Of a stretch of DNA of 64,000 nucleotides, positions 1 through 64,000 are shown piece by piece. The notes beneath the pieces are model-generated. The model worked only from the letters and a program-made list of their open reading frames with translations. It had not been told where the DNA came from and ran no database searches. This stretch comes from Cycloclasticus sp. 46_120_T64. Lineage in GTDB: Bacteria > Pseudomonadota > Gammaproteobacteria > Methylococcales > Cycloclasticaceae. Location: the NCBI GenBank assembly GCA_002162695.1, contig MAAM01000010.1:1-64000 (forward strand). Direction: 5' to 3'. The position numbers and the translations under genes are program-made. Positions within the stretch are counted from its first letter, which is position 1; every line of letters starts with the position of its first letter.

Positions 1-2078
1 CTGATGGTCATGATGCCGCTGTCGAGCACGTCTTCGACGATGGCATCGCCATCGATATGGGTGATGGTTGCGCCATCGGCCCCTTCTTCAGCAATTAAGC
101 TGCTCAAGTCGGCGGCGACGGTATCGGTATTTTCATCGAGGTTCTGAGTGGCGGGATCGCTGATAGCGGTGGGAATATCATCGATGATGGTAATGGTAAT
201 CGTTGCTGTGGCGGTACTACCGTTGCTATCTGTTGCGGTGTAGCTAAAGGTTTCGGTGACGCTATCTTCACCTTGTAGGCTATGGTCTTGTGTTGCGCCA
301 TTTAGGGTATAGACCCAATTTCCTTGGGAATCCATGCTCATGGTTCCATAGGAGTTACTGCCAGTAGTACTATTTAGACTGTAGCTTAAAGGTTGATCTC
401 CACCGCTGCCGATTACTGTACCACTAGTGGTTGTGGTGAAGACTTGGGGGTCTTCAGAGGCTTCTAAATCATCTTCGTCAACGACGCCGCTATCGGGTGA
501 GGCTGTTGGAATTAAGTCTACGGTAGCATCTGTAATACCGCCTTCTGCGCTTGCGGTATTACTCGCGACGAGTGCGGCGGTTACGGTGTAGTTTTCTAAT
601 GGTTCTTGGAATGGAGGATCATTATCAAAGGTTGATACATAAACATCTAAGCTAGTTTGCCCTGCTTGGATGACGACGCTATTGCCGATAGGGTTACCGT
701 CGACATCAAAAAACTGGCTTTTGTTGTAATCGCTGGCATCGGCAGAGCCATCGGTCATGCTTAAGTTAACGGTTAAGTCGGCTTCATGTGTTTCGCTGAG
801 GGTGAGTGTAAACTTAGCAAGTGAGCCTTCCTCAACCGTTGACCCTGATACATTAATTGTTGGAATATCAGGGGTGATATTTATAGTGACGGTGGCTGTT
901 GACGGTTCGTTAAAGCCATCGGAAATGGTGTAGGTGAAGCTATCAGAACCATTATAATCAGCGTTGGGTGTATAGGTGAAACTACCGTCTGAGTTTAACG
1001 ATACGCTACCGTTTGTAGGCGAGGTATTGGATATTACGTTGAGTGGGTCACCATCTTCATCGGTGTCGTTAATTAATACCCCCGGGATTGAAATGATTAA
1101 GGCGGTATCTTCGGCGGTTGTATAAGCATCGTCGTTTGCAACGGGGGCGGTATCGTCATCATAGATGGTGATGGTTGCTGAGTTAGCATCTGGGTTAATT
1201 GTTGCGTTGCTCGCGTCGATTAAGGTGATACTGAATGTTTCGTTGGCTTCGACAAAGTGGTCCTCAACAACCTGGACGGTTACTTCAAATGTTGTTTCCC
1301 CTGCGGGTATGGTGATTGTTTGAATGGGGTCGCCATCAAACCAATCGCCTGGGTTGTCTGCAGACAGGGGTGTTAATTGATAGGTGACTTGAACATCTAA
1401 CTCAAAGGCTTGATCTAAGCGAATAATAAACACCACCGGTTTGGTGCCTTCACTTGTTCCTTCTAACACGCTGGCGCCACTACCATTGACTACAATTGGA
1501 AATTCTCCGTTGGGTACTCCATCTGTTGGGGCTGTGCCGCTGGGGTCTATTTCAATCTTAACGGAAACGCTGGCAATGGGGTCGCCTTCAATAAGGGGGG
1601 GAAGTTCTTCCTCGCCTTCTGCAAACTCTCCGCTGATTCCCACTGTGTCAAAACCAGATTCAACGACGGCTTCGGGACTTAAATAATCGATACTGGTAAT
1701 GGTGTGGCCATTATTATCGGTGGTTCCAGCGGCGGTAGCGCCAGCGGCGGTAGCTGGTAAATCTGCGGGATCAAAGTCGGGGTTATTGCTTAAGGCTTGC
1801 TGCAGAGCGGCGACTTCTAGCTCTGCGTCAGTGCGGGTTTGTGCCGCTTGTTCGGGGATTTGCTGATCGAATAGCTCATCACTTAGCACGATGCTCGAGT
1901 TGCTAGCCAAGTCCATGGTGCTGCCATCGTTAAAGGCGATGACGATGATGCCGTCGCGGGTATTGATTGTTTCGTTTGCTGCAACTTTATCGCCAACGCT
2001 TAAAATACGTTCGGTGCCATCGGCGGCGATGGCTATTACGATGCCTGATACTGATTGTACGATGCCATTAGTTTCCAT
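1..2078 (-). CDS. LapA-like giant repeat adhesin, N-terminal part (runs off the window)
   Basis: This is an open frame of 692 codons with no stop before the window edge. The ATG at 2078-2076 follows AGGTGA. Residues 1-80 (METNGIVQSV...) look like the N-terminal retention module that anchors type I-secreted adhesins in the outer membrane. A linker follows with TAAG at residues 110-113 and again at 115-118, the target form cut by the periplasmic protease LapG. After it come a Calx-beta-like segment (about 190-308), a cadherin/VCBS-like segment (about 310-402; VANDDAYTTAEDT, DTDEDGD), a second Calx-beta-like segment (about 405-520), a VCBS-type repeat (about 540-637) and the start of another repeat. 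The domain order is typical of biofilm adhesins controlled by c-di-GMP through LapD/LapG. No lapD, lapG or type I secretion gene is visible here. The family call is firm; the total size and the ligand are unknown. Confidence 0.88.
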   Translation of the reverse strand, partial: METNGIVQSVSGIVIAIAADGTERILSVGDKVAANETINTRDGIIVIAFNDGSTMDLASNSSIVLSDELFDQQIPEQAAQTRTDAELEVAALQQALSNNPDFDPADLPATAAGATAAGTTDNNGHTITSIDYLSPEAVVESGFDTVGISGEFAEGEEELPPLIEGDPIASVSVKIEIDPSGTAPTDGVPNGEFPIVVNGSGASVLEGTSEGTKPVVFIIRLDQAFELDVQVTYQLTPLSADNPGDWFDGDPIQTITIPAGETTFEVTVQVVEDHFVEANETFSITLIDASNATINPDANSATITIYDDDTAPVANDDAYTTAEDTALIISIPGVLINDTDEDGDPLNVISNTSPTNGSVSLNSDGSFTYTPNADYNGSDSFTYTISDGFNEPSTATVTINITPDIPTINVSGSTVEEGSLAKFTLTLSETHEADLTVNLSMTDGSADASDYNKSQFFDVDGNPIGNSVVIQAGQTSLDVYVSTFDNDPPFQEPLENYTVTAALVASNTASAEGGITDATVDLIPTASPDSGVVDEDDLEASEDPQVFTTTTSGTVIGSGGDQPLSYSLNSTTGSNSYGTMSMDSQGNWVYTLNGATQDHSLQGEDSVTETFSYTATDSNGSTATATITITIIDDIPTAISDPATQNLDENTDTVAADLSSLIAEEGADGATITHIDGDAIVEDVLDSGIMTI
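1725..1751 (-). other. Two tandem LapG-type cleavage sites in the adhesin
   Basis: A 15-bp near-perfect tandem repeat encodes TAAG-A-TAAG (adhesin residues 110-118). LapG is known to cut between the two alanines of such a motif near residue 108 of P. fluorescens LapA, so both the position and the sequence match. Cleavage itself is inferred. Confidence 0.7.
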
Positions 2079-2452
2079 AATATCACCTGTAATCTTTATT
2101 TTATGTTGTGTTATCTCCCTATTTACGACGAATCCATTTGTATTGGATGGAAGTTTTGCATAGGATTTACAGGTTGACTATTGTACGAAGGTACTAATTT
2201 GTTGTTTTTTCATCTTGAGTGTGATAGCTCGCGTGGTTGGAAGCTAAGGTGATATTTAAGCGTGGCGCTCGGTGTATGAAACGACTTTTAGTTAACGGCT
2301 TATGTTGTGCGGGTGTTTCTGAGAGATAGTTGTAACGAGGATAAGCCTGAATCGGCTGCTGTTATCTATCAAACTGAGAGATAACGTATAAAATTGTCAC
2401 TGCGTTGGGGTAGCAGGGCATATTGAACATGCCCTGCTTTTTTAAGGGATGG
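2079..2452. other. 374-bp intergenic region upstream of the adhesin
   Basis: I find no convincing protein-coding frame. The region holds the adhesin leader and presumably its promoter, a hairpin GTTATCT-11 nt-AGATAAC near 2370-2395, and a plus-strand intrinsic terminator at 2412-2443. No gene reads into that terminator, so a small plus-strand RNA may originate here. Confidence 0.4.
2412..2443 (+). terminator. Intrinsic terminator, plus-strand orientation
   Basis: There is a perfect 10-bp stem (AGCAGGGCAT / ATGCCCTGCT) with a 7-nt loop, followed by TTTTTT on the plus strand. On the minus strand no U tract follows the stem, so it is not an obvious terminator for the DUF934 gene that ends at 2453. 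Confidence 0.7.
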
Positions 2453-2908
2453 CTAGTTGGCTGTTGCTGCGGTTTGGTAAAATACGCTGAAAGCGCTTAG
2501 TTTTTCAACGGCCAGCTCACAAATTTCATCTGAGGCGAATTCAAGGGCATCAAAGCCTACGCGCGTTAAATACAATGCTTGGTCGGGTAGAATATCGCCG
2601 ATTGCGCGTATTTCTCCGTGGTAGTTATATTTATCGCGCAATGTTTTAGCCAAGGAATAACCGCGGCCATCGGTAAAGGCTGGGAATTCAATGGCAATGA
2701 GTTCGAAACGCGCTAAATCACCAATAAATTCAGCAGGTTCGGTGTGACCGAGCACGCGTAAACCTAGAGAAGGGGTTTGGGCAAGCGAATCTTTATTTTG
2801 CTGCCAATACTCTAAGCTGACGATGCTGGTTTGACTCGGTTCGGCGGAGTCTTCGTCGAGGTATTGCCAGTTATCGGCTTGAGCTTGTTTGTCTTTAATT
2901 AGCGCCAT
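2453..2908 (-). CDS. DUF934 protein, sulfite reductase partner
   Basis: This 151-aa protein belongs to DUF934, a small family almost always encoded directly after a CysI-type hemoprotein. I chose the ATG at 2908, not one ten codons upstream, because AAGGAT precedes it and the family product begins near this residue. It overlaps the end of the sulfite reductase gene by 14 bp, which points to translational coupling. No catalytic or metal-binding motif is evident. A role in assembly of, or electron supply to, the reductase is inferred from context only. The gene ends just before a hairpin whose U tract faces the other strand. Confidence 0.85.
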   Translation of the reverse strand: MALIKDKQAQADNWQYLDEDSAEPSQTSIVSLEYWQQNKDSLAQTPSLGLRVLGHTEPAEFIGDLARFELIAIEFPAFTDGRGYSLAKTLRDKYNYHGEIRAIGDILPDQALYLTRVGFDALEFASDEICELAVEKLSAFSVFYQTAATAN

Positions 2909-4538
2909 ACACTTTATCCTTGAAAGGTTGAATGCCAATACGCTCTAAGGTGCTGGCAAATTTCTCATCACCGGTACGGTGCTGCTTATATACGTTTACG
3001 ATATCATCGACGGTTTTAACCACGTCTGCTTTGGCAATGGCGCGGCCTAGGCGTTCGCCAAGCTTGCACTCATTGCTATCAGAGCCGCCCAAGGTAAATT
3101 GATACCATTGCTCGCCTTTTTTATCGACGCCTAGAATGCCGATTTCACCAATACTGTGGTGGCCACAGCCGTTCATGCAGCCGGACATTTTTAGCTTGAT
3201 GCTACCCATGTCGATCGCGCGGTCGGTGAATTTTTCGGTGATGCCTTGGGCGATATCAATTGAGCTGGCATTGGCCAAACTACAAAAATCTAGACCCGGA
3301 CAGCAGATCATATCGGTGATGGTACCGATATTGGCGGTGGCGAGTTGATGCTGTTCTAGTTGTTGCCAGAGGCTGAAGAGCTCAGCAGTTTTGATATCGG
3401 CAAAAACGAGGTTTTGATCGTGAGTGGTTCTGATTTCGCCGAAGTTATATTGGTCGGCTAGATCGGCGATTGAATTGAGTTGATCGTAAGTCACGTCGCC
3501 GGGTGCGCGATGCGGTGATTTCAACGATAAGGACACAACACGATAGCCCGTTTGTTTATGTTCACGGGTGTTTTGCTTGAACCACTGACGGAAGGCGCCG
3601 CTATTGGCTAGATCGGTGTTGAGCTGTGCATCATCCGCGCTGCTGTAGTTCGGCGGGGTGAAAAAGTCTTTAACTTGCTGGATGGCCTCGTTGTCGAGGG
3701 TTAGCTCGCCGCCCTTAGAATCTTTCCATTCGGCGTCAACTTGGGCGCTAAAGGTGTCTAAGCCGGTTTCTCGAACTAGAATTTTAATCCGTGCCTTGTA
3801 TTTATTGTCGCGACGGCCATAACGGTTGTAAACGCGTAAAATGGCGTCTAGGTAAGACAAGATATCGGCTTCGGCAATAAACTCAGCAATGGTTTTACCG
3901 ATGACAGGTGTTCGCCCAAGGCCACCACCGACTAAGACTTCAAAGCCAATGCAGCCATCGTTGTCTTTTTTCATATGTAAGCCAATATCGTGCATCTGGG
4001 TGATTGCACGGTCTTTTGGCGAACCACTGATGGCGATTTTAAACTTACGGGGTAGGTAAGAAAACTCAGGGTGTAGGGTTGACCACTGACGGATAATTTC
4101 ACAGTAAGGTCTAGGATCTTCGACTTCATCCGCACAAACACCGGCCAATGGATCGGAGGTAATGTTACGTATGCAGCTGCCGCTACTTTGAATGCCGTGC
4201 ATTTCTACGCTGGCTAGGTCGGCCAAAATATCGGGGACTCGTTCCAGTGCCGGCCAGTTGTATTGAACATTTTGCCGGGTGGTGAAGTGCACGTAGTCTT
4301 TATCGTACTCACGTGACACGGTCGCTAGCATGCGAAGTTGTTTACTTGATAATAAGCCGTACGGTATATTAATCCGCAGCATCGGGGCGTGGGTTTGAAT
4401 ATACAGGCCATTCATTAAGCGTAATGGACGGAACTGTTCTTCGGTCAAACCACCGCTTAAATAGCGTTTGGTTTGATCTCGAAACTGTTCGACGCGTTCA
4501 TTGACGAGAGTTTGATCAAATTCGTTATACGAGTACAT
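2895..4538 (-). CDS. cysI: Sulfite reductase hemoprotein (CysI-type, assimilatory)
   Basis: This 547-aa enzyme of the nitrite/sulfite reductase family reduces sulfite to sulfide for cysteine synthesis, using siroheme coupled to a 4Fe-4S cluster. Cluster ligands are visible as C-x5-C (C413, C419; CCPGLDFC) and C-x3-C (C454, C458; CMNGC). The N-terminal half carries the ferredoxin-like repeat with HFTTRQNVQYNW near residue 83-95. The gene is divergent from metX across a 116-bp AT-rich gap, and DUF934 overlaps its 3' end. No cysJ flavoprotein is nearby, so a ferredoxin or other donor is plausible. Nitrite reductase is the alternative, but the DUF934 pairing and the adjacent methionine genes favour sulfite. 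Confidence 0.9.
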   Translation of the reverse strand: MYSYNEFDQTLVNERVEQFRDQTKRYLSGGLTEEQFRPLRLMNGLYIQTHAPMLRINIPYGLLSSKQLRMLATVSREYDKDYVHFTTRQNVQYNWPALERVPDILADLASVEMHGIQSSGSCIRNITSDPLAGVCADEVEDPRPYCEIIRQWSTLHPEFSYLPRKFKIAISGSPKDRAITQMHDIGLHMKKDNDGCIGFEVLVGGGLGRTPVIGKTIAEFIAEADILSYLDAILRVYNRYGRRDNKYKARIKILVRETGLDTFSAQVDAEWKDSKGGELTLDNEAIQQVKDFFTPPNYSSADDAQLNTDLANSGAFRQWFKQNTREHKQTGYRVVSLSLKSPHRAPGDVTYDQLNSIADLADQYNFGEIRTTHDQNLVFADIKTAELFSLWQQLEQHQLATANIGTITDMICCPGLDFCSLANASSIDIAQGITEKFTDRAIDMGSIKLKMSGCMNGCGHHSIGEIGILGVDKKGEQWYQFTLGGSDSNECKLGERLGRAIAKADVVKTVDDIVNVYKQHRTGDEKFASTLERIGIQPFKDKVYGAN

Positions 4539-4654
4539 GTTATTATCTTTGCTTAAAGGCGCGTTAAAATAAAGCCAGGATCGGCGAATATAAAGAAATT
4601 CATATATAATTAAAAATAATATTAACTGATATTAATATAACTAAGCAGAATAAA

Positions 4655-5794
4655 GTGTCTAAAATTCCCGAAAATTCCGTGGGCCTTGTTGAGCCCAAAA
4701 CGCAGCATTTCGATGAAGCCTTGTTGCTGTCGAGTGGCAAAATAATCGAACAATACGACATTGTATACGAAACCTATGGTTCATTAAATGCGGCGGCGGA
4801 TAATGCGGTATTGGTCTGTCATGCGTTGTCTGCGGATCATCATGCGGCGGGTTACCACCATGCGGATGACCTGAAAGCTGGTTGGTGGGATTTATGTATC
4901 GGCCCCAGTAAGGCGATCGATACGAATCGTTTTTTTGTGGTGTCACCGAGTAATTTGGGGCATTGCAGTGGTTCAACGGGGCCGCGTAGCATTAACCCTA
5001 AAACCAATAAAGCCTATGGGCCAGATTTCCCGATTGTGACGGTGAGCGATTGGGTTAATTATCAACATAGGCTGGCTGAAACGCTGGGGATTACTCAGTG
5101 GGCTGCCGTTACTGGGGGAAGTTTGGGCGGGATGCAAGCCATGCAATGGGCTATTCAGTTCCCCGAGATGGTGCGTAACGCGGTCATTATTGCTTCTGCA
5201 CCAAAACTTTCAGCGCAGAATATCGCTTTTAACGCAGTGGCGAGGCAAGCGATTATGAGTGACCCTGAGTTTCATGAGGGCCGTTATTATGAGCACCAAG
5301 TGGTGCCAGCCAGTGGTTTAAAGGTGGCTCGAATGTTGGGGCATATTACCTATTTATCTGACGATGCAATGGGCGACAAGTTTGGCCGCGAGTTAAAAAA
5401 TAAGCAGCTTAATTATGATTATGAGGCGGAGTTTCAAGTCGAAAGTTATTTGCGCTATCAGGGAGAGGCTTTTGTCAGCCGCTTCGATGCGAATACTTAT
5501 TTATTGATGACTAAGGCGCTGGACTATTTTGACCCAGCCGAGCAGCAGGGTGGTGATTTATCGGCGGTATTTAAGCAGGTGCAAGCGAAGTTCTTTTTAG
5601 CGTCGTTTACCACCGATTGGCGTTTTTCGCCAAAACGCTCCCGAGAAATCGTGCGGGCGTTGACGGATGCGGGACGTGACGTGAGTTATTTAGAATTTGA
5701 ATCAAACCACGGTCATGATGCCTTTTTAGTGAAAAATAACGAATATACCGATGCCTTTGCCGCGTATATGAATAATATCGAGGTGTCAGCGTGA
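4655..5794 (+). CDS. metX: Homoserine O-acyltransferase MetX
   Basis: This 379-aa alpha/beta hydrolase-fold enzyme acylates homoserine in the first committed step of methionine synthesis. The nucleophile elbow GGSLGG places the catalytic Ser at residue 156. Asp321 (TTDWRF) and His354 (GHDAF) complete the triad. The start is GTG at 4655 and the Shine-Dalgarno is weak. It overlaps metW by 4 bp (GTGA). Family members use either acetyl-CoA or succinyl-CoA; I cannot decide from sequence alone, although partnership with MetW is often associated with succinyltransferase activity. Confidence 0.93.
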
Positions 5795-6393
5795 GTGAGC
5801 TGAGGCCCGATTTACAAAAAATTTGTACTTGGATTAAGCCGGGCTCTAGGGTGTTAGATCTGGGCTGTGGTGATGGGGCATTACTGGATTGGTTGCAAAA
5901 TAATCGTGATATTAGCGGTTATGGGGTGGAAATAGAACCGGCCAATGTATTGAGCTGTTTAAAAAAGAATATCAATATTATTCAGTTGGACTTGGATGCT
6001 GGGTTGACGGACTTTGCCGATAAGTCGTTTGATTATGTGATTATGACGCAAGCGCTGCAAGCCTTGCAGCGCCCCGATAAAACCTTGTTGGAGATGATTC
6101 GAGTCGGTCAACAAAGTATTGTCACCTTCCCGAATTTTGGTTTATGGAAACACCGACTTTATTTGTCGTTGAATGGTCGGATGCCGGTGTCAAAAGCTTT
6201 ACCCGCGCAGTGGTTCGACACAAAAAACATCCACCTGTGCACAGTGAACGATTTTGAGCAGTTTTGCACGCATCGTGGGCTGGGAATTTCAAAGAAAGAT
6301 ATAGTCGACTATGATCATAAACCGGGTGCTTTAATGAAGCTTTGGCCAAATTTATTTGGTGAAGTGGCGCTGTATCAAATTAATGGGAAATAA
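5791..6393 (+). CDS. metW: MetW, methionine biosynthesis methyltransferase-like protein
   Basis: This 200-aa class I SAM-dependent methyltransferase fold has a clear motif I ([15 protein letters not shown], residues about 22-36). MetW is encoded with MetX throughout proteobacteria and is thought to activate it. The GTG start lies inside the metX stop region, so translation is coupled. The gene is normal length with no disruption. Confidence 0.93.
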
Positions 6394-6397
6394 GCGT

Positions 6398-6889
6398 ATG
6401 TCTAAATTTAGTGGTTATCAGTTTTTTGCTAAGTCAACGGGTGTTTTGACAGGGTGGAAGAAGCTCGCGATCTTGTTGTTATTGTTTATGCCAACGCTTA
6501 GTTCGGCTGAGAATGCCTACGATTTTGGTGATTATGTTGTTTATTATAATGCCTTTAGTGCGGATAGTTTGCCGCCACAAATGGCTAGCGCCTATGGCAT
6601 TGTGCGCAGTAAATATAAGGCGGTATTGAATATCTCGGTGCAAAAGAAACAAACAATTGGCCGTTTGCCTGAGCCTGTCAACGCCAATGTTGAGGTTGTT
6701 GCGATAAATTTAGTAGGGCAAGTAAAAGATTTATCATCTAGGCGTGTGGTTGAAGGAAAAGCCATTTATTACATCAGTGAGTTTAGGATTTCAAATGATG
6801 AGTTGGTGCGTTTTAAGGTCAGTTTACGGCCGAAGGGTGAAGCAAAACCATTGACCTTTGATTTTCAACAGAAGTTTTATATCGACTAG
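6398..6889 (+). CDS. DUF4426 exported protein
   Basis: This 163-aa protein has a signal peptide (KKLAILLLLFMPTLSSA, then ENAYDFG) and a beta-rich mature part that matches DUF4426, a family found downstream of metW in pseudomonads. I chose the ATG at 6398, 4 bp after the metW stop; an in-frame ATG at 6383 is possible. The function is unknown. The periplasmic location is inferred from the signal peptide and the absence of other membrane segments. Confidence 0.8.
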   Translation: MSKFSGYQFFAKSTGVLTGWKKLAILLLLFMPTLSSAENAYDFGDYVVYYNAFSADSLPPQMASAYGIVRSKYKAVLNISVQKKQTIGRLPEPVNANVEVVAINLVGQVKDLSSRRVVEGKAIYYISEFRISNDELVRFKVSLRPKGEAKPLTFDFQQKFYID

Positions 6890-6915
6890 AGAGCGGTTTG
6901 CGTCGACGGGTGTGT

Positions 6916-8466
6916 TTAGTCTGTTGTTAGGTGGTATTTCTTATTGGCCCAAACAATGAGCAGCAACACTGGGATGCCCATTGAGGCGGTGAGTAGGAAG
7001 AAGTTCTGATAGCCGATGGATTCAACCATTGAACCAGAATAGCCCCCCAGAACCTTCGGTAGCAGGGTCATCAATGAGCTAAAAATAGCGTATTGAACGG
7101 CGGTAAAAGAGAGGTTGGTTAGGCTGGATAAAAATGCGATAAAGGCAGCGCTGGCGAGGCCTGCGGATAAATTATCGACCGACACAACTAGGTATAACAT
7201 GGGTAGGTGATGACCTAGTTGTGCGAGTAGCATAAATAAAAGATTGCTCGAGGCCGAGAGTACGGCGCCGATAAATAAAATTCGCATCACCCCGTAGCGT
7301 AAGACTAGAAAACCACCAAGGAAGCCGCCGGTCAGAGTCATCAGTAAACCAAAGGTTTTCACTACGCTGGCTATTTCTGTTTTTGTAAACCCTAGGTCTT
7401 GGTAGAAAATATTAGAAATAACCCCTAGAACAATGTCAGAAATACGGTATAGGCCGATTAAGCCAAGGAATATAATGGCAAGAGAGGCACCATAGCGCTG
7501 AAAGAAGTCTTTTACCGGTGCGATATAGCTTTTAGTGACGAGGTCGGCTGAAACTATGTCGCTGCTAATTAATAGTTTAGCGATAAGGCTGGCACTGCTA
7601 ATGGCGAGGGTTAGGCGCAGGCATTCAACAATAAACCCGGCTAAGGGTTTATTTGCAAGGGTATCGCCGAGGGTGTGTTTAGCGTCGAGTGCGAGCCCAG
7701 AGCTGAGTAAATAAACCATAATAAAGCCGCTGACGGCTAGGCTAAACAAGGCGAGCAGTTGCACGTGTTCTCGATGGTTGTGAATGGCGCCATCACCGCT
7801 AGGTTTATCGGGTTCGCTAATGAGTAGGGTGGTTGCAACCCCAATTAACATCAAGGTAGCCATGCAGAAGTAGGTTGTTTGCCAAGCTGAATAGTTATAG
7901 GCGTCGATGCTTGAGCCAAAGTGGCTTGCTAGTAGCAATGCGCCAGCACCGGATAAAATCATCCCGATGCGATAACCAGCAATATAGCTCGACGACATCA
8001 GGGCTTGCAGTTTGCTGTCGGCGGATTCAATACGATAGGCATCGATGATGATGTCTTGGGTTGCCGATGAAAAACCCAATAAAATAGCGGCGGCGGCCAT
8101 TAATGTGAGGCTGTCCTGCATGGGGTTGATTGAGGCCATTAGGCAAATGGCCAGAATAACCATTAATTGGGAGAATAGTATCCAGCTGCGGCGGTGGCCA
8201 AGCCAAGAGCTTAAAAAAGGCAAGGGTAATTTATCGACGAGCGGGGCCCAGACAAATTTAAACGAATAACCTAAGGCGGCCCAGCTGAAATAGGTCGCTG
8301 TCGCGCGTTCGATACCCGCTTCACGCAACCATAAACCCAATGATGAAAAAATAAGTAGTAGTGGAATCCCCGCCGAGATGCCTAAAAACAGCATGCTAAT
8401 GACCGGTGCTTGGCAGAATGCACGCAGTGTGAGCAAGGGACTCTTATTGAGGGTAGTGGCGGGCAC
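6916..8466 (-). CDS. ampG: AmpG-like muropeptide permease (MFS)
   Basis: This 516-aa polytopic inner membrane protein of the major facilitator superfamily resembles AmpG, which imports anhydro-muropeptides for peptidoglycan recycling. Typical AmpG features are the early PLLLIFSSLGLWLREAGI segment, the VDKLPLPFLSSWLGHRRSW loop and about 14 predicted membrane helices. The GTG start at 8466 lies 8 bp after the exonuclease III stop, so the two are probably co-transcribed. Other MFS substrates cannot be fully excluded. Confidence 0.83.
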   Translation of the reverse strand: MPATTLNKSPLLTLRAFCQAPVISMLFLGISAGIPLLLIFSSLGLWLREAGIERATATYFSWAALGYSFKFVWAPLVDKLPLPFLSSWLGHRRSWILFSQLMVILAICLMASINPMQDSLTLMAAAAILLGFSSATQDIIIDAYRIESADSKLQALMSSSYIAGYRIGMILSGAGALLLASHFGSSIDAYNYSAWQTTYFCMATLMLIGVATTLLISEPDKPSGDGAIHNHREHVQLLALFSLAVSGFIMVYLLSSGLALDAKHTLGDTLANKPLAGFIVECLRLTLAISSASLIAKLLISSDIVSADLVTKSYIAPVKDFFQRYGASLAIIFLGLIGLYRISDIVLGVISNIFYQDLGFTKTEIASVVKTFGLLMTLTGGFLGGFLVLRYGVMRILFIGAVLSASSNLLFMLLAQLGHHLPMLYLVVSVDNLSAGLASAAFIAFLSSLTNLSFTAVQYAIFSSLMTLLPKVLGGYSGSMVESIGYQNFFLLTASMGIPVLLLIVWANKKYHLTTD

Positions 8467-8474
8467 GACGGCGT

Positions 8475-9242
8475 TTAGAGATCGTAATCTATGATCAATG
8501 GGGCGTGGTCGGAAAAGCGCTGTTCCTTGTAAATGCTTGCAGCTGTTACCGATTCAGATAAATTCTTTGAAATAACTTGGTAATCAATCCGCCAACCGGT
8601 GTTGTTTGCCCAGGCTTGCCCACGGTTTGACCACCAAGTGTATTGATCGGCGTCTTCGTTAACGAGTCTAAAGGCGTCCCCCCAGCTTTCGTCGCCAAAT
8701 AACTCATCCATCCAGGCGCGTTCTTCGGGTAAAAAGCCCGAGTTTTTTTGATTGCCGCGCCAATTCTTAATATCAATTTTTTTATGTGCGATATTCCAGT
8801 CACCACAGATGATGTGTTTTTTACCATCACTTTGTTTGTCACGCAATACCGGCATTAGGCGATCCATTAGGTCGTATTTAAATAGCTGGCGTTCTTCTTT
8901 AGACGAACCGGATGGCATATAAATAGACGATACGCAGAGGTCACCAAAGGTGGCTTCGATATAACGACCTTCGAAATCAAAATCGTCCCAGCCAATGCCT
9001 TTTGTTAGGCTGTCTGGTTTTTGCTTGCAGTAGATAGCTACGCCGCTATACCCCTTCTTCTCGGCAGGGTGGTAATAACAATGGTAAGCCTTAGGCCAGA
9101 AAGCGTCGGCGCTTAGTTGGTCCTCTTGCGCTTTAATTTCTTGAAAACAAATAATGTCGGCATCGAGCTCTTCGAGCCAGTTAAAAAAACCTTTTCTTTC
9201 GCCCGCGCGAATACCGTTGATATTAATTGACACTATTTTCAT
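8475..9242 (-). CDS. xthA: Exodeoxyribonuclease III
   Basis: This 255-aa AP endonuclease / 3'-5' exonuclease acts in base excision repair. Active-site residues are visible: Asn8 (ININGIR), Glu35 (FQEIKA), Asp148 and Asn150 (GDWNIA), and Asp245-His246 (SDHAPL). It is full length for the family and begins an apparent operon with the downstream permease. Confidence 0.95.
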   Translation of the reverse strand: MKIVSININGIRAGERKGFFNWLEELDADIICFQEIKAQEDQLSADAFWPKAYHCYYHPAEKKGYSGVAIYCKQKPDSLTKGIGWDDFDFEGRYIEATFGDLCVSSIYMPSGSSKEERQLFKYDLMDRLMPVLRDKQSDGKKHIICGDWNIAHKKIDIKNWRGNQKNSGFLPEERAWMDELFGDESWGDAFRLVNEDADQYTWWSNRGQAWANNTGWRIDYQVISKNLSESVTAASIYKEQRFSDHAPLIIDYDL

Positions 9243-9311
9243 GAAGGTCTGTTTTTTTAATTAAAGTAGCAAGGTCGCTATCATACCGAACGCTCGTAAC
9301 AATGAAAGCTC

Positions 9312-9340
9312 TTGCTAAAAGTGATAAATCTTTGTATGAT
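9312..9340 (+). promoter_or_regulatory. Sigma70-type promoter for rpmE
   Basis: TTGCTA (9312-9317), a 17-bp spacer and TATGAT (9335-9340) form a good sigma70 promoter about 50 bp upstream of rpmE. The leader contains a small hairpin, GGACA-GTGCT-TGTCC (9356-9370). Confidence 0.65.
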
Positions 9341-9389
9341 GCGCGACCAAGTTAAGGACAGTGCTTGTCCGGCAAAATCAGAGAATACT

Positions 9390-9593
9390 ATGAAACAAGA
9401 TACACACCCTCAATATAATGAAGTTTCTGTAACCTGTAGTTGCGGTAATGAGTTCAAAACTAATTCAACACTAGGTAATACTGAATTACACATCGAGTCA
9501 TGCTCGGACTGTCACCCATTCTATACGGGTAAACAACGAATTGTTGATACAGCTGGACGAGTTGATAAGTTTAATAAACGCTACCAGCGTTAA
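9390..9593 (+). CDS. rpmE: 50S ribosomal protein L31, zinc-binding type
   Basis: This 67-aa L31 starts at the [15 protein letters not shown], not at upstream in-frame starts that lie inside the promoter. Zinc ligands are present as CSCGNEF and CSDCHPF, the C+ form that is exchanged for a cysteine-free paralogue under zinc limitation in many bacteria. It is monocistronic, with a terminator just after it. Confidence 0.95.
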
Positions 9594-9619
9594 TAAACGA
9601 GTTCATCGTTATAGTTGTA

Positions 9620-9650
9620 AAAAATGCTGCCTTTGGGCGGCATTTTTTTT
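9620..9650 (+). terminator. rpmE intrinsic terminator
   Basis: The stem AAAATGCTGCC / GGCGGCATTTT (one G-T pair) has a TTTG loop and is followed by a run of T, 27 bp after the rpmE stop. Confidence 0.85.
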
Positions 9651-9672
9651 GCCTTAAGGAAAAGGAGTTTGG

Positions 9673-11127
9673 GTGATATATCGCGGTTTTGTCGTATTGA
9701 TTCTTGCTGTGTTGTTGGCGGCTTGTTCGGTTAATCCAGTATCTGGCAAGCGTGATTTTGTATTGATGTCTGAATCGGAGGAGTTGGCGTTAGGGCGTCA
9801 GCATAGCCGACAGGTGATGACGCGGTACCGCGCTTATGATAATGCATCGTTACAGCGCTATATTCAGTCCGTTGGCGATAGGCTGGCGGCGGTGAGCCAC
9901 CGGAACACGCTGCCTTATCGCTTTACATTATTAGACAGTACCGAGATTAATGCGTTTGCGTTGCCGGGCGGTTATATTTATATAACCCGAGGGTTGTTGG
10001 CGTATTTAAATAGCGAGGCTGAATTAGCCGCAGTATTGGGGCATGAGCTAGGGCACGTTACGGCGCGCCATTCGGTTAGGCAGCATAGCTTGTCGACAGC
10101 GACGCAAGTGATTGGTGGGTTGATGACGGCGGCATCGGGTGTGCGTGAGTTGGGCAAGGTGAGCCAGTTGTTAAGTCAAGGGATCATCAAGGGCTATGGG
10201 CGAGAGCACGAACTTGAGGCGGATGGTCTCGGTGTTGAGTATTTAGTGCGAGCAGGATACCCCGCATCGGCGATGCGAAAGGTGATAACCATTCTAAAAA
10301 ACCAAGAGCTGTTTGATAAGCAATTAGCGGCAGAGCAGGGTCGGAAGCCGCGGGCGTATCACGGCGTTTTCTCGAGTCACCCCGATAATGACAGGCGTCT
10401 GCAAGAGGTGTTAAGTCGAACGGTCGAGGTTCCGAGAAAGAGTGTCGGGCGTCGACAAGACGAAGTTTTCCTAAAACGCTTAGCCGGCCTAACTTATGCT
10501 GATAGTGAGCAAGACGGGGTTATTAGAGGCCGTACTTTTTATCATGCAGGGTTAGATTTCAAGCTTAATTTTCCTAAGGGCTGGTTGATTAAGAATACAG
10601 CTGATTCGGTGGTCGCCATCACGCCTAGTAATGATGCTTTTTTGCAGTTGAGTATGGAGAGTAGGCCTAAGGGGTTAAGTTCTCGGCGATTTTTAGCCGC
10701 TAAGCTAGGGCAGGTGGCGGTGTTGAGTGAAAAATCGTTGGCGGTGGCAGGGAGGGTTGGTCATAGTATGCTGATCAAAGGGAAAACGCCCTATGGTGCG
10801 GGCAAGGTTCGGGTTGCCGTGATTTTTGATGATCAACGAGCTTTTTTGTTTCATGCGGCCGTTAAAGAAGCGGCTGGGTTTAGCCGTTTAGATAGGCGGT
10901 TTTTAGCCAGTATTGAAAGCTTTGCAAAATTGACTCGGGCCGATAAGCGGCTTAGTAAGCCCTTAAAGATACAATTAACGCGACTTGGTTCTGAGGTGAG
11001 TAGCCTAAGGTCTGCAATAAAGCGTTCGCATATCCCGCACCATGCGGAGGAAAGAATTAAATTGCTAAATAATATTTTCTCTAAGGGAAAGCTTAAATCA
11101 GGTGACCTGATAAAGATAGTCCGTTAG
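9673..11127 (+). CDS. M48-family lipoprotein metalloprotease (BepA/LoiP-like)
   Basis: This 484-aa lipoprotein has a lipobox LLAAC (Cys18). The zinc protease motif is HELGH at residues 124-128, and the third ligand is Glu182 in ELEADGLG. The domain after residue 290 resembles the C-terminal extension of periplasmic M48 proteases involved in outer membrane protein quality control. The GTG start follows AAAGGAG. It stands alone between the rpmE terminator and gltA. Protease function is secure; the substrate is inferred from family. Confidence 0.88.
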   Translation: MIYRGFVVLILAVLLAACSVNPVSGKRDFVLMSESEELALGRQHSRQVMTRYRAYDNASLQRYIQSVGDRLAAVSHRNTLPYRFTLLDSTEINAFALPGGYIYITRGLLAYLNSEAELAAVLGHELGHVTARHSVRQHSLSTATQVIGGLMTAASGVRELGKVSQLLSQGIIKGYGREHELEADGLGVEYLVRAGYPASAMRKVITILKNQELFDKQLAAEQGRKPRAYHGVFSSHPDNDRRLQEVLSRTVEVPRKSVGRRQDEVFLKRLAGLTYADSEQDGVIRGRTFYHAGLDFKLNFPKGWLIKNTADSVVAITPSNDAFLQLSMESRPKGLSSRRFLAAKLGQVAVLSEKSLAVAGRVGHSMLIKGKTPYGAGKVRVAVIFDDQRAFLFHAAVKEAAGFSRLDRRFLASIESFAKLTRADKRLSKPLKIQLTRLGSEVSSLRSAIKRSHIPHHAEERIKLLNNIFSKGKLKSGDLIKIVR

Positions 11128-11217
11128 AATGATGAGTTGAACAAGAAATTATTTTAATAAATGCACGGTTTGTTGTGTGCGGGCGGGGCTGATCTCTGCC
11201 ATAAATAGGAGTTATAG

Positions 11218-12510
11218 ATGTCGTCGAAAAATTTAACGTTAACGGATAATGAAACTGGGAAAAGCGTAGAGTTACCCTTATTAGAAGGTACTTTAGGTAA
11301 CTCAACCATTGAAGTGAAAGGTATCCCGGGCGCGTTAGGGTACTTCACACACGATCCAAGTTTTGGAACAACGGCGAGTTGTGAAAGTGAAATTACATTT
11401 ATTGATGGCGATAAAGGTATTTTATTACACCGTGGGTACCCTATTGATCAGTTGGCTGAAAACAGCACGTACCTTGAAACTGCTTATTTATTAATCCACG
11501 GTGAGCTTCCATCTGCAACAGAACTGGAAGAATTTACCGGAATTATTCGTCGTCACACGATGATTAACGAATCATTGAAAAAATTCTTTGATGGCTTCCG
11601 TCATGATGCGCATCCTATGTCTATGATGATGGGCGTGGTCGGTTCATTGGCTGCTTTCTACCATGAAGGCTTGAACATGAATGACGACGAGCACTTGATG
11701 ATTTCAGCGCATCGTCTAATATCGAAGTTACCAACGATTGCTGCGGCTTGTTACAAACACTCAATTGGTGAGCCAGTTGTGTACCCACGTAATGATTTGG
11801 ACTACTGTGAAAACTTGTTGTATATGATGTTTTCAGTGCCATGTGAAGAGTATGTGGTTAGCCCAGTAGCGGCTAAAGCGCTTAATTTATTGTTTATCCT
11901 GCATGCTGATCATGAGCAAAATGCAAGTACTTCAACCGTTCGATTGGTTGGTAGTACAGGTGCAAACCCATTTGCTTGTATTTCAGCGGGTATCGCGGCG
12001 TTATGGGGTCCTGCTCACGGTGGAGCAAATGAAGGCGTATTAACCATGCTGGACGAAATTGGCAGCGTTGAAAACATTCCTAAGTTCTTAGCAAAAGCAA
12101 AAGATAAGAATGATCCGTTCAAGTTGATGGGTTTTGGTCATCGCGTTTATAAAAACTTTGATCCTAGAGCGACTATTATTCGTAAAGTTTGTTACGAAGT
12201 GCTTGACGAAACAGGCATTGATGACCCAATGTTTGAATTAGCAATGAAGTTAGAAGAAGCGGCGTTAAAAGATGAGTACTTTGTTCAACGCAAGTTGTAC
12301 CCAAATGTTGATTTTTACTCAGGCGTTATTTATAAAGCACTCGGTATTCCTGTTAGCATGTTTACCGTAATGTTTGCTTTAGCTAGAACATCAGGCTGGG
12401 TATCTCATTGGTTAGAGATGATGGCTGATCCAACGGGTCGTATTGGTCGTCCACGTCAGTTGTATAAAGGCGCGCCTAAGCGTGACTACGTTAGTGTAGA
12501 AAAGCGTTAA
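11218..12510 (+). CDS. gltA: Citrate synthase (type II)
   Basis: This 430-aa enzyme condenses oxaloacetate and acetyl-CoA at the entry to the TCA cycle. The active-site regions are intact: [24 protein letters not shown] and [15 protein letters not shown] ribosome-binding site lies 7 bp before the ATG. It is the long, NADH-sensitive Gram-negative type by length and N-terminal domain. A terminator follows at once, so it is monocistronic. Confidence 0.97.
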
Positions 12511-12530
12511 GCAATAATCGCTTAGATTGA

Positions 12531-12557
12531 AAAAAACGCACCTTCGGGTGCGTTTTT
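12531..12557 (+). terminator. gltA intrinsic terminator
   Basis: AAAAAACGCACC-TTCG-GGTGCGTTTTTT is a perfect stem with a stable tetraloop and a T run. It reads as a terminator on both strands and could also serve ponA, which converges on it. Confidence 0.9.
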
Positions 12558-12695
12558 TTATGCCTGTTTGGTTTAGCTATATTTCTGTAATGCGGCGCTA
12601 TCATCGATATTTTCTGGCGGCTTATGGGGCCGCCAGCTTGAGTATTTAGAATAAAGGCTGGGTAAAGTAACCGAGCTTAGCGCGGTGATGGCTGC

Positions 12696-15176
12696 TTAGA
12701 ATAATTCGTCTAGGTTTTGTTGTCCGGCGTTAATGGTATTAGCGCTACTTTCATTGTCGCTTGACTCGGCGGGTGTGTTGTCGTGACGGAAATACTCAAA
12801 GATAGCTTTTTGGTTAGCGGGCGTGGTTTTTAAGCCGGTTTCAGGATCGATTAGCAGACCAACGATGCCATCAGGCTGGGCCAGTGGAATGTCAGGTCTG
12901 CCTTTCAGTGCTTCGCGCATAAACGCCATCCAGATCGGTAGTGCGGCGCGGCCACCGGTTTCTCTATTGCCGAGTGGTTTGCTATTGTCAAAGCCGACCC
13001 AGGCGACGGCAACCAAGGACGGATTGAAACCATTAAACCAAGCGTCGCGTTGATCATTGGTGGTGCCTGTTTTGCCTGCAAGGTCTGAGCGGCCTAAGCT
13101 GAGTGCACGTCGGCCAGTACCTCGTTTAACCACATCACGTAATAAAGAGTTCATTAGGAAGTTAATTTGCGGGCTCATTACACGTTCAGCGAGGACTGGC
13201 GCGGTCGTTAGCGTGTTATTGTCGGTTAATTCATCAGGTAAGCCTGTCTCTGTCTCGGTGTCAGTAAGAGCGGTTGTTTTGCTAACTAGGGAATTGATAG
13301 GGTTGGTGTTACTGAGGGGAGCGCTAACAGGGTTGGCGCGAAATAGTTCTTCAGCTGAGGCCGATACGATGCGGTCAATAAAATGGGTTTCTACGCGGAA
13401 ACCGCCATTGGCAAATACTGAGTAGGCGGTGGCCATTTGATAAGGGTTGGCGCTGCCACTACCTAATGATAGGGATAAGTTTTTTGGCAAGTTGTTGGCG
13501 TTGAAACCAAACTGAGTGGCAAAATTCCTGACGTGATTGACACCGATATCCCTGAGGATGCGGATGGACACGAGGTTGCGTGAATGAATTAGGGCTTCGC
13601 GTAAGCGGGTTGGGCCAAAAAACTTGCCGCTGTAATTTTCGGGCCGCCATTGTTGTTCCAGTCCTGCGTCATCGAAAACCACGGGTGCGTCGTTAATTAG
13701 GGTGGAGGTGCTATAACCCTTAGTTAAGGCGGCGGAGTATAAGATGGGTTTGAAGCCAGAACCTGGTTGGCGTTTGGCTTGGGTGGCTCGATTGAATTTG
13801 CTGTAATAAAAGTCATAACCACCGACTAGGGCGGTCAAGGCGCCATTATGGGGTGAAATGGCCACTAAGGAACCGGTGACATTGGGTACCTGAGCCAGCT
13901 CAAAGGCATCGTTATCGGGTTTTTGACGGATACGGATGATATCACCAGTAGCTAGAATATCGCTGGCGATACGAGGTTGGCGACCTTGTTTGTTCTCGTT
14001 AATGTACGGCCATGCCCAGCTTAAATCTTCCCATGTAATGTCGATATTTTGCTGTTCGCGATTCAGTACGCTGATACGTTGTTTGTCTATGGCAATGACG
14101 ATTGCTGGCTCGGTTTCACCAATCACCTTATAGTTAGATAAAGGTTTGAAGTCCTCGGCGTTAATATCGTGTTGATCAAGGTCTAGGTGGCCGAGTATGC
14201 CGCGGTAACCATGGCGTCGATCGTATTGGTGCAGGGCGTTTTTGACCGCGTGGTTGGCAGCATTCTGCTGCAAACCATCGATTGTGGTGTAGACGTGCAT
14301 ACCTGTGGTGTAAATATCTGCACCGTATAAACGATACATTTTATTACGTACCATCTCAGCAATATAAGGGGCCTCAAGCTCGATCGATGTGGCGTGTAAA
14401 CGAGCGCTAATCGGCTCCGCGATGGCGTCGTCAAAGTCACTCTGGGAGATATAGTTTAAACTGAGTAACCTGTTCAGCACGTAATTACGCCGAGTTAGTG
14501 CTCGTGTGGGGTTGGTGACAGGGTTAAATGCCGAAGGTGCCTTAGGTAGGCCTGCAATCATTGCTTGTTGGGCAAGACTTAATTCGTTGAGTTTCTTGTT
14601 GTAATAAACTTCGGCTGCTGCGGCAATTCCATAGGAGCGGTGACCCAAGTAAATTTTATTGAGATAAAGCGTTAAAATTTGTTGTTTACTGAGGTGTTGT
14701 TCGATGCTCAGTGAGAGAATTATTTCACGTATTTTTCGGCTGTAAGTTTTTTCCTTTGATAAGAAGAAGTTACGTGCGACTTGCATGGTGATGGTGCTGC
14801 CGCCTTGTTTTTTCTTACCCGTTAAAATGAGTTGGCCGGCCGCACGGGCGAGTCCGAATAGGTCGACCCCAGAGTGCTGGAAAAAGTCCTTATCTTCCGC
14901 CGCTAAAAAGGCGTTTATTTGTGTTTTAGGTATCTCTTCATAGCTAACGGGGATACGTTTTTTTTCACCAAATTTGGCAATCAGCAAGCCTTCTTTACTG
15001 TAGACGCTTAACGGGGTCTGAAGTTGTATATTAACCAGGGAATTGGGGTCGGGTAAGTTGGGGATAATCTCAACTTTAATATAGGCGGCTGCGACCAAGC
15101 TAGCAATAAGACCTGAAATCAACGTCCATTTTAACGACTTGCTAAATAAAGAAGAGGGTTTGCTGGTTTGCTTCAT
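12696..15176 (-). CDS. mrcA: Penicillin-binding protein 1A
   Basis: This 826-aa class A PBP carries peptidoglycan glycosyltransferase and transpeptidase activity. It has one N-terminal membrane anchor (about 15-33) and a GT51 domain with the catalytic Glu94 (AAEDKDFF) and QGGSTITMQ at 124-132. An OB-like insert follows, then a transpeptidase domain with SGFK, SRN and KTGTT. The gene is divergent from pilM, the conserved pseudomonad arrangement. The acidic, Asn/Ser-rich C-terminal tail is probably disordered. Confidence 0.95.
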   Translation of the reverse strand: MKQTSKPSSLFSKSLKWTLISGLIASLVAAAYIKVEIIPNLPDPNSLVNIQLQTPLSVYSKEGLLIAKFGEKKRIPVSYEEIPKTQINAFLAAEDKDFFQHSGVDLFGLARAAGQLILTGKKKQGGSTITMQVARNFFLSKEKTYSRKIREIILSLSIEQHLSKQQILTLYLNKIYLGHRSYGIAAAAEVYYNKKLNELSLAQQAMIAGLPKAPSAFNPVTNPTRALTRRNYVLNRLLSLNYISQSDFDDAIAEPISARLHATSIELEAPYIAEMVRNKMYRLYGADIYTTGMHVYTTIDGLQQNAANHAVKNALHQYDRRHGYRGILGHLDLDQHDINAEDFKPLSNYKVIGETEPAIVIAIDKQRISVLNREQQNIDITWEDLSWAWPYINENKQGRQPRIASDILATGDIIRIRQKPDNDAFELAQVPNVTGSLVAISPHNGALTALVGGYDFYYSKFNRATQAKRQPGSGFKPILYSAALTKGYSTSTLINDAPVVFDDAGLEQQWRPENYSGKFFGPTRLREALIHSRNLVSIRILRDIGVNHVRNFATQFGFNANNLPKNLSLSLGSGSANPYQMATAYSVFANGGFRVETHFIDRIVSASAEELFRANPVSAPLSNTNPINSLVSKTTALTDTETETGLPDELTDNNTLTTAPVLAERVMSPQINFLMNSLLRDVVKRGTGRRALSLGRSDLAGKTGTTNDQRDAWFNGFNPSLVAVAWVGFDNSKPLGNRETGGRAALPIWMAFMREALKGRPDIPLAQPDGIVGLLIDPETGLKTTPANQKAIFEYFRHDNTPAESSDNESSANTINAGQQNLDELF

Positions 15177-15380
15177 ATGGCTTTTATGCTTGTTGATGAT
15201 TGACGAAACGGCATTTAAGTTTGTTATTGTATTAGTTATGGTGATAAATCACATTAACAAGAAGAGTGCATATTTGATGTGAAATATGTAATAATTTTAA
15301 AAAGCACGGCTATACTCGTGTCTATATAATCGTTTTTGTTGCTAGCTTAGTGTGTTAACAACAGCGCGTATCCTCAGAAT

Positions 15381-15401
15381 TCTCTATGACGAGCATAGAG
15401 A
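15381..15401 (+). promoter_or_regulatory. Leader hairpin before pilM
   Basis: This is a perfect 8-bp inverted repeat, TCTCTATG-acgag-CATAGAGA, 24 bp before the pilM ATG. A TATACT hexamer at 15311-15316 may be the -10 of the promoter. The hairpin would lie in the mRNA leader just upstream of the AAAGGA ribosome-binding site. Confidence 0.45.
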
Positions 15402-15425
15402 TGATAAAGCGAAAGGAAAAAAAGG

Positions 15426-16487
15426 ATGTCTTTTTTCAGACGTAAGAACCCAAATGTATTAGGCATTGATGTCAGTAGCTCAGCCGTAAAGTTGATTGAG
15501 TTGAGTCAGCACGGATCACGTTATCGCGTTGAAAGTTACGCGGTGATGCCGTTACCTGAGAACGCGATTATTGATAATAACTTTTCAGATATTGATGTTA
15601 TCGGTGAAACGATTGCTACGGTTGTTGAGCGTTCGGGCACGAAATTGAAGCAAGCGGCTGTTTCCGTCTCGGGTTCAGCCGTCATTACCAAAATTGTTAC
15701 GATTCCATTGCCTGAGAATGACGATGAGTTAGAGGCTCAGGTTGAGTTGGTGGCCGATCAGTACATTCCCTATGCCTTGGATGAGGTTAATTTAGATTTT
15801 AGTGTCATTGGGCCGAATGACAAAAATGCTGGGATGATAGACGTCCAGCTAGCAGCTTCAAGACGAGAAAACATCGATGACCGAGTAGCGGTATTAGATA
15901 TAGCGGGTCTAAAAGCAACAATTGTCGATGTGGAAGCGTATGCATTAGAAAATGCATATGGTCTGTTAGGTAGTGTTTTGCCTGATTATGGGCCTGAAGC
16001 CACCATTGCGATAGCCGATACGGGCGCTACGGTGACCACTTTAAATATTATTCATAAAAATAAAGTTATTTATTCGCGAGAACAAGGTTTTGGTGGTAAA
16101 CAACTAACCGAAGAAATTCAACGGCGTTATGGTTTGTCTTATGAAGAGGCCGGGATGGCTAAAAAACATGGTGGTTTGCCGGACAGCTACATATCGGAAG
16201 TACTAGACCCGTTTAAGGATGTAATGTGCCAGCAGATAGGCCGTTCCTTGCAATTCTTCTTTTCCTCTAGTTCCCAACATAGTGTGGATCAAATTATTCT
16301 TTCTGGTGGCACCTCATCATTACCGGGTATCGATGCCCTCTTGGAAGAAAAGCTTGGAACACCAGCGGTCGTCGCAAATCCATTTTCTCAAATGACATTA
16401 GCGGCAAAAGTTAAGGCGCAAGCGCTAAGTAATGACGCACCTGCAATGATGATAGCAACGGGGCTTGCTCTGAGGAGTTTTGATTAA
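15426..16487 (+). CDS. pilM: Type IV pilus assembly ATPase-fold protein PilM
   Basis: This 353-aa cytoplasmic actin-like protein links the T4P alignment complex to the inner membrane by binding the N-terminus of PilN. The N-terminal phosphate loop (VLGIDVSSSAVKLIEL) and the later ILSGGTSSLPG are the signature of the family. It is the first gene of pilMNOPQ, with AAAGGA upstream, and it overlaps pilN by 1 bp. Confidence 0.96.
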   Translation: MSFFRRKNPNVLGIDVSSSAVKLIELSQHGSRYRVESYAVMPLPENAIIDNNFSDIDVIGETIATVVERSGTKLKQAAVSVSGSAVITKIVTIPLPENDDELEAQVELVADQYIPYALDEVNLDFSVIGPNDKNAGMIDVQLAASRRENIDDRVAVLDIAGLKATIVDVEAYALENAYGLLGSVLPDYGPEATIAIADTGATVTTLNIIHKNKVIYSREQGFGGKQLTEEIQRRYGLSYEEAGMAKKHGGLPDSYISEVLDPFKDVMCQQIGRSLQFFFSSSSQHSVDQIILSGGTSSLPGIDALLEEKLGTPAVVANPFSQMTLAAKVKAQALSNDAPAMMIATGLALRSFD

Positions 16488-17041
16488 TGGCTAAAATTAA
16501 CCTTCTTCCTTGGCGTGAGGAGCTACGAAAACAGCGCCAGACTGACTTTCTGATATTTTTAGCGGCTGGCGTTGTGACGTCAATGCTGATTATGTTAGCG
16601 GTACATTTTTCGGTAGAAGGCCTTATCGATAGCCAGAATAGCCGTAACCGCTTTATTCAAAATGAGATTTCAGTATTGGATAAGAAAATTAAAGAGATCA
16701 AGCAGTTGGATAAGACTAAAAGCAAGCTGCTTGCAAGAATGGAAGTTATTCAACGTTTGCAAAGTAGCCGGCCGGAAATCGTGCATATGTTTGACCAATT
16801 AGCAAAAACGGTTCCGGAGGGTGTGTACTTAACCAAATTTAATCAAAGCGGTAAGAAGCTTTCGATTGCAGGTAATGCCCAGTCTAATACTCGAGTGTCG
16901 GCTTATATGCGCAACTTAGAACTATCACCTTGGTTAAAAGGGACGAGTCTTAATGTGATTCGTTCAAAAGGTGCTGACATGAACAGCTTTACTTTAAAGG
17001 TTGCTCAATCAAAGGTCGTTGAATCAAAGGAGGGCAATTAA
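16487..17041 (+). CDS. pilN: Type IV pilus inner membrane protein PilN
   Basis: This 184-aa protein has a conserved cytoplasmic N-terminus INLLPWREELRKQRQ (the PilM-binding motif), one membrane helix (about 22-43), a coiled coil and a ferredoxin-like periplasmic domain. It pairs with PilO. The start overlaps the pilM stop (TAATG). Confidence 0.96.
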   Translation: MAKINLLPWREELRKQRQTDFLIFLAAGVVTSMLIMLAVHFSVEGLIDSQNSRNRFIQNEISVLDKKIKEIKQLDKTKSKLLARMEVIQRLQSSRPEIVHMFDQLAKTVPEGVYLTKFNQSGKKLSIAGNAQSNTRVSAYMRNLELSPWLKGTSLNVIRSKGADMNSFTLKVAQSKVVESKEGN

Positions 17042-17042
17042 T

Positions 17043-17624
17043 ATGAATTTTCAAGATATTAATTGGGACTTTAATGAAGCAGGGAGTTGGCCCGCTGTCA
17101 TCAAGGTTGCTGCGGTGGTGTTGGCTAGTATTCTAGTGATGGTTGCTTGGGTTTATTATGACACTGTTGATCAGTGGGATAGTCTAGCTAAAGTTGAAAA
17201 GAAAGAGCTTACGTTAAAGAAGACCTTTGAGCGTAAGCAGGCGAAAGCGGTGAACTTAGGTGCATATAAACAGCAATTAGCGGATATGCAGAAACAGTTT
17301 GGGGCGATGTTACAGCAGTTGCCAAATAAAACGCAGATTGCTGATTTATTGGTTGATGTATCGCAAGCGGGTTTAGCGAGTGGCTTGGAGTTTAATTTGT
17401 TTCAACCATCGGCTGAACGTAGGAAAGACTTTTATGCAGAAAAGCCCATTCGTTTAACGGTGGTCGGTAGTTATCATGAGTTTGGTGAATTTGTGAGTAA
17501 TTTGGCAGCTCTACCCCGTATTGTTACCTTACATAATGTGTCGTTGACACCAGGAAAGGGCGGTAACATGACAATGAATGCAACGGCGAAGACTTATCGT
17601 TATTTAGATGAGGATGATAAATAA
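17043..17624 (+). CDS. pilO: Type IV pilus inner membrane protein PilO
   Basis: This 193-aa partner of PilN has one membrane helix (about residues 19-37), a coiled coil and a periplasmic domain. I set the start at the ATG at 17043 (MNFQDINWDF), one base after the pilN stop, because upstream in-frame codons lie inside pilN. Confidence 0.95.
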   Translation: MNFQDINWDFNEAGSWPAVIKVAAVVLASILVMVAWVYYDTVDQWDSLAKVEKKELTLKKTFERKQAKAVNLGAYKQQLADMQKQFGAMLQQLPNKTQIADLLVDVSQAGLASGLEFNLFQPSAERRKDFYAEKPIRLTVVGSYHEFGEFVSNLAALPRIVTLHNVSLTPGKGGNMTMNATAKTYRYLDEDDK

Positions 17625-18163
17625 TGACTTCCTTTAACCCTAGTCAATTAATGAAGAACCTTAGTTATATTGCTTTTTTTGCTGTGCTTTCAGGTTGTAC
17701 GAGTGATGAGTTTGATGATCTGAAAGGGTATATTGCTCAGGTGAAGGCAAAACCGGCAACGGCAATCGAACCCATGCCAGTTATTAAATCGTATGAGTCG
17801 TACGTGTATGTGGCAGATAATTTAAGAAACCCGTTTCAGCCACTTGAAGAGCCGCAGCCATTTGAAGATATGGCCGACATTGATGGGCCTGGGCCTGACT
17901 TGAATCGAGAAAAAGAAGAGTTAGAGGCGTACCCACTGGATACTCTACGAATGGTTGGTATTTTATCGAGGAATAATGAGCTATGGGGTCTTGTTAGAGC
18001 GAGAGATGGCGTCATTCACCGTGTTCAACCTGGCCAATATTTAGGGCAGAATTTTGGTAAAATTATTGGGGTTCATGAGCAGCAAATTGATTTGGCTGAG
18101 TGGGTTAATACATCTACCGGTAAATGGTTAGAACGAGATGCTTCTTTAGCGTTGATCGAATAG
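17624..18163 (+). CDS. pilP: Type IV pilus lipoprotein PilP
   Basis: This 179-aa inner membrane lipoprotein (lipobox VLSGC, Cys25) joins PilNO to the secretin. The linker carries the usual NLRNPFQP motif, and the C-terminal beta domain includes the L-x-M-VG-L signature (LRMVGIL). Its start overlaps the pilO stop (TAATG). Confidence 0.95.
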   Translation: MTSFNPSQLMKNLSYIAFFAVLSGCTSDEFDDLKGYIAQVKAKPATAIEPMPVIKSYESYVYVADNLRNPFQPLEEPQPFEDMADIDGPGPDLNREKEELEAYPLDTLRMVGILSRNNELWGLVRARDGVIHRVQPGQYLGQNFGKIIGVHEQQIDLAEWVNTSTGKWLERDASLALIE

Positions 18164-18278
18164 TTGATTATGGATGAACATCGTATCTACTCTAATTTAA
18201 AGCCCATAGGGCGAAACTTATGCCTCTGGGGCACGACACTGAGAATTATTAATGAAATACGTAAATAAGGAAAAATTC

Positions 18279-20417
18279 ATGCGCAAATTAAAGGTAAGTG
18301 AAAGGGGTGTGGATAAGCAAAAAAAAATATCGCTTATTAAAGGCTTGTTAATGCTTTCTTGCTGGGTGTCTATGTCCTTGTTATCTGTACACGCAGCGGT
18401 GTTAAAGAATATTCAGTTCGCAGGCTTGCCGGGCAATAAGGTTCAGGTTGAGCTGGTGTTAGATTCGGCTCCGGAGCAACTCAAAAGTTTTAGTACTGAT
18501 AACCCTGCGAGAATAGCGATTGACTTGATGGGGGTTAGTAACGAAGCCGGTAAAACGACGATTCCTGTTGATATTGGTAAGGCCGTTAGTATTAGGGCGC
18601 TTGAGGCCGGAGGTCGAACGCGCGTAGTGGTTAACCTGAATGCGGCAACACCATATTCAACAAAGATTGAAGGCCATAGCGTTTTTTTAACACTAGGGCA
18701 AGTTAACGGTTCAACGGAAGCGGTAACTGAAAAACTCGCAGTCAGCCATAAAATGGCTGAAGCTAACGCGGTTACTGGGATAGATTTTAGACGAGGCGAA
18801 GAAGGCGAAGGGCGGGTGTTGGTCAACCTAAGTGACACCTCATCCATTGTCGACGTTAAGCAAGAGGGTGATAAGGTCATCGTTGATATAAAGGGAGCTT
18901 CCTTGGCTGAGGAGTTGGGGAATAGATTGGATGTGTTAGATTTCGCAACCCCAGTGAAAACTATCGACGTTACATCGACTGGTGATGGCGTGCGCTTATC
19001 AATTACCCCGGTTGGTGTTTATGAGTTTTTATCGTATCAAGCAGATAAGTTGCTGATCGTCGAATTTAAACCGTTAACCCCACAAGAGCAACAAGAGTTG
19101 GCGGCCGAAAAATTCCCATTTACAGGCGAAAAATTATCATTGAATTTCCAAAGTATTGAAGTTCGTTCGGTATTGCAGTTATTAGCCGATTTTACGGATA
19201 TGAACTTGGTGGCTAGTGATTCGGTGGGTGGTAGCGTTACCTTAAGGCTTAATAATGTGCCTTGGGATCAAGCTTTGGATATCATTTTGAAGAGCAAAGG
19301 TTTGGCTAAGCGTATTAGCGGCAATGTGATGATGGTCGGGCCGCAGGCGGAAGTTGCCGCGCAAGAGAAACTAGAGCTGGAGGCAAAGAAGCAAGTTGTT
19401 GAGCTGTCTCCTTTGTTAACAGAGTTTTTTGAAGTGAGTTATGCAAAAGCTGCGGACTTGGTAACGATCTTAAGCTCGGCGGGTGGTAATGGTGGTAGTG
19501 GTAGTGGCTCTAATGACCGCTTAATTTCACAGCGAGGAAGTGTAACGGTCGATGCTAGAACTAATACATTGTTGGTGCAAGAAACGGCCGAGAAGTTGGT
19601 AGAGATACGAAAAATTGTTGAGCGTTTAGATCGCCCTGTGCGTCAAGTGATGATCGAATCACGTATTGTTATTGCTAATGATGACTTTACCCGTGACTTA
19701 GGTGTGAGGTTTGGTTTGAGCGGTATTGATCAAAGCAACGATGCTTTATCTGTTGTGGGTGGGGGACTTGCTGGTAATGTGATCCCATCGCAAATTATTT
19801 TTGATGCGCAAGCGGCTGGCGCCGAGGGTTTGTTGGTCGATTTGCCTGCGAACAGCCCGGCTGGTGCGATTCAATTCGTAGTTGGTAAGATTGGTAGCTC
19901 TCTATTGCAGTTAGAGCTATCTGCTTTACAAACTGAAGCGAAGGGTGAGGTTATTTCAAGTCCGAGAGTTATTACTTCTGACCAAATTGAAGCAGAGATT
20001 AGCCAAGGTGTAGAAATTCCATTTCAGGAAGCCTCGTCTTCAGGCGCGACTTCAACCAGTTTTGAAGAGGCTGAGTTGAGACTGACGGTTACTCCAAGAA
20101 TTACCCCGGATGACCGAGTTAATTTAGAGTTGAATATTACCAAGGACTCACCTGATTTCTCGAATATTCAACCAGGTGGGGTGCCGATTAATACCCAGGA
20201 AGTATCGACTACAGTGCTAGTGAATAATGGTGATACGGTCATACTTGGTGGTATCTATGAGCGCTCTAAAGATCATAGTGTGCGTAAGGTTCCTTTCTTT
20301 GGTGACCTGCCTGGTGTTGGTGTTTTGTTTAAGAAAGAGTTTAAGCAGGACAATAATCGTGAGTTGTTATTCTTCATTACTCCTAAAATCTTGAAGGATA
20401 ATTTATCGGCGAATTAG
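18279..20417 (+). CDS. pilQ: Type IV pilus secretin PilQ
   Basis: This outer membrane secretin of about 712 aa forms the pilus exit pore. It has a signal sequence, two AMIN domains (peptidoglycan binding), an STN/N0 domain, an N1 domain with a GGNGGSGSGS-rich loop, and the C-terminal secretin barrel (VISSPRVITSDQ, then TPRITPDDRVNLE). I prefer the ATG at 18279, with AAGGAA six bases upstream, over the ATG at 18252. The 88-bp gap after pilP contains no gene. The operon ends in a strong terminator. Confidence 0.95.
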   Translation: MRKLKVSERGVDKQKKISLIKGLLMLSCWVSMSLLSVHAAVLKNIQFAGLPGNKVQVELVLDSAPEQLKSFSTDNPARIAIDLMGVSNEAGKTTIPVDIGKAVSIRALEAGGRTRVVVNLNAATPYSTKIEGHSVFLTLGQVNGSTEAVTEKLAVSHKMAEANAVTGIDFRRGEEGEGRVLVNLSDTSSIVDVKQEGDKVIVDIKGASLAEELGNRLDVLDFATPVKTIDVTSTGDGVRLSITPVGVYEFLSYQADKLLIVEFKPLTPQEQQELAAEKFPFTGEKLSLNFQSIEVRSVLQLLADFTDMNLVASDSVGGSVTLRLNNVPWDQALDIILKSKGLAKRISGNVMMVGPQAEVAAQEKLELEAKKQVVELSPLLTEFFEVSYAKAADLVTILSSAGGNGGSGSGSNDRLISQRGSVTVDARTNTLLVQETAEKLVEIRKIVERLDRPVRQVMIESRIVIANDDFTRDLGVRFGLSGIDQSNDALSVVGGGLAGNVIPSQIIFDAQAAGAEGLLVDLPANSPAGAIQFVVGKIGSSLLQLELSALQTEAKGEVISSPRVITSDQIEAEISQGVEIPFQEASSSGATSTSFEEAELRLTVTPRITPDDRVNLELNITKDSPDFSNIQPGGVPINTQEVSTTVLVNNGDTVILGGIYERSKDHSVRKVPFFGDLPGVGVLFKKEFKQDNNRELLFFITPKILKDNLSAN

Positions 20418-20427
20418 GCTGATACTA

Positions 20428-20468
20428 AAGCACAAAAAAGCGAGGCATTGCCTCGCTTTTTTGTGCTT
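20428..20468 (+). terminator. pilMNOPQ terminator, exceptionally long stem
   Basis: This is a perfect 18-bp stem (20428-20445 with 20451-20468) and a 5-nt loop. The GC-rich core GCGAGG is flanked by an A/T tract, so it can act in either direction. Confidence 0.9.
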
Positions 20469-20573
20469 CAAATAAATAAGCTGTGTGGAATTGCTGAATT
20501 ATAAATAATAAGTGCTTAATTGAAGATTAAGGCTCATGCTATAGTTTTGCATTAGTCATGAATAAAACTGCGA

Positions 20574-21095
20574 ATGCTAGAAAAAAATAACATTTACCTT
20601 GTTGGCCCGATGGCCGCAGGAAAATCCACAGTTGGTCGATTACTGGCTAAGCGATTGAATAAAACATTCTATGATACTGATGTGGAGATCATTGAGTGCA
20701 CGGGTGTTGAAATAGCGTTAATCTTTGAGCTAGAAGGCGAGGAAGGCTTTCGACAGCGCGAAACTGAGACTTTAAGGAGGCTCTCGGCGTTGGAAGGCGT
20801 GGTGGTTGCTACGGGAGGCGGGCTTGTTTTGCGCGAAGAAAATCGAGTTATTTTGCAAGAGACAGGGAGAATTATCTATTTGCAATGCTCGGTCGATCAG
20901 CAGTTAAGGCGAACAAAACACGATACCAAGAGACCATTACTACAGATAGCTAATCCACGTGAAAAATTGGAGCAGTTAATGAAGGAGCGCGCCCCTATTT
21001 ATGAGTCAATTGCGGATGTTAAGATCAGTACCAATAAAACGAATAGCAAACGTGTTATCAACGCTATTTTAGATAAATTAAGCATTGGAAGATGA
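20574..21095 (+). CDS. aroK: Shikimate kinase
   Basis: This 173-aa kinase phosphorylates shikimate in aromatic amino acid synthesis. Walker A is GPMAAGKST (residues 11-19), and the metal/shikimate-binding DTD is at 34-36. A TATAGT hexamer at 20540-20545 may be the -10 element. It overlaps aroB by 4 bp (ATGA). Confidence 0.95.
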
Positions 21096-22192
21096 GTTTG
21101 AAAAAAACAGTTAATGTGGCCTTAGGTAGTCGCAGTTACCCTATTCATATAGGCGCTGATTTGCTCGCTAACGCCGAAATCCTGCACGAGCATATAGTGT
21201 CGAAGCAGGTGTTGGTGGTCACTAATGAAACGATTGCACCATTATATCTCGATAAGCTGGTTGATCAGCTTAAGGTTAGGTTTAAGGTGGAAACGGCTAT
21301 TTTACCAGATGGTGAAAAGTTCAAAACCTTAGAGTACCTATCCGAAATATACGATGTACTGTTGCAGAAAAGGTGTAATCGACAGGTGACACTCGTTGCA
21401 CTAGGTGGAGGTGTTATTGGTGATATGACCGGCTTTGCTGCAGCGAGTTATCAGCGTGGGGTGAATTTTATTCAAATACCGACAACGTTATTATCGCAAG
21501 TGGACTCGTCGGTTGGGGGTAAGACAGGGGTGAATCATCCCTTAGGTAAAAATATGATCGGTGCGTTTTATCAACCACAGTGCGTACTTATTGATACAGC
21601 GGTGTTGACGAGCCTGCCAGATCGGGAGCTAAGTGCTGGCTTAGCAGAAGTTATTAAGTACGGTGCTATTTGTGACAAAGAGTTTTTTCAATGGTTAGAG
21701 CTCAATATGGATAGCTTGTTGGCCAGAGATAATGAGGCATTGAGCTATGCGATTAAGACATCCTGTGAGAAAAAGGCTGAGGTGGTATCAAAAGACGAAC
21801 GTGAATCAGGGATACGTGCAACGTTAAACTTTGGTCATACTTTCGGCCATGCGATAGAGACCGATTTGGGTTACGGTGAGTGGTTACATGGCGAAGCTGT
21901 ATCGGTAGGGATGTGTATTGCTGCTGAACTATCCAGTCAACTGGGTTGGTTGCCGGTGAGCGATAGCCGAAGAATAAAAGTGTTATGCCAGCGAGCAGGA
22001 TTACCGGTGGAAAAACCCGCTACAATGAAAGCCGCTGATTTCATAGGGCATATGAAGGTGGATAAAAAAAATATTACTGATACGATCAGATTGATTCTGT
22101 TAAAGAGTTTGGGTAAGGCGGTCATCTATGATTGTATCGATGACAGCTTAATTGAAACGGCAATTACGAAGTATGGGATGAAGTACAGTTAG
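21092..22192 (+). CDS. aroB: 3-dehydroquinate synthase
   Basis: This 366-aa NAD- and zinc-dependent enzyme converts DAHP to 3-dehydroquinate. The NAD-binding GGGVIGD is present, as are the metal ligands in [16 protein letters not shown] and HGEAVSVG. It is coupled to aroK and directly abuts the next gene. Confidence 0.96.
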
Positions 22193-23653
22193 ATGGATAT
22201 TAAGGGAGAAAAAAAAGCGCATTCAACGATTTTTTTTGTTCCTGAGCGGCAGCAGCGCTTAGATTTAATATTACACCTGATCCCTAATACACGGCAGGCT
22301 ATTTTATTACGTGGGCCGGAACAATCAGGAAAATCCTTCTTTATTCAGCAGTTTTACACGCAGGCGAGTTCACGTTGGCGTATTTGTTCAATCAGTAGCG
22401 ATCAGTTAATGGCTGCGGAAGAGTCCTTGCATGTTTTTTCTGATGCATTGGATGAGGGCGATAATCAAAGACAAATATTTTCTCGCCTAGAGGCGTGGGA
22501 TAAGGCGAATAAAAAGCTTGTTTTTTGTATCGAGGATGCTCATAAGCTTGATGCGGAGCGATTTGAATTCCTGTTTCAGTTGGCGGGAAATTATAGCTGC
22601 GTGCATTTATTACTGACGTCATCAGAAAACTTGGGTGAGGAGCTGGAATCACGCTGTCAGCTGATTGATATTGAACCGCTGACACAAAAACAAACGGTAG
22701 ACTATGCCCGTGCTCGGCTAAATAAACAGGGCTTGACTCAGTCTGTGGGGTTGGCGGGTATCGATGAGCTTGTTTTGTTCATCGAAACGGGCGGTTTGCC
22801 CGGTTTAATCAATAACGTGCTTGCGCAAGCGCAGCGACCAGCGGTGGTTGACCAAAATAACCAGAAAGTACTGAATACGATTGAGCCTAAATGGTTGCTA
22901 CTAGGGGGTGCTGTGGTGTTGACTATCGGTGCGCTCTTTTATGTCTATGAAGGGGGGGAATACCCGCCTAATCAGGCTGTGGGTGTGACGTTGGTCGATA
23001 AGCCTCAGCAGTTACATGTTACGCAGCTAGGTGTGGATAAAATAATAGCCAAACCACCTGAGGAGTCGTTAGTAACTGTCTCGAAGCCTAAGCCTGTTGA
23101 GCGTGTAACCGTGCAGGAAACGGTGGCTCCAGTAGAAGTTGTGCAGAAGTTGCAGACACCAACTTTGCTTGCAAAACCAATAAAAACTCAACCGCTGCCG
23201 ACCAAATCACCTGCTGAATCGACGAATAAGTCGAGACTAAGTCCTAAGGTTACTAAGGTTGTTAAGGAGGCAAGAGTTAGGGCGGTAGTAGCCGAGGTGG
23301 TGTTTGAGCCAAGTAAGCCCATGATAGCAAAGCCTAGCAGACAAACTCAATTGCAAAAGAATCACCATTGGGTTCAACAGCGTGACATGAAGCACTATAC
23401 CTTGCAGCTGCTAGGGGTTTCTTTGGAGGAATCAGCTGCTGAATATATTGTGGCGAGGCCTGAGCTGAAAGAACTGCTATTTTTCCGCAATAAGAGGAAT
23501 GCGGGCGCTTGGTTTAGCGTGATTTATGGTGATTTCCCTAGCTTAGCAGAGGCTGAAAAAGTAGCTGGAAAATTACCTAAGTCCTTAACGGGCCTACAGC
23601 CCTGGGTGAGAACTTATGAGGCGATTCAAGCGGAGGTTTTTGTGAAGAAGTAA
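22193..23653 (+). CDS. DamX-like AAA ATPase with C-terminal SPOR domain
   Basis: This 486-aa protein starts on the base after the aroB stop. The N-terminal ATPase domain has Walker A (GPEQSGKS, about 40-47) and Walker B (LVFCIEDAH, about 104-112), as in the ExeA/GspA family. A single membrane helix (about 236-254), a proline/lysine-rich periplasmic linker and a C-terminal SPOR domain (about 396-480) follow. SPOR domains bind denuded glycan strands at the septum. In E. coli damX sits in the same place after aroB, but lacks this intact kinase-like front. A role in cell division or envelope remodelling is inferred. Confidence 0.85.
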   Translation: MDIKGEKKAHSTIFFVPERQQRLDLILHLIPNTRQAILLRGPEQSGKSFFIQQFYTQASSRWRICSISSDQLMAAEESLHVFSDALDEGDNQRQIFSRLEAWDKANKKLVFCIEDAHKLDAERFEFLFQLAGNYSCVHLLLTSSENLGEELESRCQLIDIEPLTQKQTVDYARARLNKQGLTQSVGLAGIDELVLFIETGGLPGLINNVLAQAQRPAVVDQNNQKVLNTIEPKWLLLGGAVVLTIGALFYVYEGGEYPPNQAVGVTLVDKPQQLHVTQLGVDKIIAKPPEESLVTVSKPKPVERVTVQETVAPVEVVQKLQTPTLLAKPIKTQPLPTKSPAESTNKSRLSPKVTKVVKEARVRAVVAEVVFEPSKPMIAKPSRQTQLQKNHHWVQQRDMKHYTLQLLGVSLEESAAEYIVARPELKELLFFRNKRNAGAWFSVIYGDFPSLAEAEKVAGKLPKSLTGLQPWVRTYEAIQAEVFVKK

Positions 23654-23755
23654 GGTGCTGTGTCGGTAAATGCAGTACGAGGGTCGAATTCTAGAGTGAT
23701 GGCGTGTGAGAATAAGCCGTTTTGCTAGGCTTCGTCTGTTGATTTGTCTTGAAAA

Positions 23756-23784
23756 TTGAAAAAAGTTATTGTAATTGTTACAAT
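23756..23784 (+). promoter_or_regulatory. gltB promoter with palindrome over the -10
   Basis: TTGAAA (23756-23761), a 17-bp spacer and TACAAT (23779-23784) give a strong sigma70 promoter. A perfect inverted repeat ATTGTAA-TTG-TTACAAT (23768-23784) covers the -10, which makes it a likely operator. Confidence 0.65.
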
Positions 23785-23847
23785 GTCTGGCCGACTTGCG
23801 TGTAAGTGAGTCCTCCTTTTATTAATTTAAGAACAATAGGTTGCCGA

Positions 23848-26800
23848 GTGAAACAAACCTCAATCCCACAAGCAGGCTTATATGATCCAGCGTTTGAGAA
23901 AGACAGCTGCGGTTTTGGGCTTATCGCCAATATTGACAATAAGCCGAGTCATTGGCTTGTTAAGACATCAATTGACTCGTTAGCGCGTTTAACCCATCGT
24001 GGCGCTGTGGCTGCCGATGGGAAATCAGGCGACGGTTGTGGTTTGCTGCTGAAAACCCCTGAGACCTTCCTGCGTGCGAAAGCAAAAGAGCTGGGCGCAA
24101 CACCGAGTGACGTCTTTGCCGTTGGCATGGTCTTTTTCAACCAAGATGCAGCTAAGGCAGCGAAAGCAAAAGCGACTTTGCAGCAAGAAATTGAAAAAGA
24201 AGGCCTTGAAGTTATTGCTTGGCGTGTAGTACCCGTCAACACCGAGGCCTGTGGTGAGCAGTCTTTGGCAACTTTACCGGCCATCGAACAAGTCTTTGTC
24301 AACGCTAAAGAAGGCATGAAAAATACGGACTTAGACCGTCATTTATATATTGCACGACGTCGCGCTGAGAAGCTTATTGAGCCGACTGATGAGACTTTTT
24401 ATGTCACCAGTTTGGCGTCAAACGTTATCTCCTATAAAGGTCTAGTGATGCCAGAGAACCTGCCGGTTTTCTATCTGGATTTAAAAGACCCAACGCTAGA
24501 AAGCTCGCAATGTGTGTTCCACCAGCGTTTTGCAACCAATACCTTTCCGCAATGGCGTTTAGCTCAACCCTTCCGCTTTTTAGCGCATAATGGTGAAATT
24601 AATACCATTCAAGGAAATAGAAACTGGGCGCAAGCGCGTAGTTATACCTTTGAAACACCGTTGATCCCGAATATGGATGATATTCGTCCTTGGGTATCAT
24701 CAGCGGGCTCTGATTCAAACAGCATGGATAATATGGTTGACGGCTTAATAGCCGGCGGCATGGATATTTTCCGTGTGATGCGTTTGTTGGTGCCACCAGC
24801 TTGGCAAAATGTTCATACCATGGATGCCGATTTACGTGCCTTCTATGAATACTCCTCGATGCATATGGAACCTTGGGATGGACCCGCGGCGATTGTGTTA
24901 ACCGATGGGCGTCACGTTGCTTGTTGTTTAGATAGGAATGGTCTACGCCCAGCACGTTATGTGATTACCAAAGATCGCCACATCACCTTGGCGTCTGAAG
25001 TGGGGGTTTACGATTACAAACCAGAAGATGTGGTGCGTAAAGGTCGTTTGAAACCCGGCGAAATGCTCGCGGTAGATACTCAAGAAGGCGAGGTTATTGA
25101 ACCAAAAGATATCGATCAGCGCTTAAAATCACGTCACCCTTATAAAGCATGGCTGGCCAAACATACAAAACGCTTGGGCACCTTAAAAAATGATGACCCT
25201 TTAACACTCGCGGCGTTCGAGAAAGATGAGTTAAAGGTATATGAGAAGCAGTTCCAACTAAGCTTTGAAGAACGTGAGCAGGTGCTTAAGGTCTTAGCGA
25301 AAGCGGGGCAAGAAGCCATTGGTTCGATGGGCGATGATATCCCAATGCCGGTGTTATCGGCGAAGGTTCGTAGCCCGTACGATTATTTCAGACAGCAGTT
25401 TGCGCAAGTAACCAACCCGCCCATTGATCCTTTGCGTGAGCAAGTGGTGATGTCGTTGATGACGATCTTTGGTAAGGAAAAGAATTTATTTTCCGAATCA
25501 GCGGATCACGCACAGCGTTTAGAGATTAATTCACCGGTCTTATCGGCGTCAAAAATGTCGAACTTATTGGCGATGGACGATGAAGCCTATAAGAGCACCG
25601 TGGTTAGTCTGCAGTATGATGCGAATACAGTAGCGTTGGCCGATGCAGTCAATGCGGTTTGCTTGCAAGTAGAAGAAAAAGTGCGTGCAGGTTATGTCGT
25701 CATTGTGCTGAGTGACCGCGACTTACAACAAGGTTTATTGCCAGTTCATGCCTTATTGGCAACCGGTGCGGTACACCATCACTTGGTTAAAGTGGGTTTA
25801 CGTTGTGACGCCAATATTGTGGTTGAATCAGCCACAGTAAGAGATCCACACCACTTTGCGACCTTAATTGCTTACGGCGCTACCGCGGTTTGTCCTTACC
25901 TCGCTTATGAAACATTAAACGATATGCTCGAATCGGGCGATATCAATGGTATCGAAGTGGCCACCTTGGCGCAGAATTACCGCAAAGGCATTAGTAAGGG
26001 CCTGTATAAAATCCTCTCGAAAATGGGTATTTCTACGATTAGTAGTTACCGTGGTTCACAGTTGTTTGAAATTGTTGGTCTGCAAAAAGATATCGTGGAT
26101 ATCTGTTTTAAAGGTACCACTAGCCGTATCCAGGGCGCAGGCTTCGAACAATTAGAGGACGAACAGAAGTTATTAGCGGATCTAGCATGGAACCCGCGCA
26201 AACTAACTGAACACGGTGGTTTGTTGAAATATGTACACGGTGGTGAATACCACGCGTATAACCCTGAGGTGGTTAACTCGCTACAAGCGGCAGTTCGCTC
26301 GGGTAATATTGCTCAATATCGGGTCTATGCCGATGAAGTTAATAATCGCCCCGCGTCGTCTATGCGCGATATGTTCCGCTTGAAATTGGATGTTGATAAA
26401 GCTATTTCAATTGATCAGGTCGAACCGGCAGAAGGTTTATATACTCGTTTTGATAGCGCGGCGATGTCACTCGGCGCATTATCACCTGAGGCGCATGAAA
26501 CCTTAGCTATCGCGATGAATCGCTTGGGTGGTCGTTCAAATTCAGGTGAAGGTGGTGAAGACCCAGCTCGTTTTGGCACCGAGAAATTATCACGTATTAA
26601 ACAAATTGCCTCGGGCCGTTTTGGTGTTACCCCGCATTATTTGGTGAATGCCGATGTGTTACAAATTAAAGTAGCACAGGGTGCAAAACCGGGTGAAGGT
26701 GGTCAGTTACCGGGGGATAAGGTCAATAAAATGATCGCGACCCTGCGTTATTCAAAACCGGGTGTGGCACTTATTTCACCTCCACCGCATCACGATATTT

Positions 26801-28317
26801 ATTCAATTGAAGATTTGGCGCAATTGATCTTTGACTTGAAACAGGTGAATCCTGATGCCTTAGTATCGGTGAAACTTGTATCAGAAGCCGGTGTCGGCAC
26901 TATCGCGGCAGGTGTGGCGAAGTGTTACGCCGACCTCATTACTATTTCTGGTTACGATGGCGGTACCGGTGCGAGTCCATTAACATCGGTACGTTATGCG
27001 GGAGCGCCGTGGGAACTCGGCCTGACTGAAACGCATCAAATACTATTAGCGAATGACTTACGCAGTAAAGTACGTTTGCAAACAGATGGTGGTTTGAAAA
27101 CGGGTTTAGACGTGATTAAAGCGGCTATTCTCGGGGCCGAGAGTTTTGGTTTTGGCACGGGGCCGATGGTTGCAATGGGCTGTCGTTACCTACGAATTTG
27201 TCACCTCAATAATTGTGCTACCGGTATTGCGACTCAAAACGCAGTGTTAAGAGAGAAGCATTATCACGGTGAAGTTGAATACGTGATGAACTACTTCCGC
27301 TTCCTAGCGCAAGAGGTACGTGAGTGGTTAGCAAAACTTGGTTTTAGCAAACTTGAAGATATTATTGGGCGTACCGATTTATTAGAGCAAATCGATGGTA
27401 ATACGGCGAAACAGCGCGGCTTAGATTTACAGCCTATTTTAGAATTTATTCCAGGTAATGAAACAAAGGATCAGTTCTGCATAACACCGCAAAATGACCC
27501 CTTTGATAATGCCGAGTTTGCTGAAGAAATGGTGCTTGAGATATTGCCGGCGATTAAAGCGAAATCGGGCGGTTCTTTCAGCTACGATATTTGCAATATT
27601 AACCGTTCAATTGGCGCACGTTTATCGGGTGAAATTGCTAAGTTATATGGCAATAATGGTATGTCGGATGCTCCAATCGAGATTAAATTCTCAGGATCAG
27701 CGGGTCAAAGTTTTGGTGTTTGGAATGCCGGTGGTTTAAACCTAAGCCTAGAAGGCGATGCTAACGATTACGTTGGTAAAGGCATGGCGGGCGGCAAAAT
27801 CATCTTAAAAGCACCTGCAGGTAGTGTGTTTAATAGCCACGAAACACCCATCATGGGCAATACCTGCTTATATGGCGCAACAGGCGGTAAAATATTTGCT
27901 GCTGGCTTGGCGGGTGAACGTTTTGCTGTACGGAACTCAGGCGTTATGGCGGTTGTCGAAGGCATTGGTGATCACGGTTGTGAATATATGACCGGTGGTG
28001 TTGTGACCGTACTGGGTGAAACAGGGTTGAATTTTGGTGCGGGTATGACCGGTGGTTTTGCCTTCGTCCTCGACGAATCACGCAGCTTTGTTGATAAATA
28101 CAATAATGAATTGATCGATATTCACCATATTCATACCGAAGCAATGGAAATGCACAGCGGTTATTTGAGAGGTTTAATCGAAGAGTTTGTTGCTGAAACG
28201 GGTAGTGCAAGAGGTCAGGATATTCTTGATAATTTTGCCGATTACATCCAAAACTTCTGGTTAGTTGTACCAAAAGCAGCCGATGTTAAGTCCTTATTGG
28301 ATTCATTAAGCTCATAA
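23848..28317 (+). CDS. gltB: Glutamate synthase (NADPH) large chain
   Basis: This protein of about 1489 aa transfers the glutamine amide to 2-oxoglutarate. I choose the GTG at 23848, with AGG upstream, so the product starts KQTSIPQAG and is processed before Cys21 (SCGFGLI), the glutaminase nucleophile. The order is class II glutamine amidotransferase domain, central domain, FMN-binding synthase domain with 3Fe-4S ligands [12 protein letters not shown], then the glycine-rich GXGXG beta-helix. gltD follows 31 bp downstream. Confidence 0.96.
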
Positions 28318-28333
28318 GCAGCTTCACGCATAG

Positions 28334-29767
<1,434 letters not shown>

Positions 29768-29800
29768 ACAATAATAAACATCAGCAGAGAGTATTGAAGT

Positions 29801-30859
29801 ATGACGAGCTTAAAAAACGATTTAATACTAAGAACCCTGCGTGGTGAAAAGACAGAACGTACACCGGTTTGGATGATGCGTCAGGCGGGACGGTATTTAC
29901 CAGAATATCGCGCGACGCGTGCCCAAGCCGGTAGTTTTTTAGACCTGTGTAAAAATGCCGAACTGGCCTGCGAAGTGACCTTGCAGCCATTAGAGCGTTA
30001 CCCGTTGGATGCGGCTATTTTGTTCTCCGATATCTTAACTATTCCCGATGCGATGGGGCTAGGTTTGTATTTCGAAGAAGGCGAAGGGCCAAAGTTTGAA
30101 CGCACCGTACGTACAGCAGCGGACGTGGATAAATTATTCGTCCCCGATCCTAACCAAGAACTACAGTATGTGATGAACGCGGTTTCAACCATTAAAAAAG
30201 GCCTTAATGGCTCCGTGCCGCTGATTGGATTTTCGGGTAGCCCTTGGACGTTAGCCTGTTATATGGTTGAAGGCAGTGGCAGCAAGAATTTTGCCGCGAT
30301 CAAACGCATGATGTACGACACACCGCAATTAATGCATCGTTTACTAGAAATTATCACCCAGTCGGTCATTAGTTACTTACAAGCTCAAATAGAAGCGGGT
30401 GCCGAAATCGTCATGGTGTTTGATACTTGGGGCGGTAACTTAAGTACCAATGATTATGAAACATTCTCCTTAGCGTATACCCGTCGAATTTCACAAGCAC
30501 TACAAAGCAGTCATCCTAGCATTCCCAGCATGTTATTCACTAAAGGCGCAGGGGTCTGGTTAAAACCGATGGCAGAAGCGGGTTATAACGGCCTAGGCGT
30601 GGACTGGACCACCGATTTAAGCCTAGCGCGTGAGTTGACTCAAGATAAGGTCGTATTACAGGGTAATTTAGACCCTACGGCTTTATACGCGAGCCCAGAG
30701 ACGGTTCGTTCAAAGGTACGTGATGTGTTAGCCGATTATGGCCACGGGCATAAGCATATCTTCAACTTGGGGCACGGAATTTTGCCAGACATCAACCCAG
30801 AACACGTTAAAGCGATGATTGATGAAGTGCACGTGAGTAGCCCAGCGTACCACCAATAA
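29801..30859 (+). CDS. hemE: Uroporphyrinogen decarboxylase
   Basis: This 352-aa heme pathway enzyme makes coproporphyrinogen III. The signature [14 protein letters not shown] (about 24-37) is intact, and the second signature [13 protein letters not shown] is present. It lies 33 bp after gltD, the usual pseudomonad neighbourhood. Confidence 0.96.
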
Positions 30860-30882
30860 GTTTACTTAATAGCTGATAGGCG

Positions 30883-31188
30883 ATGAGTCATAGCGAAGAT
30901 AAACCCCGTGTGGAAATTGAATATTGCACCCAGTGCCGTTGGTTATTACGTGCCGCCTGGTTAGCGCAGGAATTATTAACAACCTTCGAAGAAGAGCTCG
31001 GTGGAGTCACATTAGTACCATCAACAGGTGGGCGCTTTGAAATTAACTTTACGGCTGCCGAAGTAAGGACATTAGTCTGGTCGCGCAAAGAGGAAGGGCG
31101 TTTCCCCGAGGCGAAAGAAGCCAAGCAGCGGATACGTGACCTTTTGTGTCCTGATCGGTCGTTAGGGCATTCGGACGTTAAGCCCTAG
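30883..31188 (+). CDS. SelT/SelW/SelH-family (Rdx) protein
   Basis: This 101-aa thioredoxin-like-fold protein has CTQC near the N-terminus (residues 16-19), where selenoprotein W has CxxU. The cysteine form needs no SECIS element. The conserved VTLVPSTGGRFEI segment matches the family. It lies 23 bp after hemE and is probably co-transcribed. A redox role is assumed from fold. Confidence 0.85.
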   Translation: MSHSEDKPRVEIEYCTQCRWLLRAAWLAQELLTTFEEELGGVTLVPSTGGRFEINFTAAEVRTLVWSRKEEGRFPEAKEAKQRIRDLLCPDRSLGHSDVKP

Positions 31189-31358
31189 CGATAAGTCTTC
31201 GGTGATGCTTTTGCCAATACCCGCTGATCTTCTTAGTACCGCTAACGCGCTCTGCAATCTGCTGTAACGTTTAATAGCGTCTATTCTCGGCTCTGTAGTC
31301 ACCTAGGCACGATCAGCACGAAAAACAGCAGATTAGGGCTGAATGAGTCGAGTAAAGC

Positions 31359-33350
31359 CTAAGGTGTTGAGGATACTGCGCTAAGACTATTATGTTTGAT
31401 TGTTCGAATAACATTTCTCAGTTTATTTATTCGCCTAGCGTATTTTCGTACTCGCCCAGCAGAAGACGTTGCAATATCATTTAATAACACGTTTGATTCA
31501 TCTATACGCTTTAAGCCAATGAGTGCATGTGCCTGCATTAGCCCGAAACGTGGGTTACGCGGGTTAAGTTTTAAGCCTAAATCAGCCGTGGACAATGCCT
31601 CACCAAAACGATTTTGTTTCATCCTAATAGCAAATAAATGTACTAAGGAATAATAGCGGTGTGCGGATTTTCCTTTGGGTTTATCAATAAGCGCTTGTAG
31701 CCAGCTAGCCACATCGTCAGCCTTAGATAAACACCGTTCATTGCCTGACATGACACACTTGATGGCAACATCCAATGCACGAATTCCCCATGCACCCATG
31801 GGCTTCTCACGAATGGTTTTGGCAATATACGTTGGGCGGGCAAGCTCCAATGAGCTGAGTTGGCTTTCTAATTGGGAAAATGATTGAGGCGTCACCATGC
31901 TCAAGCTAATGAGGAACCCAGCCTCTTGGGGTGATAGTTCAGCCGCTCGTAAGTAATAAGCATACGAACCTTCAAAGTCTTTTTCACGTTTACGTAAAAT
32001 TTCGCCACGTAGGTATTGGCTGCTGGGGGAGTCGGGGTGGTTCATCGCAAGGCTTTCAATGAGTGCCGATTCGCTGCTCCAGTATTGGGCACGATTAAAC
32101 GTGCCGAAGCCCAAACAAAAAATAATCGTACTAATTAATGCTATTCGAACGGCTTTGGGCATTTTATCGGCTAAAGCAAAAACTAATAAGTAGCTGATGC
32201 CGAATAATGGGCCAAGTGCCGGTAAATAGTTACGGTGCTCGTGAATTATTTCTAGCGGAAATACGGTAGATTCAAGACTGTGCCCAACGAGGAACCACAG
32301 TACCGAAAAGGCAAAAACAGGAAAGCGTTTGCGCCAGACAATAGTTAAACTCAATAAAATGATAATGCCAGCAATACTCGGAGCGGTCGTTGTAATAGAC
32401 AGCAGATCCGAACTCAGCGGGAAATCATCATGAAATAGGCCCATTGTTTGAATATTGGGCATAACGATCATAAATAAATAAAACCACAAAACGCGAGGTT
32501 CGGTTAACACACGCTCAAGCAGGGTAAAAGGTCGGCCTGCATAGCCGCCGATAATAAATGTTGGGTGTTGGAACCAATACACCAAGCCGCCCAGTATGGG
32601 TAGGGCTAAAAACACAATAAAAAACCAGCGGACTTTTTTTATCGTTTCACTACGGCCAGATAATTGGCTTAATAAAGTAAATTCGAGCACACCGATATAA
32701 ACGGGCAATAGAATCGCATTTTCTTTACAGGCAGCACCTAGTATGGTGCCCGCAATAAGCCCTAAAGACATCAAGCATAATCCTTGATAGGGCTTTTCTT
32801 CCAGTGATAACCGCCCAACCACATAAATACAGGCACCCATCAACATAAACATACTGGCCATGCTGGTCATGCGTTGGACTACATACAGCACGCTGGTGAG
32901 TAAGAATGCGTGTAGCGCCCAAACAAGCGTACCGCTTATAGCAAAGGCTAAACGTGGGTTAGATAGGTTTGTACGTTGCGCCCAAGGCATTCGTGCAATA
33001 CAGGGCCAAAGTAAGGTTAGCAACCAAAATACCAAACCAGAATTGATGCAATGAACGGCAATATTAGTCAGCTTGAAATGAACAGACTTAAAACCCTCAG
33101 CAAAATAATAATTTAAGCCGAATGACAGGGCGGGAATCACACGTTTTAACGGTCCACTCTCATTAGATAGAGCAGAGCGCACTATGTCTTGTTCTGTTAA
33201 CTCATGAATAGGAACATTAGGGTTTTCTAGAATATTTAGCTGATCATCAAAAACAAACGGCCCATACCAGCCGGGCGAATAAACCAGGAAAATAATGATG
33301 CAGCATAAACTCCAGCTTAGAAGAGGGGATGTGAATATATTCTTATTCAT
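31359..33350 (-). CDS. Multipass GT-C-like glycosyltransferase with C-terminal TPR
   Basis: This 663-aa membrane protein has a first helix followed by a periplasmic FDDQLNI motif (Asp35-Asp36), about 10-12 further helices to residue 425, and a soluble C-terminal part with TPR-like helices. The early acidic pair and topology recall GT-C glycosyltransferases of the TMTC/O-mannosyl type. It lies just downstream of the minor pilin operon on the same strand, so glycosylation of pilins is an attractive guess. It could also act on surface polysaccharide. No close named homologue is recognised. Confidence 0.6.
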   Translation of the reverse strand: MNKNIFTSPLLSWSLCCIIIFLVYSPGWYGPFVFDDQLNILENPNVPIHELTEQDIVRSALSNESGPLKRVIPALSFGLNYYFAEGFKSVHFKLTNIAVHCINSGLVFWLLTLLWPCIARMPWAQRTNLSNPRLAFAISGTLVWALHAFLLTSVLYVVQRMTSMASMFMLMGACIYVVGRLSLEEKPYQGLCLMSLGLIAGTILGAACKENAILLPVYIGVLEFTLLSQLSGRSETIKKVRWFFIVFLALPILGGLVYWFQHPTFIIGGYAGRPFTLLERVLTEPRVLWFYLFMIVMPNIQTMGLFHDDFPLSSDLLSITTTAPSIAGIIILLSLTIVWRKRFPVFAFSVLWFLVGHSLESTVFPLEIIHEHRNYLPALGPLFGISYLLVFALADKMPKAVRIALISTIIFCLGFGTFNRAQYWSSESALIESLAMNHPDSPSSQYLRGEILRKREKDFEGSYAYYLRAAELSPQEAGFLISLSMVTPQSFSQLESQLSSLELARPTYIAKTIREKPMGAWGIRALDVAIKCVMSGNERCLSKADDVASWLQALIDKPKGKSAHRYYSLVHLFAIRMKQNRFGEALSTADLGLKLNPRNPRFGLMQAHALIGLKRIDESNVLLNDIATSSAGRVRKYARRINKLRNVIRTIKHNSLSAVSSTP

Positions 33351-33446
33351 AAAAGGCTCGAGGAGTGACCAGCGTTATTATTTTAGTGTAAAAGGGCTCT
33401 CCGGCGAACCTCGCTTACTAGTAGGACATTATTTCGCTATAGTTAT

Positions 33447-33470
33447 TGCCTCTTATTACCTTAAGAGGCA
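33447..33470. terminator. Hairpin after the minor pilin operon
   Basis: This is a 9-bp perfect inverted repeat, TGCCTCTTA / TAAGAGGCA, 8 bp beyond the last pilin stop. No T run follows on the minus strand, so termination or mRNA 3'-end protection is only a suggestion. Confidence 0.45.
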
Positions 33471-33477
33471 CTTATTA

Positions 33478-35304
33478 TTACTGCACTTGAAGATCTAGAG
33501 ATACGTCTACTGTCGTATTTGACGAAATATTTCTATCTACGATAGCATCAGAACTAGTGTAAATTTCAGATGTAATGTTTTCAGCAGAGACAGGCGTAAT
33601 AGGGTAGAACTCTCCTCTCGAGGCGTTAGAACAGGTTGTTGTTGTACCACCACCTGCATAGAAGAACTCTTCGTTAGTAATGTAATTTCTTCCGCTAGAG
33701 GGGGTATCTGTTTGGTTACATGAGCTATTATCCATGTCATCATGCTGGTCTGTATAGGCTGTAGTAAAACTTTGGTCTCCGGTATTTGCACCACTTTTTA
33801 AGACGTCAACATCCGGCACCCAACCGGCCAATTGTGTTAGGTTTACTTCATAAAAAGGCACCCTGTCTAATGGAACATCTGCCGCGCTATAGTGAGTTGT
33901 CTGATTGGTTATTTGGGTGAAAATTCCAGATGGTGGGTAGTCCATATAAACGCCACGAACTTGAATATTTCTATGGTTTGCTGAGCCATCGTCAAATAAT
34001 AAATGGTCTATAGAGCCCGCGTTATTTGTAAAATTTGTTGTGCTGTTGATGAAGGAGAGGTCTATGGTCGCATAACTATTAAGAGCCGCACTAGAGCTGG
34101 TCGCTGCTAATATATCTCTTACAAGAGTCGTTACGTAACTTGAGTACTTGCTGATGTTAGCATCTTGAAGAGTCGTCGTCATGCCTGATAGGCCGTCACT
34201 ATCGTTAAAATAAGAAGCAGGTATCATGTTAAAGCCGACTAATTTCCAAGGGTCAGTGATGCGTAAGACGCCATCTATACGTTTTAGTCGGCAGACTTTG
34301 AAATCACCCGCAAGGTCAGCGCCATCACGACAACAGAAAGTACAGGCATCATCTTGATTTTCACCGCCACCGTTGTCGACAGCAACTTTAGAAATTTGGT
34401 CTGAACCAGATAAATGAATGGTTGTTGTTATATCCGTAATAGTTCCTTCTATGTTATCCCAAGTAACATATCCGAAGAGGTAGGAGCTAGTTTTTGTAGA
34501 GCCGCTGGTTTTACACTTACACGCTAATGTTCTAAATTCTTCGCGTCTTTGAGTGTTATTTTGGGAGTTATAGGTAACGGTTTCAAATTTAACCATGGTG
34601 CTATCGCCTTTTTTACTGACATCCGGTAGTGGCTTGCTAGTTTCCTTTAGGAGCTCCCCAATACCTAATTCAACGGGTATAACATCAGGAGCCGCTAGGG
34701 GGTCGTAAGCTACGACAGGGCCTGTTCCACCGGTTACAATCGCGCCACCTAAATTAGTGTTGACGAAGCTATATGAGTCTACGATGGTATCGAAGGATAC
34801 AACGCTATTAGTGTTATCACCTACGCCATCCCATCTAACAACAATATGAACTTTCTTGAACGAAGGGTCATCGGCAACAGCTGTTAACGTAGCTATTGAA
34901 TTGACGGTGGAATAATAATAGTCATCGGATGTCCAACTTAAAGTGAACGTATCGCTACCACTAGCAATATCGCCAGCTTGAATTCGTCCCCCTTTATTAT
35001 CATCAATATGGGCAAAAGCTAAGGATAGCGGATACTTTAAACTGGTTACCGAGTTTGCAGCTAAGCCGTCCCATTCGACAGGAGTGGAGATGTCACTGGT
35101 TGTAATATAAACAAATCGTCTTAAATCATTGATTTTCTTTTGAGCAATGCTTGCAGCAGTAGCGCGGTGGTTGGCATCACCTCCGCTTCTAATTAAAGTT
35201 GTTTGTAGCTTTGATACAGCGAGGATGCCGATGCTAAGTACTAATACTGCTAACATAACCTCAATTAAGCTGAAGCCAGAAGACGTTGAATATGTATGTT
35301 TCAT
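33478..35304 (-). CDS. Oversized PilV-like prepilin
   Basis: This 608-aa protein has a class III prepilin leader, cleaved G10/F11 (SSG-FSLIEVMLAVLVLSIG), with Glu at +5, as in PilV. Normal PilV is about 150-200 aa. Here a region of about 400 residues is added, with cysteine pairs CKC (262, 264), CTFCC (321, 324, 325), C338 and two further cysteines near the end. It is the last gene of fimT-pilW-pilX-pilV. The extension is rich in Thr/Ser/Asp and beta-prone, and could form a pilus-tip adhesin. No pilY1 is found in this cluster. Confidence 0.75.
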   Translation of the reverse strand: MKHTYSTSSGFSLIEVMLAVLVLSIGILAVSKLQTTLIRSGGDANHRATAASIAQKKINDLRRFVYITTSDISTPVEWDGLAANSVTSLKYPLSLAFAHIDDNKGGRIQAGDIASGSDTFTLSWTSDDYYYSTVNSIATLTAVADDPSFKKVHIVVRWDGVGDNTNSVVSFDTIVDSYSFVNTNLGGAIVTGGTGPVVAYDPLAAPDVIPVELGIGELLKETSKPLPDVSKKGDSTMVKFETVTYNSQNNTQRREEFRTLACKCKTSGSTKTSSYLFGYVTWDNIEGTITDITTTIHLSGSDQISKVAVDNGGGENQDDACTFCCRDGADLAGDFKVCRLKRIDGVLRITDPWKLVGFNMIPASYFNDSDGLSGMTTTLQDANISKYSSYVTTLVRDILAATSSSAALNSYATIDLSFINSTTNFTNNAGSIDHLLFDDGSANHRNIQVRGVYMDYPPSGIFTQITNQTTHYSAADVPLDRVPFYEVNLTQLAGWVPDVDVLKSGANTGDQSFTTAYTDQHDDMDNSSCNQTDTPSSGRNYITNEEFFYAGGGTTTTCSNASRGEFYPITPVSAENITSEIYTSSDAIVDRNISSNTTVDVSLDLQVQ

Positions 35305-35331
35305 TTTATTTACCTACCTCAAAATGAGAAG

Positions 35332-36642
35332 TTACGGCCGAATATCTACCCAGCTATATTTTTGTTTGGCTAAGCCAAATGAGTCCAAGTCTTCGACAAA
35401 AGAGCCTAGTACAAACTCATCATAAACTTGGGTATAACCACCGGTTGATAAGTTAGTCGGATCCTCAGCAATTAATGAGCCGTGAATAGTAGCTGTGCCA
35501 TTCAAAGAAATATCTTGAAAACCAAATGCTAAGCCAAATAAATCGGTGTTCGCATTAATCGATAAATCATCACGAACAACCAGCAAGATGGGTCCGTCTC
35601 GGCTCGCGATAATTGAATTAGCCGGTACACTGCAATCACCAGATACAGCAACAATGGTTGATTTAGTAAATGTTGCGGCTAATGACTCTAAGCCTGAACA
35701 GTCAGTTATTTCTTGAACATTCGGTACGGTCAAAATGTCATCATAGTCATTTAAGGCAGGAAATAGGTAATGAAAAGGGGAGTCAGGAAATTCGCTAGAA
35801 CCAACCTCAACGATATCGTAGTTAGGGGTGGTGGAACTATCACTTAAGGTTTCTCCAACGACACAAGAGCAAGCTTTCCATGTAACGGTGTCATCGAGCG
35901 TTTCAGAGCATATATCTGCACCATCACGGTAGCTACCAAGCTGGCATGTCTGCCATGAAGCAGCACCGCCTGATAGGTCTATCGTTGAAACCCATGCTGA
36001 TATTGGTACGCCTTCTCCGCCGCCATTAGGGTCGGCTACTATTGTGAAGCTACCGCTTAATTTAATAACGGGTGTCATAATGGGAGGGATTTTTCCCGGT
36101 GTTAAAAGTGTAATTTGAGTATAGGATGTTTGCGCGTAAGCATCGCCTGTTTCATCAAGGCTTTTACCGGTACCAATGGCTGTCAGGATATTGCCAACAG
36201 AGCTGGAGTTTGTATAGGTCAGGTAGGTTTGAGATTCTATCCCGCTTGCTAGTGTTATACCTTTTCCACCATCTTGTAAGGACTCAATGGTCGTTGTTGA
36301 TGTTATAGGGTCATAAACTAAATTATAGCTAGAGCCGGCACATGGAAATTGTGAGGCTACAGTTGCACAGTCAACCCAAGGGTATGTTCCGCCAATTGTT
36401 CCATCGTATAATCCGGTGTTATTTGTAATAAATGACGCTGCTTGATCTAATGCGGCATCCGCTGCCGCTTGTGCCTCTTTGTGTCGATATTCATTACCCG
36501 CGATCCGTTGATCCATTACGCCAACACGAGCGGCAAAAATGGTAATGAGTGTGATGCCAAGCAATAACACGATGGACACCAATAAAGTTGCTGCGCCATG
36601 TTGATAAGAGGGTGAATGCTTATGGTTATTTAATTTCATCAT
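35332..36642 (-). CDS. pilX: PilX-like minor pilin, enlarged
   Basis: This 436-aa protein has a PilX N-terminus (QHGAATLLVSIVLLLGITLI, lacking Glu at +5 as expected for PilX/GspK-type tip subunits). Family members are usually about 200 aa. The extension contains Cys233, Cys245 (RDGADIC) and the pair CSC at 258-260, echoing the RDGAD and CKC motifs of the neighbouring PilV-like protein. The C-terminal third is beta-helix-like. It lies 5 bp after pilW. Confidence 0.78.
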   Translation of the reverse strand: MMKLNNHKHSPSYQHGAATLLVSIVLLLGITLITIFAARVGVMDQRIAGNEYRHKEAQAAADAALDQAASFITNNTGLYDGTIGGTYPWVDCATVASQFPCAGSSYNLVYDPITSTTTIESLQDGGKGITLASGIESQTYLTYTNSSSVGNILTAIGTGKSLDETGDAYAQTSYTQITLLTPGKIPPIMTPVIKLSGSFTIVADPNGGGEGVPISAWVSTIDLSGGAASWQTCQLGSYRDGADICSETLDDTVTWKACSCVVGETLSDSSTTPNYDIVEVGSSEFPDSPFHYLFPALNDYDDILTVPNVQEITDCSGLESLAATFTKSTIVAVSGDCSVPANSIIASRDGPILLVVRDDLSINANTDLFGLAFGFQDISLNGTATIHGSLIAEDPTNLSTGGYTQVYDEFVLGSFVEDLDSFGLAKQKYSWVDIRP

Positions 36643-36647
36643 AAACC

Positions 36648-37313
36648 TCAGTCTTTAGGGTCGTCGTTTCTAATGCGAATAGTTTCTATAAGTGTTCGTC
36701 GAGGGTCATTAGCATCAGAACTATGGGGCAAATCAGTCTTGCCGGTCAGGGTAATGGTCACGTCGTATAGGCTCACCCCTGTGCTTGTCGTTAAAGCAAC
36801 AATACCTGTATTGATGGTTGAGCCGAGTTTGTTGCCACTGCCCGAGAAGTCAAACTCTAAGGTTGTGATTTCAGCCATATTTACATCAGTAATCGACTCG
36901 CCAAAACTATTACACGTAGTACTGCTCGCAGCACTTGCATTGCTGGCCCACTTTATTTGCTTCGCAGTTGTATCTAAACGGAAACCAAAGTGCTCATTAG
37001 AGTCTCTATCTCCATTACCATTGAGGTCATAAGAGTACAAAATACAAGATGAGTTGGGACGCTCGAACGAAGCCATGAAACTAATTTCAGTTGAATCAGC
37101 TGAGTATCCCGTTCTTTTAAGTTCATCGACCATAAATGTCATAGCGCCTCTTAGTTCTTGATTAAGGCGAATCATCTTCATGTTTTCAACATTGGTTCGA
37201 ACGTTCGTTGAAAAGACGGAGATGATAACAGCAGTAACGAATAGCCCTAAAACCATGGCTATCATCATTTCAACAAGCGTTAATCCTTTTTGCTGAGCAG
37301 GGTTGATTAACAT
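36648..37313 (-). CDS. pilW: Minor pilin PilW
   Basis: This 221-aa prepilin has a leader cleaved in QKG-LTLVEMMIAMVLGLF with Glu at +5. The PilW-type segment LRGAMTFMVDELKRTGY follows. The gene overlaps fimT by 7 bp. Minor pilins prime pilus assembly and sit at the tip. Confidence 0.88.
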   Translation of the reverse strand: MLINPAQQKGLTLVEMMIAMVLGLFVTAVIISVFSTNVRTNVENMKMIRLNQELRGAMTFMVDELKRTGYSADSTEISFMASFERPNSSCILYSYDLNGNGDRDSNEHFGFRLDTTAKQIKWASNASAASSTTCNSFGESITDVNMAEITTLEFDFSGSGNKLGSTINTGIVALTTSTGVSLYDVTITLTGKTDLPHSSDANDPRRTLIETIRIRNDDPKD

Positions 37314-37861
37314 GATTCGTACCCTCCAAACCCTGTGTCAGAACATATTCGAACACGGCCTAAAGAGCTAACCATAACAATAGCTTTTCTGCCATCATTA
37401 AGGAAAGTTGCAGTTCCATTTGAAAAAGAGCCAGATGAGTTCTCAGAGAAGCCTCTAAGTGGTTCAAAGCCAGTTTCTTCTGGAGAGCTGCCAGGAAAAG
37501 CGGCAGTTAGAGTTGTATTACCATAACTATCACTGGTTACAACTTTTTCGATGCCATCAATCGAGCAATCATTAGATGTCGCGCAGTCGCAGGAAACGTC
37601 TTCTTTTAGGCCGTAACACCATGCTGGGCTTGTGCCCCCAAAAGAAAGAATAACTTCATTATTTCGCTTAATAGTTTCTGTTTTTGCAAAGATAAGGTCG
37701 GCAAAAAGGTTCTCAGCAGCCCCTTTGAGTTTCCGGCCTTCAAGAATTGAAAACATAGACGGCGCAGCCAAAGAAACAAGAACCCCCAATATCACCGCGG
37801 TGATTAGTAGTTCTATCAGCGTAAATCCTTTTTGCGTATGTTGGTTTTTCTTTAGGTTCAT
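37307..37861 (-). CDS. fimT: FimT/GspH-family pseudopilin
   Basis: This 184-aa prepilin has QKG-FTLIELLITAVILGVL and the GspH-type continuation (LFADLIFAKTETIKRN). In related bacteria FimT binds DNA for natural transformation, or FimU serves as a minor pilin; which applies here cannot be told. It is the first gene of the minor pilin operon and is divergent from pilE. Confidence 0.85.
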   Translation of the reverse strand: MNLKKNQHTQKGFTLIELLITAVILGVLVSLAAPSMFSILEGRKLKGAAENLFADLIFAKTETIKRNNEVILSFGGTSPAWCYGLKEDVSCDCATSNDCSIDGIEKVVTSDSYGNTTLTAAFPGSSPEETGFEPLRGFSENSSGSFSNGTATFLNDGRKAIVMVSSLGRVRICSDTGFGGYESC

Positions 37862-38035
37862 ATAAAGCGCTCTCCTTGGTGGCTTTAATTATAGTGCTGA
37901 TGGTAATACTTTCAAGGTGTTAGGCATACCATTTATCGTGTGAGAATAGCCGTTTGTCTATTTGTGTGCTATTTTTGATGGAAATAATGTTTTTATCGTT
38001 AGCATATGGCTAACTTATTGTACTGGAGCAGACAG

Positions 38036-38431
38036 ATGCGTACGACGCCCTCAAATGGATTTACTTTAATTGAATTGATGATTGTGGTGGTTATTATTGG
38101 AGTTTTAGCAGCAATTGCGCTCCCTGCCTATCAGGGTTATTCTCAGAAGGCGCGGCGTTCAGATGCTAAACATGCCTTGTTGGATATACAGCTTAATCAG
38201 GAAAAATGGCGGGCGAATAATAGTAGTTATGCTTCGGCGCTTAGTGATTTGAATTGGACGACTACATCCGTTGATGAGCATTATGATCTAGCGATTACTG
38301 CGGTTGCAACAAATGCTTATACCTTAACTGCAACGGTTGATTCTGCTGGTTTGCAAGCCAATGATACGACTTGCGCAACGATGACATTAAATCAAAATAA
38401 TGATAAAACACCAGTATCCGGTTGTTGGTAA
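38036..38431 (+). CDS. pilE: Type IV pilin, PilE class
   Basis: This 131-aa pilin has an 8-residue leader MRTTPSNG cleaved before [18 protein letters not shown], Glu at +5, and a C-terminal disulfide loop between the cysteines in TTCATM and SGCW. GGAG lies 9 bp upstream of the chosen ATG. Size and position beside the minor pilin cluster fit the PilE minor pilin. It could still be a major pilin, as no other is in the window. Confidence 0.88.
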
Positions 38432-38434
38432 TTT

Positions 38435-38536
38435 GTAGGTTGGTGCTGACGTAGGAAGCCCAACAAGCACTAGCTTTTTTTACCACGGTACCCGCTTGCT
38501 TGGTTTGTTGGGCTTTGTGCCTCAGCGCCAACCTAC
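38435..38536. repeat. REP-like palindromic repeat element
   Basis: This 102-bp inverted repeat lies 4 bp after pilE. The outer arms GTAGGTTGGTGCTGA / TCAGCGCCAACCTAC match with one G-T pair. The inner arms AAGCCCAACAA / TTGTTGGGCTT are perfect. A degenerate half copy (GGGCGCTAAGGCACGAAGCC) follows to about 38570. The sequence style is that of dispersed palindromic repeats in many gammaproteobacteria; it may also act as terminator for pilE and pilU. Confidence 0.7.
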
Positions 38537-38572
38537 GGTAGGGCGCTAAGGCACGAAGCCTAGTGCTTGTGT

Positions 38573-39715
38573 TTAACCATCATAATTATCAATCAGCTCC
38601 ATGCCGTCATCATGATGATCATCGTCATCACTTTTGAAGGTCGATTTTTTCTCGGCATCACCGAGTTTTATCATTAAACGTACCTCATTGCTGGAATCGG
38701 CGTAGTTAACGGCATTTTCGTAACTAATGTCGCCACTGGCGTAGAAATCATACAGGGCCTGATCGAAGGTTTGCATGCCTTGTTCGGTGGAGTTCTTCAT
38801 CAATTCTTTGAGTTTGTGAACATCTCCTTTACGGATAAAGTCGGAGGCGAGCGGGGTGTTAAGCATAATTTCAATCACCGCTTTTCGGCTTTTGCCGTCA
38901 ATGGTGGGTACTAATTGTTGGGCGATCATCGCCTTTAAGTTCAGCGATAAATCCATAAAGAGTTGTTTATGCGCGTCTTCTGGAAAGAAGTGGATAATGC
39001 GATCGAGTGCTTGGTTGGCGTTATTAGCGTGCAGGGTGGATAGGCAAAGATGCCCCGTTTCGGCGAAGGTCATGGCGTGATTCATGGTTTCGCGGCTACG
39101 AATTTCACCAATTAGGATGACGTCAGGTGCTTGGCGCAGGGTGTTTTTAAGGGCGATTTCATAGGATTCGGTATCAATGCCTACTTCACGTTGGGTGATG
39201 ACGCAGCCATCGTGTTCGTGCACGTACTCCACCGGATCTTCAATGGTAATGATATGCCCTGAGCTGTTCCTATTGCGGTGTCCAACCATCGCGGCTAAGG
39301 AGGTGGATTTACCCGTGCCGGTTGCGCCAACAAAAATAATGAGGCCTCGTTTGGTCATTGAAAGCTCGGTGAGAATGGGCGGTAAGTTCAGTTCATCAAT
39401 GGTGGGGATAGTCGTTTCAATGCGACGTAGTACCATGCCGGCATCGTCTTTTTGTACGAAAGCGCTGACCCTGAATCGCCCAATATCTGGGCGTTGGATA
39501 GCGAACTGACATTCTTTGGTGTCTTCAAACTCTTGCTTTTGGTCATCGCTCATGATGCTTTGAACAACATCCAGTGCTTGACGGGCGCTTAATCGAGTTT
39601 TTGATACTTGCTGTAGTTTGCCGTTTACTTTGATAGTGGGGGCCCAGCCGGAGGTGATAAATAAGTCGGATGCTTTTTTATGAACGACGAGTTGTAATAA
39701 TGCATCAAAATCCAT
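38573..39715 (-). CDS. pilU: Type IV pilus retraction ATPase PilU
   Basis: This 380-aa accessory retraction ATPase has Walker A (GATGTGKST, 130-138), Walker B (ILIGEIRSRET) and the LCLSTLHANNA His box. The C-terminus ends in an acidic, His-containing tail (DDDDHHDDG). It follows pilT by 22 bp in the same operon. Confidence 0.95.
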   Translation of the reverse strand: MDFDALLQLVVHKKASDLFITSGWAPTIKVNGKLQQVSKTRLSARQALDVVQSIMSDDQKQEFEDTKECQFAIQRPDIGRFRVSAFVQKDDAGMVLRRIETTIPTIDELNLPPILTELSMTKRGLIIFVGATGTGKSTSLAAMVGHRNRNSSGHIITIEDPVEYVHEHDGCVITQREVGIDTESYEIALKNTLRQAPDVILIGEIRSRETMNHAMTFAETGHLCLSTLHANNANQALDRIIHFFPEDAHKQLFMDLSLNLKAMIAQQLVPTIDGKSRKAVIEIMLNTPLASDFIRKGDVHKLKELMKNSTEQGMQTFDQALYDFYASGDISYENAVNYADSSNEVRLMIKLGDAEKKSTFKSDDDDHHDDGMELIDNYDG

Positions 39716-39737
39716 GTTTCTTATGTCCTTTAAATAT

Positions 39738-40775
39738 TTAGCTGAATGATTTTTTATCGACGGCTTTCATTTTGGCGTCTTGCCGAGTAATGAGGCCGGC
39801 TTGCACCAACTCGGTGAGGTGCTGATCGAGGGTTTGCATGCCATCTTTGCGACTGGTTTGAATGGTGGAATACATTTGCGCAATTTTATCTTCACGAATG
39901 AGATTTCGGATGGCGGCTGTGCCGGTCATGATTTCCCAAGCAGCGATGCGTCCGCCGCCAATTTTTTTCATTAGGGTTTGTGCAATGACCGCGCGCAGTG
40001 ATTCGGATAACATCGAGCGCACCATGCCTTTTTCGCCTTCTGGGAAAACGTCAATGATCCTGTCGATGGTTTTAGCGGCGGAACTGGTGTGTAGGGTGCC
40101 AAATACTAAGTGACCTGTTTCGGCGGCGGTGAGAGCTAGACGTATGGTTTCTAAATCACGCATTTCGCCAACCAGAATAATGTCGGGGTCTTCCCTTAGC
40201 GCAACCCGTAGCGCTTCACTGAAACCGTGGGTGTGTTTATGCACTTCCCGTTGGTTGATTAGGCATTTTTTACTTTTATGAACAAATTCAATCGGGTCTT
40301 CGATGGTGAGAATATGCTCATAAACGTTATCGTTTTTGTAATCCATTAACGCCGCAAGGGTTGTCGATTTACCGGAACCTGTTGGCCCCGTTACTAAGAC
40401 GATACCTCGTGGTACGTTGATGATTTCTTTGAATGACTGCGGGCAGCCTAAGTCTTCTAAGCTGAGAATGTCCACCGGAATGGTTCTAAAGACCGCAGCA
40501 GCGCCACGATCTTGATTGAATGCGTTAACCCGAAAGCGTGCGGTGCCGGGCAGTTCAAAGGAAAAATCGACCTCGAGGAACTCTTCATAATCACGCCGTT
40601 GCCGATCGTTCATGATGTCATAAATCATGCTATGCACTTCTTTATGCTCAAGCTCTGGCATATTAATGCGGCGGATATCCCCGTCAACACGAATCATTGG
40701 CGGTAAACCGGCTGATAAGTGTAAGTCGGAGGCGTTGTTTTTGGTGCTGAAGGCGAGTAAATCTGAGATATCCAT
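39738..40775 (-). CDS. pilT: Type IV pilus retraction ATPase PilT
   Basis: This 345-aa hexameric motor depolymerises pili for twitching. Walker A is GPTGSGKST (130-138), Walker B is ILVGEMRDLETI, and the His box VFGTLHTSSA and the retraction motif AIRNLIRE are present. It is divergent from yggS across 138 bp. Confidence 0.97.
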   Translation of the reverse strand: MDISDLLAFSTKNNASDLHLSAGLPPMIRVDGDIRRINMPELEHKEVHSMIYDIMNDRQRRDYEEFLEVDFSFELPGTARFRVNAFNQDRGAAAVFRTIPVDILSLEDLGCPQSFKEIINVPRGIVLVTGPTGSGKSTTLAALMDYKNDNVYEHILTIEDPIEFVHKSKKCLINQREVHKHTHGFSEALRVALREDPDIILVGEMRDLETIRLALTAAETGHLVFGTLHTSSAAKTIDRIIDVFPEGEKGMVRSMLSESLRAVIAQTLMKKIGGGRIAAWEIMTGTAAIRNLIREDKIAQMYSTIQTSRKDGMQTLDQHLTELVQAGLITRQDAKMKAVDKKSFS

Positions 40776-40913
40776 ATGTTAAATCCGGTTGACCTCGTGG
40801 GCCGGGTTATTTGTATAATGCTTATACGGTGTTGGGCTAATCGTTGGCTAAAGATAATACCAAGATAAGTAAATTAAATGTACCCCGCAAGTATAGACAG
40901 GAATTATTAAATC

Positions 40914-41612
40914 GTGCCCACTTTATTACAAAGATATACCTCCCAAGTTGAATTGATTAAACGGCTGAGCGCCGAACGGGGGGCTGAGGTGAAGCCCGTG
41001 AAATTACTGGCGGTGAGTAAAACACGCCCAGCGAATGATGTGATGCGCTTGTATCAAGCGGGGCAGCGTGATTTTGGTGAGAATTACCTGCAGGAGGCGC
41101 TGCAAAAACAGCGCTGTTTAGCCCATCTCGATATTGCTTGGCACTTTATTGGCCCGATTCAATCAAATAAAACACGGGATATCGCCCATTTTTTTAGTTG
41201 GGTTCACAGCGTCGATCGGTTAAAAATTGCGAGCCGCTTGAATCAACAACGGCCGGAGAATTTACCGCCGCTGAATATTTGTTTACAAGTTAACTTGGAT
41301 GAAGAAGATAGCAAGTCGGGGTTGAGCTTAACTCAGTTAGACGCGCTCATTGAGCCGCTGTTGAAGATGAAGAACCTCCGCCTGCGGGGCTTGATGGCGA
41401 TTCCCCAAGCGAGCACGGATATCGAGTTGCAACGCGCTTCGTTTAGACGCTTGGCGTTGGCTCAGGCACGTTTAAATAAGGCATTCGACTTGAGGCTAGA
41501 TACCTTGTCGATGGGGATGAGCGGTGATTTAGCCGCGGCGGTTAGCGAAGGGGCGAGCATCGTACGGATTGGCACCGCTATTTTTGGTGCTCGGCAGAAA
41601 AATACGGTTTAA
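40914..41612 (+). CDS. yggS: YggS-family PLP homeostasis protein
   Basis: This 232-aa PLP-binding protein carries the lysine in LLAVSKTRP and the phosphate-binding end region LSMGMSGDLAAAV. It affects B6 and amino acid balance and has no known enzyme activity. The GTG start at 40914 is used. It heads yggS-proC-yggT-yggU. Confidence 0.93.
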   Translation: MPTLLQRYTSQVELIKRLSAERGAEVKPVKLLAVSKTRPANDVMRLYQAGQRDFGENYLQEALQKQRCLAHLDIAWHFIGPIQSNKTRDIAHFFSWVHSVDRLKIASRLNQQRPENLPPLNICLQVNLDEEDSKSGLSLTQLDALIEPLLKMKNLRLRGLMAIPQASTDIELQRASFRRLALAQARLNKAFDLRLDTLSMGMSGDLAAAVSEGASIVRIGTAIFGARQKNTV

Positions 41613-41643
41613 TAGCCGCATCTATTAATTTTGAAGTGAAAAG

Positions 41644-42471
41644 ATGAATAAACAACAAATTGGATTTATTGGTGGCGGAAATATGGCGGGCAGCCTGATT
41701 GGTGGCTTGGTCAGCAATGGTTATCCGGCAGACAAGATTACGGTCGCGGATTTAGACGCCGATAAATTGGCTTATTTGAGTGAAACCTTCGGGGTTAATA
41801 CGACGCTTGATAGCCTCGTGTTGGCGGAAAAAGTGGATGTTTTGGTGTTGGCGGTTAAACCGCAGCATATGCAAACGGTGGCGGAGGTGATTAGCAGCGC
41901 TGTGCAGCAGAAACAACCGGTGCTGGTCTCTATTGCCGCCGGGATTCGAGTGGATGCGTTAGAACGCTGGTTAGGCTCAGGTTTGGCGCTGGTACGTTGT
42001 ATGCCTAATACCCCAGCCTTGGTAAAAACGGGGGCGACCGGTTTATATGCCAATGCGCAAGTGACTGAGAGCCAGAAAGACCAAGTGGAGTCGCTGTTAC
42101 GCGCGGTTGGGGTGACGGTGTGGGTGGCGACTGAACAGGAGCTCGATGCGGTGACCGCATTATCGGGCAGCGGGCCGGCCTATTTCTTCTTGATGATGGA
42201 AGCATTGGAAGCGGCGGCGGTTGACGCGGGTCTCGACCAGAAAACGGCGCAATTATTAACCCAAGAAACGGCGCTAGGGGCGGCGAAGATGGCGTTGGCA
42301 TCGAGTGAGTCAGCGGCGGTATTACGTCAGCGTGTTACCTCGCCGGGTGGAACCACCGAGCGTGCATTGGCGGTGATGGGGGAGCGTGGTTTGAAGGATA
42401 TTTATCATGCGGCGGTATTGGCCGCAAGAGATCGTTCGATTGAATTATCGGATGAGTTAGGAGCAAGTTAA
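41644..42471 (+). CDS. proC: Pyrroline-5-carboxylate reductase
   Basis: This 275-aa enzyme performs the last step of proline synthesis with NAD(P)H. The Rossmann motif is GFIGGGNMAGSLIGGL, and the C-terminal signature VTSPGGTTERAL is intact. The stop overlaps the yggT start (TAATG). Confidence 0.96.
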   Translation: MNKQQIGFIGGGNMAGSLIGGLVSNGYPADKITVADLDADKLAYLSETFGVNTTLDSLVLAEKVDVLVLAVKPQHMQTVAEVISSAVQQKQPVLVSIAAGIRVDALERWLGSGLALVRCMPNTPALVKTGATGLYANAQVTESQKDQVESLLRAVGVTVWVATEQELDAVTALSGSGPAYFFLMMEALEAAAVDAGLDQKTAQLLTQETALGAAKMALASSESAAVLRQRVTSPGGTTERALAVMGERGLKDIYHAAVLAARDRSIELSDELGAS

Positions 42472-43040
42472 TGCCAGCAGGATACTTAGCTAATCCGTTA
42501 ATTTTTTTAGTGGATACCCTCGTGGGTGCGTATGTTTTCATCTTAATGTTACGGTTGTTATTGCAATATACCGCGGCCGATTCGCGTAACCCGGTGTCGG
42601 CCTTTATTATTAAGGTCACTCAGCCACCGCTGCGTTTATTAAAGCCGATATTCCCAACGGTTAAGGGTGTTAACCTTGCCGCGATTGCCCTCATGCTGGG
42701 TTTACAACTAACGATAGGGCTTGTTATTAGTCTCGCCCAAGGGCACCTTGATGTCTGGGGGGTGTTTGTTTGGAGTGTGGCCGAATTGCTCGGCGGGATT
42801 ATCAATATCTTTGTTTTCAGTATCTTCGCAACGGTGATTATTAGTTGGTTAAACCCCAATAGCTATCACCCGTTGGTGAGCCTGTTATATAAAATAACCG
42901 AACCGGTGACGAGGCCGGTTCAGCGTTGGATTCCGCCTATTGGCGGTATTGATTTAACCCCGATGGCGGCCTTACTGGGTTTGCAGCTGTTGAAAATGCT
43001 GCTGATTCCGCCAATTCAAGCGCTGGCGCATGTCTTCTAG
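42471..43040 (+). CDS. yggT: YggT-family integral membrane protein
   Basis: This 189-aa protein has two tandem YggT domains, each with two helices (LVDTLVGAYVFILMLRLLLQY, residues about 14-34, and the second near 105-125). The family is linked to osmotic or ion stress. It overlaps yggU by 11 bp. Confidence 0.9.
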   Translation: MPAGYLANPLIFLVDTLVGAYVFILMLRLLLQYTAADSRNPVSAFIIKVTQPPLRLLKPIFPTVKGVNLAAIALMLGLQLTIGLVISLAQGHLDVWGVFVWSVAELLGGIINIFVFSIFATVIISWLNPNSYHPLVSLLYKITEPVTRPVQRWIPPIGGIDLTPMAALLGLQLLKMLLIPPIQALAHVF

Positions 43041-43317
43041 TTATTATTTGTGGGAGGGCGAGGATTTACTGTTCTACGTTTTTTTGCAACCCCGAGCAAG
43101 CCGTAATGTCTTGCAGGGCTTGCACGATAATGCGCTGAAAATATCACTGACCTCACCGCCGGTAGACGGTGAGGCGAATAAGCAGTTGCTGCAGTTTTTA
43201 TCGAAGTTGTTTCGGGTAAAGAAATCCAATCTTAGCATCGTCGCGGGTGCGCATAATCGACGGAAACGGGTCAGGGTGCGAGCACCATCACAGTTACCGG
43301 CAGATTTTTTTCGATAA
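43030..43317 (+). CDS. yggU: YggU-family (DUF167) protein
   Basis: This 95-aa protein carries the family signature QPRASRN and PVDGEANKQLLQFLSKLF. Its function is unknown; it always lies near yggT. The ATG lies within yggT, so translation is coupled. Confidence 0.92.
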   Translation: MSSSYYLWEGEDLLFYVFLQPRASRNVLQGLHDNALKISLTSPPVDGEANKQLLQFLSKLFRVKKSNLSIVAGAHNRRKRVRVRAPSQLPADFFR

Positions 43318-43348
43318 TCGTCTATAATTCAGCCCACAACTTAGCGGC

Positions 43349-45292
43349 ATGGATACTGTTAGCAGCCAAATGAATGACGAAATGAATCTTGATATACAAC
43401 TGCAGAGTTATGGGCAGTGGAAACAGTCAATGGTTAGTGCGATTGAAGACTACCAGTGCTGGTTGGACGATACAGCTTTAAGCGATACCGAAAGCGAGTT
43501 GATGTTAATTAAGAGCTTGCGCTTAGTCGAACAAGATAGCATTACGATTGCGTTTGCGGCCGAGTTTTCACGTGGTAAGACAGAGTTAATTAATGCCTTG
43601 TTTTTTTCTGCGGCGGGAATGCGCTTATTACCATCGAGCCCTGGTCGAACCACCATGTGCCCGACCGAGTTGTTTTTTGATCCCACCGAAAAACCTTATT
43701 TACGCTTATTAGCGGTTGAAACGCGTGCCGAGGAAAAGTCGATAGACGACTATAAAAAAGAAGCTAAACACTGGACGCATATCGAGCTGGATTGTGACGC
43801 CCCCGATACCATGCAAGATAGCTTTATGGAACTGTTGCGTACCAAGACGGTTTCGGCGGAGCTCGCTAAAGAGCTGGGGCTGGCGACAGCCGAGGTACAG
43901 GACGAAGTGGTTATTCCGTATTGGCGTCACGCACTCATTAGTTTTCCACACCCCTTATTAGAAAAAGGTCTCAGGGTGCTCGATACCCCCGGTTTAAATG
44001 CCCTAGGCAGTGAACCGGAGTTGACTCTCAGTATGCTGCCTAATGCGCAGGCAATGATTTTTGTGCTGGCTGCGGATACGGGGGTGACCCAGAGTGATAT
44101 GCATATGTGGCAACAACATATTTGTGGCTACCGTAGTAAACACCCCGATAGTTTGGCGGTGGTGCTGAATAAGATTGATACGCTCAATGACGAATTAATG
44201 AGTGATGCTGAATGGGAGCAGTCCATTCATAAACAAGTCAGTGAAACGGCCCGTTTGTTAGAGCTTGGTGAGCAAGATATTTTCCCTTTATCCGCCAAGC
44301 AAGCCTTGATTGCGAAAATAAAAGATGACGAACAAGCGTTACAGGATAGCCGCTTAGCGGGTCTTGAGGGTTTTCTTTCAGAACGAATCCTGGGTTCGCA
44401 AAAAGAGATTTTGCAGCATAAGGTGGTCGATGATGTGGTCAGCCATATGCAGCAGACGGTGCAGGTCTTACAGCGGCGTCAGCAGAATATTGCGACGCAT
44501 CAGGACGATTTACAAAGCATTTATAATCAAAGTGAGGATGCGACAGGTGAGTTATTATTAATTACCCGCAAACAACAAACGGCTTACAGTAAAAACCTAT
44601 CCCACCTAAAAACCAGCCGACACATTTTTAATTCACAAATCGATGATCTATTAGAGGTTGTTAATCCCGAGCAAGTGAAAAAAATCGTTAGTGAGGGCCG
44701 TGATGAGATGGTGAATAGTTGGACCAGCGTGGGTATCCATCAAGGTATGCAGCAGGTTTTTGACGGTTTGAATCTCTTACTCAATGACGCTTTGGGAACG
44801 AGTCAAACGAGTGTGCAGTTATTAGCGATGATTTACCGAAAATTTAAAGATGAACACGATATCGACGTGCAGAAACCGGATGCTTTTGATGCGAATATTT
44901 ATAAGGCGCAGTTAGATCAGTTATTGCGTGAAGGTTTGGAGTTTAGCAGTAGCTCAGCGGCGGCCTTGATGGGGCAGCAGACCTTGGCGAAGAGTTTTGT
45001 GGAAACGATCGGTGGGCAGGCGGTGGCTATTTTTCAACAGGCGGAAGCTGATATCAAGGCCTGGAAGTCGAAGGCTTTATCATCGCTGATTGTTGAGGTT
45101 AGCGAGCAAAAGAAAATGATGGAAAGTAAGTTGGAGAGCTTGCGGGGTTTATCGGCTGGGCAAGATGCCTTGGATGAGAAGATCAGTCAAAATAACCATA
45201 AACAAGAGCTCATCGCCAGTAAGATTGATGAGCTGCAGGCTTTGCTACAGGCGATTCAGTTCCCCGAGGTGCTCACCGCCGATGTCGCCTGA
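43349..45292 (+). CDS. Dynamin-family GTPase
   Basis: This 647-aa protein has a large GTPase domain: P-loop AEFSRGKT (71-78; the first Gly is Ala), a G2 threonine in GRTTMCPTE (about 101), G3 DTPG (212-215) and G4 NKID (274-277). The remainder is helical and coiled-coil rich, as in bacterial dynamin-like proteins that remodel or protect membranes. ATGs at 43349, 43370 and 43382 are all possible starts. It lies 31 bp after yggU and converges on trmB. The physiological role is unknown. Confidence 0.82.
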   Translation: MDTVSSQMNDEMNLDIQLQSYGQWKQSMVSAIEDYQCWLDDTALSDTESELMLIKSLRLVEQDSITIAFAAEFSRGKTELINALFFSAAGMRLLPSSPGRTTMCPTELFFDPTEKPYLRLLAVETRAEEKSIDDYKKEAKHWTHIELDCDAPDTMQDSFMELLRTKTVSAELAKELGLATAEVQDEVVIPYWRHALISFPHPLLEKGLRVLDTPGLNALGSEPELTLSMLPNAQAMIFVLAADTGVTQSDMHMWQQHICGYRSKHPDSLAVVLNKIDTLNDELMSDAEWEQSIHKQVSETARLLELGEQDIFPLSAKQALIAKIKDDEQALQDSRLAGLEGFLSERILGSQKEILQHKVVDDVVSHMQQTVQVLQRRQQNIATHQDDLQSIYNQSEDATGELLLITRKQQTAYSKNLSHLKTSRHIFNSQIDDLLEVVNPEQVKKIVSEGRDEMVNSWTSVGIHQGMQQVFDGLNLLLNDALGTSQTSVQLLAMIYRKFKDEHDIDVQKPDAFDANIYKAQLDQLLREGLEFSSSSAAALMGQQTLAKSFVETIGGQAVAIFQQAEADIKAWKSKALSSLIVEVSEQKKMMESKLESLRGLSAGQDALDEKISQNNHKQELIASKIDELQALLQAIQFPEVLTADVA

Positions 45293-45336
45293 ATGCGTTG
45301 GCGGAGTGAGCTAAAGACCTGCGCTCAGCTTGGGCG

Positions 45337-46029
45337 TTAGCCTTTAGCGAGAAAGATCAAATCCCACACGCCGTGACCTAGGCGTAAACCTCGGTTTTCA
45401 AACTTTGTTAAAGGCCTATGTTCTGGGCGTTCGCTATAATCGCTGCTGCTTGCATTATTAAAGTGCGGGTGAGCGTTTAATGTTTCTAGCATATGTTCGG
45501 CGTAGTGTTGCCAATCGGTGGCGGCGTGGAATTTTCCCGATGTTTGCAGTTTACGGTGAATCAGGTCTAAAAAGTCGGCGCGTACAATACGGCGTTTATG
45601 GTGTCGTTTTTTATGCCAAGGGTCAGGGAAGAATAATTGCACACAATCTAAGCTATGATCGGGGATTGCTTGCTGTAACACTTCTATCGCATCGGTATCG
45701 AAGACACGAACATTGCTCAGGCCTTTTTCTAATACGAGGCGTAAAAGGTGCCCGACACCGGGCCGGTGTACTTCGATGCCAATGAAATTCCTGTTTGGTT
45801 CGGCGGCTGCCATGGTGGCCAGACTGTCACCGTTGCCAAAGCCAATTTCTAAGGTGACAGGGTTATCGTTAGCAAATAATTCGCTAGTATTGATAGCCTG
45901 TGTAGGGTCTAAGCCAAATTGAGGCCAGCCAGTATCTATGGCGCTTTGTTGGCCGGGTGTTAAGCGGCCTTCTCGCTTCACAAAGCTGCGAATTCTGCGT
46001 AAAAAAGCAGGTTTTGAGTCGTTAGTCAT
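45337..46029 (-). CDS. trmB: tRNA (guanine-N7-)-methyltransferase
   Basis: This 230-aa enzyme makes m7G46 in tRNA. The SAM motif is [11 protein letters not shown], and the family motif [17 protein letters not shown] is intact. I chose the ATG at 46029 ([12 protein letters not shown]), 17 bp after the thiSG stop. A frame extending further upstream would overlap thiSG and has no homology. Confidence 0.95.
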
Positions 46030-46046
46030 GCGTACGCTAGGGTCTA

Positions 46047-47039
46047 TTAAATTAAGCCATCCAGTGGCGAGGAGGCTGAGGCGTAGCGACGACGTGGCAT
46101 ACGACCTGCTAAAGCGGCTTCTCGCCCAGCTTGTATAGCTTTTTTCATTGCTGAGGCCATCAGTACCGGCTTGCTGGCGTGAGCGATCGCGGTATTCATT
46201 AAAATACCATCGCAACCGAGCTCCATTCCAATGGTGGCATCTGAGGCGGTACCGACTCCGGCGTCGACGATGATCGGCACCTTGGCATTTTCAATGATGG
46301 TTAAAATATTGTAGGGGTTGCGGATACCTAAACCGGAGCCGATCGGTGCGGCCAGTGGCATCACGGCGACACAGCCCATTTCTTCTAAGCGTTTGGCGAT
46401 GATAGGGTCGTCGTTGGTATAAACCATCACGTCGAAGCCTTCTTTTACCAAAATTTCGGCAGATTCTAGGGTGGCGGTGATATCGGGGAAGAGAGTTTTC
46501 TTATCACCCAATACTTCGAGCTTGACCAAATTGTGCCCACCGAGTAATTCACGCGCAAGACGGCAGGTTCTTAATGCGTCTTTTGCGGTAAAACAGCCCG
46601 CGGTATTGGGCAAAATAGTGTATTTGTCCGGTGAAATCACGTCCAGCAAGTTGGGTTCGCTAGGGTTTTGACCGATGTTGGTGCGACGAATCGCCACGGT
46701 CACGATCTCGGCACCACTCATTTCAATGGCGGCCTGTGTTTCTGCCATATCTTTGTACTTACCGGTGCCTACGAGTAAACGGGATGAGTATTTTTTACCG
46801 GCGATGATTAGGTCATCGGGTTGGCCACCACCTATCGCTTGTACGACTTCCACAATATCGCCTTCCTTAAGTTTAATGCTGTTAAATTGATCGGCGGGTT
46901 TAATTTCTTCATTCAGTTCGATCGCAATGCGTTTGCCGAATAGCCCCAATTCTTTGGTGAGCTGCTCTAGGCTCATGCCTTCGACGTGTGATCGAGACTC
47001 GCCATTGACTTGGATATTCATCTGCGTTGGTTTAGTCAT
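46047..47039 (-). CDS. thiSG: Fused sulfur carrier ThiS and thiazole synthase ThiG
   Basis: This 330-aa protein runs in one frame. Residues about 7-72 are ThiS (MNIQVNGE to EVVQAIGGG), and residues about 75-330 are ThiG ([18 protein letters not shown] onward). The Schiff-base lysine is Lys173 (LVKLEVLG), and the phosphate-binding GSGLGI and [11 protein letters not shown] are present. ThiG forms the thiazole of thiamine from DXP, dehydroglycine and sulfur donated by ThiS thiocarboxylate. The Gly-Gly end of ThiS is internal here (70-72), which would block normal adenylation. The start overlaps the end of the DAHP synthase gene; ATG 47021 is an alternative. Similar fusions are known in databases. 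Confidence 0.93.
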
Positions 47040-48111
47040 TAACCGTATCAATATTGTTGGCGCGACGGGTACGTACTGCGGCCGCTAGTTCTTCTAATAA
47101 CTGTACGCTGCTATCCCAGTCGATGCAGGCATCGGTAATGCTTTGGCCGTAGACCAAAGGCTGCCCTTCGACAGGGTCTTGGCGGCCTGCAACGAGGTGG
47201 CTCTCAATCATCGCGCCACTGATACGCATATCGCCACCGGCAATTTGCTCAGCGACATCTTTACCTACGATCATTTGGCGTTCGTGTTGTTTGCTGCTAT
47301 TGGCGTGGCTGAAGTCGATCATCATATGTAGATTGATCCCGGCTTTGCCTAGAATAGTGGCTGCTGCGTCGACACTGTCAGCATCGTAATTAGGTTCTTT
47401 GCCACCGCGTAAAATCAGGTGGCAATCTTCATTACCGGCCGTTTTGAAAATGGCCGAATGCCCTTGTTTGGTGACCGATAAAAAATGGTGTGGGCGACAA
47501 GCCGCGCCAATAGCATCGATGGCGACTTTAATAGTGCCGTCGGTGCCGTTTTTAAAACCAACGGGGCAGGATAGGCCCGATGATAGCTCACGGTGGGTTT
47601 GGCTTTCGGTGGTTCTTGCGCCAATCGCACCCCAAGCAATTAAATCAGACACGTATTGCGGGGTAATCAGGTCTAAATATTCGGTGGCCGCCGGCACGCC
47701 TTGTGAGTTGAGTTTAATCAACAAGTCGCGAGCGAGGTGCACACCTTTGTTGATGTTAAAGCTTTCATCGAGGTCGGGGTCGTTGATAAGACCTTTCCAG
47801 CCGACGGTTGTGCGAGGCTTCTCAAAATAAACACGCATGACGATGATTAAATCATCGGAGAGGCTATCGATATAAGGCTTTAATTGTGCAGCGTAGTCTA
47901 ATGCGGCATCCGTATCGTGGATGGAGCAGGGGCCAATGACCACTAGCAGACGATCATCTTCACCGTGTAAAACCTTATGTACAGCCTCTCTAGCGGCAAC
48001 GGTTGTGTTCGCGGCGGCATCACTGATGGGCAGTTCTTGGTGTAGTTGCTCCGGTGAAATGATTTCTTGAGTGCTTAGAATTCGAGTGTCGTCTGTTTTA
48101 ATTGCGTCCAT
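47032..48111 (-). CDS. aroG: 3-deoxy-7-phosphoheptulonate synthase, class I
   Basis: This 359-aa enzyme is the first step of the shikimate pathway. Motifs include [34 protein letters not shown] and [13 protein letters not shown] chose the ATG at 48111 (MDAIKTDD). E. coli-type AroF/G/H isozymes cannot be told apart here. It overlaps the thiSG start by 8 bp. Confidence 0.93.
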
Positions 48112-48328
48112 GATTAAGGCCTGTTGGTTGAGTATCGTGTATGGATACCGGCTAAAATTATAATAAAGGTTGAGAATCATACCTATAATAAATGGATATT
48201 ACCTGCTGTTTTGTTAAAAACCATCGAAAAAAGAATTTAACGAACGAGGTTTGTTGTGCGATAAAGGCATAGTAGAGCTATTTGCTGCTACTGGTGCTGT
48301 TAACCCAAATTTAAAAGGTGACTGGCTT

Positions 48329-49162
48329 ATGGATAAGATTTACCAAGAGATATATCAGGAAATTAACACCAACAAATCGTTATTGCCGGTGATGCCCGAG
48401 GTTGGGTTGAAAATATTAGCCGCGCTGAATGCGCCGAAGGGTAATGCAAAAATGTTTGCCAAAATCATCGAGAGTGATATGGGTTTGGCGGGGTTTATTA
48501 TTAAGACTGCGCGCAGCTTACGGTATATGACTAGAATGCCGGCAAAAAACGTTGAGCGAGCGGTTGCGTTAATAGGTAAGCGGGAAACCTACCACCTATC
48601 GTTGGCATTTCTATCAAGAGCGGTTTTCCATTCTTCTAATCCGGCGATTAAAAAACATTTGCGAGAAACCTACCAGTTTTCCACCAAGATGGCGGTGATG
48701 GCGTATTTTTTAGCGGAGAAGGTGCCTGATATTAACCCCAGTGATGCGATGTTGGCGGGTTTGTTTCAAGATATAGGGGTGCCCGCGATCTTGGGCGCGC
48801 TAGAACAATACCCCGCTATTTTGCAGGATGATAAGGCGAGGCAGGCGTGTATCGACTCTCTTGCACCGAAGGTGGGTGAAACTATTATGGGGAAATGGGG
48901 CTTCGAGGACAAGATTGAAGTCATCAGGCAGAGGAAAAATTGGTTATTAGATCGAGAGCAGGCAGGTTTGCCCGAGTTGATTCTAATTGCGAGAGTTCAC
49001 GCAAGCATTGGTACGGCTGAATTTAGGCGCTGTCCATCACTCAGTGATATTCCCGCATTTCATCGATTTAATTTGGGTGAGCTAGGGCCGGATAATACCT
49101 TGCAATTACTGATCGATTCGAAACAAGAATTGGCCGACATGCAGGGTCTATTGGCAGCATAA
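48329..49162 (+). CDS. HDOD domain protein
   Basis: This 277-aa single HDOD-domain protein carries LLPVMPEVGLKILAAL and FQDIGVPAILGAL; the usual catalytic HD is not complete, as is normal for HDOD. Such proteins act in signalling. I chose the ATG at 48329, preceded by AAAGGTGA; a longer TTG start at 48251 lacks spacing to a ribosome-binding site. Confidence 0.85.
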   Translation: MDKIYQEIYQEINTNKSLLPVMPEVGLKILAALNAPKGNAKMFAKIIESDMGLAGFIIKTARSLRYMTRMPAKNVERAVALIGKRETYHLSLAFLSRAVFHSSNPAIKKHLRETYQFSTKMAVMAYFLAEKVPDINPSDAMLAGLFQDIGVPAILGALEQYPAILQDDKARQACIDSLAPKVGETIMGKWGFEDKIEVIRQRKNWLLDREQAGLPELILIARVHASIGTAEFRRCPSLSDIPAFHRFNLGELGPDNTLQLLIDSKQELADMQGLLAA

Positions 49163-49231
49163 AATACTAGCGTTGCGTTTGAATTTTGTTTTAATAGCGC
49201 AGGTTCATATTTCAACAAGGGAGTTAGGGAA

Positions 49232-51124
49232 ATGGGGAAGTTGCTAAAAATTATCGCCGGCTTGGTGTTTTTGCTGGTGTTGGCGGTTATTGCCGCACCA
49301 ATGATTATCGATCCGAATGACTATCGTGAAGAAATTCAGCAGGCAGTCAAGGAAAAAACCGGCCGCGATTTGTTGATTAACGGTGAATTGAGTCTCTCAG
49401 TTTTCCCTTGGTTGGGTGTGGGTATTAATCAAGTCAGCCTCAGTAATGCAGACGGTTTTAAAGACAATTATTTTGCGCAGATCGAGCAGGCGAATGTAAA
49501 AATTAAATTACTTCCCTTAATTAGCCATCAAATCGACGTGAGTACGATTGTATTGAAAGGCTTGACCTTGAATTTAGCAAAAAACCAGCAAGGTGTGACT
49601 AACTGGGCTGACTTGGCAAAACCTTCTGCGAAGAAGGCGGTGCAAGCGACGACAACACCAAACAATACACCCTCAGGGGCTGAGCTAGCGGCGATTGCCA
49701 TTGGCGGCGTTGAAATTATGGATGCGAATGTTAATTGGTTTGATGCGAGTAATAATGAAAGTTACCGTTTAATAGATTTAGAGCTGACGACCGAGTCATT
49801 ATCTCTCGGTAAGCCGATGGCTGTTGACTTGGCGTTTACCGTTGATAGTAGCCAACCTAAGGTGACGGCTAGGTTAGAACTAAGCGGGGATTTGTTAATT
49901 AACGAGGCATTGAATCGGTTTAATTTTCATGATATTAAGTTAGCCATCGACGCGGCGGGTGAGCCGATTCCAAATGGTGCGATGCAAGTGGGTTTAGCCA
50001 GCCAACTGACCGTTGACTTAGCGGATTTAGGCCAAGTTAAGTTAGAACCCTTAACGATAACTTTTGATGACTCAAAGCTAACGGGTTTTGTTGCGTTAGA
50101 AAACTTGTCTAAGCCAGCGGTTAATTTTAATTTAGCCTTAGATACGATTGATGTAGATCGTTATTTGCCCAAGCAAGCCGCCGTTGAAGGCTCGACAGCC
50201 AAACCGAAGGCGGTGTTAGCTAGCCCGGTGGCGAGTGCATTGATTCCCGTTGAAACGATTCGTGGGTTAAATATCGATGGTCAATTTGAAATTGGTGCCT
50301 TGAAAGTGAATGGCCTGAAAGCCGAGCAAGTGAGTTTGCAGCTGCTGGCAAAAAATGGTGTATTAAGCAGCGAACAGCAAGTTAAAGCCTTTTACAACGG
50401 GAGTTATAGCGGTAAGACGGTCGTTGATGCGCGCCAACAAACACCAAGAATTAGCGTTAAGGAACAAGCGTCTAATATTGATATTGGGCCTTTATTGCTG
50501 GACCTAACAGGGAAGTCCAGCTTGTCAGGTGAGGCAAATATTAAGGCGAATGTAAACACCCGCGGGAATAGTATTGCGGCGTTCAAATCGGCGCTTAATG
50601 GCACCGCTTCGCTTAGTTTAAAAGAGGGCGCGATCAGCGGTATTGACGTTGCCGCGCTGATGCAGCAGGCGCAAGCCGTATTGAAGGGCGATGTATCGGC
50701 GATTTCGACAGCTGGCACCGGTAGTACACCATTTAGTGATATGTCTGCCAGCGCGAAAATTATGAATGGTTTAGTGCAAAACGATGACTTACTGATCAGC
50801 TCACCGTTAATCAACGTAGTCGGGGCCGGTAGTGCAGACTTGGTCAGTGAAAAGCTCGATTACCGTTTGACCTTACAGCGTACAAAGGCGTTGAGTGAGG
50901 CTGAACGGGCTGATACGAAAGACCTTAAAAACCTACGTGTTCCGGTTAATGTGGCTGGAACATTTACCGAGCCGAGCATTCAATTGGACGTGAAAGCTAT
51001 TTTGCTGGCGACCCAGCAAGAAAAAATTGAAGAAAAGAAGCAAGAGCTGAAGAGCAAGTTGCAAGATAAATTAAATGAAAAGCTAAAGGGTAGGGCGGGT
51101 GAGTTATTAAAAGGCCTGTTTTAA
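49232..51124 (+). CDS. asmA: AsmA-family inner membrane protein
   Basis: This 630-aa protein has one N-terminal membrane helix (about 5-26), an AsmA N-terminal domain (NDYREEIQQAVKEKTGRDL, NGELSLSVFPWLG) and a C-terminal AsmA domain (LKEGAISGIDVAALM). The family is thought to bridge the envelope for phospholipid transport or outer membrane biogenesis. The tail is lysine/glutamate rich. Confidence 0.9.
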   Translation: MGKLLKIIAGLVFLLVLAVIAAPMIIDPNDYREEIQQAVKEKTGRDLLINGELSLSVFPWLGVGINQVSLSNADGFKDNYFAQIEQANVKIKLLPLISHQIDVSTIVLKGLTLNLAKNQQGVTNWADLAKPSAKKAVQATTTPNNTPSGAELAAIAIGGVEIMDANVNWFDASNNESYRLIDLELTTESLSLGKPMAVDLAFTVDSSQPKVTARLELSGDLLINEALNRFNFHDIKLAIDAAGEPIPNGAMQVGLASQLTVDLADLGQVKLEPLTITFDDSKLTGFVALENLSKPAVNFNLALDTIDVDRYLPKQAAVEGSTAKPKAVLASPVASALIPVETIRGLNIDGQFEIGALKVNGLKAEQVSLQLLAKNGVLSSEQQVKAFYNGSYSGKTVVDARQQTPRISVKEQASNIDIGPLLLDLTGKSSLSGEANIKANVNTRGNSIAAFKSALNGTASLSLKEGAISGIDVAALMQQAQAVLKGDVSAISTAGTGSTPFSDMSASAKIMNGLVQNDDLLISSPLINVVGAGSADLVSEKLDYRLTLQRTKALSEAERADTKDLKNLRVPVNVAGTFTEPSIQLDVKAILLATQQEKIEEKKQELKSKLQDKLNEKLKGRAGELLKGLF

Positions 51125-51174
51125 GCGAGAATGTTTCGACGCTAACGCTAGGGGCTGATGGTTTTCAGGCCCTA

Positions 51175-52191
51175 GTGCTCGATTGGTTTGATCAACACGG
51201 TAGGAAAAACCTCCCTTGGCAGCAAACGCCAACGGCGTATCACGTTTGGTTGTCTGAGATCATGTTGCAGCAAACCCAAGTAGCAACGGTGATTCCTTAT
51301 TTCCAGCGCTTTATTCAGCAGTTCCCAAGCCTACAAGACTTGGCGGCTGCCGAGTTGGATGATGTGCTGCATTACTGGTCTGGGCTGGGTTATTACGCCC
51401 GCGCGCGAAACTTGCACAAAACCGCGAGACAGTTGATTGCTGAGCATAAAGGCGTGTTCCCTAGCACGGTCGCGGGTTTGTCTGAATTGGCTGGGATTGG
51501 CCGCTCTACGGCGGGCGCTATTGCCAGCTTGGCCCTAGGTCAGCCTGCGGCGATCCTCGATGGAAATGTGAAACGGGTATTATGCCGCTGTTTCGCGGTA
51601 TCGGGGTGGCCGGGCAATACGGCCACTCTCAAGAAACTGTGGCAGTTGAGCGAAACCCTCAGCCCCGAGCAGCGATCCGGTGAATATAATCAAGCGATGA
51701 TGGATCTAGGGGCTACGGTGTGTACACGGGCAAAACCCAATTGTACGAGCTGCCCTTTAAGCGAGCACTGCTTGGCTCTCAAGCAAGATCAAGTCGCTGC
51801 GCTACCGACGCCTAAAAAGCGAGCTAGTTTACCGGTTAAACGCTGTTATTGGCTGGTCTCGAAGAAACAGAACGAAGTGCAGTTGCAGCAGCGGCCAGCG
51901 GTGGGTCTATGGGGTGGTCTATGGGCTTTCCCTAGCTTTGATGATTACGATGAACTGCTTGCTTGGTGTGAGCGGCAAGGCATAGATTTAACAACGGCTG
52001 AAACCTTGTTAGAGAAGCGTCATACCTTTTCGCATTACCACTTGGACTATACAGCGATTGTTTATCCGGCAACCGAGGTCACAGGGCGGATAGCCGAGTC
52101 GGCTAGAACCTGCTGGTATCAATCCGCCAGTCGTGTGAAAATAGGCTTACCGAAACCCGTTAGCCAATTGATTGAACAGCTAACGAAGTAA
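51175..52191 (+). CDS. mutY: A/G-specific adenine glycosylase
   Basis: This protein of about 338 aa removes A opposite 8-oxoG. Catalytic Glu28 and Asp129 (ILDGNVKRV), the helix-hairpin-helix GIGRSTAGAIA and the 4Fe-4S ligands C183-x6-C190-x2-C193-x5-C199 are all present, with a C-terminal NUDIX-like 8-oxoG domain. The GTG at 51175 has AGG upstream. In-frame codons before it (GFQALVL...) resemble the E. coli N-terminus but contain no usual start codon. Confidence 0.93.
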   Translation: MLDWFDQHGRKNLPWQQTPTAYHVWLSEIMLQQTQVATVIPYFQRFIQQFPSLQDLAAAELDDVLHYWSGLGYYARARNLHKTARQLIAEHKGVFPSTVAGLSELAGIGRSTAGAIASLALGQPAAILDGNVKRVLCRCFAVSGWPGNTATLKKLWQLSETLSPEQRSGEYNQAMMDLGATVCTRAKPNCTSCPLSEHCLALKQDQVAALPTPKKRASLPVKRCYWLVSKKQNEVQLQQRPAVGLWGGLWAFPSFDDYDELLAWCERQGIDLTTAETLLEKRHTFSHYHLDYTAIVYPATEVTGRIAESARTCWYQSASRVKIGLPKPVSQLIEQLTK

Positions 52192-52214
52192 ACTCCCATT
52201 CAGCAGAGAACCCT

Positions 52215-52475
52215 ATGTATTGCCAAAAATTAAAGCGTGAAGCCGAAGCCTTAGAAAAATCACCGATGCCAGGTGAGGTCGGAGAGCGGATTCTGAAAAA
52301 CATTTCCAAAGAAGCTTGGCAGCTTTGGTTAGCACAACAAACGATGATCATTAACGAAAATCGCCTGACCCCCTTTGAACCCGAAGCACGTGCCTTATTA
52401 AAGGCTGAAATGGAGAAGTTTTTGTTCACCGACGAGGCGCAAACGCCCGAAGGTTACGTCGATCCGGCTAAATAA
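52215..52475 (+). CDS. yggX: YggX-family Fe(II) trafficking protein
   Basis: This 86-aa protein carries CQKLKREAEAL, the usual GE-G-RI and SKEAWQLWLAQQTMIINE blocks, and EGYVDP near the end. It protects Fe-S clusters from oxidative damage and lies next to mutY, an Fe-S enzyme, as in E. coli. The N-terminus is a few residues shorter than usual. Confidence 0.92.
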   Translation: MYCQKLKREAEALEKSPMPGEVGERILKNISKEAWQLWLAQQTMIINENRLTPFEPEARALLKAEMEKFLFTDEAQTPEGYVDPAK

Positions 52476-52496
52476 CGGTTAATTTCTATCGTACGC

Positions 52497-52525
52497 TTGA
52501 CTAAATGGGCTGACCCCTGTTTAAT
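52497..52525 (+). promoter_or_regulatory. tRNA-Phe promoter
   Basis: TTGACT (52497-52502), a 17-bp spacer and TTTAAT (52520-52525) lie about 18 bp before the mature tRNA. The GC-rich bases after the -10 (ACGCG) are typical of stringently controlled stable RNA promoters. Confidence 0.7.
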
Positions 52526-52542
52526 ACGCGACCATATCGTGT

Positions 52543-52618
52543 GCCCGGATAGCTCAGTCGGTAGAGCAGAGGATTGAAAATCCTCGTGTCCATGGTTCGA
52601 ATCCGTGTCCGGGCACCA
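52543..52618 (+). tRNA. tRNA-Phe (GAA)
   Basis: This is a 76-nt cloverleaf with an encoded CCA. The anticodon loop TTGAAAA gives GAA, the T loop is GGTTCGAATCC, and the acceptor GCCCGGA pairs with TCCGGGC. It is the intact copy at the island edge. Its 3' half from position 31 is duplicated at 59261-59306. Confidence 0.97.
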
Positions 52619-52664
52619 TTTACAGTAAAGCCTCAACATCTTTTAGATGTTGGGGCTTTTTTGT
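52573..52664 (+). repeat. attL: 92-bp direct repeat, left copy
   Basis: It matches 59261-59352 at 91 of 92 positions. It begins in the anticodon stem/loop of tRNA-Phe and ends after the terminator. The crossover lies somewhere within it, probably in the anticodon loop, a common site for tyrosine integrases. Confidence 0.9.
52630..52662 (+). terminator. tRNA-Phe terminator (inside the repeat)
   Basis: An 11-bp stem, GCCTCAACATC / GATGTTGGGGC (one T-G pair), is followed by TTTTTT. The right-hand copy at 59318-59350 has one base change (A to G) that keeps a wobble pair. Confidence 0.85.
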
Positions 52665-52666
52665 TG

Positions 52667-52687
52667 GTGTAACACCAGTGTAACTTT
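52667..52687. promoter_or_regulatory. Left integrase arm-type site
   Basis: Two copies of GTGTAAC separated by ACCA sit 3 bp inside attL. The same 21-bp sequence occurs next to attR. Such paired short repeats flanking the core fit arm-type integrase or excisionase sites. Confidence 0.6.
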
Positions 52688-52916
52688 CAAAGTGTTTTAC
52701 CAGAGTATTTTAAATGTGGATATTAGGCTTGAAACTCGGAACGCCTCGTTTTATTGACCGCAGCCCTTGATGCTCTAACCGTTAGCTGTTCGTTTCCTTT
52801 TAGACTGTAGCCCTTGCATCATCTAGCAGGAGCTGTTTCTCTTTTTCTTTAATCCACGCTTCTTTTTGGCTTCATTAGCAATAATTTGGGGATTCTTGGC
52901 TTTTTTGCCAGCTTTT
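52688..52916. other. Island left-end region without an intact gene
   Basis: I see no intact gene. Two out-of-frame minus-strand fragments (52800-52925; one ends QLLLDDARATV before a stop at 52800-52802) look like the tail of a decayed lysine-rich protein. A rough tandem duplication of about 45 bp (AGCCCTTG...AGCTGTT...TTTC) spans about 52770-52855. Confidence 0.35.
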
Positions 52917-53066
52917 TTATTTAAGCGTCATATATATTGAGTAGCAGACCATCACGATAATAAAACCCCATGTAAATTTTGACGTTATACGTTTCCCACA
53001 ATGCGGACATTCACGCGCTCCACTGCTTATTTCTTTATTACATTCAGAACAGTTTATTAGTGACAC
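52917..53066 (-). CDS. 49-aa zinc-ribbon membrane protein
   Basis: This is a short frame with a GTG start at 53066, AAAGGA upstream and stop TAA at 52917-52919. Cys6-x2-Cys9 (CSEC) and Cys20-x2-Cys23 (CPHC) form a zinc ribbon, followed by one hydrophobic helix (about 31-46) and a short tail. It resembles small zinc-ribbon proteins of unknown role. The size would let it escape a length cutoff. It is the last gene of the island's leftward set. Confidence 0.6.
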   Translation of the reverse strand: MSLINCSECNKEISSGARECPHCGKRITSKFTWGFIIVMVCYSIYMTLK

Positions 53067-53120
53067 TCTATAAATCCTTTTATCGGTAAATGTTAATGAT
53101 ATTTCAAAGATGGAGCTTTG

Positions 53121-53612
53121 CTAGTTAGTGCAACCGCTCACGCTGCCCCCGTGTATTACCTCTTTTATGCTGTCTTTTTCAATTAGATAATCAATAGTTA
53201 TCCCCATAGCCGGATATTTTGACGACTGTATACACTGCCCTTTTTTTTGCAATGGGCTGCTTTTATACATTTCCCGTACACGGGTTTTGAATTTAGCATC
53301 GGAATGTGAATACCAACGAGAAATAGCATTATTAATCATCATCTTGTTTGCATCCCTTTCAAAGCCGTTCCCTGCCATACAGCTGGGGCTATCAAAAGTA
53401 AGCACCCCAACAGTTTGTGTTAAGCGTCCAAAAAAATACTTGCTTTCTTTTTCTACGGATTGCCTATACCAGCAATCCTGACCATTATGATTTTGTATGT
53501 AACCTTTTGTAAGGTATTTAGCACTGCCAGAAATTGCAAAAGATGAATGGAGCAGCATCGCAAATGTTAAAAACACCGGTGCCTGCTTACTAATTCTTTT
53601 AACGCTCATCAT
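53121..53612 (-). CDS. Secreted four-cysteine protein, unknown
   Basis: This 163-aa protein starts at the ATG at 53612, preceded by GGAGAG; a longer frame reaches 53675. A signal peptide (KRISKQAPVFLTFAMLLHSSFA) is followed by a mature part with four cysteines (QDCW, PSCM, GQCI, SGCT), which suggests two disulfides in the periplasm or outside. I recognise no family. As cargo of a mobile island it might modify the envelope or act on other cells, which is a guess. Confidence 0.65.
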   Translation of the reverse strand: MMSVKRISKQAPVFLTFAMLLHSSFAISGSAKYLTKGYIQNHNGQDCWYRQSVEKESKYFFGRLTQTVGVLTFDSPSCMAGNGFERDANKMMINNAISRWYSHSDAKFKTRVREMYKSSPLQKKGQCIQSSKYPAMGITIDYLIEKDSIKEVIHGGSVSGCTN

Positions 53613-53776
53613 TAATCTCTCCATAGTATAAAAATGACTTCTTTTTTTAAGTATAGGTGTAGGTATATAAACCAAAAGTTAAGGTTATCTAATGGGAGCT
53701 TCTTTTGCTAACCCTTTCTTCATTTTAAAAATATGTTTATTCCTCATCTAACCCCCGTACCGTTTTGGGCAGCCGT

Positions 53777-54340
53777 TCACTTAGTTGCATTCATCACTTG
53801 CTCATAAATTTTATCTTGAATGCTTACCTCCTTAGCTTCTGCCCTAATCCGCTTAGCCTCTCGCAACAGCCCTACCAAACCCAAACCTTCAGCTGGATGC
53901 TCGCCATTAGGTGTAGTGGCTGCAATCTTACTAGGCGCAAGAACCCCTAAAAGCTCACAGCGCTTTGCCACGCACTTATGAATAACGTCTAAGAACTTTG
54001 GGTTGCCGTGCGGCATTTCTGTTCGCGTTTGTTTTTTTACTTCTACCCCTGATTCCTCTTCGATAGTCACAGTTATTTTCGGTTGCTTTGAAACCACCCA
54101 TTCCTCGTAAGCAAGCCTTTCTAAGTTGTCTAGTTTCGCTATCTCCTCAGCTCTTGCTAAATTAAAATCTATATCTGCTGATTCTATCCACCGTGTACGC
54201 AAAGCTTTAAGGTGCAAGCTAACCGACTGCTGCGTTAAGCCGATAATCTCACCTATTTCTACCTGTGTTTTCTTAGAAAGATACAACCTTCCTATTTCAT
54301 TCCTTTTTGCTGCTATTTCTATTTTCTTACGTCTGCTCAT
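53777..54340 (-). CDS. HTH protein resembling phage small terminase subunits
   Basis: This 187-aa protein has an N-terminal basic segment and a helix-turn-helix (TQVEIGEIIGLTQQSVSLHLKAL, about 26-48), a helical stretch (AEEIAKLDNLERLAYEEW) and a C-terminal part (NPKFLDVIHKCVAKRCELLG) seen in phage DNA-packaging-like proteins. The ATG at 54340 (MSRRKK) follows AAGAGA. No large terminase is nearby, so it may redirect a helper phage's packaging or simply be a regulator. Confidence 0.55.
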   Translation of the reverse strand: MSRRKKIEIAAKRNEIGRLYLSKKTQVEIGEIIGLTQQSVSLHLKALRTRWIESADIDFNLARAEEIAKLDNLERLAYEEWVVSKQPKITVTIEEESGVEVKKQTRTEMPHGNPKFLDVIHKCVAKRCELLGVLAPSKIAATTPNGEHPAEGLGLVGLLREAKRIRAEAKEVSIQDKIYEQVMNATK

Positions 54341-54462
54341 ACAAGTCTCTTGATACAAGTAAATGATTAAAATAATTACCTATACGTGGTAATAGTAGGT
54401 GTGGTGTATATTTGCCACTTGGTGCCTTTGTAAGTCATTGATTCCTTCCTCTTACAAGTAGC

Positions 54463-54542
54463 ATTTATGCCATCTCTGGCTTTAGTTCACATTTTGAGGT
54501 GGCGTTTTTGCTACCTGTGACCCACATCTAGGTGGCATAAAT
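54463..54542. promoter_or_regulatory. Structured intergenic DNA with nested inverted repeats
   Basis: ATTTATGCCA (54463-54472) and TGGCATAAAT (54533-54542) are a perfect 10-bp inverted repeat. Between them AGGTGGC / GCTACCT forms a second hairpin. ATTACC-7 nt-GGTAAT lies at about 54380-54400. The block separates the winged-helix gene from the TerS-like gene. Confidence 0.5.
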
Positions 54543-54554
54543 ACACCGGTAACT

Positions 54555-54935
54555 TTAATTTTCATTTTTCCATAGCTCCCATTTGTTGCTAGGTGGGAGG
54601 CTATTAAATGGAAGCCAATTCAAACGCCATGACCTTGATTTGCTTTGCGTTCGACTATTGAATATTGATTCATCCACTAAGGATATGAAGCCACGCTCTT
54701 CTAGCACCTTAAATGCGCGCATTGCTATTCGTCGGTCACAAGGTATTTTTTTAGCTGCTTCCTCAACCCCATAGTCAACTGGCTTATAATTTCTCCAATG
54801 GATTTGCAGCAATGTAATCAATACCTTTTGTTGAGGCCTTAGGGTCAAGTAATTCTCTGATTCCAATAGAGGCCTTTGTATAGCAACTACCCCACCTCTT
54901 TTATCGAATGGCAGAGACTGTTTTGTTTTAGCCAC
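54555..54935 (-). CDS. Winged-helix island protein, replication-like
   Basis: This 126-aa protein begins MAKTKQSLPFDKRGGVVAIQ. The core RPQQKVLITLLQIHW...VDYGVEEAAKKIPCDRRIAMRAFKVLEERGFISLV is a winged-helix arrangement like that in plasmid or phage replication initiators and replisome organisers. Close relatives are common in integrated elements, with no assigned function as far as I know. The family is uncertain. Confidence 0.6.
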   Translation of the reverse strand: MAKTKQSLPFDKRGGVVAIQRPLLESENYLTLRPQQKVLITLLQIHWRNYKPVDYGVEEAAKKIPCDRRIAMRAFKVLEERGFISLVDESIFNSRTQSKSRSWRLNWLPFNSLPPSNKWELWKNEN

Positions 54936-54942
54936 AAAGCCC

Positions 54943-55233
54943 TTACCCGTTAAGCTGACGCTTGCTTTTTTCTATACGCTTAATTTCTTTTTCAGAAATC
55001 CAATATCTACAACACTTTGTAGGATTCCCCATATAGCCGCGTACCGTTTCATACTTTCTACTTATGGTTATTCGGTGCTTCTGTTCCAACGTGGCCACGG
55101 TACTATGGAGGCAATGATCATGGAGGTGCGTAGCAGCCTCAAAGCGGTTAAAGCTCCTTCCTGACATTAGAGCTTTAAATACACGCTCATTCTTGGTTAT
55201 AGGCTTATTTGTGAACGGCTCTGAATCAGACAT
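54943..55233 (-). CDS. HTH_39-like DNA-binding protein
   Basis: This 96-aa protein starts at ATG 55233, overlapping the upstream gene's stop region (TGAAATG). ERVFKALMSGRSFNRFEAATHLHDHCLHSTVATLEQKHRI is a helix-turn-helix of the phage HTH_39 type. It is translationally coupled to the AlpA-like gene, so the two may regulate or excise together. Confidence 0.65.
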   Translation of the reverse strand: MSDSEPFTNKPITKNERVFKALMSGRSFNRFEAATHLHDHCLHSTVATLEQKHRITISRKYETVRGYMGNPTKCCRYWISEKEIKRIEKSKRQLNG

Positions 55234-55234
55234 T

Positions 55235-55432
55235 TCAACTACCCACACAATTATGAGAGTACTTAGACAAGTAAGCATCAAGCTCCGACTGCTTGTAACG
55301 AACACACCGGCCGATTTTTGAATATGGAATATTCGGATGGCCAATACTTCGCCATTTTGCGAGCGTACGCACCGAAATACTCAAGTATTTCGCTGCTTGT
55401 TCAGGGGTAATAAGGTGCTGTGTATTGCTCAT
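55235..55432 (-). CDS. AlpA/excisionase-family helix-turn-helix protein
   Basis: This 65-aa protein has the HTH_17/MerR-like form TPEQAAKYLSISVRTLAKWR...GRCVRYKQSELDAYL. Such proteins act as transcription activators of integrase or as excisionases in satellites and integrative elements. A palindrome-rich 175-bp region lies directly upstream. Confidence 0.85.
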   Translation of the reverse strand: MSNTQHLITPEQAAKYLSISVRTLAKWRSIGHPNIPYSKIGRCVRYKQSELDAYLSKYSHNCVGS

Positions 55433-55556
55433 AACTAACTCTCTGCTTACCTAGGTAATCTCTAGGATTGAGCGTTAGCTTAGAGCGATGATTTATCAAA
55501 ATACACGGGGAAATTAAAAATCAATTCCCCCAAGCGTAAGTCATTGATTTATAAAT

Positions 55557-55570
55557 ATCAAACGTTTGAT
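55557..55570. promoter_or_regulatory. 14-bp perfect palindrome upstream of the AlpA-like gene
   Basis: ATCAAACGTTTGAT is perfectly symmetric. Nearby are GGGGAA-12 nt-TTCCCC (55507-55530) and GGCAG-gag-CTGCC (about 55577-55589). They lie in the 175-bp gap (55433-55607) before the AlpA-like gene and may be operators or a terminator of the 188-aa gene. Confidence 0.55.
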
Positions 55571-55607
55571 GCTTATGGCAGGAGCTGCCTTTATGGGTAT
55601 GAAAAGC

Positions 55608-56174
55608 TCAGCCACGGGATTGGTCAAGGAATTCTTTTTTCAACCTGTTGTACTCTCTTCGGATGGTTTCGGGCGACACATTATGTTTTTCTGCTACTAA
55701 CTCGCTTGCTTTTTTTAGTGTTTGCCCAGCAACACGTAAAGCCCCCACTTCACTATATCTAGCATATTGTTTAAGCGAATCACGTACCCTCCCTCTAGGT
55801 GGCGGCTCTATAAACAATGGATTAAATTTAACTTTACGTTCAGTGGCGTCATACATTGTTTCCAGCATTAATAACGCAAAGGCCTTTCTTGCCGCCTCTG
55901 GCAACAAGTCATCATGAAGTAAAAATGACGCTATGCGGATTTCATGTTGGTCACCAAAAAATGGCTTTCCTTCCTCATATACCCGATTACTCCACTCCTC
56001 TAATAAAAAATAGGCATATAACGCATACTCACCTGCGTCGATAAGACCATTAGACGCATGATAATCATCATATTTACAGATTAGGTGTTCTGGTTCAAAT
56101 TCAAAACCCGTACATTCCATGTGTTGTAGTAATTTTGAAAGCACCTCTAAGTCCACATCCTTTAGCCTTCTCAT
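55608..56174 (-). CDS. Island protein of unknown function with C-terminal HTH
   Basis: This 188-aa protein starts at the ATG at 56174, preceded by AAGGAG, eight codons inside a longer frame. It is helical and acidic in the first half. The C-terminal segment (KASELVAEKHNVSPETIRREYNRLKKEF) looks like a helix-turn-helix. I recognise no family. Confidence 0.6.
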   Translation of the reverse strand: MRRLKDVDLEVLSKLLQHMECTGFEFEPEHLICKYDDYHASNGLIDAGEYALYAYFLLEEWSNRVYEEGKPFFGDQHEIRIASFLLHDDLLPEAARKAFALLMLETMYDATERKVKFNPLFIEPPPRGRVRDSLKQYARYSEVGALRVAGQTLKKASELVAEKHNVSPETIRREYNRLKKEFLDQSRG

Positions 56175-56267
56175 ACGCCGCTCCTTCGCATCGTTCAAAT
56201 AATAACCAAGCCAGCTGGTGAATGTGTCCAGCTTTTCGGGAGCTACCCTAGACTTGGCTTGATGGGG

Positions 56268-56480
56268 TTATATTGCTTCGCTGTTAGCTTCTTGGATATT
56301 GGCCGACATAGACTCAATTACGGATGAGTAGTCATCGGCTAAGTACGTGCCAATTCCTGCCAAGTTATGTGCGGCTGTTCCTTCTGCGCTTTGGGCTAAT
56401 ATTGAGCTAAGCAACGCGCCTAGGTCGCTAATTGATTTATGGCTAAATTCAATGGCTTCATTTACATCTGCTGTTAACAT
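56268..56480 (-). CDS. 70-aa helical island protein, unknown
   Basis: This small acidic, helix-prone protein has no cysteines or membrane segment. A strong AAGGAAG lies 5 bp before the ATG, and the codon use is ordinary, so it is probably real. It lies between Fic and the 188-aa gene on the same strand. An antitoxin or regulator role is possible but unsupported. Confidence 0.55.
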   Translation of the reverse strand: MLTADVNEAIEFSHKSISDLGALLSSILAQSAEGTAAHNLAGIGTYLADDYSSVIESMSANIQEANSEAI

Positions 56481-56606
56481 ATTTCTTCCTTGCTAATTAT
56501 TGTTTTCCCTAATGGGCTGCTGTTGATTTCGTGGTAATTGCTTCTAATAAATTCCTTTACGGTGCCCGATGCGCACCACTAAGACTATAAGTTCGTTTTA
56601 GCCGCT

Positions 56607-57755
56607 TTAAAGTTGCAAGCTTCCAGCTGTAATTGTTGAGCCATCTTTTCTAAGTAGGCCTATTTTTATCATGCCGTTTAAATCGCGGCTTTTAGTGGCT
56701 GGAGAAAGCTCTGAGTACATCGCGTTGTACCATCGTTCGCTATTCAAGTCATGCTTGGTGATTGAGCCTTTGGCGTAGTCCATGATGTTTTCATATAGCT
56801 CATGCTGCCTTGAGTTTATCTGTCCCTTCCTTAGTAAGTCGCCTAAGATAGCTAGCCCCATCATTCTGCTAGCTATGCTACTGGCGTTGTTATGAATTCT
56901 TTCAATGGTCTCAGCCATTCCTTTTAAAGCTAATTCAATAAATTCCGTATTACAGGTCTCAGGTTGTTTCTTCTCCTGTTTTCGGCAGTGGTTGAAGGCG
57001 AAATAATAATCATCAATATGGTCTAGATAATATCGGTCAAGCCCTTTTACCCAGCCTTGGTAGCCACCGTGATATAGAATGGCTTTTTCTAATAGTCGAC
57101 CTACACGCCCATTACCATCATAAAAAGGGTGAATGCGTTCGAAGTAGTAGTGAATAAGCCCTGCTCTGATGAGTGGAGAGGAGTTTTGCTGCTCATCAGA
57201 TATGGCCCACTTTTCAAGCCCAGTCATGAGAGTGCAAATATCAGCATGTGCTGTTGGTGGTTTATACCGGCCTCCGTGAGCATCGTCGCCTACATGAGTG
57301 ATAATACCTTTAGGGTGGTCTCGATACTCTCCAGAGCGGTAATCACTGTCAGTCAGTCCGTCGGACACAATACAATGTAGAGACTTAACCATGTTGCTGG
57401 TAATTGGTAGAGTTGGCTCTTCGCTATTTTTGGTAACATATTCATCAAGGAAGCTATAGGCGCTAGCTAAATTTTTGATTCTTCTTTCTCTGTTGTTTGC
57501 TGCTTCCTTTGGGTCTTGTAAGACTGCTTCAGCTTCAATATCAGAAACATCACCTCCCTCTATTGTATCGGTACTGGCAATCCCTGTAACCATAGCCTGT
57601 TGCTCAAGTTGTCCTGCAATTTGAGAGTAGGCAGGCATGCTCATAAGCATTCGGTTGCCATAGTCTACACGCTCAACTAGATGTCGAATTGTCTCACCCA
57701 AACCCACTTGAAAGGTAAAAGGGCCGTGGCTGTGAAGGTTGTATTTTGCTGGCAT
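56607..57755 (-). CDS. Fic-family AMP-transferase, class II (self-inhibited)
   Basis: This 382-aa protein contains the full Fic motif HPFYDGNGRVGR (209-220), which catalyses transfer of AMP or related groups. An N-terminal inhibitory motif, Thr62-x3-Glu66-Gly67 (TDTIEG), marks the class II form that is held off without a separate antitoxin. The C-terminal part is a winged-helix-like region (EL...ENIMDYAKGSITKHDLNSE). It is island cargo. Targets are unknown; anti-phage or self-regulatory roles are inference. Confidence 0.88.
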   Translation of the reverse strand: MPAKYNLHSHGPFTFQVGLGETIRHLVERVDYGNRMLMSMPAYSQIAGQLEQQAMVTGIASTDTIEGGDVSDIEAEAVLQDPKEAANNRERRIKNLASAYSFLDEYVTKNSEEPTLPITSNMVKSLHCIVSDGLTDSDYRSGEYRDHPKGIITHVGDDAHGGRYKPPTAHADICTLMTGLEKWAISDEQQNSSPLIRAGLIHYYFERIHPFYDGNGRVGRLLEKAILYHGGYQGWVKGLDRYYLDHIDDYYFAFNHCRKQEKKQPETCNTEFIELALKGMAETIERIHNNASSIASRMMGLAILGDLLRKGQINSRQHELYENIMDYAKGSITKHDLNSERWYNAMYSELSPATKSRDLNGMIKIGLLRKDGSTITAGSLQL

Positions 57756-57904
57756 AATGAAAGCGTTAGTGAAATATTAATGAAAATTAATTTCTATTTA
57801 TAGCAATAAGTTAGGTGTTATTACTAGAGTAGTATGAAAATATTATGCAATATCAATGTAATGCTTATGTAAAAGTGTGATTTTGTAGTTAGGCGCATTT
57901 TTAT

Positions 57905-59098
57905 TTAGTGATTGGTTAGTAATTTAATAACATTATCTTTGTGGATGACTCTGGCCTGAATGTAGCCAGCTATCTTGTTAATGGCTGCGCGTAGTGTTTC
58001 CTCTTCTGTGACGATGTAGCCGCCTGTAACTTCGTTAGTGGTGACATGGTTCATTAATCGCTTAATCATGCTCATAGGTAGGCTCACGGCTTCTGCTATG
58101 GTTGCAAAGGTGCGTCGGCAGTCGTGCGGGCTGAACTCTACGCCGGTAGCTTTTGTAACGGTTCTAATCGGCTTAATCGGTACGGCCATAGGGTTGTTAG
58201 TATTGTTTCCACCAAAAACCCACGTGGAGCGCCCAGCTTGGGTACGCAACGACTCAATAAAGGGCAGTAGTGGTGTTGGTATAGGCAAGCTATGGCTTGA
58301 GCCGTTCTTGGTGCTCAGTAGCCGTATACTTTTGCTCTTAAAGTCAATATTCGACCACTCAAGGGTTAAAAGCTCATTGCTTCTAAAACCCATGTATAAC
58401 GCCATGAGTAAATAAACCTTTGCTTTATCATTGCTTAGGGCTTCTACGGCTTCATGCCATGCTTTTAGTTGCTTACTAGGTATTACGCGGTCTTTGCGAT
58501 TACTCTTATGCCATAACCTTGCTTTGCTGAGTATGTCGGTAGGTGTGCTGTCTATCATGCCTACGGCCTTGGCGTAATTCATCGTAAGCCGCAAAACCCT
58601 CATGGTGGTATTGGCGGTTGTTTTGCCGGTTAGGCTTATTTTCTTTTGACGTTTTAACACCATGTCTTCGGTTATGGTGCTTATTGGCTTTTCTAACCAG
58701 TCATTAAAACCTAGCCTTAACTTGCTCCGGTAGTCTTTAACGGTGAGTGGCTTTAGCTCTCGACCTGCTAGGTATAGTTCTAATACGTCGATAAGTTTTG
58801 TCTGAGCTACTTTGTTTTTCCGTTTTGCGGCTGTTGGGTCAATGCCTGAATTAAGGTCGGTGAGAAAAATATGGGCTTTCTTCCTTGCTTCGATAACGGA
58901 AATATCGGGAAATTTACCAATGGTGACATTTTTTAATTTACCAGCAACCCGTTTTCTAACGATAAATGATTTAGAGCCGGTATGGCTAACCCGACAAATT
59001 AACTTTGTGATTTCTTTATCAGAATAATCAATCCTGCCTTTTTCTGGGGTAGCCAGTTCTTTAATCCTTGCCTGTGTGAAGTTAAATTTTCTTTCCAT
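57905..59098 (-). CDS. int: Tyrosine recombinase (island integrase)
   Basis: This 397-aa integrase is complete. Catalytic residues are visible: Arg in GFRSNELL, H-x2-R in PHDCRRTFAT, His in MNHVT and Tyr in GGYIVTEEE. The N-terminus has the DUF4102-like arm-binding domain of P4-type integrases. It reads inward from attR, and the right-hand GTGTAAC pair lies just upstream of its start, so integrase may repress its own promoter. Confidence 0.95.
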   Translation of the reverse strand: MERKFNFTQARIKELATPEKGRIDYSDKEITKLICRVSHTGSKSFIVRKRVAGKLKNVTIGKFPDISVIEARKKAHIFLTDLNSGIDPTAAKRKNKVAQTKLIDVLELYLAGRELKPLTVKDYRSKLRLGFNDWLEKPISTITEDMVLKRQKKISLTGKTTANTTMRVLRLTMNYAKAVGMIDSTPTDILSKARLWHKSNRKDRVIPSKQLKAWHEAVEALSNDKAKVYLLMALYMGFRSNELLTLEWSNIDFKSKSIRLLSTKNGSSHSLPIPTPLLPFIESLRTQAGRSTWVFGGNNTNNPMAVPIKPIRTVTKATGVEFSPHDCRRTFATIAEAVSLPMSMIKRLMNHVTTNEVTGGYIVTEEETLRAAINKIAGYIQARVIHKDNVIKLLTNH

Positions 59099-59110
59099 GT
59101 TTTCGCCTCA

Positions 59111-59131
59111 GTGTAACACCAGTGTAACTTT
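59111..59131. promoter_or_regulatory. Right integrase arm-type site
   Basis: This 21-bp sequence, identical to 52667-52687, contains GTGTAAC-ACCA-GTGTAAC. It lies 13 bp upstream of int and 130 bp from attR. Confidence 0.6.
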
Positions 59132-59260
59132 TAACAGTGATTTTGAATATATTACAGAAAACTAGAGAGATAAAGAGAGTTTGCATGAATCCTTTAGGTA
59201 AAGGCTCTTGTGGTGATTTTTAGTCGATTATCATGGGGTTGTGAAATGCCGGTCTTTATA

Positions 59261-59352
59261 ATTGAAAATCCTCGTGTCCATGGTTCGAATCCGTGTCCGG
59301 GCACCATTTACAGTAAAGCCTCAACGTCTTTTAGATGTTGGGGCTTTTTTGT
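59261..59352 (+). repeat. attR: 92-bp direct repeat, right copy
   Basis: This copy has the tRNA-Phe 3' half (from position 31, with CCA) and the terminator. It lacks the 5' half and is not a functional tRNA gene. It differs from attL by one base. Confidence 0.9.
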
Positions 59353-59478
59353 GGCTTACGTTTAGCTCATTACTTGCCGCTCAGTGATTGACAAGTTTTG
59401 TATAATCGACACAATAAACCTAGGTTAGACGATGCGTGTAACTGTAATATTTATTTTATAACTAAGGAGGGATTCGTT

Positions 59479-60060
59479 ATGCAACTTAAAAAGTGTTTTG
59501 CTGTGATTTTTTTATTGTTGTTTGCTGCCGTTGCACAGGCTGAGTATCAGCTTGATAATGCGGGATCATCAATCAATTTTGTGTCAATTAAGAAAGCTAA
59601 AATTGGCGAAGTCCATACGTTCACGCGGCTCAGCGGTGGTGTTGATAACACTGGTTTGGCTCAGTTGACGGTGGATCTAAGCAGTGTGGAAACACATATC
59701 GCTATTCGCAATGAACGGATGCAGGGGATGTTATTTGAAACGGCGTTGTTTCCGAGCGCGGCAGTGAGTACACAATTGAATGTGCAGACATTACAAGCGC
59801 TGAAAGCAGGCGATAGCCTGTTGTTACCGCTGGAGCTGAATTTTAAGGTACACGGTGAAGCGACAATGATAGCGACAACATTACGCGTGGTTGCCTTGGC
59901 GGATGGCGCTTTATTGGTGAGTTCGATAGCGCCGATTATGCTGAATGCGGCTGATTTTGCGTTAAGCGACGGTATTCAGAAATTAATGACCGTTGCCAAG
60001 TTGCCGTCTATTGCCTCGGCAGTGCCGTTGACGTTTAGTTTGGTCTTTAAGCCAATTTAA
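59479..60060 (+). CDS. YceI-family periplasmic protein
   Basis: This 193-aa protein has a signal peptide (KKCFAVIFLLLFAAVAQA) and a lipocalin-like YceI domain that binds isoprenoid-type lipids in relatives. AAGGAGG precedes the chosen ATG at 59479. A TTGACA hexamer at 59388-59393 may be the -35 element. It is outside the island, in host sequence. Confidence 0.87.
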   Translation: MQLKKCFAVIFLLLFAAVAQAEYQLDNAGSSINFVSIKKAKIGEVHTFTRLSGGVDNTGLAQLTVDLSSVETHIAIRNERMQGMLFETALFPSAAVSTQLNVQTLQALKAGDSLLLPLELNFKVHGEATMIATTLRVVALADGALLVSSIAPIMLNAADFALSDGIQKLMTVAKLPSIASAVPLTFSLVFKPI

Positions 60061-60141
60061 TGGGATTGGCCCAGCAATTGGGCCAATAAGCCTTGCTCGC
60101 GGTATAATCGCTGGTTACTAATTTGTTACCGCCGTTAACCT

Positions 60142-63100
60142 ATGTCGAACACACCAAGCTTTAAAGAACTCAGTGCCCTATTGCCGGGCTGTTTGAGTAA
60201 AGACCAGTTTTCATTAAAGAATCAAATCAAGCGGTTGGCGGCGCAGAAATCAAGACAGCCGGATAAATTAACGGCACTGCAGCAGAAGCTGCTTAAATCT
60301 AGCGCTCAAGTTGAGCGTCGGCGAGCCAGTTGCCCGATCATTGAATACCCTGATCTACCTATTTCGGCGAAACGGGATGAAATTGCGGCTCTTATCGACA
60401 AGCATCAGGTGATTATTCTCTGTGGGGAAACGGGTTCCGGTAAAACGACTCAATTACCCAAAATTTGTTTAGACCTTGGGCGTGGTTTTAAAGGTCAAAT
60501 TGCCCATACCCAACCGCGTCGCTTAGCCGCCATTACCGTTGCGCAACGTATTGCGCAGGAGCTAAAAACTGAGTTAGGGAAGGGTGTCGGTTATAAGATT
60601 CGTTTTCAAGCGAAAGAAGAGGCTGATACCTTGGTTAAACTGATGACCGACGGTATTTTACTGGCAGAAATCAAGAGCGACCCCTATTTGAGCCGTTATG
60701 ACACCTTGATTCTGGATGAGGCCCACGAACGCAGCTTGAATATTGATTTTTTATTGGGTTATTTGAAGTGGCTGTTGCCGAAACGTCCCGATTTGAAATT
60801 GATCGTCACCTCGGCGACGATTGACCCCGATCGTTTTTCTAAGCACTTTAATGATGCGCCCGTTATTAATGTCTCGGGGCGCACCTATCCGGTAGAAATG
60901 CGTTATCGGCCAATTGGGGTGGATTCTGCGCAGAGTGACCAAGATATGGTGCAAGGTATCGTGGATGCGGCGGCTGAATTACACCGTGATAAGGCGGGCG
61001 ATATTCTCGTGTTTCTAAGTGGTGAGCGTGAAATTCGTGAAGCCTCTGAGGCATTACGTAAACACCACCCGCCGGGCTGTGAAATTCTGCCATTGTATTC
61101 TCGTTTAAGCGGCAAGGAGCAGGCGCAGATTTTCCAAGCGCATAAAAAAACGCGTATTGTGTTAGCCACCAATGTGGCCGAAACGTCACTCACGGTGCCG
61201 GGCATTCGTTGTGTGATTGATACCGGTTTGGCACGGATTAGTCGTTTTAGTCAACGCAGTAAAATTCAGCAGTTACCGATTGAACCGATAGCTCAAGCAA
61301 GCGCTAATCAGCGTAGTGGCCGTTGTGGGCGTGAGGCGCCGGGTATTTGCATTCGTTTATTTAGTGAAGAGGATTTTAATCAGCGGCCTGAGTTCACTCA
61401 GCCAGAGATTATGCGGACTAATTTAGCCTCGGTCATCTTGCAGATGAAGGCGCTGCGCTTGTCTGATATCGACCAATTTCCATTTTTACAGCCGCCGGCG
61501 GATAAGATGATTCGCAGCGGTGTGCGTAGTTTGCATGAGCTCGGCGCGTTGGATGATGACGAGAAGTTAACCGACATAGGTCGGCGTTTAACGCATTTCC
61601 CGTTAGACCCGCAGTTTGGCCGGATGTTGCTGGCGGCCGATGAGTTCGGTTGTTTAGACGAGGTGTTAACGATTGTATCGGCGTTGTCGATTCAAGACCC
61701 CAGAGAGCGGCCTAGCGATAAGGCGAAATATGCGGATGCCAAGCATTTGGCCTATCAAAATGAAAAGTCAGATTTTTTGTCATTTTTAACACTTTGGCGG
61801 GAATTCCAAGCTGAAAAGAAGGCCTTGTCGAGTAATCAATTCCGCAAGTATTGCCGGGAAAATTTCTTGTCGTATATGCGTTTAAAGGATTGGCAGGATA
61901 TTCGTCGTCAATTAATGGACCTGGCCTGCAAAACCCTGAAATTAAAGTTGAATACCAATGCGGCCGATGATGACTTGGTTCACCAAGCGCTCTTGAGCGG
62001 CTTGGTAACACGCATTGGTTTTAGGCATGAGGACGCCGAATACTTGGGTGCGCGGCAATTAAAGTTTCATATTCACCCATCATCGAGTTTGTTTAAGAAA
62101 AAACCGAGCTGGATTGTGGTGGCGGAACAAGTTGAAACGACGCGGGTGTATGGCCGAACGGTGGCGACGGTGAAGACAGAATGGATAGAAAAAGCCGCCC
62201 CGCACCTCATTAAAAAGCAGTACTACGAGCCGCATTGGTCAAAAAAATCGGGCCAAGCAATGGTGTATGAACAGGTCATGTTATTTGGTCTGGTGATCAG
62301 TAAGGGGCGGAAGGCGCCTTTAAGCCGAACGGATAAGGTGGTGGCGCGAGAGTTGTTTATTCGGCATGGGCTGGTGGAACGGGATATGGCCTGTTTTGCA
62401 AAGTTCTTTAAACATAATAAACAGTTATTAGAGTCGTTGGAGTATGAGCAGCAGAAAGGCCGGCAGGTGAATTTGCTGGCGGATGAGCAGGCTTTGTATG
62501 ACTTTTATGACACTAAAATACCGGCCACGGTTAGCAGTTTAGCGACCCTCAATAAATGGTTAAAAAGTGACGAAAAACACGCCTTATTAAGCTTATCTCT
62601 GGACGATTTAGCGAACAACGATAAGACGACGATTGACCCCGATCAATTCCCTGATACACGGTTAATTAATGGGGTGGTGGTTGAGTTGAATTATTTGTTT
62701 GAGCCGGGTCAGGACGAAGATGGGGTCACCGCGATGATTCCTTTAGCGCAACTTAATCAGCTCAGTAATGAGCCTTTTGAGTGGTTGGTTCCAGGCTTGT
62801 ATGAGGAAAAATTACAGGCCTTAATTAAGGGCTTGCCGAAGCAGTTACGTAAACACTTTGTACCGGTACCGAGCTGTGTGGAAGAGTGTGTGGCGGCGAT
62901 GGATTATGCGAGTGGCAGTTTACTGCAAAGCTTGGCGAATCAATTGAATAAAAATCGTGCGATTAAGGTGTTGGCGAGCGATTTCGATTGCGATAAGTTG
63001 GCAACCCATTTGCAGATGAATTTCCGTATTATCGGTGATCAGGCGGAAGTATTGGCGCAGTCGAAAAACCTCAATGCGCTTAAACTGACGTATGCCGAAA

Positions 63101-64000
63101 AAGCGGGTCAGCAGTTTCAATCTTCTTTGAGCAGCGCCTTGTCACATTCAGGGTTAAAAAACTGGCAGTTTGATAGTATTCCTAATCAACAGGCGATTGA
63201 GCATAAAGGGCAGATTATTCAAGGTTTTCCTGCGCTGCTTGATGAGAAAGATAGTGTAGGTTTGACCTTACTCGACTCAGAAAGCGAGGCAAAAAAGCTG
63301 CATCAGCAAGGGTTGATTCGTTTGTTTAGGCTGAAATTCTCGAAAGAGCTAAAAAAACTCACTCGACAATCGGCGATTAGCACCCAGCACGCGTTTAGTT
63401 ACCAGCAGCTTAAGTCGCATCCGTATTGTGAGTCTGCGATGGGCGAAGATATTTTTGATGATTTAGCCCACCAATTAATGGCCAGCTTGTTAGTCGGGAA
63501 AGATATTCGCAGTGAAGCCGAGTTTAATGAGCTTATCGATGCGAGTGATGTGTCGATTTATGCGAAGGGTTATGAGTTATCGCAGGCGATTGCAAAAACG
63601 TTGACGCTTTATCAAACCGTGAAGGTGAATTTAGAAGATTGGGTTCAACAACCAGGCTTACACGCTGATGCGGTCAAACATTTATCGTCTTTGTGTTATC
63701 AAGGTTTTGTGCGGCACGTGCCAGCGGATCAGTTAGTTGAATATCAGCGTTATTTAAAAGCCATACAGGCTAGGCTGGAGAAGGCGAAAGGCCAGTTACA
63801 TAAAGATGCGGAAAAGATTGTTTTGGCGAAACGTTTCGAAGATTTGTTTTGGCAGTCGGCGGTGACGGCAGATGAACTGCCAGAGGACGATTCCTTTCGC
63901 TGGATGCTGGAAGAGTACCGAATATCTTTATTTGCCCAGCAAATAAAAACACGGCAACCCATTTCTGAAAAACGGCTGGAAAAAGCTTGGTTAAAGAGGC
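60142..64000 (+). CDS. hrpA: ATP-dependent helicase HrpA (cut by the window end)
   Basis: At least 1286 codons are visible. Walker A is GETGSGKT (95-102) and the DEAH box is at 192-195; SAT and the QRSGRCGR motif VI are present. The HA2 and DUF3418 C-terminal domains follow. The frame is open to the last base, and the final residues (PISEKRLEKAWLKR) lie close to the usual C-terminus. HrpA processes mRNA and acts on stalled ribosomes in E. coli. Confidence 0.95.
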   Translation, partial: MSNTPSFKELSALLPGCLSKDQFSLKNQIKRLAAQKSRQPDKLTALQQKLLKSSAQVERRRASCPIIEYPDLPISAKRDEIAALIDKHQVIILCGETGSGKTTQLPKICLDLGRGFKGQIAHTQPRRLAAITVAQRIAQELKTELGKGVGYKIRFQAKEEADTLVKLMTDGILLAEIKSDPYLSRYDTLILDEAHERSLNIDFLLGYLKWLLPKRPDLKLIVTSATIDPDRFSKHFNDAPVINVSGRTYPVEMRYRPIGVDSAQSDQDMVQGIVDAAAELHRDKAGDILVFLSGEREIREASEALRKHHPPGCEILPLYSRLSGKEQAQIFQAHKKTRIVLATNVAETSLTVPGIRCVIDTGLARISRFSQRSKIQQLPIEPIAQASANQRSGRCGREAPGICIRLFSEEDFNQRPEFTQPEIMRTNLASVILQMKALRLSDIDQFPFLQPPADKMIRSGVRSLHELGALDDDEKLTDIGRRLTHFPLDPQFGRMLLAADEFGCLDEVLTIVSALSIQDPRERPSDKAKYADAKHLAYQNEKSDFLSFLTLWREFQAEKKALSSNQFRKYCRENFLSYMRLKDWQDIRRQLMDLACKTLKLKLNTNAADDDLVHQALLSGLVTRIGFRHEDAEYLGARQLKFHIHPSSSLFKKKPSWIVVAEQVETTRVYGRTVATVKTEWIEKAAPHLIKKQYYEPHWSKKSGQAMVYEQVMLFGLVISKGRKAPLSRTDKVVARELFIRHGLVERDMACFAKFFKHNKQLLESLEYEQQKGRQVNLLADEQALYDFYDTKIPATVSSLATLNKWLKSDEKHALLSLSLDDLANNDKTTIDPDQFPDTRLINGVVVELNYLFEPGQDEDGVTAMIPLAQLNQLSNEPFEWLVPGLYEEKLQALIKGLPKQLRKHFVPVPSCVEECVAAMDYASGSLLQSLANQLNKNRAIKVLASDFDCDKLATHLQMNFRIIGDQAEVLAQSKNLNALKLTYAEKAGQQFQSSLSSALSHSGLKNWQFDSIPNQQAIEHKGQIIQGFPALLDEKDSVGLTLLDSESEAKKLHQQGLIRLFRLKFSKELKKLTRQSAISTQHAFSYQQLKSHPYCESAMGEDIFDDLAHQLMASLLVGKDIRSEAEFNELIDASDVSIYAKGYELSQAIAKTLTLYQTVKVNLEDWVQQPGLHADAVKHLSSLCYQGFVRHVPADQLVEYQRYLKAIQARLEKAKGQLHKDAEKIVLAKRFEDLFWQSAVTADELPEDDSFRWMLEEYRISLFAQQIKTRQPISEKRLEKAWLKR

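Follow-up and report, generated by a model that had tools for sequence, protein, structure and literature searches.

In type IVa pili, PilY1 is usually regarded as the adhesin at the tip and as the factor that primes the pilus. A 64,000-nucleotide stretch of the Cycloclasticus sp. 46_120_T64 genome (contig MAAM01000010.1, positions 1 to 64,000; the window) encodes a minor-pilin operon in the order fimT-pilW-pilX-pilV, and pilY1 is missing from the cluster. Does this operon build a tip that takes the place of PilY1? On balance we favour the reading that, within the genus, it does: the four pilins would form the priming and tip complex of the only type IVa pilus detected in this genome, and that complex would be free of PilY1.

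The minor-pilin operon and its enlarged pilins

The features of the window that bear on this question are as follows.

15426..20417, plus strand: genes that we take, by order, size and N-terminal sequence, to be pilM-pilN-pilO-pilP-pilQ of the same pilus machine
31359..33350, minus strand: putative TMTC-like polytopic glycosyltransferase with a probable TPR C-terminus, 663 aa; about 10 hydrophobic segments, DD pair D35/D36 in the first loop
33478..35304, minus strand: pilV-like giant minor pilin, 608 aa
34234..34698, minus strand: Cys-rich module of PilV (residues 203-357), CxC...CxxCC...C in alignments, with a degenerate RDGAD instead of RDHHD
34777..35304, minus strand: pilin part of PilV (residues 1-176), probably GspI-like by a borderline structural match to XcpV 5vtm_V
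35332..36642, minus strand: pilX, 436 aa; mature start AATLL, no Glu at mature position 5
35413..36111, minus strand: predicted beta-solenoid that forms an insert within PilX (residues 178-410, approximately), matched by ice-binding proteins and ComZ 6qvi_B (VIA-align)
36648..37313, minus strand: pilW-like minor pilin, 221 aa; PF07963; the PRK10557 model, presumably that of E. coli PpdB, at 54.5 bits, under its cut-off of 120
37307..37861, minus strand: fimT, the first gene of the cassette, a GspH/FimT-like minor pilin of 184 aa; PF12019 at 38.1 bits, C-terminal GRVR
37888..37915, minus strand: promoter-like site TTGAAA-16-TATAAT upstream of fimT, a consensus match only (11/12); the total count of such sites in the region is not above that in shuffles
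38006..38431, plus strand: pilE-type pilin, 141 aa, in divergent orientation; PF16732 at 76.6 bits
38573-39715 and 39738-40775 (38573..40775), minus strand: two ATPase genes of the PilT family beside the slot, conserved among relatives, presumably PilT/PilU

The four pilin genes are referred to here as cassette B, and the PilY1-encoding set of congeners as cassette A. The first-pass annotation had described PilV and PilX as outsized, with pilV last and pilY1 lacking in the cluster, and this proved correct. Both are real open reading frames conserved full-length in other genomes, PilV being 3.4-4.2 times and PilX 2.4-2.8 times the length of the corresponding proteins in PilY1-type congeners (145-181 aa and 157-180 aa). 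That such extensions are uncommon held only by half, as 16 of 101 relatives have a PilX frame that reaches 400 aa or more and PilX extensions are thus not unique.

PilX matches PilX_N (PF14341) at 35.1 bits against a gathering score of 25.5, as do all 16 PilX homologues at an E of 1 or better. An AF2 model of PilX, of middling confidence (pLDDT 74.8), was compared with known structures. The best Foldseek match is ComZ (6qvi; E 1.3e-4), and VIA-align places chain 6qvi_B on the model with Z 11.6 over 279 residues at an rmsd of 8.3. Ice-binding proteins cover residues 178-410 (Z 12-14), whereas the alignment of S. sanguinis PilA (Z 9.3) spans 40..435 yet holds only 111 residues, which indicates an insertion. 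PilX is therefore predicted to be a ComZ-like pilin whose sheet is interrupted, ahead of its last strand, by a beta-solenoid of the ice-binding kind, and PilX_N together with this predicted solenoid gives it the make-up of a modular type IV pilin. By sequence alone, 3 of 16 PilX members reach PF11999 (DUF3494; best E 3.7e-4) and an antifreeze chain is matched at E 0.0049 in a PDB sequence search; the window PilX falls under the PF11999 gathering cut-off (13.0 vs 28.7), and the ice-binding likeness is one of fold only.

The likeness to ComZ, a DNA binder according to PMC6561018, raises the possible, though rather unlikely, alternative that cassette B is a DNA-uptake tip in which PilX would be a ComZ-type DNA receptor, FimT a DNA-binding pilin, and adhesion secondary. 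The gene order is that given for the V. cholerae competence pilus in PMC12040237, and ComEC is present in the window genome; ComEC is also present in 10 of 14 control genomes, however, and so says little. FimT ends in GRVR, the motif of DNA-binding FimT (PMC8897410), but G[RK]x[RK] does not discriminate, as all 7 A-type FimU have it and so do 17 of the 28 B picks, and it is missing from 4 of the 6 Cycloclasticus B FimT. The B picks come from the 28 of 32 loci with a readable three-gene context, and two of them (L099, where PilX is split, and L103) were wrong. The GRxR motif of FimT was accordingly rejected as a proof that DNA is taken up. Acidic residues strongly outnumber basic ones in the solenoid of PilX (7 K/R vs 30 D/E, pI 4.05), which also speaks against DNA, although the ComZ solenoid likewise lacks positive patches (PMC6561018). 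DNA as the ligand of the cassette B tip is possible but unsupported.

PilV carries a prepilin N-terminus (PF07963, 24.3 bits) and is called PilV-like, not PilV, because TIGR02523 reaches 45.1 bits, under its cut-off of 52.2, and matches residues 9-61 only. In its AF2 model, also of middling confidence (pLDDT 70.8), residues 42-176 align with XcpV 5vtm_V at Z 8.2 over 80 residues (rmsd 2.7), which is borderline for the tool; the next structural matches of this head (Z 8.0, 7.4 and 5.9) are all pilins. Beyond the N-terminal segment no credible Pfam or NCBIfam match was found, and a PDB sequence profile search returned weak pilin N-terminus matches only (best E 0.047). Foldseek gave no match to the extension at E <=0.001, an absence that does not show a new fold, and residues 355-608 gave only weak structural rows (Z < 4) that are not counted as evidence. 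With an N_methyl segment followed by about 430 residues of no known domain, PilV also has the make-up of a modular pilin.

Both proteins contain a CxC pair, as had been noticed earlier (C262/C264 in PilV, C258/C260 in PilX). The two pairs do not reflect shared ancestry, since L042 and L044 lack the one in PilX. The RDGAD motif next to a cysteine, noticed in the same pass, is literally present in both proteins and carries no meaning: among 16 aligned PilX it is confined to that of the window, and the PilV version is a degenerate variant of CxxCCRDHHD, the motif of the family. It was rejected as a functional link between PilX and PilV. In PilV, C262, C264, C321, C324, C325 and C338 are invariant across 19 homologues, and the HHD element, found in 22 of 32 homologues, strictly co-occurs with a HxHY element (both in 22, neither in 10; L094, the remaining one of 33 loci, gave no readable PilV start). 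The window PilV is without these paired motifs, which, judged from sequence, are a possible metal site.

Conservation within the region is lowest in PilV and PilX, and cassette genes have recombined between species, so the enlargements might be hypervariable decoration that helps to evade phages or predators, on a tip that is otherwise ordinary and has no ligand of its own. We consider this improbable, since the six invariant cysteines and the exceptionless HHD/HxHY co-occurrence argue for a conserved function of the PilV module.

Cassettes A and B at one locus

The window genome is 99.97% complete. PF05567 gave no PilY1 match in all of it, and no standard pilY1 operon was found elsewhere; the absence is called by this model only, which would overlook an adhesin from a different family. 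The model itself works, as 72 of the 101 relatives, 7 congeners among them, match it. A single PilX_N match and a single PilV-type match were obtained, and thus no second minor-pilin set was found in the genome.

The slot beside the PilT-family genes was surveyed in 18 Cycloclasticus genomes, 4 of which had no readable locus. It holds cassette B in 6 (the window, G005, G008, G010, G011 and G014), cassette A in 8 and both in none, and no congener was found with both PilY1 and cassette B. Cassette A is a FimU-PilV-PilW-PilX-PilY1-PilE operon with a PilY1 of 1149-1312 aa; seven were called by PF05567, and the eighth (G006) by a pilY1-like start that runs off the contig. A gene for a TMTC-like glycosyltransferase adjoins cassette B in 6/6 Cycloclasticus loci; a search of 6 A loci, 2 of which do not span that side, did not find it.

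A tree of 6 flanking genes from 10 loci (L049 and L050 were left out as short) requires at least 3 changes between A and B, and a single B clade was rejected (AU p 2e-50). Among B loci, cassette genes are 34-72% and flanking genes 62-97% identical to those of the window, the flanking PilT-family motor genes being 76-97% identical among close relatives; a value of 39% for L050 at pilT39738 is a match to a paralogue, that gene being missing from the L050 contig. The best partner of the window differs by gene: L040 for fimT (75%), L039 for pilX (65%) and L038 for the glycosyltransferase (88%). In L046 the flanking genes are 81-82% identical to those of L045, L047 and L048, although its PilY1 is only 34-35% like theirs. 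The shared slot, the repeated changes, the mosaic cassette genes and the divergent L046 PilY1 point to exchange rather than plain loss and suggest that pilus tips are exchangeable parts among close relatives.

The same data bear on an unlikely alternative, in which cassette B is an accessory minor-pilin set that at no time took over from PilY1, and the B strains of Cycloclasticus retained this set when PilY1 and its function were lost. The A/B pattern could equally arise by differential loss if the ancestor had both, and B-type clusters and PilY1 occur together in members of other families (G027, G049, G074 and G145; in tandem in G074). Within the genus, however, B shares the slot of A, at least 3 changes are needed, the cassette genes are mosaic, the L046 PilY1 diverges far more than its flanks and no congener has both.

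The proposed tip and its reach

The first-pass annotation had proposed a tip complex that replaces or augments PilY1. Replacement fits the genus, given the same slot, the either/or distribution, the one PilX_N gene and a PilX fold like that of the proposed tip pilin ComZ; augmentation fits the families in which both coexist, and the adhesin or tip role itself is putative. In the tip that we favour, PilX, in the GspK position and lacking E5, would cap the filament and present its inserted beta-solenoid, as proposed for Thermus ComZ. PilV, in the GspI position, would sit next to PilX and present its putatively disulfide-rich C-terminal module, and FimT and PilW would join the two to the pilus shaft. 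The two bulky modules may then form an exposed ligand-binding surface that substitutes for PilY1, and the TMTC-like enzyme probably glycosylates one of the pilins. In Cycloclasticus, cassette B and the PilY1 cassette alternate at one locus and have switched several times, with recombination among the exposed genes as well.

Cassette B, with its large PilX and PilV, is conserved in Cycloclasticus, Methylophagaceae and scattered gammaproteobacteria. Since B and PilY1 can coexist outside the genus, replacement is not general. PilY1 is present in 4/13 genomes of the order with the PilV domain vs 151/270 without (p 0.09), and in 6/10 with long PilX vs 59/73 without (p 0.21); a general exclusion of PilY1 by cassette B is not supported by these values. 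Three other p values were significant (0.0037, 0.038 and 0.0023), and even these overstate independence because genomes share ancestry. PilY1 is absent in 10/10 genomes behind L051-L063, which are of unstated completeness; G469, of the same family code as G312, carries both cassette B and PilY1, and G370 has a PF05567 match under the cut-off (25.6 bits). L055, L057, L060 and L064 duplicate genomes G011, G010, G005 and G074 and were excluded from the counts.

A broader model is offered tentatively, as one we doubt more than we trust. The type IVa pilus tip would be exchangeable at a fixed locus, so that one pilus machine carries either PilY1 or, without it, a solenoid pilin of the ComZ type together with a giant PilV rich in Cys. 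Recombination would make the exchange and shuffle modules between species, altering the grip of the pilus, and HHD/HxHY would bind a tip metal in most of the wider family, both halves having been lost together in some lineages, that of the window included.

Comparison with known systems

The literature searches listed no paper that describes a tip cassette free of PilY1 in Cycloclasticus or Methylococcales. To our knowledge the V. cholerae competence pilus set is without PilY1, and its minor pilins are presumably not enlarged. Its FimT-PilW-PilX-PilV (VC0858-VC0861) has the same four-gene order and a PilX that caps without E5 (PMC12040237), whereas PilX and PilV of the window each have an additional module.

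ComZ of Thermus thermophilus (PDB 6qvi), a proposed filament-tip pilin that binds DNA, likewise has a large beta-solenoid, similar to those of ice-binding proteins, set into its pilin fold ahead of the last strand, and is encoded among minor pilins (PMC6561018). A PDB sequence search found no similarity between ComZ and PilX, and PilX differs in having a recognisable PilX_N and in lying in a gammaproteobacterial fimT-pilW-pilX-pilV operon where the partner pilin is itself enlarged. The modular type IV pilins (S. sanguinis PilB/PilC, CofB and TcpB) also join a pilin to a bulky module that is believed to be exposed at the pilus tip (PMC8179133), but here two enlarged pilins lie in one cassette that alternates with a PilY1 cassette, and the PilV module matches no known domain.

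TMTC-type protein O-mannosyltransferases have prokaryotic homologues and, as is predicted for the window glycosyltransferase, combine a membrane domain, a DD motif in the loop that follows TM segment 1 and then TPR (PMC7801869); the window protein is tentatively assigned by architecture only, with no family model match, no sequence match to a solved glycosyltransferase and TPR_16 at 22.9 bits, under the cut-off that its L041 homologue exceeds.

Cassette A of the congeners occupies the same slot and has the equivalent four minor-pilin positions, and differs in its short PilV and PilX and in its PilY1. This natural swap of a whole tip between close relatives is a ready comparison of what PilY1 adds and of whether modular pilins can do its work, and the paired histidine motif is a concrete candidate site for testing.

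A minor pilin cassette without PilY1

Cycloclasticus is a marine hydrocarbon degrader. In the window, pilX and pilV close a tight fimT-pilW-pilX-pilV series in which fimT and pilW overlap and gaps do not exceed 27 bp. The first-pass annotation had placed the last two genes exactly:

31359-33350, minus strand: membrane/TPR protein, 663 aa; some ten hydrophobic segments, DD pair within the first loop, TPR matches weak
33478-35304, minus strand: pilV-like gene, 608 aa
35332-36642, minus strand: pilX, 436 aa
38006-38431, plus strand: divergent pilE-type gene, with two PilT-family genes beyond

The CxC pairs described for both proteins are present in each; the RDGAD motif reported beside a cysteine occurs in both proteins but is conserved in neither family. 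The cluster had also been described as lacking pilY1, and a profile search of the whole genome (2.21 Mb, 99.97% complete) with the PilY1 model PF05567 gave no match. The control genomes were silent as well, so the absence had to be checked on relatives, where the same model detected PilY1 in 72 of 101. The genome contains a single PilX_N gene and a single PilV-type match.

Cycloclasticus genomes carry one of two gene sets at a single site, flanked by hemE on one side and the PilT-family genes on the other. Cassette B, the type in the window, encodes FimT (177-200 aa), PilW (211-234 aa), PilX (429-483 aa) and PilV (583-667 aa), followed by the membrane/TPR protein (652-677 aa). Cassette A is composed of fimU, pilV, pilW, pilX, a gene for PilY1 (1149-1312 aa) and pilE, and its PilV (145-181 aa) and PilX (157-180 aa) bear out the description of the window proteins as oversized. 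Among 18 genomes, six carry B (the window's own, G005, G008, G010, G011 and G014), eight carry A, none carries both and four are unreadable or without the machine. Cassette A was read directly in G003, G004, G012, G015 and G017, and from PF05567 and a short PilV only in G001 and G009; in G006 the first four A genes precede a PilY1-like start cut off by the contig end. The uncounted genomes were judged by the window's PilT-family protein: G002 has only weak matches to it, in G013 its gene lies at a contig end, and G007 and G016 have no match. Because neither the window's PilT-family protein nor PilX_N, PilV or PilY1 was found in G007 and G016, these two appear, from their sequences, to have lost the whole pilus, or at least these genes.

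Two other regions of the window were noted. An open frame at 1-2078 (minus strand) runs past the window edge; it starts much as the retention module does in giant adhesins of the RTX/LapA type, and may encode a further surface adhesin for this cell. At 52543-59098, an integrated mobile element may adjoin a tRNA gene (52543-52615), as indicated by small phage-like ORFs, an int-alpA RNA (RF02996, 56192-56258) and an ORF at 57905-59098 whose N-terminal sequence looks integrase-like.

Probable cassette exchange and occurrence beyond the genus

A tree built from six flanking genes at 10 loci requires three changes between A and B, all of them forced by strongly supported branches; the B locus L041, for instance, has the A locus L047 as its sister. 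A single B clade was ruled out on this tree (AU p 2e-50). Identity of the B loci to the window is 34-43% for pilV, 39-63% for pilX, 45-72% for fimT and 56-62% for pilW, and 62-97% for flanking genes. The closest relatives of the window genes differ (fimT, L040 at 75%, the rest 47-54%; pilX, L039 at 65%, the rest 43-47%; the membrane/TPR protein, a putative glycosyltransferase, L038 at 88%), and by these sequence comparisons the cassette B genes do not share one history. The simplest explanation is that recombination within the conserved flanks exchanged the cassettes. For some lineages, loss from an ancestor carrying both cassettes is possible, since G074, from another family, has A and B in tandem.

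A search of 301 genomes from the order with the cysteine-rich PilV module (residues 203-357, alignment model A5) detected it in 19, and a class-wide sample added 4 among its 368 other genomes. PilY1 is present in 4/19 order genomes with the module versus 158/282 without it (Fisher p 0.0037), and in 4/13 versus 151/270 when Cycloclasticus is excluded (p 0.09). PilY1 was not found in ten further cassette-bearing genomes, most of which are of Methylophagaceae type, judged by record title or gene order. The large extensions singled out in the first-pass annotation recur in the order: PilX frames of at least 400 aa occur in 16 of 101 relatives, six of which have PilY1 versus 66 of the 85 others (p 0.0023; outside Cycloclasticus p 0.21). 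Related clusters in G073, G024, G069 and G099 combine long PilX with long cysteine-rich PilV lacking CxxCC, and PilY1 is present in all four genomes. Large minor pilins are thus a recurrent architecture in the order; PilY1 can coexist with them outside the genus, and its strict exclusion is a Cycloclasticus feature.

Four loci (L106, L107, L108 and L111, the last with a split pilX) keep the order fimT-pilW-long pilX-long cysteine-rich pilV with PilV extensions lacking CxxCC, so that several unrelated PilV modules may exist. A PilV with the window's module also lies on a contig labelled Ignavibacteriales (L062, 16-1968), probably because gammaproteobacterial DNA was mis-binned or the gene was transferred.

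Predicted structures of PilX and PilV

The PilX model was built from 16 sequences (pLDDT 74.8, pTM 0.59). Its top Foldseek match is the Thermus pilin ComZ (E 1.3e-4). With VIA-align, ice-binding proteins match residues 178-410 (Z 12-14) and the S. sanguinis pilin PilA aligns 111 residues spanning 40 to 435 (Z 9.3), from which PilX is predicted to be a pilin with a solenoid inserted before its last strand. ComZ aligns over 279 residues (Z 11.6) with an rmsd of 8.3, so the orientation of the two domains may differ between the proteins. Sequence profiles agree independently with an ice-binding-like fold, the Ice_binding profile matching 3 of 16 PilX homologues (best E 3.7e-4) and a PilX sequence search reaching an antifreeze chain at E 0.0049.

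The PilV model (pLDDT 70.8, pTM 0.66) appears to begin with a GspI-like head, matching XcpV at Z 8.2 and PilA2 of Thermus (6qvf) at Z 5.9, and structure comparison gave no confident fold match for residues 180-608. Among 32 long PilV proteins from 33 scanned loci, 22 have HHD in the segment that follows the CxxCC cluster, and exactly these carry a downstream HxHY; the remaining 10, the window's included, have neither. This association is perfect, but the proteins are related and the short forms lack the entire segment that contains HxHY. The pair is, as a fair guess, a candidate metal site.

Possible tip function and comparison with known systems

Pili of the PilY1 type have PilY1 at their tip, borne by the minor pilins. 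By position and fold, FimT, PilW, PilX and PilV would correspond to GspH, GspJ, GspK and GspI, with PilX capping the pilus and PilV beside it; in this set, these two enlarged pilins are the natural candidates to form an exposed surface. Of the earlier proposal of a tip complex replacing or augmenting PilY1, replacement fits the strict either/or within Cycloclasticus, and augmentation fits other families in which B-type clusters and PilY1 coexist. By analogy with ComZ, the exposed surface could possibly take DNA as ligand and the tip grip it; however, the PilX solenoid is very acidic and the FimT motif does not tell B from A.

Each of the six B loci in Cycloclasticus has the membrane/TPR gene next to pilV. 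In three of these, the two genes are separated by a 236-aa ORF (L038, 5207-5917; L040, 4611-5321; L041, 4742-5452), which we take to resemble a RAYT/REP-associated transposase. The membrane/TPR gene was not found in six A loci, two of which (L049, L050) are short contigs not spanning that side, and no such gene adjoins pilV in the Methylophagaceae-type loci. A 43% identical homologue lies 3' of pilV in G200, from another family, and a different membrane-plus-TPR protein (PF10131) occupies this position in G074. TMTC O-mannosyltransferases, as described in PMC7801869, combine a membrane domain, a DD motif in the loop following its first segment, and TPRs. The window protein resembles this layout, and we infer that it may glycosylate PilV, PilX or the pilE product.

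The closest parallel to the predicted PilX is ComZ, for which PMC6561018 reports a solenoid insertion at the same point, before the last pilin strand, and binding by PilA2, the Thermus pilin among the matches of the PilV head. PilX also lacks a glutamate at mature position 5, as does the capping pilin of V. cholerae (PMC12040237). The first-pass observation is real and its guess at a role sensible; modular minor pilins are a known kind, and the added interest lies in the natural swap of A and B at one locus.
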